From the NCBI GenBank assembly GCA_944323115.1, contig CALURG010000086.1:1-34553 (forward strand): 34,553 nucleotides of DNA, in the 5' to 3' direction. This DNA comes from Candidatus Gastranaerophilales bacterium. Its GTDB lineage: Bacteria; Cyanobacteriota; Vampirovibrionia; Gastranaerophilales; Gastranaerophilaceae. Below are positions 1 through 34,553 of the stretch, piece by piece. The position numbers and the translations under genes were made by a program. The notes beneath the pieces were generated by a model, which had not been told where the DNA came from, searched no databases, and was given only the letters and a program-made list of their open reading frames with translations. How positions within the stretch are numbered: the stretch's first letter is position 1; every line of letters begins with the position of its first letter.

Positions 1-56
1 ACGGAAAATATATTAATCTAGTTTTATAAAAATGTTGTAAAATAATTTGTCCTCAA

Positions 57-78
57 AGACGAAATATCGTCTGTTTTT
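57..78 (+). terminator. Intrinsic terminator-like hairpin
   Basis: A perfect 6-bp stem (AGACGA / TCGTCT) with a 4-base AATA loop is followed by GTTTTT. It sits just upstream of a second, stronger terminator, so transcription entering from the left is probably stopped before the scaffold gene. The gene it ends lies outside the window. Confidence 0.5.
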
Positions 79-92
79 GATCTAGCTATTTT

Positions 93-126
93 ACGGCACT
101 TTTGATAGTTTAGTGCCGTTTTTTTT
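93..126 (+). terminator. Strong rho-independent terminator
   Basis: The 7-bp stem ACGGCAC / GTGCCGT encloses a 13-base loop and is followed directly by eight T residues. Together with the preceding hairpin it makes a tandem stop in front of the phage head genes. This suggests that the head block has its own promoter between about 126 and 200, or that a portal gene upstream, if any, is in a separate transcript. Confidence 0.8.
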
Positions 127-213
127 ATGCAATTGTATTTTAGGTTTTTAAAAACCTTCTGTGGTATTTATTTTTCACGGTCTTTGCACAACAAACAAAA
201 GAAAGGAGATCCT

Positions 214-777
214 ATGTCAGGTACACAGGATGGAGTTTTGGCTGCAAAAAATTTGACGGAAAATTTGCAGCAAAATCAATCAGGTATTGATAAATTACCG
301 TCGCAAGAAGAAAACGGTCAGGAACCGGAAGATAAGCTGAGTCCTTCTCAAAAAATGGACAGGCTTTTGAGGGGAACTTCTTCTGTTCAAATGAAAAAAG
401 AAATTGAAAAACTGAGAAAAGAAGCCGCAAAATACAGGAATTTTTCCAGAAGCGAGGCTTTGCAAAGGATTGCAATTCAAAAAAAATCAGAAGAAATTCA
501 AAAAGAGCTGGATTCTTTAAAAACAACAAATGAAAACCTCAAAATAATGAGGGCTCTTGACAAAGCAGGCTGTATAAAAAGCGAATTAGCCGCAAAAGAG
601 ATTCCTCATGATTGTGAAGATTTGGATGCCTTTATTGAAAAATACAAGGAAGAAAACAATTTTCTTTTTTCAACCCCTTCAAAAAATATCGGAAGCAAAT
701 TTAAAGCTTCCGGAAAAAAAATTCTGACTCCGGCACAAAAAATGGATGCATACATACGTGCTGCGTTAGGCAGATAA
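214..777 (+). CDS. Phage scaffolding protein
   Basis: This 187-residue, highly charged, mostly helical protein has a coiled-coil stretch at about residues 55-120, rich in K, E and Q. It lies directly upstream of the major capsid gene, the usual place for a separate scaffold that guides procapsid assembly and is then lost. The C-terminus ends in MDAYIRAALGR, a short basic tail of the kind seen in scaffolds of this type. I chose ATG 214 because GAAAGGAG lies just upstream; the open frame extends back to 127, but that part overlaps the terminator and has no ribosome site. Family assignment rests on position, composition and the C-terminal motif, not on a catalytic signature. A minor capsid or decoration protein is the main alternative. 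Confidence 0.65.
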   Translation: MSGTQDGVLAAKNLTENLQQNQSGIDKLPSQEENGQEPEDKLSPSQKMDRLLRGTSSVQMKKEIEKLRKEAAKYRNFSRSEALQRIAIQKKSEEIQKELDSLKTTNENLKIMRALDKAGCIKSELAAKEIPHDCEDLDAFIEKYKEENNFLFSTPSKNIGSKFKASGKKILTPAQKMDAYIRAALGR

Positions 778-890
778 TTTGTTCGCAAAATTCTTAATAA
801 GAATTATTCCTTAAAGGCAAAATATTATGCCGCAGTGGATAAAGGACGAAACAAAATTGGTTATCAACAAAAAAGAAAGGATTATTAAAA

Positions 891-1847
891 ATGACACTAG
901 ATGCAAAAATGATTTCCCGTACAAACGCAGAGGCACTTATTCCTGTTGAAACTTCATCAGAAATTATAAAAAACGTGCCTCAAGCGTCGGCAGCGTTGTC
1001 TTTGTTTAAACAGTTACCGAATATGAGTGCAAAACAAAAAACTCTGCCTGTAACATCTACATTGCCTACAGCATATTTTTTAAACGGCGATACAGACATG
1101 AAGAAAACAACAAATGCAGAATGGGATAAATTGACACTTACAGCGGAAGAAATTGCCGTTATTGTTCCGATTCCGGAAGCTGTTTTTGAAGATGCACAGT
1201 ACAGCATGTGGTCTGAAATTCAGCCTCAAATTGTTGAAGCATTCGGTATTGCAATCGATGAAGCAATCTTTTTCGGCACAAACAAACCTTCCAGCTATCC
1301 TGATGCTATTGTTACCACTGCAATTTCAAAAGGAAACAAAGTAGAACTTGGTACAAATGAAGATATTGCAGGTGATATTATCGGTGAAGGCGGTGTAATG
1401 TCTAAGGTTGAGGACTGCGGCTACAAAGTCACAGGATTTTATGCAGACAGTTCTTTGGAAGCAAAATTCAGAAACCTTAGAGACAAAAACAACCAGCTTC
1501 TTTACACTCCGGGTCTTACATCAGAAATGCCTGTAAGCCTTGTCGGCAGACCGATGAAATATGACGAAACAGGTATTTTTGATACATCAAAAGCATTGCT
1601 CATAGCAGGTGACTTCACAAAAGCAGTGTACTCAATTCGTCAGGATATTACATACAAAGTTCTTGATCAGGCAATTATTCAAAATACTGACGGAACAATC
1701 GCTTACAACCTTGCTCAACAGGATATGGTTGCACTGCGTTGTGTAATGAGACTCGGTATTCAGATTGCAAATCCGGCAAGCAGAAAAGGCGGAGAATCCC
1801 GCTATCCGTTTGCTGTTCTTGTTCCTGAATCATCCACATTATCATAA
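891..1847 (+). CDS. Phage major capsid protein, HK97 fold
   Basis: The 318-residue protein reads as a complete HK97-type capsid subunit. The N-terminal arm (about 1-60) carries PVETSSEIIKNVPQASA and LPVTSTLPTAYFL. The motif EEIAVIVPIPEAVFEDA then leads into the spine helix and P domain, IDEAIFFGTNKP follows, and the chain ends in a beta-rich A domain with ITYKVLDQA and VALRCVMRLGIQIANP. There is no N-terminal protease or long delta domain, which fits a separately encoded scaffold immediately upstream. AAGAAAGG precedes ATG 891 by about nine bases. It would form the icosahedral head. Downstream are a hairpin element and a terminator, so capsid expression can be uncoupled from the connector genes. 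Confidence 0.88.
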   Translation: MTLDAKMISRTNAEALIPVETSSEIIKNVPQASAALSLFKQLPNMSAKQKTLPVTSTLPTAYFLNGDTDMKKTTNAEWDKLTLTAEEIAVIVPIPEAVFEDAQYSMWSEIQPQIVEAFGIAIDEAIFFGTNKPSSYPDAIVTTAISKGNKVELGTNEDIAGDIIGEGGVMSKVEDCGYKVTGFYADSSLEAKFRNLRDKNNQLLYTPGLTSEMPVSLVGRPMKYDETGIFDTSKALLIAGDFTKAVYSIRQDITYKVLDQAIIQNTDGTIAYNLAQQDMVALRCVMRLGIQIANPASRKGGESRYPFAVLVPESSTLS

Positions 1848-1866
1848 AAACAAGACACGCAATAAT

Positions 1867-1941
1867 GCAAAATTTGTCTGAGGCGGCCTCGCTTGTAGGA
1901 GTGTACACGGAGTGCGAGTGACGCCAAGTCTAGCATTTTGC
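1867..1941. repeat. Nested hairpin element after the capsid gene
   Basis: The outer arms GCAAAAT and ATTTTGC enclose further paired blocks: TCTGAGGCG against CGCCAAGTCT (imperfect) and CTCGC against GCGAG, with the palindrome GTGTACAC near the tip. It carries no convincing gene. The block starting TCTGAGGC recurs in a second hairpin at 3948-4007, which has the same nested plan but different outer arms. It may be a structured RNA in the capsid transcript's 3' region or the relic of a mobile hairpin element. Confidence 0.6.
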
Positions 1942-2060
1942 GGAAGTGACCCCATGCACTTGTTGCCTGTGCCGGACTTGTCTGCAATGAATGGACTTGA
2001 TTAATGCACAGGTTCAACAAGTAGTCGGAGTCAGTTGACTATATGAAATATTAGAAATCT

Positions 2061-2092
2061 ACAGGCGGAGAGTTTTTCTCCGTCTGTTTTTT
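2061..2092 (+). terminator. Terminator between capsid and connector genes
   Basis: A 10-bp stem (ACAGGCGGAG / CTCCGTCTGT, one G-T wobble) is followed by a run of six T residues after its G-T end. The next gene's ribosome site AAGGAG starts only about three bases later. It therefore ends or attenuates the capsid transcript just before the connector cluster. Confidence 0.75.
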
Positions 2093-2103
2093 AAGGAGAA
2101 AAA

Positions 2104-2550
2104 ATGACAATAGAACTGTACAAAAATTCATTTGTCACACTCGAGGAAGCTGAAAACTATTTTGATGAACGCTATGATTCAAATGAATGGTTTGAGTTGC
2201 AGGAATCAGACAAAGAAAAATTATTGATTTCTTCAAGCAAAAAGGTAAACTCTTTTGATTTTTCAGGTTCAAAAGCGGATGAAAATCAGCCTATGAATTT
2301 TCCCAGAGATTACGGTACACCTCAGGATATAAAAGATGCGGTTTGTGAAGAAGCCCTGACAATGGTTAAAAAATCAGACAATATTCACATCCAGAACCAA
2401 AATAACAATATTACCTCAATAAGTCTTGGTGCCGGTTCTGTTTCTTATGCAACGGCCAGTTTGAGCGATGAAGCAAAAATAATTCTTTCCCCTATTGCTT
2501 CAAATTTAATAAAAAAATGGACGAAAAAGGGTTATTACATACCTTTTTAA
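2104..2550 (+). CDS. Head-tail connector (DnaT-like/gp6-like family)
   Basis: The 148-residue protein has the pattern of phage head-tail connector proteins often annotated as DnaT-like ssDNA-binding. An N-terminal TLEEAENYFDERYDSNEW helix is followed by a KLLISSSKKVNSFDFSGSK helix, then a central NFPRDYGTPQDIKDAVCEEAL block that resembles the family's PR...P..IK.A..E.AL signature, and a C-terminal helix containing LSPIASNLIKKW. In tailed phages such proteins form the ring below the portal. It is first in a compact run of four genes ending with the tail tube. AAGGAGAAAA precedes ATG 2104. Confidence 0.7.
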   Translation: MTIELYKNSFVTLEEAENYFDERYDSNEWFELQESDKEKLLISSSKKVNSFDFSGSKADENQPMNFPRDYGTPQDIKDAVCEEALTMVKKSDNIHIQNQNNNITSISLGAGSVSYATASLSDEAKIILSPIASNLIKKWTKKGYYIPF

Positions 2551-2571
2551 ACAGATATACAGGAGAAAATC

Positions 2572-2880
2572 ATGGGATATTACACAAATATGCTCAAAGA
2601 TACTGCGGTATTGAAAACCGTAAACGGTTCTGATGCGGATGGCAGACCCAATATTGTTGCACTTGACGAGATAGATTGCAAAATTGAATTTAAAAATGCG
2701 ATTACTACAAATTCTTCAGGAGAAGAAGTTGTCTCAAACGGCAGATTGTATACGGAATCTGTTGTAAAAACAGGTGATATTATCGAGTTGAAAGACAAAG
2801 AGTATAAAGTTGTTAATGTAAACCCGTATTATCCGATAGACAGCTCTTTATTTGTTATCAATGAAGTTTACTTTGCTTAG
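2572..2880 (+). CDS. Probable head closure/stopper protein
   Basis: This is a 102-residue, mainly beta protein. Two sequence blocks suggest a small beta barrel: DEIDCKIEFKNAITTNSSGEE and VVKTGDIIELKDKEYKVVNV. The second looks like the 'given D.I......Y.V..V' ending of phage head-closure proteins (SPP1 gp16 type). The position between the connector and the minor tail/capsid gene agrees. AGGAGAAAATC precedes ATG 2572. The assignment comes mostly from gene order, size and the C-terminal pattern. Confidence 0.55.
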   Translation: MGYYTNMLKDTAVLKTVNGSDADGRPNIVALDEIDCKIEFKNAITTNSSGEEVVSNGRLYTESVVKTGDIIELKDKEYKVVNVNPYYPIDSSLFVINEVYFA

Positions 2881-2900
2881 ACAGTTTGGAGAAAAACAAA

Positions 2901-3272
2901 ATGATTCTGGACGATATAAAGAATTTTCTTTTGCAAAACTCTCTTGTGCAGGAAGATTCAATAAAATATGACTATGATGCATCAAAAGGTGATGAAACAG
3001 TGTTGCTTCATCTTTATGACAATGCACCTTGTGACTTGGCAAGACGCTCCGGAGTGAGAATAACAATAAAATATAGTGATTTAAAATTGGCACGTGATAC
3101 TGCTTTTAAAATACACGATATGCTTTTCCCGGAAGAACTTTTCCAAAAATCCGTAAATATAAACGGAAAAACAATGCACATAAAATTGAATAAAGGACCG
3201 TTCTATCAAGGGAAAGACCAGTCCAAAAGACATAATTACATTCTTGATATAACACTTATTTACAACAGATAG
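2901..3272 (+). CDS. Minor capsid / tail completion protein
   Basis: The 123-residue protein resembles the phage minor capsid 3-like family (tail completion / neck proteins). It begins with MILDDIKNFLLQNSL, followed by an acidic segment, then RRSGVRITIKYSDLKLARDTAF and a C-terminal strand HNYILDITLIYNR. It probably seals the neck between connector and tail tube. ATG 2901 was chosen: the frame's first start, TTG 2886, lies inside the ribosome site TTGGAGAAAA and cannot be the real one. It is nine bases from the next gene and shares its transcript. Confidence 0.6.
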   Translation: MILDDIKNFLLQNSLVQEDSIKYDYDASKGDETVLLHLYDNAPCDLARRSGVRITIKYSDLKLARDTAFKIHDMLFPEELFQKSVNINGKTMHIKLNKGPFYQGKDQSKRHNYILDITLIYNR

Positions 3273-3281
3273 GAGAACAAA

Positions 3282-3881
3282 ATGGCACTAAAAACAGTTA
3301 CAAAACTTTTTGGCGTTGATGATGCAAAATTGTTTCCCGTAACCGAAGATTCCACCGAGAATTTTACTTGCGGTACGGGTATTGATTTGCCGGGCGTCAG
3401 ACAGATTTCCATAACTTATGAGATAGAAGAAAAAGAACTCACAGGCGACGAAAAAGTTTTGGAAGTTTCAAACAAAATTAAATCTATAACTTTTAACATG
3501 GAATACGCAAAACTAAGCCTCGAGGTTTTGGCACAACTTACAGGCGGAACCTACTCAACATCCGGTTCCGGTGATACGGAAAAAGGTGTTTTTAGCTTTG
3601 GCGGAGGTGATTTGCCGAATTATTTCCAACTAAAAGCACAAATTTTAGATACAAGCAATGACGGCGGTGATGTTCATTTTTGTATTTACAAGGCAAAAGC
3701 AACAGCCATACCTATAAACGGTGTGCAAGATGATTTTGCTACGCTGACTTTTGACGGCAAAGGTGTTTATACTGAACACGAATTTGGTGAAGAAGGAAGC
3801 AAACAAACAAAACTTATTGATATTGAAATACATGCGAAAGCACAGTCGTTGAGTGCGACTACTGAACAGAGTGTGGCATAA
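3282..3881 (+). CDS. Phage major tail tube protein
   Basis: The 199-residue protein fits the siphovirus tail tube family. The N-terminus MALKTVTKLFGVDDAKLFPV is followed by IDLPGVRQISITYEIEEKELTGD, a pattern seen in tube subunits with an N-terminal strand pair. A region at about 75-100 contains YAKLSLEVLAQLTGG, and a C-terminal beta sandwich ends with FATLTFDGKGVYT. It would polymerise into the hollow tail. Normally a tail chaperone pair and a long tape-measure gene follow; here a strong hairpin and a gene-free repeat island follow instead. AGGAGAACAAA precedes ATG 3282. Confidence 0.75.
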   Translation: MALKTVTKLFGVDDAKLFPVTEDSTENFTCGTGIDLPGVRQISITYEIEEKELTGDEKVLEVSNKIKSITFNMEYAKLSLEVLAQLTGGTYSTSGSGDTEKGVFSFGGGDLPNYFQLKAQILDTSNDGGDVHFCIYKAKATAIPINGVQDDFATLTFDGKGVYTEHEFGEEGSKQTKLIDIEIHAKAQSLSATTEQSVA

Positions 3882-3896
3882 TACTGCTCCCTAAAT

Positions 3897-3931
3897 AATC
3901 CGAGACGGCTTTAGTTTTGCCGTTTCGGATT
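3897..3931 (+). terminator. Hairpin after the tail-tube gene
   Basis: A 13-bp stem (AATCCGAGACGGC / GCCGTTTCGGATT, one wobble) surrounds a T-rich nine-base loop. It begins 15 bases after the tail-tube stop codon. There is no long T run after it, so termination would be partial; it may instead protect the 3' end of the transcript. Confidence 0.55.
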
Positions 3932-3947
3932 TCGGGTGCACTTTTAC

Positions 3948-4007
3948 TTTTAAATTTTCTGAGGCAGTTTCACTTGTTTTGTGAGCAGCCTGACATAAAA
4001 TTTAAAA
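3948..4007. repeat. Nested hairpin related to the one at 1867
   Basis: The outer arms TTTAAATTTT and AAAATTTAAA enclose CTGAGGC / GCCTGAC and TCAC / GTGA around a TTGTTTT loop. The block TCTGAGGC and the layout (outer AT arms, GGC/GCC middle, inner stem) match the hairpin at 1867-1941, but the outer arms are unrelated in sequence while still pairing. That is what conservation of structure rather than sequence looks like. Confidence 0.6.
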
Positions 4008-4205
4008 CGGGCTTCAGAACTGAGCCATGCTTAAGATTGTCTTATTATTCAAACGGGGGGGTTACATGGGGTGCCCCCTGTTGTAAGTTGGGTTAGAAAC
4101 AGTTGTGTTTTGAGGTGATTTTTACAGCAGCTTGGCACTGAAAAATTACTGAAAAAACACTTCACTGTTTCTTTTGAGAGCGTATGTTTCTCTTTTTTGT
4201 AATAC

Positions 4206-4282
4206 TTTTTTCTCTTGCTTGAGTCGCAGGCGAGATATGTACGGCTCGTACCTCGCCTACATCTCAAGCAAGAAAGAGAAAA
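4206..4282. repeat. Large hairpin (77 bp) in the repeat island
   Basis: The left arm TTTTTCTCTTGCTTGAG pairs, with a small bulge, with CTCAAGCAAGAAAGAGAAAA. Inside lie AGGCGAG / CTCGCCT and GTACG / CGTAC with a three-base GCT loop. The structure is almost continuous, which would make a stable cruciform or RNA stem. Its right arm continues into the first 118-bp repeat. Confidence 0.75.
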
Positions 4283-4296
4283 TAACGCTAACAGAA

Positions 4297-4414
4297 AGAG
4301 ATTTTATAATTCAGAAACGAAAATTTCAGGTCACAAGAACCTGTAAATTTTCATTTCTTCATTTAAAAATCTCTAACTCATTTTACATCAGGGCTCCGCC
4401 CCGAACCCCGTTTA
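4297..4414. repeat. 118-bp direct repeat, copy 1
   Basis: It is identical to 4894-5011 at 115 of 118 positions; the three differences are all transitions. It begins AGAGATTTTATAATTC and ends GAACCCCGTTTA. The unit is itself foldable: AGAGATTTT near the start pairs with AAAAATCTCT, and AATTTCAGGT pairs with ACCTGTAAATTT around CACAAGA. A GC-rich tail (GGGCTCCGCCCC) follows. Confidence 0.9.
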
Positions 4415-4443
4415 AAATTATGCAATAAAATAACTACCCTCGC

Positions 4444-4625
4444 CGACCTTTGTGAAATGAATTACAGAAAGTTAATTAAACAACAATTAGTCTCATCTGT
4501 CTGAGCAGTCTGTAATTATTTTCAATATTTTAGTTATTCTATTTATGATTTTTCAAGACAATATAGACTGCGAGTTATGAGACTAGGGTTTAATTTACTT
4601 TCTGTATGAATGTAACAGTAGGTCG
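4444..4625. repeat. 182-bp imperfect foldback between the two direct repeats
   Basis: Nested matching blocks occur in order on both sides: CGACCT (4444) with AGGTCG (4620), ACAGAAAG (4464) with CTTTCTGT (4598), TAGTCTCAT (4487) with ATGAGACTA (4577), and GCAGTCT (4505) with AGACTGC (4565). The centre, about 53 bases, is AT rich. The collinear order of four separate pairing blocks makes chance unlikely. No protein frame is present. It is a candidate structured RNA or an old element with inverted ends. Confidence 0.65.
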
Positions 4626-4734
4626 GGTTTGCCTTCTTTTGCCGCTGAGTTGTGACAAAGCGTGCAAAATGGCTTCACGACTTCACTATAATATTACATT
4701 TATTTCTTTTGTCTTTTAATAGTGAACTTGGGCT

Positions 4735-4765
4735 CCACCCGTTCTTTACGATAAAGAATGGGTGG
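4735..4765. repeat. 14-bp hairpin with 3-base loop
   Basis: CCACCCGTTCTTTA pairs with TAAAGAATGGGTGG (one G-T wobble) around CGA. It is preceded by GGGCT. It is not followed by a T run, so it is not an ordinary terminator. Confidence 0.7.
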
Positions 4766-4815
4766 AAATTAAAGTATAATTTTTGTTTTTAAAACCTAAA
4801 TCTTTATTTTTCCAT

Positions 4816-4864
4816 GTTACTTTCTTTCTCTTTGAATTGCGTGTGCAAAGAGAAAGAAAGTAAC
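4816..4864. repeat. 19-bp perfect hairpin
   Basis: GTTACTTTCTTTCTCTTTG pairs perfectly with CAAAGAGAAAGAAAGTAAC around an 11-base loop (4835-4845). It stands directly before the right-hand 25-bp inverted repeat and the second direct repeat, as the large hairpin at 4206 does before the first. The two 'hairpin plus 118-bp tail' units are thus parallel in layout. Confidence 0.8.
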
Positions 4865-4893
4865 TCAAAGAAAGAGAAACATACGCTCTCAAA

Positions 4894-5011
4894 AGAGATT
4901 TTATAATTCAGAAACAAAAATTTCAGGTCACAAGAACCTGTAAATTTTCATTTCTTCATTTAAAAATCTCTAACCCATTTCACATCAGGGCTCCGCCCCG
5001 AACCCCGTTTA
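4894..5011. repeat. 118-bp direct repeat, copy 2
   Basis: This is the second copy of the unit at 4297-4414, 597 bp downstream and in the same orientation. Its last 38 bases (4973-5010) match, in reverse complement, a relic at 21,518-21,555 at 31 of 38 positions. It is followed by a separate block ending TTGACTATATG (5074-5092) that also occurs at 2027-2045. Confidence 0.9.
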
Positions 5012-5257
5012 TTATTATCTTGCAGGCGTTTCCTCATTTCATTCGGTCAGCCCCGCACGGAATCCGGGCAGCCGGAGCCAATTGACTATATGTAAAAATT
5101 ACGAAAGGAGGCGGTGGCCTTCCCCAAAAATAAAAAAATACAAAAACGGAAAATACATTAATTATTAAATACCAAATTTAATTAATAATAAGTTCAGAAA
5201 AGATTTACCGCAAAAACGTGAACAGTTTTTTGTACAACAATATTTGGACGGAATTTT

Positions 5258-6055
5258 ATGAAAAAGATTTTTAAAAACCTAAGTATTTTTTTATTGATTA
5301 TTGCAGTCTGGGCCATTTTTATTGAGCCTAACATGCTTATTGTTAAGCACTATAAAATTCAAAATGAAAATCTAAAAGGTTTAAAAATAGTTTATGCAAC
5401 GGATTTTCATTTTAAGAATAATGAATTTAAAAAATTAAAAAAGGTTATAAAAAAAATAAATAGACAAGACGCCGATATTGTTCTGTTTGGCGGAGATTTT
5501 GTAAACGGGCAGATTTATGAAAAAACTCTTCATCCGGGTGTCATTGCAAAATTACTTGGAGATGTAAATTCAAAATATGGTATTTATTCGGTTTTGGGCA
5601 ATCATGATTGCTGGCTGGACGAAAACAAGGTTAAAGATTACCTTGTAAAATACGGAATTAATGTTTTGTCTAATCAAAACAAAGTCATAAACATTGCTGA
5701 CAACAGAAAAATTTATATAGCCGGAACAGAAGATTTGTATACAGGTAAACCCGACATAAAAAAAACTTTGACCAATACTTCGTCCCCTGTGATTTTGCTT
5801 TCTCATTCCCCTGATATTTTCCCTGAAGTACCTGATTTTGTAGACTTGACTTTAGCCGGACATACACACGGCGGTCAGGTAAACATTCCTTTTGTCGGTC
5901 CGGTTTTGGTTCCGTCTGAATACGGCCAAAAGTATGCGGCAGGGTTAATCTCTGAGGACAAAAAACAGATGATAGTTTCCAGAGGTATAGGTACCAGCAT
6001 AATTCCGATAAGATTTAATTGTTTTCCTGAAATTGTTGTAATAACTTTTTATTAA
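5258..6055 (+). CDS. Membrane-anchored metallophosphoesterase (YkuE/YaeI-like)
   Basis: The 265-residue protein has an N-terminal membrane anchor (about 5-23), followed by a calcineurin-like phosphoesterase domain that should face outside the cytoplasmic membrane. Visible metal motifs in order are YATDFHF (D-x-H, ~49), FGGDFVN (~77), VLGNHDCW (~114), LLSHSPD (~181) and the final AGHTHGGQV (~200). In YkuE/YaeI relatives the substrate is UDP-2,3-diacylglucosamine-like or another phospho-lipid; the substrate here cannot be read from sequence. It is not a usual phage structural gene and sits alone between the repeat island and the terminase block, so it is either a cargo gene or a host gene now flanked by phage pieces. 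The ribosome site before ATG 5258 is weak (GGACGGAA). Confidence 0.85.
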   Translation: MKKIFKNLSIFLLIIAVWAIFIEPNMLIVKHYKIQNENLKGLKIVYATDFHFKNNEFKKLKKVIKKINRQDADIVLFGGDFVNGQIYEKTLHPGVIAKLLGDVNSKYGIYSVLGNHDCWLDENKVKDYLVKYGINVLSNQNKVINIADNRKIYIAGTEDLYTGKPDIKKTLTNTSSPVILLSHSPDIFPEVPDFVDLTLAGHTHGGQVNIPFVGPVLVPSEYGQKYAAGLISEDKKQMIVSRGIGTSIIPIRFNCFPEIVVITFY

Positions 6056-6258
6056 CAAAAAGATACTGTCCGGGAAAAATTCGTGATAAGGAATACTCTG
6101 CCGAACAAAAGCAGCCGGCGGCAGCAGCGACGCTAAATTAGAATTTGTCCGACTGTCTTCAACAGAAAATTTTTATATTCTTGTTATTAAAATTTTTACA
6201 ATTTTCACTTTTTGTGCCGGAGCAACGGGCATGAATTGTATTTTTGTTGTCTTGGGAT

Positions 6259-6585
6259 TTAAAGAAAGAAAGCATTTTTAAAAACCGATAAGAAAACAAG
6301 CACAAAACTTACAGAAAAAGATAAGCATAAGGTTAAAACAATATCATCAAAATTGAAAAAACTATTTTGCGGTATAAACAAAGTCAAAATAGACAGAATA
6401 GGGATTATTATCATTGCATAAAAAAACATTGCAAATACATAAAATATTTCGGACAAATCAGAAACATCATTATAGAAAATATACGTATTTACAATAGGAA
6501 ATAATAATGCAAGTAAAAAAATAAACAGATATTTATAACTCTTTTGTAAGAAATATTTTTCATATTTTAAGTATTTCTCAAAATT
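6259..6585 (-). pseudogene. Remnant of a small membrane protein gene
   Basis: On the minus strand an open frame runs from the stop near 6588 down to 6259. It encodes a charged start (KYEKYFLQKSYKY) and then three or four hydrophobic segments, with the aromatic-rich composition of a membrane protein (for example FIFLLALLFPIV, MFFYAMIIIPILSIL and LCLSFSVSFVLVFLSVF). There is no ATG in frame and no ribosome site; the only starts are weak internal TTG codons. I read it as a truncated or decayed gene. The rest of 6056-6635 shows no gene; 6060-6150 contains GC-rich fragments like other intergenic elements. Confidence 0.35.
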
Positions 6586-6635
6586 TTAGAAAAAAAATAT
6601 TATATTTTCCGTTTGTGGATTTAGAAAGGATAATT

Positions 6636-7553
6636 ATGTCAAAAAATAAATACATGAGTCTTTTTGAAACACTCAGTGAAGAAGAACAAAGATATATAAT
6701 TGAAAAAGCAATGGAATATCAACAATTATTAAATATTGATAACAGCGGAGACGGCTGGAATGATGCAACGGACGGTTTCCGGCATGCTTGGGGTTCAGCT
6801 TACTTATCGCTAAAGTACAATGATTTGATTTCTCATATTGCTACCAGCGGACACGAACTTTTGGAAAGCTCATACCAGCCAAAAGAAGAAAAACAGATGG
6901 ATGAATGGAACAACAAAATAGGCAGACAGATTGCCAAACAAATTAATAATGAATATGAAAATATTGATGAAAATATTAACTGGTCAAGCATAGAGGATTT
7001 AATAGCTCACAAAACTCTTGAGAAAATAAATAACAATGAAATAGCTACTTCTCCGTTGGATTCCGGCAATAATGTGTTAAAAGGTCAAATAGAATACAAC
7101 AAACCCTTGTCATTAAAAGATCGTCTTTTGCAAGCCAGACAAGAAAAACTTGCTCGCTACACTCAAAGATTAGCCGAATCACCTGAAAAAATTGCCGAAC
7201 AAGAAGCAAAACATGTTACGTTAGAAGAACTCAAAGCTCCTCAGGAAGCCAGAAAAAAACATGTGATGGATGTAATAAACGGCACAGTTGAATTTGATGA
7301 AGATGCAGACTATTCGAACTATGAAAATAAAAAATCGAAAAATAACCAGATATTTACAAAAGAAGATATAGAAGAAATGTCTGACGAGGAAAGGGAAACA
7401 AACAAAGAGGCCATAATATATCAGGAACAAACTATCGGAATTCCGACAAGAAAACAAGCACAAAAAGTTACACAAAACGGCGGAATGATACATGTTTCGA
7501 CCTATACCAGAGCAGACGGAACAAAAGTCAGAAGCTACTACAGGTCCAGATAA
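6636..7553 (+). CDS. Phage-associated DUF6973-like protein with YTRADG tail
   Basis: The protein has 305 residues. Residues 40-100 carry a recognisable pattern: DATDGFRHAWGSAYL (H50), SGHE (H73, E74) and MDEWNNKIGRQIA (89-100). This 'D-x-FRHA ... HE ... MD-x-NN-x-x-GR' arrangement is that of the DUF6973-type domains known at the ends of secreted toxins, whose function is not established. A charged, helical middle (about 105-250) follows. The last 24 residues, GGMIHVSTYTRADGTKVRSYYRSR, form a short beta-hairpin motif found as a C-terminal tag in many bacterial and phage proteins. I chose ATG 6636 (GAAAGGA upstream) over GTG 6615, which overlaps that site. The gene precedes terminase, so it may be a virion-carried effector or a minor head protein; neither is proven. 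Confidence 0.6.
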   Translation: MSKNKYMSLFETLSEEEQRYIIEKAMEYQQLLNIDNSGDGWNDATDGFRHAWGSAYLSLKYNDLISHIATSGHELLESSYQPKEEKQMDEWNNKIGRQIAKQINNEYENIDENINWSSIEDLIAHKTLEKINNNEIATSPLDSGNNVLKGQIEYNKPLSLKDRLLQARQEKLARYTQRLAESPEKIAEQEAKHVTLEELKAPQEARKKHVMDVINGTVEFDEDADYSNYENKKSKNNQIFTKEDIEEMSDEERETNKEAIIYQEQTIGIPTRKQAQKVTQNGGMIHVSTYTRADGTKVRSYYRSR

Positions 7554-7578
7554 AGATTTTGATTCAAGGGAATAAAAA

Positions 7579-7977
7579 ATGACAAAAAGAATCAGCAAGA
7601 CAAAACTCAAAAAACTTGAGCAAATTTGTCTTGAACAAATCAGCCAAAATAATATAACTTTTTTAGACGAAATTTTTACCTTTGTGGAAATTATGCCGTC
7701 AGAGTTTTTTGAATATAAATTAAACGAGTCGGAGGCAATTAAAGACGCAATAGAAATAAACAGAGCAAAGCTCAAAAGGGATTTGCGTTTTAAATGGTTT
7801 GAAAGTACAAATGCAACTTTAAATGCTGCATTGTACAAGCTTGTTTGCACGGAAGAAGAGAAACGTGCACTTTCTTCTTCCGCAGCAAAAAACAGCCCGA
7901 ACAATGATATCTGTACGCAGGAAGAATACCTAAAAAGTCTAAAAGAAATGAGTGAGGGATTGGAAAATGCCGATTGA
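7579..7977 (+). CDS. Terminase small subunit
   Basis: The 132-residue, charged and helical protein overlaps the large terminase start by 11 bases, the standard small-large pairing. The N-terminal half (KTKLKKLEQICLEQISQNN) looks like a DNA-binding helix pair. The middle (MPSEFFEYKLNESEAIKDAI ... AKLKRDLRFKWFES) has the pattern of small-terminase proteins that recognise the packaging site and recruit the large subunit. It is rich in K and E, with a Ser/Asn-rich linker near 95-112. No recognisable homologue motif settles the exact family; position carries much of the weight. Confidence 0.65.
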   Translation: MTKRISKTKLKKLEQICLEQISQNNITFLDEIFTFVEIMPSEFFEYKLNESEAIKDAIEINRAKLKRDLRFKWFESTNATLNAALYKLVCTEEEKRALSSSAAKNSPNNDICTQEEYLKSLKEMSEGLENAD

Positions 7978-9262
7978 TTGGACAAAATCAAAATACAGCA
8001 AAAAACATAGATTGTTTTTGAGCAAAAAACCCGAAAACATGAAGTTTTTTACCCTGTGTGACGGTGCTGTCCGCTCAGCAAAAACCCTTTCAATTATTTA
8101 CAAAATTCCTCAAATTTTTGACTTTGTCGGGAATGAATACTTAAAAGTTTTTTCCGGTTATTCAAAAAACACGGTCAGAAACAATGTGCTTGTCGAGCTT
8201 TTACCGTATTTGAAAAATTATCACGGAGCACAGGTAAAATACAACTCAGCAAGCGGAGAACTGGATATAAAACTCTGGGGCAAGTTGTACAACTGTCTTG
8301 TTGTAGGCGGCGGAAAGTCAGACAGCGACTCAAATATTCAAGGTGCGACTTGGGATTTTTGGTATGCAAATGAACTTCCAAAACATCACTATGGATTTTA
8401 CAATATGGCACTTTCAAGATTAACACCCGAAAATGCCCGAGCCATAGCGGACAGCAACCCGGAAAGTTCAAACCATTGGCTGTACAGAGAAAGAATAAAA
8501 CCCTACCTTGAAAATGACCCGAAAATAAGGAGTATTTTTGACTATTGGCATTTTACTATGGAAGACAATGCCAATTTGTCAAAATCTTTTATTGAAAACC
8601 AGAAAAAATTGTACAGCGGAGTATTTGAAGCACGGAAAATCAAGGGTTTGTGGGTGGTTGCACAGGGGCTTGTCTACGATACATTTTCTGCGGAAAAACA
8701 CACCTGTTCTCACAAGGAAATATTAGAAAAAATTCAAAACAACGAGTTTATAGAATATTTTCTGGGTCTTGACTGGGGCTGGATTCACCCCCTTTGCTGC
8801 GGATTATACGGCGTGACAAAAAACGGAAAATATTACAAAATAGACGAACTTTACGGCTCAAAAATCAATGATGACAAAGTTATAAAATGGATTTTGGACA
8901 AGCAGAAAGAGTATTCCAGATATTTTCGTTTTATAAACTGTGACAACGCCAGGCCGGAACAAAATCATAAACTCAGACAATCTTTAAACGGAATAATTGT
9001 ACATGAAAAGAAACCTAAAGTAATAGACAGTATAGGAATTATGCGTTCTATCATAAACTATGACAGGCTTATAGTTAACAAAGACAGGTGCAAAAATACT
9101 CTTCGGGAATTCGGTTTGTACAGGTATCCTGATAGTGAAAATGATTTCAATAACATTACGGATTACGATATGCCGCTTAAAGAAAATGATGACACTATGG
9201 ACGAAACACGTTATGCGTTGAATTTTTATGAAACGCAGTACGGATACAGGTTTAGAAAATAA
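7967..9262 (+). CDS. Terminase large subunit (PBSX-like)
   Basis: The 431-residue DNA-packaging motor has an N-terminal ATPase and a C-terminal nuclease. The Walker A region is GAVRSAKT (33-40); most relatives have G where this has A38. Walker B and the catalytic Glu are in TWDFWYANELPK. A coupling motif lies near ADSNPESSNHW. The RNase H-like nuclease shows LGLDWGW (first Asp), NCDNARPE and a late acidic DDTMDETRY. ATG 7967 was chosen (GAGGG eight bases upstream); GTG 7952 is in frame but overlaps that site. It normally threads DNA through a portal, yet no portal gene follows; the next gene is a tail protein, 75 bases on. Confidence 0.9.
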   Translation: MPIDWTKSKYSKKHRLFLSKKPENMKFFTLCDGAVRSAKTLSIIYKIPQIFDFVGNEYLKVFSGYSKNTVRNNVLVELLPYLKNYHGAQVKYNSASGELDIKLWGKLYNCLVVGGGKSDSDSNIQGATWDFWYANELPKHHYGFYNMALSRLTPENARAIADSNPESSNHWLYRERIKPYLENDPKIRSIFDYWHFTMEDNANLSKSFIENQKKLYSGVFEARKIKGLWVVAQGLVYDTFSAEKHTCSHKEILEKIQNNEFIEYFLGLDWGWIHPLCCGLYGVTKNGKYYKIDELYGSKINDDKVIKWILDKQKEYSRYFRFINCDNARPEQNHKLRQSLNGIIVHEKKPKVIDSIGIMRSIINYDRLIVNKDRCKNTLREFGLYRYPDSENDFNNITDYDMPLKENDDTMDETRYALNFYETQYGYRFRK

Positions 9263-9292
9263 TTTAAAAAAACAAAAATAAAAATCTAAAAT

Positions 9293-9316
9293 ATCCCTCA
9301 TAAAGGGGTTATTTTG
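9293..9316 (+). terminator. Weak hairpin after terminase
   Basis: CCCT and AGGGG pair around CATAA shortly after the terminase stop, followed by TTATTTT. The stem is short, so termination would be partial. It falls exactly at the point where terminase gives way to tail genes, a suspicious junction in this prophage. Confidence 0.35.
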
Positions 9317-9337
9317 CCGTATTTAAAAGGAGGAAAA

Positions 9338-9715
9338 ATGGTAAAAAGTGAAAGCATTAAAGAGCTTTTGAAGCAAGTAGGCCGTCCTTATGAAATGTTT
9401 AATAAAGACGGAACTTATCAGGGATGTTTTTATCCTGTACAGTTTTTATATCCTGATAAACCAAGATATAAGTTAAGATCAAAAGACGATGACAAAAACT
9501 ATTTTTACGGGCTTGAAAAAATAAAAGAACATTGTACGGAAATTTCTCCTAATGATCTTAAAGAAGGAGACATAATTGCTACAAGGTTTAAAGATGAACT
9601 GCATGTTGCTGTTTATCTTGAATTTGGAAAAATAATACACGTGTTTAAAGATCATACTTTACAAATAGGGAGATTGAAATTGTTTAAACAATTTCAATCT
9701 TTTAGGGTGAACTAA
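9338..9715 (+). CDS. Tail-associated NlpC/P60-like protein
   Basis: The 125-residue protein matches a compact NlpC/P60-like hydrolase as carried near phage tail tips (lambda K-like role). The candidate nucleophile is C30 in YQGCFYPVQF. The histidines are H89 in KDELHVAVYLE and H101 in KIIHVF, and KEGDII (75-80) is the usual strand before the histidine. It may cut peptide crosslinks during DNA entry. The overall similarity is weak, so activity is inferred. ATG 9338 follows AAAAGGAGG; the earlier TTG 9314 lies upstream of that site. Its stop codon overlaps the ATG of the tail-tip gene (TAATG), so the two are translationally coupled. Confidence 0.65.
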   Translation: MVKSESIKELLKQVGRPYEMFNKDGTYQGCFYPVQFLYPDKPRYKLRSKDDDKNYFYGLEKIKEHCTEISPNDLKEGDIIATRFKDELHVAVYLEFGKIIHVFKDHTLQIGRLKLFKQFQSFRVN

Positions 9716-12138
9716 TGGCAGTACTTACAGCAATAGGAGCAGCATTAGCAACAGTATCTACAGTTTTGGGGTCTACAGCTTTCTCCATAGGTGCAATGAG
9801 CATCACATGGGGAATGATAGCACAGGCGATTATTTATGGTGGAATGGCACTTTCTGCCACTCTTGCAACAAGAAAACCTGATTTTACTTTGCAATCACCA
9901 ACATATCAAGGAAAACTTCAAACTCAAACAGACCAGAATTTGCCTGTACCTCTCTTATACGGGACCGTAAAACTTGCAGGTAACAGAATTTGGCAGGATG
10001 AAAACGGAATAACAACCGTAAAAAGAATAGTTGCTTTTGCGGAAGGTGAAATATGTGAATATTCGGATATCAGATTAAACGATATACCAATAGAAGAAAT
10101 TGCAGGCATAACCGTAAACAGATACTACGGTACAAGCACTCAGGAAGTTGATCCGATAGTCGGCGGTGCAAGTAACGCAGAAAGATGTGAAAAAGTAGGC
10201 TCTCTCAAAAACATTGCATATTTGGCAATAACTGTTCCAAGAAGTGCAAAAATAGATATAAATTATAATCTTACTGCTGTTGTAAAAGGCAGAAAAATAA
10301 GAGTTTACAACACAAAATACGAATACGAAATAAAATATTCCGAAAATCCGGCTTGGGTTATGTTTGATTTTTTGACTAGCTACAACGGATTAGGACTTTG
10401 TATAAACAACTACGGTGAAATATCGGAAACTCTTATAGAAGAATTGTTTGATTTAGACAGTTTCTTGGAATCGGCAGCATATTGTGATGAAATAGTACAA
10501 ACTGTTGAAAAAGACGAAAACGGACAGGATGTTACAAAACAAACTCCCCGCTTTACATTTAATATGATTTTTGATGCCCAAACATCTGCAAGATCTCTTA
10601 TTGATGAAATTTACCGTTCTTGCAGAGGCGGGTTGTTTATGAAAGACGGCCGTTTGCAGTTTAAAATTGACAAAGCTGAGCCATTGAGCAAAGTTTTTAA
10701 TGAAAATGATATCATAAAAGGTTCCGAAACTTTCCAGACAATACCGAAAGAAGAGCATTATGATATACTAAAATGTTGCTATGTATCTCCCTTGCATGAG
10801 TGGCAAAAGGTAGAAGCGACGGCTGAATTGCCGGAATATACGGATGGAATACCTATAGAACATACCGTAAATATGTATTCTGTTACAAACTTTAGCCAGG
10901 CATCAAGACTTGCCTGGTATTATGTCAACTCCAAAAGGATACAGCCTTATTTTGGCAGTTTCAAGACCGACTACAAAGGTTACGATTTGGAAGTAGGCGA
11001 TGTAATTGCAATCAACAGTTTGCTTATGGGGCTTGAAAATTATTATGTAAAAGTAACCAGTGTTGTCGATGACGGCTCCGGTATCTTCACCATAAACTGG
11101 AGGCACTATGATGAAGAACTTTACGATGACAAACTCGGAAGCAAAGAGCCGACAGTTATTGTAAGTTCTATAGCCGACATTGTTAGATTTCCTGATGACG
11201 TAAAGAACTTTAATGTTGTTCAGTCGGAAAATCAGTTTAATTTTGTATGGGAACAAAACACAAACAAAAATGACACATACGAAATCAGAATGGGTGAAAG
11301 CTGGGAAGACAGCACGGTAATCAGAAGCGGCTTAACAGGCAATAAATATTCTACTGAAATTCCGACAAACGGACTTTTTAAATTTTGGATAAAAGCTTTT
11401 AATCGGTACAATTATTCAGAAAATGCCACTTTGGATGTAATCAATGTTGACAGCATTCCACAGATGAATGAAATTGTTAAATTTGATGTCTTGTCCAAGA
11501 TTTTGGGTACATATGATGAAAATTTAAAAATTTATCGCCATACTATAAAACTTTTAGAAAATAATGTTCTTTGGCATGATGAAGAAACCTTCTGGAACAA
11601 CAGAGGCTACTACCAAAATGCAGGCAGATGGGGTGCTGAGGTGGGTAATCAAGGGGTTTACCTCAGCCAGGTGTTTGACATAGGTGCGGTACTTGAAAGC
11701 ATTGTGTCTTTTGACTACAGAACATCCAGCGGTGATGAACAAAACAGCGTCACGATTGAATGGGCTTATTCTGATGACGGAGAAACCTTCTGTGAATGGA
11801 AATTGGTAAATAACGGCAGATATACTTTCAGATATTGCAAGTTTAGAGTCACTCTCAATGCGATAAATAATGTCCAAACGGTGCTAACAAAATTTGCTGT
11901 AGCCGTCGATGTACCTGACAAACAACAAAATTTGGAACTTGAGATATCTGATTCTCAAGGTTTGACGGTAGAATACAATTTTGTTAAACCGCCGTCACTT
12001 GTTGCTACCGTGAATGACAACAATGATGCGTATGTTGTTGTTACAGAAAAAACAAATACATATGCGGTTTTAAAAGCATATACAAATTCAGGTGAACTTA
12101 CCACCTGCAAGCTGAGTTTACTGTTGAAAGGTTACTAA
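9715..12138 (+). CDS. Tail tip / host-specificity protein J-like
   Basis: The 807-residue protein has an N-terminal Ala/Gly-rich hydrophobic segment (about 1-50). The motif NLPVPLLYGTVKLAGNRIW (~80-98), a J/TipJ hallmark, follows. A large beta-rich tip domain runs to about residue 480 and includes ARSLIDEIYRSCRGGLFMKDGRLQFK around 290-315. A fibronectin-III-like segment lies at about 500-575 (KNFNVVQSENQFNFVWEQNT ... FKFWIKAFNRYNYSE). A C-terminal beta region from about 590 may bind the host or hold the fibre. J-type proteins form the baseplate hub that recognises the host and opens the tail. The start overlaps the preceding stop; 13 bases separate it from the fibre gene. Confidence 0.85.
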   Translation: MAVLTAIGAALATVSTVLGSTAFSIGAMSITWGMIAQAIIYGGMALSATLATRKPDFTLQSPTYQGKLQTQTDQNLPVPLLYGTVKLAGNRIWQDENGITTVKRIVAFAEGEICEYSDIRLNDIPIEEIAGITVNRYYGTSTQEVDPIVGGASNAERCEKVGSLKNIAYLAITVPRSAKIDINYNLTAVVKGRKIRVYNTKYEYEIKYSENPAWVMFDFLTSYNGLGLCINNYGEISETLIEELFDLDSFLESAAYCDEIVQTVEKDENGQDVTKQTPRFTFNMIFDAQTSARSLIDEIYRSCRGGLFMKDGRLQFKIDKAEPLSKVFNENDIIKGSETFQTIPKEEHYDILKCCYVSPLHEWQKVEATAELPEYTDGIPIEHTVNMYSVTNFSQASRLAWYYVNSKRIQPYFGSFKTDYKGYDLEVGDVIAINSLLMGLENYYVKVTSVVDDGSGIFTINWRHYDEELYDDKLGSKEPTVIVSSIADIVRFPDDVKNFNVVQSENQFNFVWEQNTNKNDTYEIRMGESWEDSTVIRSGLTGNKYSTEIPTNGLFKFWIKAFNRYNYSENATLDVINVDSIPQMNEIVKFDVLSKILGTYDENLKIYRHTIKLLENNVLWHDEETFWNNRGYYQNAGRWGAEVGNQGVYLSQVFDIGAVLESIVSFDYRTSSGDEQNSVTIEWAYSDDGETFCEWKLVNNGRYTFRYCKFRVTLNAINNVQTVLTKFAVAVDVPDKQQNLELEISDSQGLTVEYNFVKPPSLVATVNDNNDAYVVVTEKTNTYAVLKAYTNSGELTTCKLSLLLKGY

Positions 12139-12151
12139 AGAAAGGGGTCAT

Positions 12152-13351
12152 ATGATAGAGGATAAAATATATACCTGGACAGACAATCCGACTGTATCAG
12201 GTGTTTCAATTTGTGATACTGATGTGTTGAACGAATGTTTAATGCACTTAAAATACAACAATACCGGTGACGGAATGCCGTTGTTTACGATATTGGACTT
12301 TGACCATATTCTTGATGGAGAAGATGCTGTGGGCTGGGCTGTTCAGGGAAGTTTGATTACGGAAACCTATCCTGATGCTGTATCAGAAATACAAACAGAC
12401 TATGCAAATGCCCAAGAAACTACTCATAGAGGAATAACGTGCAAAAAATCAGCAGACGGCAAATTTATTGCAGATATTTCACAAAAAACAGCAATCGATG
12501 AATTGTACGATTCAAGCGGTTTTAGTGATTTTTATATTCTTGACAGTGTAAATGAGCAGTTCTACCTGCCGAAAGAAAATTTAGAACGTTCAAGCAGGTA
12601 TATTATTGAAACATATTCAAACGGAAGCAGCTGGTACAATCTCTACTCCGACGGCTGGCTTGAGCAGGGAGGATATGTTGCTTCTACAAGTAATACACAG
12701 ACTATAGCATTGTATAAAGATTATAAAAATACTGATTACAATATACTTGTTACACCTGCGGCTCCGAATACTCCAAGTCACTACGGAGTAGGAGTGTCTA
12801 CACTTAACAAAAATGTTTCATCTTTCCAAATATGGAACAGCGGTTATAACTATTATCCATATATATATTGGGAATCTTCCGGCATGTCGAACCTTCAAAA
12901 TGTTGAAGCAAATGAAAACAATATGCCTGCTTACAGATATTACAGAGTCGGAAATACACTCAACAATGAAACTGATATAGATGTAGCCAATGTTTTAAAT
13001 GATTTGCAACTAAAAGCGAATACCGACTTGGGTAATGTGACGGAGAACGCAAAGTTGTTGGCCGTGAGCTGGTCTCTCCCTGATTACACGGCAGGAATTA
13101 GTGTCGCAACAGGCAATTTTGTACCTGTAACGGATGGTGTTTTAAATTATTATTCCACTTCTCAGTATGACCAGTCGTATATCGAAGTTAAATTAGGCGA
13201 AACAATACTATTAAAATCCGTAGCCGGAGGCTATGGAATGGGTCTTGTTACAGGGCAAATGCTTCTGAACAAAGGAGAAACATATACTGTTGCTATTGTG
13301 GGGAATATAGTCGGAAATTTCTATCCGTTGAAAGGAAGTCAAAATGCTTAA
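12152..13351 (+). CDS. Tail fibre / receptor-binding protein
   Basis: The 399-residue protein is rich in N, Y, T, S and G, without membrane segments. The middle contains YIIETYSNGSSWYNLYSDGW LEQGG (about 148-174), a motif typical of gut-phage fibres. A beta-rich stretch with repeated aromatic residues (SSFQIWNSGYNYYPYIYW) follows, and the C-terminal part may be a receptor-binding head. The N-terminus (about 1-60) is the likely attachment part for the tip protein. AAAGGGG precedes ATG 12,152. It overlaps the next gene by 8 bases. Host range would depend on this protein. Confidence 0.75.
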   Translation: MIEDKIYTWTDNPTVSGVSICDTDVLNECLMHLKYNNTGDGMPLFTILDFDHILDGEDAVGWAVQGSLITETYPDAVSEIQTDYANAQETTHRGITCKKSADGKFIADISQKTAIDELYDSSGFSDFYILDSVNEQFYLPKENLERSSRYIIETYSNGSSWYNLYSDGWLEQGGYVASTSNTQTIALYKDYKNTDYNILVTPAAPNTPSHYGVGVSTLNKNVSSFQIWNSGYNYYPYIYWESSGMSNLQNVEANENNMPAYRYYRVGNTLNNETDIDVANVLNDLQLKANTDLGNVTENAKLLAVSWSLPDYTAGISVATGNFVPVTDGVLNYYSTSQYDQSYIEVKLGETILLKSVAGGYGMGLVTGQMLLNKGETYTVAIVGNIVGNFYPLKGSQNA

Positions 13352-13907
13352 ATATGCAAAAGTAATAAATGAACAAACAGGACTGTGCAATGTCGGTCTT
13401 GGCTCAAATATAAAATTTTATAAATCAATAGGTATGTCCCGTAAGAATGTTCAACAATCAAACATTGACGGGCAATGGTATTTATCAAACAAATGCCCGA
13501 TGAAAACAGAAGCAGAACTTTTGCAAGAAGCAAAGGAATCAAAATACTTTGAGGCTAATCAAAAAGCAAAAGAATACCTCGAATCCGGAAATGCACTCTA
13601 TGAGCTTACACAAACACGCCATATTGAAGCAACAGACGGTAACATCGGAAAACTTACTGCTTATGCACTGGGCTATGTGACAGGTCTTTATAAACCAACG
13701 GATTCCGTGTATTGGAACACAAAAGAAGATGAGACAATAGCACTTTCACAAGAAGAACTCGGAGAAATTCTGTCAGGTCTCGGACAGGTTCAGGCAAATG
13801 TTTGGAATATACAATATCCTCAATATCTTGCCCAAATAGAATCTGCAAAAACAGCACAGGAGATAAACTCAATTGAGGTTGAATATTCGGATGTTTTAAT
13901 GTCCTAA
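13344..13907 (+). CDS. DUF4376-type fibre-associated protein
   Basis: The 187-residue protein has a C-terminal half with the DUF4376 look: HIEATDGNIGKLTAYALGYV, then WNTKEDETIALSQEELGEI and LGQVQANVWNIQYPQYLAQI. This domain is common in genes next to phage tail fibres and may act in fibre assembly or as part of the fibre, but its function is not established. The N-terminus (about 1-50) contains a cysteine and Asn/Gly-rich strand pattern. It overlaps the fibre gene by 8 bases, so translation is probably coupled; an SD-like GAAAGGAAG lies inside the end of the fibre gene. Confidence 0.75.
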   Translation: MLKYAKVINEQTGLCNVGLGSNIKFYKSIGMSRKNVQQSNIDGQWYLSNKCPMKTEAELLQEAKESKYFEANQKAKEYLESGNALYELTQTRHIEATDGNIGKLTAYALGYVTGLYKPTDSVYWNTKEDETIALSQEELGEILSGLGQVQANVWNIQYPQYLAQIESAKTAQEINSIEVEYSDVLMS

Positions 13908-13961
13908 GACACTTTGAATGTTACTGCTTATAAACAAACACAAAACAGATAGGAGAAAGTT

Positions 13962-14165
13962 ATGAAATGGTATGAAGTAATTTTTAAATACCTTAGCCAG
14001 TCAAGCACTTACAAAGGATTGTTCGGGCTGCTTGCCGCTTTCGGTGTAGTTGTCAAACCAGAATTGTCAGATGCAATTATTGCCTGTGCTATAGGTGTTA
14101 TAGGTCTTATTGACGTAATAATTGACGAGACGGTTGAAAAAGACACAAAAAAGGCAGAATCGTAA
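13962..14165 (+). CDS. Small membrane protein, probable holin
   Basis: The 67-residue protein has two hydrophobic stretches, about residues 17-30 (LFGLLAAFGVVVK) and 36-53 (DAIIACAIGVIGLIDVII), and a charged tail DETVEKDTKKAES. Size, topology and place near the endolysin agree with a holin that times membrane opening. AGGAGAAAG precedes ATG 13,962. The stop overlaps the next start (TAATG). No family signature separates a holin from another phage membrane protein. Confidence 0.6.
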   Translation: MKWYEVIFKYLSQSSTYKGLFGLLAAFGVVVKPELSDAIIACAIGVIGLIDVIIDETVEKDTKKAES

Positions 14166-14404
14166 TGTACTCCGCCTTAGTAACAGCATTGAGCAATATG
14201 CTTTCAAACTTTTTTAAATTAAAGACAACACAAATAGAAAATCAGTCGGAAATTAATATCATTGAAGATAAAAAAGATTACAAAAAAGCTACGGATATAG
14301 CGGAAAAAATTATAGAAATAGCAAAAAAATACAAAAAAGAAATGACATTCAAGGACAGACTGCAATTGTTTCGTCTGTGTGAAAAATTTCAAAAATATAA
14401 TTAG
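14165..14404 (+). CDS. Small coiled-coil phage protein, unknown
   Basis: I do not recognise this 79-residue protein. The N-terminus MYSALVTALSNMLSNFFKLKTT is weakly amphipathic; the rest is a basic, lysine-rich helix (DKKDYKKATDIAEKIIEIAKKYKKE) that could form a coiled coil. Its ATG overlaps the preceding stop codon, so it is co-translated with the putative holin. It could be an antiholin or a lysis accessory, which is only suggested by its place. Confidence 0.55.
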   Translation: MYSALVTALSNMLSNFFKLKTTQIENQSEINIIEDKKDYKKATDIAEKIIEIAKKYKKEMTFKDRLQLFRLCEKFQKYN

Positions 14405-14412
14405 GAGGGAAA

Positions 14413-14661
14413 ATGACATTTTTTGTTGAATATGCTCCCATGATTATTGTTATCATGGGCTTTTTTATTGCGTACAAAATATTTGTCACACCTCAACAGC
14501 TTGTGGAAATGAAATCGTCACTGATTGCTTATATAGCAGATCACTATGTTTCTGACAAGACATACCGGGAAAACCACAGAAACCTTCAAGAGCAACTTTC
14601 TTTAATCCATCAGGATATTAATGACGTAAAGAACTTACTTATACAAAAAGGCGGTGATTAA
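14413..14661 (+). CDS. Single-pass membrane protein of the lysis cassette
   Basis: The 82-residue protein has an N-terminal membrane segment (about 6-24, YAPMIIVIMGFFIAYKIFV) and then a helical, charged tail ending NLLIQKGGD, likely a coiled coil (about 55-80). The layout resembles a spanin-like or second-holin protein. AGGAGGG precedes ATG 14,413. The stop codon is 14,659-14,661, one base short of the endolysin ATG, so the two are probably translated together. Confidence 0.6.
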   Translation: MTFFVEYAPMIIVIMGFFIAYKIFVTPQQLVEMKSSLIAYIADHYVSDKTYRENHRNLQEQLSLIHQDINDVKNLLIQKGGD

Positions 14662-14662
14662 A

Positions 14663-15118
14663 ATGGAAAAACTTTTTAAAACTGCTCTAAACTTTGTGCT
14701 TAAGTGGGAAGGCGGATATGTCAACAACCCGAATGACAAAGGAGGTGCGACAAATAAAGGAATTACACAGTATACTTACAATTCTTGGCTCAAGAGTCTT
14801 TTGCTCGCCCCCCGCGATGTCAGATTTATTACACAAGAAGAAGTGGAACAGATTTATTACAAAAATTATTGGCTCAAAGCAGGGTGTGACAAAATGTCCC
14901 CCAAATTTGCGGTATTGGCTTTTGACACAGCTGTCAATATGGGTCTGGCCAGAGTAAACCAATTTATGAAAGCGGCTGGGTGGACAGACCCGGCACTTTT
15001 TATTAAAGCCAGAGAAGCAAAATACAAAGAATTTGCTTGTTTCGGAAATCAAAAAATATTTTTAAAAGGCTGGCTTAACAGGCTGAATGATTTGGAAAAG
15101 CTAGTAAATACATTGTGA
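14663..15118 (+). CDS. Endolysin, glycosyl hydrolase 108 muramidase
   Basis: The 151-residue protein shows the GH108 signature KWEGGYVNNPNDKGGATNKGIT from about residue 14; E16 is the expected catalytic glutamate that cleaves the peptidoglycan glycan chain. A C-terminal part with FAVLAFDTAVNMGLARVNQFMKAAG matches the putative peptidoglycan-binding half of the family. It lacks a signal peptide, so a holin must release it. ATG 14,663 was chosen over GTG 14,654 because AAGGCGGTGAT serves as the ribosome site. It ends the phage block, 27 bases before a strong terminator. Confidence 0.88.
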   Translation: MEKLFKTALNFVLKWEGGYVNNPNDKGGATNKGITQYTYNSWLKSLLLAPRDVRFITQEEVEQIYYKNYWLKAGCDKMSPKFAVLAFDTAVNMGLARVNQFMKAAGWTDPALFIKAREAKYKEFACFGNQKIFLKGWLNRLNDLEKLVNTL

Positions 15119-15144
15119 TTTTTCATAAGTACATACTCCTTTTT

Positions 15145-15178
15145 TCCCGTCTTGTTTTTTCAAGGCGGGATTTTTTTT
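15145..15178 (+). terminator. Terminator ending the prophage late operon
   Basis: TCCCGTCTTG pairs with CAAGGCGGGA (one wobble) around a six-T loop and is followed by eight T residues. It closes the transcript that carries tail, lysis and endolysin genes. Confidence 0.85.
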
Positions 15179-15430
15179 GCTTGAAAAACGAACTACAAAT
15201 CAAGCAGGGGTTGACTTTGTGAGAAGCGATATTAAGAAATGTAACAAATATATACTTTTTATAACACCAATATAGCAATTTTTTATAAAAAGAATTGTTT
15301 ATATAAGTACGAGAGATATAAAAGAGACAGAGAAACCAAAGAGGATAAAAAACAGACGCAATGGCAAAAGCCATTTGACGGTTAAACACCACATAATATA
15401 AAGGATATTAGAGAACAAATTTTTATTTAA

Positions 15431-15483
15431 TTACTTACTTCATTACTTACTTCATTTACTTCACACTTCACACACTTCACACA
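15431..15483. repeat. Short tandem repeat, ACTTCA/CACTTCA units
   Basis: Two exact 12-bp units TTACTTACTTCA (15,431 and 15,443) are followed by TTTACTTCACACTTCACACA and further CACTTCACACA. This is a simple repeat likely to vary in length by slippage. Confidence 0.7.
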
Positions 15484-15518
15484 ACGGCGAGGAATGCAAA
15501 AGAAATTTTCATTCCGAC

Positions 15519-15545
15519 GGCTCAGCTTAGCTGAGCCTTTTTATT
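15519..15545 (+). terminator. Terminator-like hairpin before nrdJ
   Basis: GGCTCAGC pairs perfectly with GCTGAGCC around TTA, followed by TTTTTATTTT. No gene ends here on the plus strand, so it may be a leftover terminator of the prophage neighbour. Confidence 0.65.
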
Positions 15546-15679
15546 TTGCTTAGTTTTTACAAGCTTAATATTTCAACATTTTGTAACAACATAAATTTGT
15601 TGCATGCCTATTGCCGATATTTAACATGAGAATTATTTAAAAAATGTCAATGCCCGTCAATTGTAAATCTTCGGTAAAT

Positions 15680-15724
15680 CTTGTGCAATATTTTGTGCAC
15701 ATTTTAGTATGTTTGTACTACAAT
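15680..15724 (+). promoter_or_regulatory. Probable nrdJ promoter with a TTGTGCA direct repeat
   Basis: TTGTGCAATATTTTGTGCACA (given in two parts: TTGTGCAAT, ATTTTGTGCACA) holds two TTGTGCA copies about 12 bases apart. A TACAAT -10-like hexamer lies at about 15,719-15,724, with TGCACA 17 bases before it. The repeats could be a binding site for a regulator such as NrdR, but they do not form the usual palindromic NrdR box, so this is only a guess. Confidence 0.35.
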
Positions 15725-15765
15725 AAAATGACAAGCATTTAATAGATTTGGGGAGAAAATTAAAA

Positions 15766-17763
15766 GTGGATTGTACGGAAGAAAAGTTGGATTTATCCAA
15801 AAATGCCATCAAAGTTTTAGAAAAAAGATATTTGAAAAGAGATGCACAGGGAAACCCTGTTGAACGACCGGAGGATTTGTTTTTGAGAGTTGCTTCTACT
15901 CTTGCTGAAGCTGATAAAAAATTCGGAGCAACTCAAGAAGAAGTCAACAAATCAACAAAAGAATTTTATAACTTTATCACAAAACGTTATTTTATGCCGA
16001 ATTCACCGACATTGATGAATGCGGGCAGAGAGCTCGGTCAATTGGCAGCTTGTTTTGTACTGCCTGTTGAAGACAGTCTTGAAGGAATTTTTGAGACTGT
16101 TAAAAATACAGCTCTGATTCACAAGTCAGGCGGAGGCACAGGTTTTTCTTTTTCAAGATTGAGACCGAAAAATGATGTTGTCCGCTCTACAATGGGTGTT
16201 TCTTCAGGTCCGGTAAGCTTCATGGAAGTGTTTAATGCTGCAACAGAAGCCGTAAAACAAGGCGGTACAAGACGCGGTGCGAACATGGGTATTTTGAGAA
16301 TTGACCATCCTGATATTCTTGAGTTCATTAACTGCAAGTCTGACAATTCAAAATTAAACAACTTTAACATTTCGGTTGCTGTTACGGATAAATTTATGGA
16401 AGCATTGAAAGCTGGAACGGATTACGAGTTGATTCATCCGAGAACAAAACAGCCGGTCGGCAAATTGAATGCAAAAGCTGTTTTTGATTTGATTGTTGAA
16501 GGTGCTTGGAAAAACGGCGAACCCGGTATTATCTTCATTGATAAAATGAACTATGACAACCCGACACCTCTTATAGGCGAAATTGAATCCACAAACCCGT
16601 GCGGCGAGGTTCCTCTTCTCCCTTATGAAGCATGCAATCTGGGTTCAATAAATCTGGGTCTTATGCTTAAAGGTGAAAAGGGTAATTACAGTGTCGATTG
16701 GGATAGGCTTGCTCAAACGACAAGAACTGCAATTCATTTCCTTGACAACGTAATTGCAATAAACAACTATCCTTTGCCTCAGATTTCAGAAATGGTGCAA
16801 AACAACCGTAAAATCGGTCTTGGTGTTATGGGCTGGGCTGATATGCTCATGAAACTCGAAATTGCATACAACTCTGAAGAAGGTACAAAACTTGCTTCTC
16901 AGATTATGGAATTTATTGATTACCAATCTAAAATTGAATCAATCGAGCTTTCAAAATCAAGAGGCAGATTCGGAAACTTTAAAGGAAGTGTTTATGACGG
17001 TGTATTTAAAGACGGAAAACCTTTCCTGACATACAAATATCAAGGTAAATCAGCAGGTATTATTACAGACGAAATGTGGGCTGAACTTGATGAACAAATT
17101 GCAAAATACGGTATCAGAAACGCAACCACTACTTGTATTGCACCGACCGGTACAATCTCTATGATTGCGGGTGCATCAGGAGGTGTTGAGCCGTTGTTCG
17201 GCCTCGTATTTATCAGAGACGTAATGGATGGCACAAAACTTGTTGAAGTAAACCCGATTTTTGAAGCTTATGCAAAAGAGCACGGATTCTATTCCGAAGA
17301 GCTGATGAAAAAAATCTCTATAGACGGTACTCTTGCACACTGTGACGAAGTTCCGGCAGAAGCAAAGAAAATCTTTGTTTGTGCACATGACGTATCACCA
17401 TACTGGCACGTAAAAATGCAGGCAGCGTTCCAGCTTCATACCGACAACGCTGTTTCAAAAACAGTAAACTTTGAAGAAAATGCAACCAGACAAGATGTTG
17501 CAGATTCATACCTTTTGGCTTACGAAAACAACCTGAAAGGTATAACTGTTTATCGTAACAACTCAAGACAGTTCCAGCCTATGAATCTGGAGAAAAAAGA
17601 AGAAAAGAAAATGCCTGAAATAAAGGCTGTCGAAGTGAAAGCCGACCTTCCGGAAGCACAGCATGAAGGAGAAGAACACAGATGTCCGGAATGCGGTACG
17701 GTGCTTGGGTATGGTGAAGGATGCTTTATCTGCTTAAATTGCGGATATTCAGGTTGTTCATAA
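15766..17763 (+). CDS. nrdJ: Adenosylcobalamin-dependent ribonucleotide reductase
   Basis: The 665-residue enzyme reduces ribonucleotides to deoxyribonucleotides with a B12 radical, without oxygen need. The catalytic block [20 protein letters not shown] has N277, C279 and E281. Redox cysteines include C96 in LAACFVLP and a later one in the [17 protein letters not shown] region. The tail ends in a Cys-rich element, [21 protein letters not shown] and SGC, typical of class II enzymes and used to pass electrons. I see no N-terminal ATP-cone domain. GTG 15,766 was chosen: GGGGAGA lies ten bases upstream, while the in-frame TTG 15,748 overlaps that site. A bidirectional terminator follows. Confidence 0.92.
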
Positions 17764-17782
17764 ATTTAATTTGATAAATAAC

Positions 17783-17814
17783 AAAAAGCACTCTTTTTAA
17801 GAGTGCTTTTTTTG
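17783..17814. terminator. Bidirectional terminator
   Basis: AAAAAGCACTCT pairs with AGAGTGCTTTTT around TTTTA, with T residues on the plus side and A residues on the minus side. It ends nrdJ and can also end the converging gene at 17,821. Confidence 0.85.
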
Positions 17815-17820
17815 TATAAA

Positions 17821-18504
17821 TTACCATTGAATTATTACTATACCCGAGTGTCCGTTTTTTGCTTTTGCCGAGATATCTTCGGTTTCATTATTGTATAAGC
17901 CGCCGCTGCCGTATTTTGACGATTTGGGGATGTCGTACAAATACCGGTATTTTTCCGGAATAAAATATTTTTCTTTTTGCGAACCTGTACCGAGCGGCGT
18001 CATTCTGGTAGAGCCGGCACCGCCGTGTGCGGTTATATTTATATCTGAAATTGCTGTGTCAGAGCCGTTTTTTGCATCTATAAATGTATTTTCTTTTACA
18101 TGTGTACCTTTGCCGCCTTTTCCGATTTTTATTGTAATGACAGAACTGCTGATTTTCAGGTGTTTGGAAACGATTTCACCCGAGTTTCCGCTTTCATAAG
18201 GTGTCGCTCCTCCGCCCCCTCCCATTGCATAAACGAAGAAACCGGCATTTATTTTCGGCCTTGAAAATATACAGCTGTTACTGATGCTTGTGTGTACAAG
18301 TTCTTTTTTGCCTTTGTTGAATTTGTACAACTTGCCTACGTGCTGCCCTTTGTTGTCAAGAGTACATACAAATCGGCCTCTTATATATTTTTTTGCAAGG
18401 GTTATACCGGTATTTAAAAGTACGGGTTTTAAAACAACAAAAAACAACTGTGAAATTATTATCAAAGAAAAAATTACAATTAAACTTTTTTTGAATAATG
18501 ACAT
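17821..18504 (-). CDS. Membrane-anchored glycine-rich protein, unknown
   Basis: The 227-residue protein has a basic start (MSLFKK) and a single hydrophobic helix (about 7-28), which anchors it or acts as an uncleaved signal. The exterior part is rich in glycine: MGGGGGATPYESGNSGEIV at about 94-112, IGKGGKG near 130, AHGGAGS and GSGGLYNN later, ending GHSGIVIIQW. This pattern is that of the glycine-rich domains found in phage tail tips and surface proteins. It has cysteines at C47 and C78. It does not show the G-F-T-L-x-E start of a pilin. Convergent with nrdJ; divergent from the parvulin gene. Confidence 0.6.
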   Translation of the reverse strand: MSLFKKSLIVIFSLIIISQLFFVVLKPVLLNTGITLAKKYIRGRFVCTLDNKGQHVGKLYKFNKGKKELVHTSISNSCIFSRPKINAGFFVYAMGGGGGATPYESGNSGEIVSKHLKISSSVITIKIGKGGKGTHVKENTFIDAKNGSDTAISDINITAHGGAGSTRMTPLGTGSQKEKYFIPEKYRYLYDIPKSSKYGSGGLYNNETEDISAKAKNGHSGIVIIQW

Positions 18505-18571
18505 TTGTTCACCCGTTTTGGTATACCTAATAGTAATATTTTACCTGTTTTAATGCAAGAGGAAATTTTTA

Positions 18572-18583
18572 ATATGGTATAAT
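18572..18583 (+). promoter_or_regulatory. Extended -10 promoter for the parvulin gene
   Basis: TGGTATAAT (TATAAT at 18,578-18,583) is a good extended -10 element about 32 bases before the ATG. No strong -35 is evident. AAAGGAAAAA before ATG 18,616 is the ribosome site. It would start the three-gene run parvulin, M24 peptidase, SpoU methyltransferase. Confidence 0.5.
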
Positions 18584-18615
18584 AATTTCCGTATTAATTT
18601 ATAAAGGAAAAAATT

Positions 18616-18894
18616 ATGACAGAAGTAAGAGCAAGTCATTTGCTGGTAAAAACCGAAGAAGAAGCCAAAAAGCTGAGAGAAGAAATTTTAAACGGAAGAA
18701 AATTTGAAGATGTTGCCGCAGAAGTTTCTCTCTGCCCGTCAGGTGCAAACGGCGGTGATTTGGGCTATTTTGGAAAAGGTGTAATGGTTAAAGAATTTGA
18801 AGATGCTGCGTTTTCAATGAATGTCGGAGATTTGTCAGAACCTATTCAGACACAGTTTGGCTGGCATTTGCTGTATCTTACTGACAAAAAATAG
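18616..18894 (+). CDS. Parvulin-type peptidyl-prolyl isomerase (PpiC-like)
   Basis: The 92-residue protein is a stand-alone parvulin domain. RASHLLVKTEEEA opens it, NGGDLGYFGKGVMVKEFEDAAF fills the middle, and QFGWHLLYLTDKK closes it with the conserved FGWH-x-L. It catalyses cis-trans isomerisation of proline peptide bonds. No signal peptide is present, so it acts in the cytoplasm. Length agrees with the small PpiC/Par10 forms. It is followed by a gap of 67 bases before the peptidase gene. Confidence 0.9.
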   Translation: MTEVRASHLLVKTEEEAKKLREEILNGRKFEDVAAEVSLCPSGANGGDLGYFGKGVMVKEFEDAAFSMNVGDLSEPIQTQFGWHLLYLTDKK

Positions 18895-18961
18895 AAAAGT
18901 TAAAAACAAAAATCCGGCGTGATGTTTAATTTAAATAAAAATCATCATAAAATCATTAATT

Positions 18962-20593
18962 ATGCTTGAAAAACTAAGAGAAATTTTAAAACAAAACAAC
19001 ATAGACTACCTGCTTGTCAATACAACAGACGAGTTTTTGGTTGAGTACAATGAACTTTGCAACTGTGCAAGATATTTTGTGACAGGGTTTTCCGGGTCGA
19101 CCGGTGATGTACTGCTTTCAAAAGACAAAATGTGGCAGTTTGCAGACGGAAGATACCACGAACAAGCTGATGCACAGGTCAATCACAGTGTGACAGATGT
19201 GGTAAAACTTCAGCTCGGACAAACTTTTTCCGCTGAATTGGTTTCAAGAATACAACCTGAGAGTGTAATCGGAATTGTTTCAAAAAAAGTTTCTCTTAGT
19301 TTTTATAAAAATTTGAAATCAAAACTTGATAAAAAACACTGCAAAATTAAACTTCTGGACTTTGAACCTGTTGCCAAAATTGTAAAGCTGGAGCCGTCAG
19401 ACAACGGTGAAAAAGTAAACCAAATAGATTTGTCAGTTGCTGGCATGAGTGCTGATGACAAATTCAAAAAAATTGCAAGAAAAGTAAAAGATTCGACATA
19501 TATAGACACAAACCTTGAAAATATTGCCTATCTGACAAACTGCCGCCAGTACAAAACACCTTTTTCCTCAGTTTTTAAAGCAAAATTAATCCTGGATAAA
19601 AACGGAGCAAAAATATTCAGCAACGAAAAGTTTAATACTGAAATAGGAAAATATTACAAAATTGAGCCGCTTAAAAATTTTGACAAAGAGGCCAAAAAAG
19701 CAAAATCAGTTCTTTTCAATCCCTCAACAATAAATCTTTATGACTATACTTTGATAAAAAGCCATGCCACAGAAGCTTCTTGTGATTATATCAAGGAAAT
19801 GAAGGCCATCAAAAATGATGCGGAAATCAGACATTTTAAAGAAAATTTTAAAAGAACGGACAATGTTGTAAATAAAGCGGCAAGGCTTGTTCAAACAGAA
19901 AATAACCTGTCAGAAAAAGCTTTTAGCGATGCAGTTTTTGAAGAATATAAAAAACAAGGTGCAAAACAACTCAGTTTTAGTACAATTCTTGCCGCAGGCA
20001 CAAATTCGTCAATTATTCATTATTCAAACCCGTCTGAAAAAGTCAAAATAAAAGATGGTGACTTTGTTTTACTTGATTGCGGCGGACATTTTGAAGGCGG
20101 CTATTCAACTGATATAACAAGGACTTTTGTAAAAGGTGTTCCGTCAGAAATGCAAAAGAAAGTATACACAACAGTCCTAAAAATGTTTTTGAATGTGTAT
20201 CACTACAAAGTGACAAACAAAACTACCGGGTTTACGCTGGATGCAGTTGCAAGAAAAATCCACAAACAATCCGGCTTGGACGATTTTAGCTTCAATCACG
20301 GACTCGGGCATGGTGTAGGTATAAATGTGCACGAAAATCCTCCGACAATCTCATGTTCCGTGTCAGGCAAACGGGTTTTGAAAGAAAATATGGTTTTCAC
20401 AATAGAACCGGGTTTGTATAAACCGGGCTTCGGCGGGGTAAGACTGGAAAACACAGTTTATCTGGCAAAAATTGACGGTGAATTAAAAATTCAATCTTTT
20501 TCTCATGTGCCTTTTCAGGAAAATGCAATTGAATATTCTATTTTGAATAAACAAGAAATACAATGGCTGAAAGAATGGCAGGCAGGTAAATAA
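18962..20593 (+). CDS. Xaa-Pro aminopeptidase, M24B family
   Basis: The 543-residue protein has creatinase-like N-terminal domains (about 1-300) and a C-terminal pita-bread peptidase that removes an N-terminal residue next to proline. Metal ligands are visible in LLDCGGHFEGGYSTDITRTF (two Asp), FNHGLGHGVG (His), FTIEPGLY (Glu) and GGVRLENTVYL (Glu). GFSGSTGDVLL and WQFADGRYHEQA mark the N-terminal domain. The length is that of the long eukaryote-like aminopeptidase P form, not the shorter PepQ. It has no clear ribosome site; the stop overlaps the next start (TAATG). Confidence 0.9.
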   Translation: MLEKLREILKQNNIDYLLVNTTDEFLVEYNELCNCARYFVTGFSGSTGDVLLSKDKMWQFADGRYHEQADAQVNHSVTDVVKLQLGQTFSAELVSRIQPESVIGIVSKKVSLSFYKNLKSKLDKKHCKIKLLDFEPVAKIVKLEPSDNGEKVNQIDLSVAGMSADDKFKKIARKVKDSTYIDTNLENIAYLTNCRQYKTPFSSVFKAKLILDKNGAKIFSNEKFNTEIGKYYKIEPLKNFDKEAKKAKSVLFNPSTINLYDYTLIKSHATEASCDYIKEMKAIKNDAEIRHFKENFKRTDNVVNKAARLVQTENNLSEKAFSDAVFEEYKKQGAKQLSFSTILAAGTNSSIIHYSNPSEKVKIKDGDFVLLDCGGHFEGGYSTDITRTFVKGVPSEMQKKVYTTVLKMFLNVYHYKVTNKTTGFTLDAVARKIHKQSGLDDFSFNHGLGHGVGINVHENPPTISCSVSGKRVLKENMVFTIEPGLYKPGFGGVRLENTVYLAKIDGELKIQSFSHVPFQENAIEYSILNKQEIQWLKEWQAGK

Positions 20594-21345
20594 TGCAGGA
20601 AATTACAAGTGTTTCAAACAGCAAAATAAAAGAAACGGCAAAACTCAGCCAAAAAAAATTCCGAACGCAGACAGGTCTTTTTTTGATAGAAGGTTACAAG
20701 CCTATTTTTGAAGCGTATCAAGAAAAAGTTCAGATTGAAACGATTTATGTTACTGCAAAAAACCTTGAAAAATTTGGTTTTTTAAAGGACAAACTTGTCC
20801 TTGTTACGGACGCGGTGATAGAAAAAATTTCCACAACTGAAAGTGCTCCGGAAGCCGTTGCAGTAGCGAAACAGCAGTTTGTTGATATTGAAAATTTACA
20901 GGCGAAAACTCGAATAACGCTTATTGAAAACATAAAAGATGCAGGAAATTTGGGTACGCTTATCCGTTCTGCTGCTGCGTTTTCCGTAGATGCCATCTTG
21001 CTTTGCGGTGACACAATAGATATTTATAACCCAAAAGTCATACGCTCGAGTGTCGGAGGAGTTTTTAAATTGCCTGTCATAAAAACTACTCTGGCAAGAG
21101 CAAAAGAAGTGTTTTCAAATCACAATTTTATTGCAACGGTTGTAAATCACAAAGATATTGTGAATCCGGTTGAAATTGATTACAAAAAGCCTTTTGTTAT
21201 TATGTTAGGCTCTGAAGCAGACGGATTGTCTCAAGAAGCCTTAAAAATATCGGATACCAAAACAACCATCCCTATTTCAAAATCTACTGAATCGCTGAAT
21301 CTTAGTGTTGCGGGTTCCGTTATGTTTTACATAAGTTCTTTATGA
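20593..21345 (+). CDS. SpoU/TrmH-family RNA 2'-O-methyltransferase
   Basis: The 250-residue protein has an N-terminal RNA-binding part (about 1-100, including SQKKFRTQTGLFLIEGYKPI) and a knotted SpoU domain. The three motifs are visible: ENIKDAGNLGTLIRSAAAF (motif 1), VIMLGSEADGLS (motif 2) and IPISKSTESLNLSVAGSVMFY (motif 3). It uses S-adenosylmethionine to methylate a ribose in rRNA or tRNA; the exact site cannot be told (RlmB- or TsnR-like). It is translationally coupled to the upstream peptidase gene. Confidence 0.88.
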   Translation: MQEITSVSNSKIKETAKLSQKKFRTQTGLFLIEGYKPIFEAYQEKVQIETIYVTAKNLEKFGFLKDKLVLVTDAVIEKISTTESAPEAVAVAKQQFVDIENLQAKTRITLIENIKDAGNLGTLIRSAAAFSVDAILLCGDTIDIYNPKVIRSSVGGVFKLPVIKTTLARAKEVFSNHNFIATVVNHKDIVNPVEIDYKKPFVIMLGSEADGLSQEALKISDTKTTIPISKSTESLNLSVAGSVMFYISSL

Positions 21346-21593
21346 CAAACAAACTCATTGTAGTGAAACAATTTGCCTGAATTACCCCCCGCCTGACGAA
21401 AGAAAGTGTGAATAGAAATTTAATCACTTATTCGGCAGAATTCTAAGCTAGCTTTACTCCTAGTCTGACAAGGCAGAGGAGCAAAAAGACAGAGCCATGT
21501 TTAAGACAGTTTTATACAAACGGGATTCAGGACGAAACCCTGATGTGAGACGGGTATTTTAAGAGGCAGCCAAAGTTAGTTGACTGTACGAGA
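21346..21593. repeat. Dispersed hairpin element in a convergent intergenic gap
   Basis: This gap between converging genes has no gene. It carries blocks also seen in the prophage repeat island. AGCCATGTTTAAGACAG...CAAACGGG (21,493-21,524) matches 4023-4057. The GC-rich block 21,518-21,555 matches the reverse complement of 4973-5010 at 31 of 38 bases, all seven differences being transitions. TAGTTGACTGTACG (21,577-21,590) resembles 2031-2045 and 5077-5092. It may serve as a bidirectional terminator or be the relic of a mobile element. Confidence 0.65.
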
Positions 21594-22028
21594 TTACCCT
21601 TTTATTTGGAACGGGCATTTTACACATCTGGCCTTTGGAACAAGGATGAGGTTGTCTTCCAAATCATACATTTTTGCAATCCTTGTTATGAGCTTTGAAC
21701 CGCACACAGGACATTCCAAATCTTCTACATCATTTGCAAGTATTTGATTTTTAATAAATACCGTCGCTTCTGTGTCAGGCATCAATGACAGGTTCGGGTG
21801 TTTTTCATATTTTTTTATTTCAGCGGGTTTAAGTTTCAATCCGTTGGCCAGTTTTTGGCGGATTGTGGAAGCAAGAAAAAGCTCTTGTCCGCTTTCGATT
21901 TCTTCAATAGTTTTTAAAGGCAGAGCTGACTTTTTAGCCAGCCCTGTCTGAGATAAACCGATTTTTTCTCTTAATTCCGATACAAATTGTGCCAGAGATT
22001 TTTCTTTTGGCATATTCTCTTGTGTCAT
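21594..22028 (-). CDS. XRE-type regulator with C-terminal zinc ribbon
   Basis: The 144-residue protein has an N-terminal helix-turn-helix (about 12-66; LREKIGLSQTGLAKKSALPLKTIEEIESG) of the Xre/Cro type. After a linker lies a four-cysteine zinc ribbon: C106 and C109 (CPVC), C135 and C138 (CVKC). The fusion is unusual. It is predicted to bind DNA and perhaps sense metal or redox state. Its ATG directly abuts the secF stop codon (TAA ATG), so it is the last gene of the secD-secF operon and is likely translated with it. A second ATG at residue 6 is an alternative start. Confidence 0.7.
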   Translation of the reverse strand: MTQENMPKEKSLAQFVSELREKIGLSQTGLAKKSALPLKTIEEIESGQELFLASTIRQKLANGLKLKPAEIKKYEKHPNLSLMPDTEATVFIKNQILANDVEDLECPVCGSKLITRIAKMYDLEDNLILVPKARCVKCPFQIKG

Positions 22029-23024
22029 TTATGCGACAGCCCTTTTTGTTTTGTTTTCTTGTCTTTCTCTCCACCAGTCAAGGAGTGTAGAAGCAAAGAA
22101 AATACTTGAATAAGTACCGATTGCAATACCCACAATCATAGCGAGAACAAACTCTTTTGTTGTTTCTCCGCCGAAAATATACAACGCACCCAATGTAATC
22201 AATGTAGTCAAAGAAGTGTTTATACTTCTTGCTAGAGTTTGGTTTACGCTGGCGTTAACAATTTCCGGGAAAGAAGCTTTCTTTGCGAGAAATCTTGAGT
22301 TCTCTCTGATTCTGTCAAATACAACGATAGTATCGTGGTTTGAAAAACCGATAACAGTTAAGACTGCGGTGATAAACAATGCGTCAATGTGAACATCAAA
22401 GAAAATTCCGAGTATTGAGAAAAAGCCCAGAACAAACAACGCATCATGTGCTAAAGAGATAAGTGCAATTACAGCATAATCAAGCTGGAACCTGAAAGAC
22501 AGGTATACAACAATACCCAAAAATGCCAGAGCCAGTGCATACATAGAGTTAACAAACAATTCTTTACCCAAAGAAGGGCCAATAGAACTTACCTGTACAA
22601 GCTCGGCATTTGGATAATCCGCCTTTACCACTTTTGCAATCTTTTGCTCAGAGAGTTTGTCGTTGCTTTTAAAAGCTGTTTTTACCGAAATAACGGTTGA
22701 GGGTTTGATGTTTTCGGCTTTTGAAATAGTATTGTTTGATTTTAGAACCTGAATAACGGGATTTTCAATACCGGCTTTTGTTAAATTGTTTCTGAGTACT
22801 TCAACCTCGTCGTTTGAAACATCTTTTGATACAGAATACTGTGTAATTGTACCGCCCGTAAAATCAATACCTACTTTTACGGGGAAATGAGTCGGATATG
22901 TTGCCATTGAATAAATCATTGCAACAATGCCCGGAACAATCAAAAGTAATGACAGACCGAACCAGACCCATCTGTATTTTACGACATCAATCCATTTGTG
23001 TTGATGTAAAACTGTTTCACTCAT
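22029..23024 (-). CDS. secF: Protein translocase subunit SecF
   Basis: The 331-residue inner-membrane protein works with SecD to pull exported proteins through SecYEG using the proton gradient. It has an N-terminal helix (~20-38), a periplasmic P1-like domain with GIDFTGGTITQYSV (~53), and five further helices. The family motif IGFSNHDTIVVFDRIREN is present at about 227-244. AAGGAGAAAATATA precedes the start. It follows secD by 38 bases and shares its transcript. Confidence 0.95.
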   Translation of the reverse strand: MSETVLHQHKWIDVVKYRWVWFGLSLLLIVPGIVAMIYSMATYPTHFPVKVGIDFTGGTITQYSVSKDVSNDEVEVLRNNLTKAGIENPVIQVLKSNNTISKAENIKPSTVISVKTAFKSNDKLSEQKIAKVVKADYPNAELVQVSSIGPSLGKELFVNSMYALALAFLGIVVYLSFRFQLDYAVIALISLAHDALFVLGFFSILGIFFDVHIDALFITAVLTVIGFSNHDTIVVFDRIRENSRFLAKKASFPEIVNASVNQTLARSINTSLTTLITLGALYIFGGETTKEFVLAMIVGIAIGTYSSIFFASTLLDWWRERQENKTKRAVA

Positions 23025-23062
23025 TATATTTTCTCCTTAGAATTTTTCTTTATAATATTTTA

Positions 23063-24370
23063 TTAGTCTAAAATACCGAATTTTGCTTTTTCTTTCTTAG
23101 TCTCTGTTGCTTCATAAGCTTTGCCGATTTCAGATTGTTTTATACCGAACCAGCCCGGATGTTTGAGTTGTCCGGCACCAAACAACAGATGCATGAAATT
23201 TTTTGTAACGGTAATTGCCGTAAACATACTGATAAGAACACCGATAATCAGTGTAAGAGCAAAACCTTTGATAATACTTGTACCTAAGAAGTACAAAATT
23301 ACACATGTGATTATTGTTGTCATGTTTGAATCAAAAATAGAAGTGAACGCTCTGTCAAAACCCGCATTGATAGCTGTAAACAGTGTTCTTCCGGCTTTCA
23401 GTTCTTCTTTCGTTCTTTCAAAGATAAGAATGTTGGCATCAACCGCCATACCGATACTCAGAATAAAACCTGCAATACCAGCAAGAGTCAATGTAACAGG
23501 GACTATCTTGAATACCGCAAATACTAGCACCGAATAAATCAAAAGAGCCACATCGGCAATTGCACCCGGCAAGCGGTAATACAAAAGCATAAACAGCATA
23601 ACAAGGCCAATACCGATTATACCGGCAGTTTTGCTTTTTGCAATACTATCTGCACCGAGAGTAGGCCCGACAAGGCTTTCTTCAATAATTTTTGCAGGAA
23701 CAGGCAGTGCACCGGCATTCAGAAGATCAACCATTTTCTTGGCTTCTTCATAGGCAAAACCGCTGTCTCCGCCGGAAATCTGAGCGTGACCGCCTAAAAT
23801 AGGCTCTTGAATTGTCGGTGCGGACTGCATTTCTCCGTTAAAGAAGATAGCCATTGACTGTCCGACCATTTTTGAGGTCAATTCACCGAATTTTTTTGTA
23901 CCTTTATCATTGAACTCAAGCGAAACAACCCACTGTCCGCCAGGATTTGTTGAGATTAATGCTTTTTTGACATCTTTACCTGTCAAACCTGTAGAAGCCC
24001 AGCCTGTAGCACCATATTGTCCGTCTAACGGCTTTTTAAATTCCAGCTCAGCTGTTTCACCCAAAAACTCTTTTGCTTTTGCAGGATCGGAAATATTCGG
24101 AATTTCTACAAGAAGTCTTTTTTCTCCTGCTTGTTGTACAACTGTTTCTGCTACACCAAGTGCGTTTACTCTGTTTTCGATGGCAAACTGCAAACTGCTC
24201 ATCATATCAGGTGTGATTTTTGCTATTGTGTCAGTAGTTTGTGCTTCCAAAACAATTCTGGAACCGCCTACAAGGTCCAATCCTAATTTTGTCGGTTTTT
24301 TTATGATTACAAAAACTGCAACAATAACAAGTGCAATAATCAGCCAAAACATTAATTTCTTATTTTTCAT
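23063..24370 (-). CDS. secD: Protein translocase subunit SecD
   Basis: The 435-residue protein has an N-terminal helix (~8-22), KLGLDLVGGSRIVLEA (~28-43), a periplasmic domain to about 240, and a helix bundle with GMAVDANILIFERTKEEL near 325. It is shorter than the 615-residue Escherichia coli form because the periplasmic part is compact; that is normal for many bacteria. It is the first gene of the operon secD-secF-XRE, with a promoter at about 24,426-24,440. Confidence 0.95.
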   Translation of the reverse strand: MKNKKLMFWLIIALVIVAVFVIIKKPTKLGLDLVGGSRIVLEAQTTDTIAKITPDMMSSLQFAIENRVNALGVAETVVQQAGEKRLLVEIPNISDPAKAKEFLGETAELEFKKPLDGQYGATGWASTGLTGKDVKKALISTNPGGQWVVSLEFNDKGTKKFGELTSKMVGQSMAIFFNGEMQSAPTIQEPILGGHAQISGGDSGFAYEEAKKMVDLLNAGALPVPAKIIEESLVGPTLGADSIAKSKTAGIIGIGLVMLFMLLYYRLPGAIADVALLIYSVLVFAVFKIVPVTLTLAGIAGFILSIGMAVDANILIFERTKEELKAGRTLFTAINAGFDRAFTSIFDSNMTTIITCVILYFLGTSIIKGFALTLIIGVLISMFTAITVTKNFMHLLFGAGQLKHPGWFGIKQSEIGKAYEATETKKEKAKFGILD

Positions 24371-24425
24371 TTTTGCCTCTCTTATATCCCCTTAAATTGA
24401 TATTTAATTTATAATTTACGCTATT

Positions 24426-24434
24426 ATTGTACCA
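24426..24434 (-). promoter_or_regulatory. Extended -10 promoter for secD
   Basis: Reading the minus strand, TGGTACAAT forms an extended -10 element about 55 bases before the secD ATG. No clear -35 precedes it. GAGAGGC before the ATG is the ribosome site. The divergent response-regulator gene starts 260 bases away. Confidence 0.5.
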
Positions 24435-24563
24435 AAAAAACAATATAAAAGTATAAAAATTATGCAAATAGCCCTGTCGGATATTAATCTTTTTTAACGT
24501 TTAGAAAATATTCCTTTGTCTTTTTTTGTAATAAATAATCTAAATAGATGAATTTGGAGTGTT

Positions 24564-24592
24564 TTGAATTGATAAATATCCGCTTATCTATT
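24564..24592 (+). promoter_or_regulatory. Possible promoter for the response regulator
   Basis: TTGAAT (24,564) and TCTATT (24,587) are separated by 17 bases, about 37 bases before the start codon. Both hexamers deviate from consensus, so this is tentative. Confidence 0.35.
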
Positions 24593-24629
24593 AAAATTAC
24601 AACTAAAGTATAAGAAAGAGAATTGTAAA

Positions 24630-25259
24630 ATGGTTGCTATAGCGAAAATCCTTATTATTGACGACAGTCCGAAATATCTTGCTGATGCTCTGCCTTTGTA
24701 CGGCTATGAAGTTGATGTTGCCACTGACGGTATGCAGGGAGTAAAAAAGCTTACATCTGAAAACAGTGATTTTGACATGATTCTTTTGGACGTTATGATG
24801 CCGAACATGGATGGCTGGGAGACCTTAAAAGCAATAAGAAGCAACAAAAAATTTGAAAATATCCCGATTATTATGATTACTGCATTGAATGAAGAACAAA
24901 AAGAAATTTCGGGATTAAAATTCGGTGCTGATGATTATGTTGTAAAACCTTTTATATTGCCAAACCTTCTTGCAAGAATTGAAGCTCTTTTGAGACGTTC
25001 AAACTGGAGAAAAGAAAAAAACAGCAATGTAGATTTAAAATTTTTGCAAGAAGGTGAAATTGAACCTTTGACTTCAAGAGAAAAAGAGATTTTGAAAATG
25101 GTATCACAAGGTGCAAGCAACAATGATATCGCCGAAAAGCTTTTTGTAAGAGAAGTTACTGTAAAAACACATCTCAACAGCATTTTTAAAAAACTTAAAG
25201 TAAAAAACAGAACACAGGCTGTTTTGCTTGCAATGCAGATGAGAATAATAGAAGATTAG
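24630..25259 (+). CDS. Orphan response regulator, receiver-LuxR type
   Basis: The 209-residue protein has a receiver domain (1-120) with acidic pocket D11/D12, phospho-acceptor D54 (ILLDVMMPNMDGW), T84 (MITALN) and K106 (YVVKPF). A LuxR/NarL helix-turn-helix follows at about 147-195 (LTSREKEILKMVSQGASNNDIA ... VTVKTHLNSIFKKLKV). It should bind DNA when phosphorylated. No sensor kinase lies next to it. The receiver reads like OmpR-type receivers while the output is NarL-type, an arrangement common in cyanobacteria and their relatives. The gene stands alone, upstream of the pentapeptide gene. Confidence 0.88.
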   Translation: MVAIAKILIIDDSPKYLADALPLYGYEVDVATDGMQGVKKLTSENSDFDMILLDVMMPNMDGWETLKAIRSNKKFENIPIIMITALNEEQKEISGLKFGADDYVVKPFILPNLLARIEALLRRSNWRKEKNSNVDLKFLQEGEIEPLTSREKEILKMVSQGASNNDIAEKLFVREVTVKTHLNSIFKKLKVKNRTQAVLLAMQMRIIED

Positions 25260-25280
25260 ATGATTAAAAATCTAAAAAAA

Positions 25281-25289
25281 TGGTATTAT
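25281..25289 (+). promoter_or_regulatory. Extended -10 promoter for the pentapeptide gene
   Basis: TGGTATTAT (hexamer TATTAT 25,284-25,289) lies 38 bases before the start codon. It suggests that the gene is transcribed separately from the response regulator. Confidence 0.4.
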
Positions 25290-25326
25290 ATCAATAAACA
25301 GATACGTACAGCTAAGGAGATTGCTA

Positions 25327-25857
25327 ATGGCAGAATACTCAAAAGAAGAATTGTTTGACCTTATACTAAAAAATCCTGAAGAATATTCACATTACAAAGA
25401 AGGATGTGATGAGCTTGACCTTAGCGAGCTTGATTTTTCAAATACAACAATTGAAAATATTGATTTTTCAAATGCGGATTTGTCAGGCTGCTGTTTTTCT
25501 GAAGCGACTTTTACAGAGGTAAATTTTACTGATACTGATTTGACCTCTGCTGATTTTTCAAGAGCAAATCTTGTGGAATGCAATTTTTCGGGTTCACTGT
25601 TAAATGGCACCGATTATAGCTATGCGACGGTAAATTATTGCAATTTTACGGATGCCGATATGGCCGGAGCGGTTTTTAATGAAAGTGATTTGCAAAACTC
25701 TGATTTTTCGGCAGCAGAAAACATGGACGCAGTTCGTTTTGATGAATCAACAATCTGGCCTGATACGGATATGCTCCCTGAAGATTTTGATACGACTTAT
25801 ACAAAAGATTTGTCTTCACTGGAAGATGATGAAGACCACACAGTCTCCGATTACTAA
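25327..25857 (+). CDS. Pentapeptide-repeat protein
   Basis: The 176-residue acidic protein has pentapeptide repeats from about 25 to 130: LSELDFSNTTIENIDFSNAD and similar, with every fifth residue F or L. This predicts a right-handed quadrilateral beta helix. Residues 1-25 form a short helical cap, and the last 40 are acidic (LSSLEDDEDHTVSDY). Such proteins can mimic DNA or bind partners, but no function is established for this one. ATG 25,327 follows AAGGAG at a good distance; the in-frame TTG 25,321 is too close to it. The length is within the family's range. Confidence 0.85.
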   Translation: MAEYSKEELFDLILKNPEEYSHYKEGCDELDLSELDFSNTTIENIDFSNADLSGCCFSEATFTEVNFTDTDLTSADFSRANLVECNFSGSLLNGTDYSYATVNYCNFTDADMAGAVFNESDLQNSDFSAAENMDAVRFDESTIWPDTDMLPEDFDTTYTKDLSSLEDDEDHTVSDY

Positions 25858-25889
25858 TAATTATAATTCAGATTATTAAAGAAAATCCT

Positions 25890-25922
25890 GCTTGCTGTTT
25901 TTAGAGTATAAAAACAGCAAGC
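25890..25922. terminator. 14-bp hairpin between converging genes
   Basis: GCTTGCTGTTTTTA pairs perfectly with TAAAAACAGCAAGC around a five-base loop. It lies between the pentapeptide gene and the end of the converging peptidase gene. The stem is strong, and the T-rich arms make it a candidate bidirectional terminator. Confidence 0.65.
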
Positions 25923-25948
25923 TAAGTTTGTTTGAAATAGTCCGGTGT

Positions 25949-27211
25949 TTAGGATTCTTGTGAATTGTTAAAAATCAAGAATGATTCTTTAAGAAATTCA
26001 TATCCTTTTAAGAAGGATTCTATATCAACCATCTCATTTGCCGAGTGCATGTTGTAAATATCTGCCAAGCCAAGCAGGCATGGTTTTAGGATTTGTCCGT
26101 ATTTGTTTTTTTCGTGGGCATAAATATGAGTTTCCGCTCCTGCATGAAATGAAGAAACATCTCCTTTTATGCCTATTTTTTCACAAGCCTGAACGCATAC
26201 TTTCGGGATGGTGTCATCATCAGATTTTTCGAAAGCTTTCATTTTTGATTTTGCGACAAATTCTGCTTTTGCCAGCCCGTCATATTTTTCATTAAATCTT
26301 TTTACAATATTTTTTATGTCTTCAATAAGTTGGTTTTCATTAGCTTCTTCAGAACTTCTTATTGAATATTTGGCAACTGCTTTTGTATTGATAATATTTG
26401 TTAAAGAGTTGTCTGCCACATAATTCGTGTAGCTTTCAGATTCAATACCTTTTTGAGCAATTTTTTGTATTACCGGTTCAACACCTCCGCCGATTACAGA
26501 GCCTATGTTTATAGAAGTGACAGTGCCGTATTCATCTCGTTTGTATTCACCTTGCGGAATTTCGTTGATAAGTTCGCCTATCAGTTTTACTGCATTGACT
26601 CTGGATTTGTCGCCGATATCGATACCGGAGTGGCCGCCTTTAAAGGCTTCAACAGTCAATGTTCCGTTTGTATAGCTTGCTCCGGAAATCTGGATTTGAC
26701 CAAGTTTGTCTGCGTCAAGCACAAGAACGTATTCTGACTCTAATTCCTCAAATTTTACATTATGAATGCCTGTCATATTTTGTTCTTCGTCTTTTGTAAA
26801 AACAAGTTCCAAGCCTCCGTGTTTTATTTCCGGGTTTTGTTTCAAATACAATGCAAGGTAAATTGCAGAGGCATCTCCGACTTTGTCATCAGAGCCAAGC
26901 GTTCTTTTTTTGTCGGTTTCTATAAATTTTCCGTCTTCAGAAATTCTTATGTTAACAGGTGAAGCATCGCCAACTACATCCATATGTGATGACAGAAGCA
27001 AAGGTTTTTTTGAAGAATCCGTAGCCGGCAATTTTGCTGTGACATTGCCAAAATCATCATGCTTTGCTTCAATTCCCGCAGATGTTAAAATTTCCACTAT
27101 TTTGTCGGAAACTTTGTCTTCTTCCCCTGAAGGAGAAGGAATTTCAGCCAAAGTGCAAAATAAATCTATAAGTTCGTTTCCTTGTCTTAATTCTTCAATA
27201 TTTTTTGTCAT
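25949..27211 (-). CDS. M20 family metallopeptidase (PepT-like)
   Basis: The 420-residue protein has the M20 two-domain layout. Metal ligands appear as SSHMDVVG (H76, D78), LGSDDKVG (D108/D109), TKDEEQ (E142, E143), LDADKLG (D166), and a late SFHAGAETHIYA (His). GGHSGIDIG is the dimerisation-domain loop. It resembles peptidase T-like tripeptidases, which trim short peptides in the cytoplasm. There is no signal peptide. GGAG precedes ATG 27,211. It lies after a hairpin-rich gap downstream of lemA and may have its own promoter. Confidence 0.88.
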   Translation of the reverse strand: MTKNIEELRQGNELIDLFCTLAEIPSPSGEEDKVSDKIVEILTSAGIEAKHDDFGNVTAKLPATDSSKKPLLLSSHMDVVGDASPVNIRISEDGKFIETDKKRTLGSDDKVGDASAIYLALYLKQNPEIKHGGLELVFTKDEEQNMTGIHNVKFEELESEYVLVLDADKLGQIQISGASYTNGTLTVEAFKGGHSGIDIGDKSRVNAVKLIGELINEIPQGEYKRDEYGTVTSINIGSVIGGGVEPVIQKIAQKGIESESYTNYVADNSLTNIINTKAVAKYSIRSSEEANENQLIEDIKNIVKRFNEKYDGLAKAEFVAKSKMKAFEKSDDDTIPKVCVQACEKIGIKGDVSSFHAGAETHIYAHEKNKYGQILKPCLLGLADIYNMHSANEMVDIESFLKGYEFLKESFLIFNNSQES

Positions 27212-27279
27212 GATAAACTCCTTTATTCAGTAAATATAATAGGATTTATAGTGTGTTTTGTAAAGCCGGATGTTCGGGA

Positions 27280-27336
27280 CTTCCCTCCGGGAAGAGCCGC
27301 AGATACTACCAAGCGGAAAGTCCGCAGATTTGGTAT
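27280..27336. repeat. Pair of hairpins between lemA and the peptidase gene
   Basis: CTTCCC / GGGAAG around TCC (27,280-27,294) is followed by a second hairpin (27,304-27,336) with ATACTACCAA / TTTGGTAT outer arms and a perfect GCGGA-AAG-TCCGC tip. They are GC-rich compared with the surroundings. They may terminate the lemA transcript or be the same class of intergenic element as elsewhere in the window. Confidence 0.55.
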
Positions 27337-27373
27337 ACACACCCGACAATATCTTCTAAGTACACAAGAACAT

Positions 27374-27949
27374 TTAAAATTTTACTTCAGGAGCTTTCTT
27401 TTCTGATTCGTCGATTTCAAAATATTCTCTTGCTTTTATACCTGATATTGCTGCAACAACAGATGTCGGGAATGTTCTTATTTTTGCATTAATTGCCTGA
27501 ACACTTTCGTTGTAGTCTTTTCTTGCCACAGACAACCTGTTTTCTGTTCCGGCAAGTTCATCTTGAAGATTTATAAACTGTTTGTCCGCTTTGAGTTCCG
27601 GATATCTTTCAACAATCAAAAGCAGCCTGGACAATGCACCAGTGAGTTCATTGTTGCTTTGCTGAATTGCTTTTACGTCATTTTTGTTCATGGCTCCGCC
27701 GAGTTTTGAGCGGGCGTCAGCAATATTTGTAAAAACTTCTTTTTCATGAGAGGCGTAACCTTTGACTGTTGCAACAAGGTTTGGTATCAGGTCGTTTCTT
27801 CTTTTCAACTGGTTTTCGACTTGTGCCCATTTTGCATTTACGTTTTCATCCATAAGCTGCAAGTTGTTGTATGCTCCTATGAAGGCACCTGCAAACATAA
27901 TCACGAGAAGTGCAATAACGCCTAAGACTATCCATCCTGTTTTTTTCAT
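27374..27949 (-). CDS. lemA: LemA family protein
   Basis: The 191-residue protein has an N-terminal membrane helix (about 6-28) and a long helical hairpin with the family motifs GAYNNLQLMDENVNAKWAQVE (28-48), QLKRRNDLIPNLVATVKGYA (48-67) and SALPEL-like LIVERYPELKADKQFINLQDELAGTENRL. The protein probably lies on the membrane; its molecular function is not known. It is third in the minus-strand order TPM gene, nucleotidyltransferase gene, lemA. The ribosome site AAGGAG overlaps the stop of the upstream gene. Confidence 0.93.
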   Translation of the reverse strand: MKKTGWIVLGVIALLVIMFAGAFIGAYNNLQLMDENVNAKWAQVENQLKRRNDLIPNLVATVKGYASHEKEVFTNIADARSKLGGAMNKNDVKAIQQSNNELTGALSRLLLIVERYPELKADKQFINLQDELAGTENRLSVARKDYNESVQAINAKIRTFPTSVVAAISGIKAREYFEIDESEKKAPEVKF

Positions 27950-27959
27950 ATTTTTCTCC

Positions 27960-28676
27960 TTATATGTTGTTTACGTATTCCAAAAGTTTTGTGAGTTCAG
28001 ACACTATTTTGTTTGAAATTTCATAGATTTCATTTTGAGAAATTTTGTACTGCTTTTCTTTTTGGTAAAGCAGTTTTTCAAACAAATTTTGGTCAATATC
28101 GCTGATTTCATGAATTTTGTTTATAATTTCGTGTTTTGACTTTGGCACATCAATATTGTGAAGCCTCAATACAGCTTTAAAAATAGCCATACAGTTTTTA
28201 ATCACAGGTACGATGCTTGATTCCATAGATTTTTTTGAATTTGCAAAAAGAAGATAGTGTGAGCGGAATTTCATAAGCAGATTTTTGGTTTCCGCTTCAC
28301 ATTGCAGTCTCAGATTTTCTTTTTTCACATCTGTTTTGTCAATGTAGTTTTCACCGTATATAATCTTATAATTATCTTTTATGTCGGCATATTCCATTGC
28401 ATACACATCCGAAGAATTGAACCATTCATTTTCTCCCATAAAGACGGGTTGGGGATTTTGTTTTTTAAAAAAGCCTTTGCCCATCCATTTCAAGGTAGGT
28501 TTTGAACAATTTTTTAAATCATCACCTGTTAAACTGTCTGTGATGATTATGAGGTTTACATCGGATTCAAGTTGATTTTGCGATATATCAGCTTTTGCTC
28601 CGTATACAAAAATACTTTTGAGCCGATGGCCGAAAATGTTTTTCAATTCAGATACAAAAATATCAAGCTGTCTCAT
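27960..28676 (-). CDS. Degenerate nucleotidyltransferase-fold protein
   Basis: The 238-residue protein starts like a polymerase-beta-type nucleotidyltransferase: HRLKSIFVYGAKADI (18-31), then ESDVNLIII (37-45). Normal enzymes have G-S and D-x-D; here these are G26-A27 and D39-x-N41, so one metal ligand is missing and activity is doubtful. The C-terminal half (about 120-238) is helical and contains basic residues, a possible substrate-binding or HEPN-like region. It lies between TPM and lemA genes, with lemA 10 bases downstream. A role in regulation of that pair is plausible but not shown. Confidence 0.6.
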   Translation of the reverse strand: MRQLDIFVSELKNIFGHRLKSIFVYGAKADISQNQLESDVNLIIITDSLTGDDLKNCSKPTLKWMGKGFFKKQNPQPVFMGENEWFNSSDVYAMEYADIKDNYKIIYGENYIDKTDVKKENLRLQCEAETKNLLMKFRSHYLLFANSKKSMESSIVPVIKNCMAIFKAVLRLHNIDVPKSKHEIINKIHEISDIDQNLFEKLLYQKEKQYKISQNEIYEISNKIVSELTKLLEYVNNI

Positions 28677-28709
28677 ATATTTTCCTTTTCAAGTGATTAT
28701 ACATAAACT

Positions 28710-29450
28710 TTACCAGCTTCCGGAAGCACCGCCGCCTCCAAAGCCTCCGCCTCCGCCGAATCCGCCGAAACTCGAGCTTCCGCCGAAACCTCCCGTGCGG
28801 TATCCGGTACCAAACGGGATAAATACCGGAAAAATACCGAATCTTATACACACAAAAATGATTACAAGCAAAACCAAAAACCACTCATCACCTTCTGATG
28901 ACGAGTCAGGCTTTTTGGGAACCGGCCCTTGCGTTGATAAAGAAACACCGTAAGCGTTTGCAATATCTTTTGCGAGTATATAGCTGCCTCTGTATATTCC
29001 GCTGTTGTAATCACCCTGCTTGAAGTATGGTATCATCTGCTCATCTCTGATTCTTCCGGCATGTCCGTCAGTGATTATCCCTTCAAGTCCGTAGCCGATT
29101 TCTATTCTGAGTTTTCTTTCTTTTGGTGCAACAAGAATTACGGCTCCGTTGTCTTCGCCTTTTTTGCCTATTTTTAAATTCCTGCCTATTTTTAGAGCAG
29201 TTTCTTCTATACTTCTGCCGTCAAGAGATTTGACAGTAACCACTGCAATATCTGTCCCTGTCTTCTTTTGTAAATCCCAAAGGAATGAATTTATGCTTTC
29301 TTTTGCGTTTTGGGTAAGAACATGTGCGTTGTCGCAAACAAATCCGTCAAATTTGTACGATGAATCCGCAAAGCAAGACAAAACCGCTAAAAACAAGAAA
29401 ACCAAAAATGAAAATATAAAGGATTTTTTCATAGACAACTTTTGAAACAT
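28710..29450 (-). CDS. TPM domain protein (YgcG-like), secreted or anchored
   Basis: The 246-residue protein has a signal peptide (KKSFIFSFLVFLFLAVLSCFA), a TPM domain (about 35-170; VCDNAHVLTQNAKESINSFL, TGTDIAVVTVKSLDG, EDNGAVILVAPKERKLRIEIGYGLEG and ITDGHAGRI), then a second membrane helix near 190-210 and a glycine- and phenylalanine-rich tail (GGFGGGGGFGGGG). This matches the YgcG-type layout, with the TPM part outside. The start is either ATG 29,450 or ATG 29,432; neither has a clear ribosome site. It heads the three-gene operon with the nucleotidyltransferase-like gene and lemA, a partner pairing common in bacteria. Confidence 0.85.
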   Translation of the reverse strand: MFQKLSMKKSFIFSFLVFLFLAVLSCFADSSYKFDGFVCDNAHVLTQNAKESINSFLWDLQKKTGTDIAVVTVKSLDGRSIEETALKIGRNLKIGKKGEDNGAVILVAPKERKLRIEIGYGLEGIITDGHAGRIRDEQMIPYFKQGDYNSGIYRGSYILAKDIANAYGVSLSTQGPVPKKPDSSSEGDEWFLVLLVIIFVCIRFGIFPVFIPFGTGYRTGGFGGSSSFGGFGGGGGFGGGGASGSW

Positions 29451-29469
29451 ATGACGATTATAGTATATA

Positions 29470-29501
29470 TTTACTGAAATTCAATAATCTTATAGTATAA
29501 T
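29470..29501 (+). promoter_or_regulatory. Promoter for the formyltransferase operon
   Basis: TATAAT (29,496-29,501) is preceded by a weak -35-like TTTACT (29,470). The start codon is 34 bases after. It faces away from the TPM gene, whose 5' end is at 29,450, so the two promoters lie back to back. Confidence 0.4.
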
Positions 29502-29535
29502 GAATTAGGTAAAATATCCGAAAGTAAAATACTGC

Positions 29536-30477
29536 ATGGAAAAGAAATATCAGAAAAGAATACTGTTTTTCGGCATGCCTGATATGGCTATTGTCTGTTT
29601 GACAAAGTTGGTATTGGAAGGTTTTAATATTGTAGGAGTTGTTCCTCCCCACAAATCAGAGGACACATATTCTTTGATGTGCAATATCACAAAAAGTATG
29701 AAGCTCCCTCTTTTTGAATACGAAAACAAGCTTGATGAACTGGACTTTCTGCACAAAATCAGACAGGCAAATGCTGATATTGCAATAGTTTGTTCTTACA
29801 ACAAAAAATTTCCTCCGGAACTTTTGAAATGCGTAAAAGGCGGTTTTGTAAACTGCCATCCGTCTCTTTTGCCGGAATACAGAGGAGCAAATCCTTACAG
29901 CAATGTTATTATCAATGACGAGAAAGAGACCGGAATCACATTGCATTTTATGGATGAAAACTTTGATACAGGAAATATTGCTGCACAGAGAAAGGTCAGC
30001 ATAGACAAAAATGAAACAATGGGTACGCTTTTTAACAGGATGAATTATTTGTGTGCCGATTTTATTTGTGAATTTTTACAACAGTATGAGCAAAACTCAA
30101 ACATAGCAGCAATGCCGCAGCCTCAAGGAGAGTTTAAGAAAGCATATGCGATAGATTCCAAAAACATGAAAAATTTTATAGACTGGGACAAAGATGCCGC
30201 TTATATTGAACGTTTTATAAGGGCACTTAACCCTTTTATAAGTGCAATGACAAACTTTCGGGGGATATTTGTAAAAGTTTATTCCGCCGATTGGTCTGAC
30301 AAAAAAACAAAATATGAACCCGGAACAATCTGCGGAGTGAAAGACACCCTTGCCGTAGCAACGGGAAAAGGTATTTTGTACATAAAGACATTGCAGTTCG
30401 GTTCATTTATGATTGGGGACGCAAAAAGTTTTATTGAAAAATTTAAACCGCAAATCGGAGAAAAATTGGGGAGATAA
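29536..30477 (+). CDS. Formyltransferase family protein, Fmt-like
   Basis: The 313-residue protein has a formyl-transferase N-domain with RILFFGMPDMAIVCL (8-22) and the catalytic trio N106, H108 and D144 in GGFVNCHPSLLPEYRGANP and FMDENFDTGN. It has a C-terminal domain (about 200-313). It differs from ordinary methionyl-tRNA formyltransferase, which has GTPEFAV and LHASLLPRYRGAAPI. It may be a divergent Fmt or act on an amino-sugar nucleotide (ArnA-N-like). The reaction moves a formyl group from 10-formyl-tetrahydrofolate. The stop overlaps the ATG of the next gene (TAATG). Confidence 0.75.
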   Translation: MEKKYQKRILFFGMPDMAIVCLTKLVLEGFNIVGVVPPHKSEDTYSLMCNITKSMKLPLFEYENKLDELDFLHKIRQANADIAIVCSYNKKFPPELLKCVKGGFVNCHPSLLPEYRGANPYSNVIINDEKETGITLHFMDENFDTGNIAAQRKVSIDKNETMGTLFNRMNYLCADFICEFLQQYEQNSNIAAMPQPQGEFKKAYAIDSKNMKNFIDWDKDAAYIERFIRALNPFISAMTNFRGIFVKVYSADWSDKKTKYEPGTICGVKDTLAVATGKGILYIKTLQFGSFMIGDAKSFIEKFKPQIGEKLGR

Positions 30478-31307
30478 TGGATAAACTGAAATTTGTGACA
30501 GCCGGACAGCCTATTTGCAACGGCACTAACGGCTACGAAAAGGCCTTTAATATATTGGAAGAACTGAAACTTGACGGGATGGAGCTTGAATTTGTACACG
30601 GTGTCAGAATGACGGAGGCAAATCAAAAACTTGTCAAAAGTATTGCACAGTCAAAAGACATGGCACTGACAGCACACGGGCCGTATTATATAAACCTCAA
30701 TTCCAAAGAAGAAGAAAAAATCGAAGCGAGTATAAAAAGAGTGCTGGATACAGCAAGAATGGGAAAAACTCTGGGTGCGTACTCCGTTACATTTCATGCG
30801 GCTTTTTACATGGGGATGTCACCCAAAGATGTATTTGAAAAAGTCAAAACATCAATGAAAGAAATCTGCAATGTACTTGAAAAAGAAAAAAATGATATCT
30901 GGGTCAGACCGGAAACTACAGGCAAACCTACACAGTGGGGGAATCTTGAAGAAATAGTCAGTCTGTCTAAAGATTTTAAACAAGTTTTGCCATGTGTCGA
31001 TTTTTCACACCTTCACGCACGTACAAACGGCGGATACAATACGTATGACGATTTTTGCGGCATTTTTGAATATGTAGGAAACGAACTCGGCAGCTATGCT
31101 CTGGAAAATTTTCATGCACACATAGCAGGTATTGATTACGGAGAAAAGGGCGAAAAAAAACACCTTATGCTCAAAGAAAGTGATATGAATTACAAAGACT
31201 TGATGAAAGCGTTTAAGAAATTTGATGTAAAAGGGGTTGTGGTGTGTGAAAGCCCGATTATGGAAGAAGATGCTGTGTTGTTGAAAGATTTTTACAACAG
31301 CCTGTAG
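30477..31307 (+). CDS. nfo: Endonuclease IV-like AP endonuclease
   Basis: The 276-residue TIM barrel carries the zinc ligand set of AP endonuclease family 2: H67 (TAHGPYYINL), H107 (TFHAAFYMG), E146 (RPETTGK), D175 and H178 (CVDFSHLHAR), H213 and H215 (FHAHIAG) and a late CESPIMEEDA. It cuts the DNA backbone next to abasic sites during base-excision repair. Its similarity is to the shorter archaeal-type endonuclease IV. A sugar isomerase of the same fold is the alternative, but the E-T-T-G-K and HLHAR motifs favour the nuclease. It is co-translated with the formyltransferase gene. Confidence 0.78.
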   Translation: MDKLKFVTAGQPICNGTNGYEKAFNILEELKLDGMELEFVHGVRMTEANQKLVKSIAQSKDMALTAHGPYYINLNSKEEEKIEASIKRVLDTARMGKTLGAYSVTFHAAFYMGMSPKDVFEKVKTSMKEICNVLEKEKNDIWVRPETTGKPTQWGNLEEIVSLSKDFKQVLPCVDFSHLHARTNGGYNTYDDFCGIFEYVGNELGSYALENFHAHIAGIDYGEKGEKKHLMLKESDMNYKDLMKAFKKFDVKGVVVCESPIMEEDAVLLKDFYNSL

Positions 31308-31332
31308 TTTTCGTTTTATAAACGAAAAAACA
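31307..31332. terminator. AT-rich bidirectional terminator
   Basis: GTTTTCGTTT and AAACGAAAAAAC pair around TATA right after the stop of the endonuclease gene. It lies between converging nfo and rmuC genes, with T residues in either direction of reading. Confidence 0.6.
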
Positions 31333-31369
31333 ATTATACGTCCGTTACTGCAAATATTTGCGGCAAATG

Positions 31370-32482
31370 TTATTCAATCAAAGCCGGCTGTTGTGATTGT
31401 TCTGTTAGTGACGGTTCCGGAATCTGTTTTGCGTTTTTTGCACCTAACTCTGTCAGCCTTTCACAGTGGCGAATCAGGTTGTCACGTCCGGAAAGCTTTG
31501 TCATTGCTTTAGAAAGATTTGCCTGTACGTTGTTCAAATCTTTTACCATATCCGCAAATTTATCTATCATTTTGCCGGCAAGTCCCGCAATTTCTTGAGC
31601 GTTTTTGTTTTGTCTGTTTACCATATTAAAACTGTTGATGATTTTCATTGCCGCAAGAAGCGTGGATGGTGATACAGGCATGATTTTGTTTTTCCAGGCA
31701 AGTTCCCAAAGTTCCCCGTTGTCGGCAAAAAGCAAGGCATAACAGCTTTCTATTGGGATGAACATAAGCACATATTCAGGTGAAACAAAGTTTTCAATTT
31801 CAAAATATTCTCTTTTGGCAAGTCCTGAAATATGGGTTTTGACGGATTCTTTAAACTGTTTCAAAGCCGCTTGTGCTTCATCTTCGTTTTGTGCATTTAT
31901 GTACAAATCATAGGAGGCAAGAGAGGTTTTTGCGTCGATAAAAATGGCTTTGTTTTCAGGTAAAAATATAGTTGCGTCAGGTTTTTTTGAGCCGAATCCT
32001 GTCTGGGTTTCATACTCCTCGCCTTTCCTCAAACCTGAAAGCTCCAGCACTTTTTCGAGAATAAGCTCTCCCCATTTTCCCTGTTTCATATTGTCGCCTT
32101 TGAGAGCAGATGCCAGTGTATTTGTATCGTTGGAGATTTTTGCACCTGTTTCGATAACTTCTTTTATGTGCATATCAAGTTTTGCACCCTGTTCGATATT
32201 GTATGTGGATTGTTTTTTAAGCTCTTCAAATTTTTCTTTGAACGGCTCCAGTATCTCAGATATCCTTTCTTTTGACATGTTGGAAAAATCCTGCGTAGTT
32301 TCTTTAAAAATCTTGTTTGAAAGATTTTCAAACTGTAACTGCATTTTTTCATATATGTCGCTGTATGCTTGTTTTATATTTTCTGTTTCGTTTTTTTGAA
32401 TTTTTTTCATAACAAAAAAAGCCGCAAATGCACCTACGAAAAGACCTGTCAAAAATATCATCAAAGATACAAAAATTTCCAT
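31370..32482 (-). CDS. rmuC: DNA recombination protein RmuC
   Basis: The 370-residue protein has an N-terminal membrane helix (about 4-25), a coiled-coil region (about 28-115; NIKQAYSDIYEKMQLQFENLS), and the RmuC domain with QGKWGELILEKVLELSGLRKG, TGFGSKKPDATIFLPENKAI FIDAKTSL, FVSPEYVLMFIPIESCYALLF and PVSPSTLLAAMKIIN. The fold is restriction-endonuclease-like (D/E...D-A-K at PDATI, IDAK). RmuC limits rearrangement between inverted repeats, which is notable given the many repeats here. GAGGGAGAAA precedes ATG 32,482. Confidence 0.93.
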   Translation of the reverse strand: MEIFVSLMIFLTGLFVGAFAAFFVMKKIQKNETENIKQAYSDIYEKMQLQFENLSNKIFKETTQDFSNMSKERISEILEPFKEKFEELKKQSTYNIEQGAKLDMHIKEVIETGAKISNDTNTLASALKGDNMKQGKWGELILEKVLELSGLRKGEEYETQTGFGSKKPDATIFLPENKAIFIDAKTSLASYDLYINAQNEDEAQAALKQFKESVKTHISGLAKREYFEIENFVSPEYVLMFIPIESCYALLFADNGELWELAWKNKIMPVSPSTLLAAMKIINSFNMVNRQNKNAQEIAGLAGKMIDKFADMVKDLNNVQANLSKAMTKLSGRDNLIRHCERLTELGAKNAKQIPEPSLTEQSQQPALIE

Positions 32483-32524
32483 ACAATTTCTCCCTCAAAA
32501 AAATAATAACACAAATTTACACAG

Positions 32525-32552
32525 TTGTATTTTGAAAAAAAAGAAATATAAT
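32525..32552 (+). promoter_or_regulatory. Promoter for the 107-residue protein and tcdA
   Basis: TTGTAT (32,525) and TATAAT (32,547) are separated by 16 bases, a near-consensus sigma70 promoter. The start codon is 31 bases after the -10. Confidence 0.6.
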
Positions 32553-32582
32553 ATTTAATATAAATTCTTGGGAGGAAACGGT

Positions 32583-32906
32583 TTGAACAATAAAAGATGG
32601 TATGACAAACACAAAGAAACAAAAATGGCATTGGGTCTTTTACAATCTTTGCATCCGACCATACAAAGCAAACTGTCAAATGATATTATCAATGTTGCAA
32701 GTGCAATAAAAACGGTGCACAGAGAAAATGATACAGCTCCGTTGAGTATCGGACTGGAAAGAGTGCTGGGATTGTATCAGACAAACAAAGGCCGCCGCTG
32801 GTATGACAAAAATCCCGACCTGTCCGTTGCAATAAAAACAATCTCAACATTGCCTGAAACAGACTACCTTAATATTATGGAAGGTATCTGTATGTCTTTG
32901 AAGTAG
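32583..32906 (+). CDS. Small protein with duplicated RWYDK motif
   Basis: I do not recognise this 107-residue protein. It contains two related stretches, NNKRWYDKHKETKMALGLLQ (2-21) and GRRWYDKNPDLSVAIKTIST (about 70-89), pointing to an internal duplication. It is mostly helical with no signal peptide or membrane segment. The start is TTG 32,583, seven bases after GGGAGGA; the earlier TTG 32,568 lies in front of that site. It lies only six bases before tcdA, with which it is surely co-transcribed. A DNA- or RNA-binding role is possible but not shown. Confidence 0.7.
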   Translation: MNNKRWYDKHKETKMALGLLQSLHPTIQSKLSNDIINVASAIKTVHRENDTAPLSIGLERVLGLYQTNKGRRWYDKNPDLSVAIKTISTLPETDYLNIMEGICMSLK

Positions 32907-32912
32907 GTTTTT

Positions 32913-33656
32913 ATGACTGATTTTTCACGTAATGAGTTAATTTGGGGCAGAGAAAACCAGCTAAAATTGAAAGACAAGCATGTTGTTGTTTTCGGACTAG
33001 GAGGTGTCGGAGGTTTTGCTCTTGAATCTTTGGCAAGAGCCGGTGTCGAAAATTTTACAATTGTTGATTTTGACAAGGTTTCATCTTCGAATATAAACCG
33101 TCAGATTGTTGCATTAAACTCAACAATAGGTGAAAAAAAGACAGAACTTTTTAAAAAACGTATTTTGGACATAAATCCCGAAATAAAAGTAAAAACTGTT
33201 GATGACTTTTACAGCGAGAATTTGAACGAAGTATGTTTTAGCCAAAAAGCGGATTATGTGGTTGATGCAATAGATACCATGCGTTCAAAAATAAACCTGC
33301 TTGTATATTGTTACGAAAATAAAATCCCCGTTATTACCTCAATGGGTGCCGGAAACCGCCTTGACCCTTCACAGTTGTACATTGCAGATATAAAAAATAT
33401 CGAGTGTAAAAATTGTGTTTTTACGAAAAATGTCTTGTATCAATTGAAAAAAAGAGGGATTGAACAAGGTATTACAGCAGTTTGCAGCAGAGAAAAACCG
33501 TATACAAGAGAAAAAATATCAGTTAGTGAAAATATAACAACAAGAAACGGTGAAAATTTTGAATTTAAAAAAATTATACCCGGCTCAACCCCTTTTGTAC
33601 CGGCAGTTGCAGGGTATTATATGGGCTGGTATGTGCTGAAATATTTTTTGGATTAA
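32913..33656 (+). CDS. tcdA: tRNA threonylcarbamoyladenosine dehydratase
   Basis: The 247-residue E1-like protein has SRNELIWGRE (5-14), the nucleotide loop GLGGVGG (28-34), D52 (VDFDKVSSSNINRQ, with R63), and SMGAGNRLDPS (about 148-158). This is the HesA/MoeB/ThiF family member TcdA/YgdL. It uses ATP to close threonylcarbamoyladenosine in tRNA to the cyclic form, helping codon reading. The C-terminal CSREKPYTREKI and VPAVAGYYMGWYVLK fit TcdA. A weak ribosome site precedes ATG 32,913. Confidence 0.88.
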   Translation: MTDFSRNELIWGRENQLKLKDKHVVVFGLGGVGGFALESLARAGVENFTIVDFDKVSSSNINRQIVALNSTIGEKKTELFKKRILDINPEIKVKTVDDFYSENLNEVCFSQKADYVVDAIDTMRSKINLLVYCYENKIPVITSMGAGNRLDPSQLYIADIKNIECKNCVFTKNVLYQLKKRGIEQGITAVCSREKPYTREKISVSENITTRNGENFEFKKIIPGSTPFVPAVAGYYMGWYVLKYFLD

Positions 33657-33746
33657 AAAACAAGTGTAAAAAAAACAAAACAAATAATAGAAAAATTAGC
33701 TTTTGCATGATACAAATGAATAATAATATTTTTCGGAGTAAAAAAG

Positions 33747-34028
33747 ATGATAACCATAAAAGATGTTGAACACGTTGCAAAACTGGCAAGGCTGGAACTT
33801 ACGGAAGAAGAGAAGGTCAAATTTTCCAAACAGCTTGGCGATATATTAAAATACGTGGAACAGATGAACAAAGTTGATACAACAGACGTTGAGCCTATGA
33901 GCCACGCAATTCCTGTCGTAAACGTAATGAGAGAGGATGTTGTAGTTTCGGAACATACAAAAGAAGAACTTATGGCAAACGCACCATTCAAAGAAGTTGG
34001 ATTTTTCAGGGTTCCGAAAATCAAGTAA
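33747..34028 (+). CDS. gatC: Glutamyl-tRNA(Gln)/aspartyl amidotransferase subunit C
   Basis: The 93-residue protein has the GatC signature: DVEHVAKLARLELTEEEK (6-23), FSKQLGDILKYVEQMNKVDT (26-45), then PMSHAIPVVNVMREDVV and APFKEVGFFRVPKI. It stabilises GatA-GatB, the complex that converts misacylated Glu-tRNA(Gln) or Asp-tRNA(Asn). gatA and gatB are not in the window, so they lie elsewhere. CGGAG precedes the ATG; a terminator follows directly. Confidence 0.95.
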   Translation: MITIKDVEHVAKLARLELTEEEKVKFSKQLGDILKYVEQMNKVDTTDVEPMSHAIPVVNVMREDVVVSEHTKEELMANAPFKEVGFFRVPKIK

Positions 34029-34034
34029 GACTTC

Positions 34035-34067
34035 AAAAAGCTTAGAGGAACACCCTCTAAGCTTTTT
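34035..34067 (+). terminator. Terminator after gatC
   Basis: AAAAAGCTTAGAGG pairs perfectly with CCTCTAAGCTTTTT around AACAC, ending in five T residues. It separates gatC from pyrG. Confidence 0.85.
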
Positions 34068-34110
34068 AACTTTAATACAAGATTATTTAAAAAATCCGGA
34101 AAACCGGTAA

Positions 34111-34553
<443 letters not shown>

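Follow-up and report, generated by a model that had tools for sequence, protein, structure and literature searches.

Transposition of the IS200/IS605 kind leaves no target duplication and involves hairpins at the element ends and a short target step. Two of the repeats described here, the K and I elements, are alike in being duplication-free, in having hairpin ends and in using a short target step.

BIMEs and REP elements (GTAG and CGTC types) are described, in the accounts cited here, as high-copy intergenic mosaics of small palindromes (PMC3733652, PMC8266576), the REPs themselves measuring 20–40 bp (PMC3733652). CGTC REPs also occur without a dedicated transposase, and many CGTC-1 copies of Neisseria are found within large intergenic mosaics that contain other repeats as well (PMC3733652). 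The locus analyzed here is of this general kind, an intergenic mosaic in which small, different repeats cluster, but its build is unfamiliar and it has no known mover: K consists of two different abutting stem-loops of 92–98 bp, I is 52–58 bp long, and neither is GTAG-tagged at its borders. Intrastrand triplex motifs are also known in bacteria, where they have been linked with instability; those named ITxF and TMECO have a pyrimidine arm, a purine arm and a second purine arm, and are present in many copies in some genomes (PMC4666352). The H module shares this layout but differs in being A/T-rich, in its loop (11 nt in the window and about 8–11 nt in most units, against the 1–6 nt allowed in the search described there, PMC4666352), and in being joined to another module, T, and receiving both I and K. 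ERIC and RU MITEs are described as non-autonomous, intergenic foldbacks of 100–200 bp (PMC2229807, PMC2759123), and so resemble the U module; in the lineage of the window, terminal repeats and a target duplication are at most putative for U, inverted ends being seen on the U of one relative (G021). No account of the repeats of this lineage was recognized among open-licence papers, to which the literature search was confined.

The best overall explanation for the locus, at a probability of about 0.7, is a nest of small, non-autonomous, self-folding repeats, of which K and I were perhaps moved as single strands.

Layout of the Repeat Locus

The window, meaning the whole stretch of DNA that was analyzed, is 34,553 nt long, and its repeats are piled up in a gap between prophage genes, with phage genes on both sides. 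The upstream neighbors encode capsid, head-tail adaptor and major tail proteins, while those downstream encode a metallophosphoesterase, a DUF6973 protein, a terminase-like protein and tail proteins. The wider region, 891–15118, carries a prophage or GTA-like gene set in which the terminase-like gene is found between the tail genes and an NlpC/P60 plus Phage-tail_3 pair. Only two ORFs longer than 60 aa (84 and 72 aa) lie inside the repeat stretch, neither with a Pfam match at E ≤ 1, in agreement with the original prediction of a gene-free region surrounded by phage genes.

That prediction, made from the DNA letters, had described two tandem units, each a long hairpin followed by a 118-bp tail, with a foldback between them and a perfect 25-bp inverted repeat bounding the whole. 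The individual structures were all recovered. The tails (4297 and 4894) share 115 of their 118 positions, and the inverted repeat (4171–4195 and 4871–4895) is perfect, reaching 26 bp with one outward base. The second hairpin (4816–4864) has a perfect 19-bp stem and an 11-nt loop, and the first (4206–4282) lies inside a long hairpin, the fold of 4171–4300 having a z-score of −7.48, with 0 of 200 shuffles as good. The foldback between the units spans 4443–4626, or 184 bp instead of the 182 bp first given (z-score −5.96; 0 of 200 shuffles as good). Across 3882–5257, the longest direct repeat is 58 bp and the longest inverted repeat 26, compared to at most 15 and 21, respectively, in 200 dinucleotide shuffles. 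The stretch is confirmed as a real arrangement of repeats beyond chance.

The grouping of these structures into units fared less well. Both hairpins and both tails are real, but the hairpins are not alike, the first holding two joined 3' halves of I. Nor do the 25-bp repeats bound a single unit: they are the 3' ends of two opposite H copies, what lies between them is found elsewhere as separate pieces and in different orders, and no target duplication flanks the repeats. The view that the stretch is unlike a standard insertion sequence was upheld, and copies were found elsewhere. The parts of the stretch are as follows (position, strand, description).

4075..4170, minus: inverted T-like module that accompanies the inverted H copy and has the arms AGAAACAGT/ACTGTTTCT; 4075–4196 matches 2507–2628 of locus L094 at 79%, and similar arms occur in L192
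4171..4215, minus: 3' part of an inverted H module, holding the left 25-bp repeat; 4170–4216 pairs with 4848–4896 at 90%, 25 bp of this being perfect
4213..4269, no strand: two 3' halves of I joined head to head, forming most of the first hairpin; the forward half, from 4234, ends CTCAAGC^AAGAAAG at 4263–4269, and the left half, as read by eye, is the reverse complement of a GCGACTCAAGC end
4270..4296, plus: remnant of an H purine arm, 78% similar to 4868–4894
4297..4409, plus: T module, copy 1, a foldback whose tip varies, together with a GGGCTCCGCCC hairpin; matched by model R2 at 4297–4405, E 2e-21
4410..4442, plus: T-U linker, shared with contig C37, of which 2908–3423 matches 4266–4767 at 91%
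4443..4626, plus: U module, a structured foldback, CCGACC..GGTCGG; matched by model R1, E 1.6e-48, with covariation
4631..4726, plus: K element, 96 bp, two abutting stem-loops, with GGGTTT^CTTGGG as the insertion site; recognized by its borders, its structure and an empty counterpart in locus L085 of genome G020
4727..4770, plus: S hairpin, TTGGGCTCCACCCGTTCTTT..AAAGAATGGGTGGAA; self-inverted match at 4734–4766, with copies adjoining U in many loci
4803..4893, plus: H module, with pyrimidine arm 4816–4834, loop, purine arm 4846–4864 and mirror purine arm 4867–4879
4871–4895: right 25-bp repeat, at the 3' end of this H module
4894..5006, plus: T module, copy 2; matched by model R2 at 4894–5002, E 1.3e-20
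5007..5066, plus: tail shared with contigs C27 and C76 of the same draft, which match up to 5066 at 87%

Elsewhere in the window, a short and weak match to the end of T is found at 21518–21555 (82% over 38 bases, minus strand).

Distribution and Modular Composition

DNA matches to the stretch were found in 33 of the 59 genomes searched, distributed as 22 of 23 in the genus, 4 of 13 in the rest of the family, 7 of 22 in the rest of the order and 0 of 1 in the rest of the class. Neither a single-genome occurrence nor an artefact, the two outcomes that would have gone against the original prediction, fits with parts that match 22 of 23 genus genomes, one per species. In the draft genome that carries the window, pieces match seven other contigs, with longer blocks in C37, C81, C27 and C76 and short ones in C3, C77 and C79, and in five of the seven the match lies near a contig end. 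Repeats tend to lie at contig ends.

The ends of the matching blocks tend to recur at the same internal points, and on this basis the stretch was split into the modules T, U, K, S, H and I. The comparison indicates that it is a mosaic of the separable repeat families H, T, U, K and S, together with I remnants. The modules are nested: one H carries two I copies (L087), I lies in H loops, and K is found in U/S, T and H. In G014, the same prophage genes flank the gap (79% over 557 and 831 columns) but the modules there are U, S and I, so that the same prophage gap holds different repeats in different species; the G014 gap also lacks the window genes at 5258–7553, including those for the metallophosphoesterase and the DUF6973 protein. 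Three other genomes (G015, G016 and G013) have modules adjoining genes whose counterparts in the window have none. Two loci with the same neighboring gene, L132 in G007 and L148 in G019, carry an H-T unit in opposite orientations, which suggests an inversion or an independent insertion. The viral_contigs set gave 0 exact matches to one H pattern and 0 to the I pattern.

The H Module and the 25-bp Repeats

H consists of a pyrimidine arm, a loop, a complementary purine arm, about six bases and a second purine arm. In a fixed register, 14 of 22 distinct units have a second purine arm that mirrors the first exactly, and none of the 22 has a direct copy in its place; when arms were re-dealt among units in 5000 trials, the mean was 2.9 exact mirrors and the maximum 8. 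The fixed register was adopted because a test allowing two-base shifts left mirror and direct repeats inseparable (0.958 against 0.959). Among the eight imperfect units, two have a third arm cut by K (L005, L046), one has a substitution (L004), four have a third arm that is shifted, longer or shorter (L036, L093 and two in L170), and the last is a false unit running across the I remnant of the window. The 14 exact units have the pyrimidine, purine, purine arrangement, third arm mirroring second, of an intrastrand triplex motif, and the third arm mirrors the stem as a purine-type intrastrand triplex would need; such a triplex is predicted for H. Covariation of the mirror would be sequence evidence of a DNA triplex kept over evolution. 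One exact stem form of H, the only one covered by the phylum-wide count, is present in 19 of 292 phylum genomes, all 19 within the family of the window and spread over six genera, and the reversed pattern is present in 0.

Each 25-bp repeat makes up the final 25 bases of one of the two opposite H copies. The forward H (4803–4893) leads into T, and the reversed H (4171–4215) leads out into the inverted T-like module. No mobile unit bounded by the 25-bp repeats is visible.

The K and I Elements

Over the loci examined, K was found in 43 distinct copies of 92–98 bp, preceded by TT in 42 of them and followed by C in 33, A in 7 and T in 3. Their surroundings are very different, with copies between U and S, at the end of T and inside H. 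The consensus fold is two back-to-back stem-loops (base 1 to 43 and base 44 to the last), the stems spanning the whole of K. Among 26 of the 28 distinct sequences, which formed the sample for covariation, 99.2% of cells are paired, 7 of 20 pairs covary compared to 3.4 in shuffles, and there are 37 both-side changes compared to 10, a level reached by 0 of 500 shuffles; the number of pair types was reached by 73 of 500 and is not in excess. A pattern search detected K in 16 of 23 genus genomes, with 100 matches in G019 and none for the reversed-pattern control.

Empty counterparts of K were sought by joining its flanks. Joined 60-bp flanks gave counterparts for 19 of 44 copies (7 gap-free within four columns of the junction) and joined 120-bp flanks for 21 of 42 (9 gap-free in this sense); the remaining counterparts show small gaps, and several counterparts are repeat copies at loci other than the filled ones. 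In the DNA searched, 25 of 44 K copies had none. The K of the window has its empty form in G020 (L085), and the copy on C76 of the same draft has K-free forms on C27 and C76. Between the same gene neighbors, G012 is filled by K and G017 is empty, with one base different at the junction; a one-base difference from the empty form is seen at many K junctions.

The I element is 52–58 bp long and runs from TACC to CTCAAGC. Full copies are followed by AAG in 16 of 24 cases and AAA in 4, and preceded by CA in 17. As read by eye, most lie in H, inserted where either purine arm starts, and L087 has one in each. Its fold has both-side changes in 3 of 13 pairs. Spanning matches from the joining of flanks were mostly filled copies, and with these filtered out empty counterparts (60-bp flanks) remained for 7 of 16 copies, five of them gap-free near the junction and two at 99% over 120 bp, with none for the other 9 in the DNA searched. 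In the window, I is represented by the two head-to-head 3' halves that make the first hairpin long. A near-exact I pattern, outside which this remnant falls, was present in 6 of 191 family genomes (5 of 10 genus genomes drawn, plus G034), compared to 0 for the control.

The filled and empty pairs of K and I have no target duplication, and neither element has inverted ends. Comparison of the copies shows that K and I occupy many surroundings at preferred short sites, exist in filled and empty forms, and leave no target duplication.

The T, U and S Modules

T is the 118-bp tail of the original prediction, a foldback with a tip that differs among copies plus a small, terminator-like GC hairpin that forms its end. 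Both-side changes are seen in 4 of 33 pairs among 35 distinct aligned copies, which is little covariation. Model R2 detected T in 16 of 59 genomes, all within the genus (16 of 23, with none in seven genus genomes), and gave up to 48 matches per genome (G012 and G016), numbers that exceed the count of places as some copies are read on both strands.

Model R1 detected U in 24 of the 59 genomes searched, 21 of them among the 23 of the genus and 3 among 13 of other genera in the family; G021 gave 30 matches at 29 places and G034 gave 8. Wrong-strand matches of this model (26–38 bits), for the most part backward readings of the same copies, were left out of the survey of neighbors; a few may sit in the genome counts. 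In the set of 29 U places from which an alignment was drawn, left flanks vary and S is the usual right neighbor. The 21 of these that are 170–195 bp long were aligned, and 98.3% of 860 cells were found to be paired, compared to 33–40% in slid versions. Cells with both-side changes number 110 compared to 40 in shuffles, with 0 of 500 as high, while pairs with such changes number 14 compared to 11.9, and 25 of 500 shuffles did as well; pair types show no excess over shuffles. Compensatory changes preserve the stems of both U and K. The covariation in the modules could also have other causes, namely RNA function or the repair of near-palindromes. Exact empty sites for U, T, H and S were not present in this material, so that the case for their own mobility rests on dispersal.

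Further arrangements were seen in relatives. Loci L276 and L277 of G021 hold foldbacks of the U type, extended at their ends (TACAGATAATT..AATTATCTGTA), and others of a second type (GCAGTGAAATTT..AAATTTCACTGC), nested within outer TGATAATATTTATTATGTAA repeats in the fashion of onion shells. Locus L275 (G034, contig C8) has, in 3.3 kb, four U-like copies that share one strand; those read are separated by other repeats.

The covariation in U and K would also be expected if the modules were structured RNAs or mRNA 3' ends kept for a host function, with spread being secondary. The GC hairpin that terminates T is in keeping with such a role, and the 32 G-U cells in U compared to 3 A-C cells hint at one strand, but 24 of the 32 fall in two pairs. 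Several observations argue against it, and we regard it as improbable. There is no fixed relation to neighbors: of 54 picked U copies, 39 had both neighboring genes called, and among these 23 lie between codirectional genes (14 on the same strand and 9 on the opposite), 10 between convergent and 6 between divergent genes. Rfam gave no match at the gathering threshold in the window or in four related loci, the 31 sub-gathering matches at a permissive threshold being mostly to eukaryotic microRNA families on hairpins. Moreover, matches swing from 0 to 30 between species, and the modules interrupt one another.

An equally improbable alternative is that the repeats are conventional MITEs, which carry terminal inverted repeats and are mobilized as double strands by a DDE transposase. 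The paired TGATAATATTTATTATGTAA repeats are outer inverted repeats of the type expected, and the TACAGATAATT..AATTATCTGTA ends of U in G021 would fit a TA duplication. Against this, K and I have neither inverted ends nor a target duplication, and in the window the 25-bp repeats belong to H.

Search for a Mobilizing Enzyme

If K and I are instead part of a nest of non-autonomous repeats, as favored here, the enzyme could be supplied in trans. RAYT-type Y1 genes matched in 13 of 36 genomes, 8 of the 23 in the genus, and 0 matches were found in the draft that holds the window. The four loci read among the 19 matches are all flanked by GTAG REPs, and near them one I-like copy, about 80 bp away, was the only module present. 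In L095–L098, where RAYT genes are flanked in this way, a REP also lies inside the transposase reading frame in at least L095.

Enzymes of the RAYT class are expected to insert DNA without duplication. With RAYT genes and GTAG REPs present in the genus, the repeats could be REP elements moved by a resident RAYT, and we consider this slightly less probable again than the two preceding alternatives. No GTAG-tagged palindrome marks the borders of K or I, and 15 of the 23 genus genomes, all drafts and including that of the window, gave no match; three genomes without a Y1 match (G006, G010 and G021) yet have many K and U copies.

Integron attC sites resemble the modules in being folded single-strand sites with bulges, and the four U-like copies in a row in G034 might be taken for an array. 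This is very unlikely to be the explanation, as no match in 36 genomes comes up to the integron-integrase cut-off, all 36 share their sub-threshold matches with all 14 control genomes, and the G034 copies that were read alternate with other repeats. GIY-YIG nucleases were considered as movers and rejected; they matched in 36 of 36 genomes (UvrC included), and 0 of seven module queries were found in the 30 loci fetched. Taken together, the searches for Y1/RAYT, integron integrase and GIY-YIG genes revealed none tied to K, I or any other module. K and I differ from IS200/IS605 elements in that no transposase with K- or I-like ends was found and no autonomous partner with such ends was noticed in the loci read.

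Assembly artefact, for which the draft state (100 contigs) and the several copies at contig ends of the same genome might be cited, is just as implausible as attC sites, the same modules and junctions recurring in the genomes of other species.

One genome has a further K-related repeat. In G019 (e.g., L355–L394), a 172-bp, chain-of-hairpins element with a K-like core accounts for about 93 of the 100 K-pattern matches. The 37 distinct copies that were read have a mean identity of 95.5% and unrelated, A/T-rich flanks, and 38 joined flanks gave no empty site in the DNA searched. This K-bearing element is, by all appearances, a recent spread.

Discussion

In the explanation favored here, the nest would have been built by the insertion of repeats into repeats within a gap between prophage genes. 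A mosaic of mobile hairpin repeats is a highly probable reading of the stretch. How K and I move is a more tentative matter, and a single-stranded route is given a little under even odds. It is suggested by the lack of target duplication, the feet of stems at the K borders and the folds that are kept. By this route, K and I would move as folded single strands, and an enzyme acting in trans, of the HUH type or another that works on single strands, would cut and join them where their stem-loops have their feet. The H hairpins would be favored landing sites, probably because their purine arms hold the target steps. No gain to the host from the nest can be demonstrated from these data.

The movement of the smallest bacterial repeats is an open question, as many have no attached enzyme and it is rare for filled and empty sites to be clean. 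K and I offer dozens of defined borders, matched empty sites, kept folds and the burst in G019, which make the question testable with oligonucleotides. A bolder proposal, and a rather unlikely one at present, is that K and I are the first members to be known of a class of hairpin cassettes that lack a transposase, leave no duplication and are pasted as folded single strands into other hairpins, with the triplex-forming H as a well-suited landing pad. If this were true, one bacterial genus would carry a layered community of mobile structures that parasitize each other.
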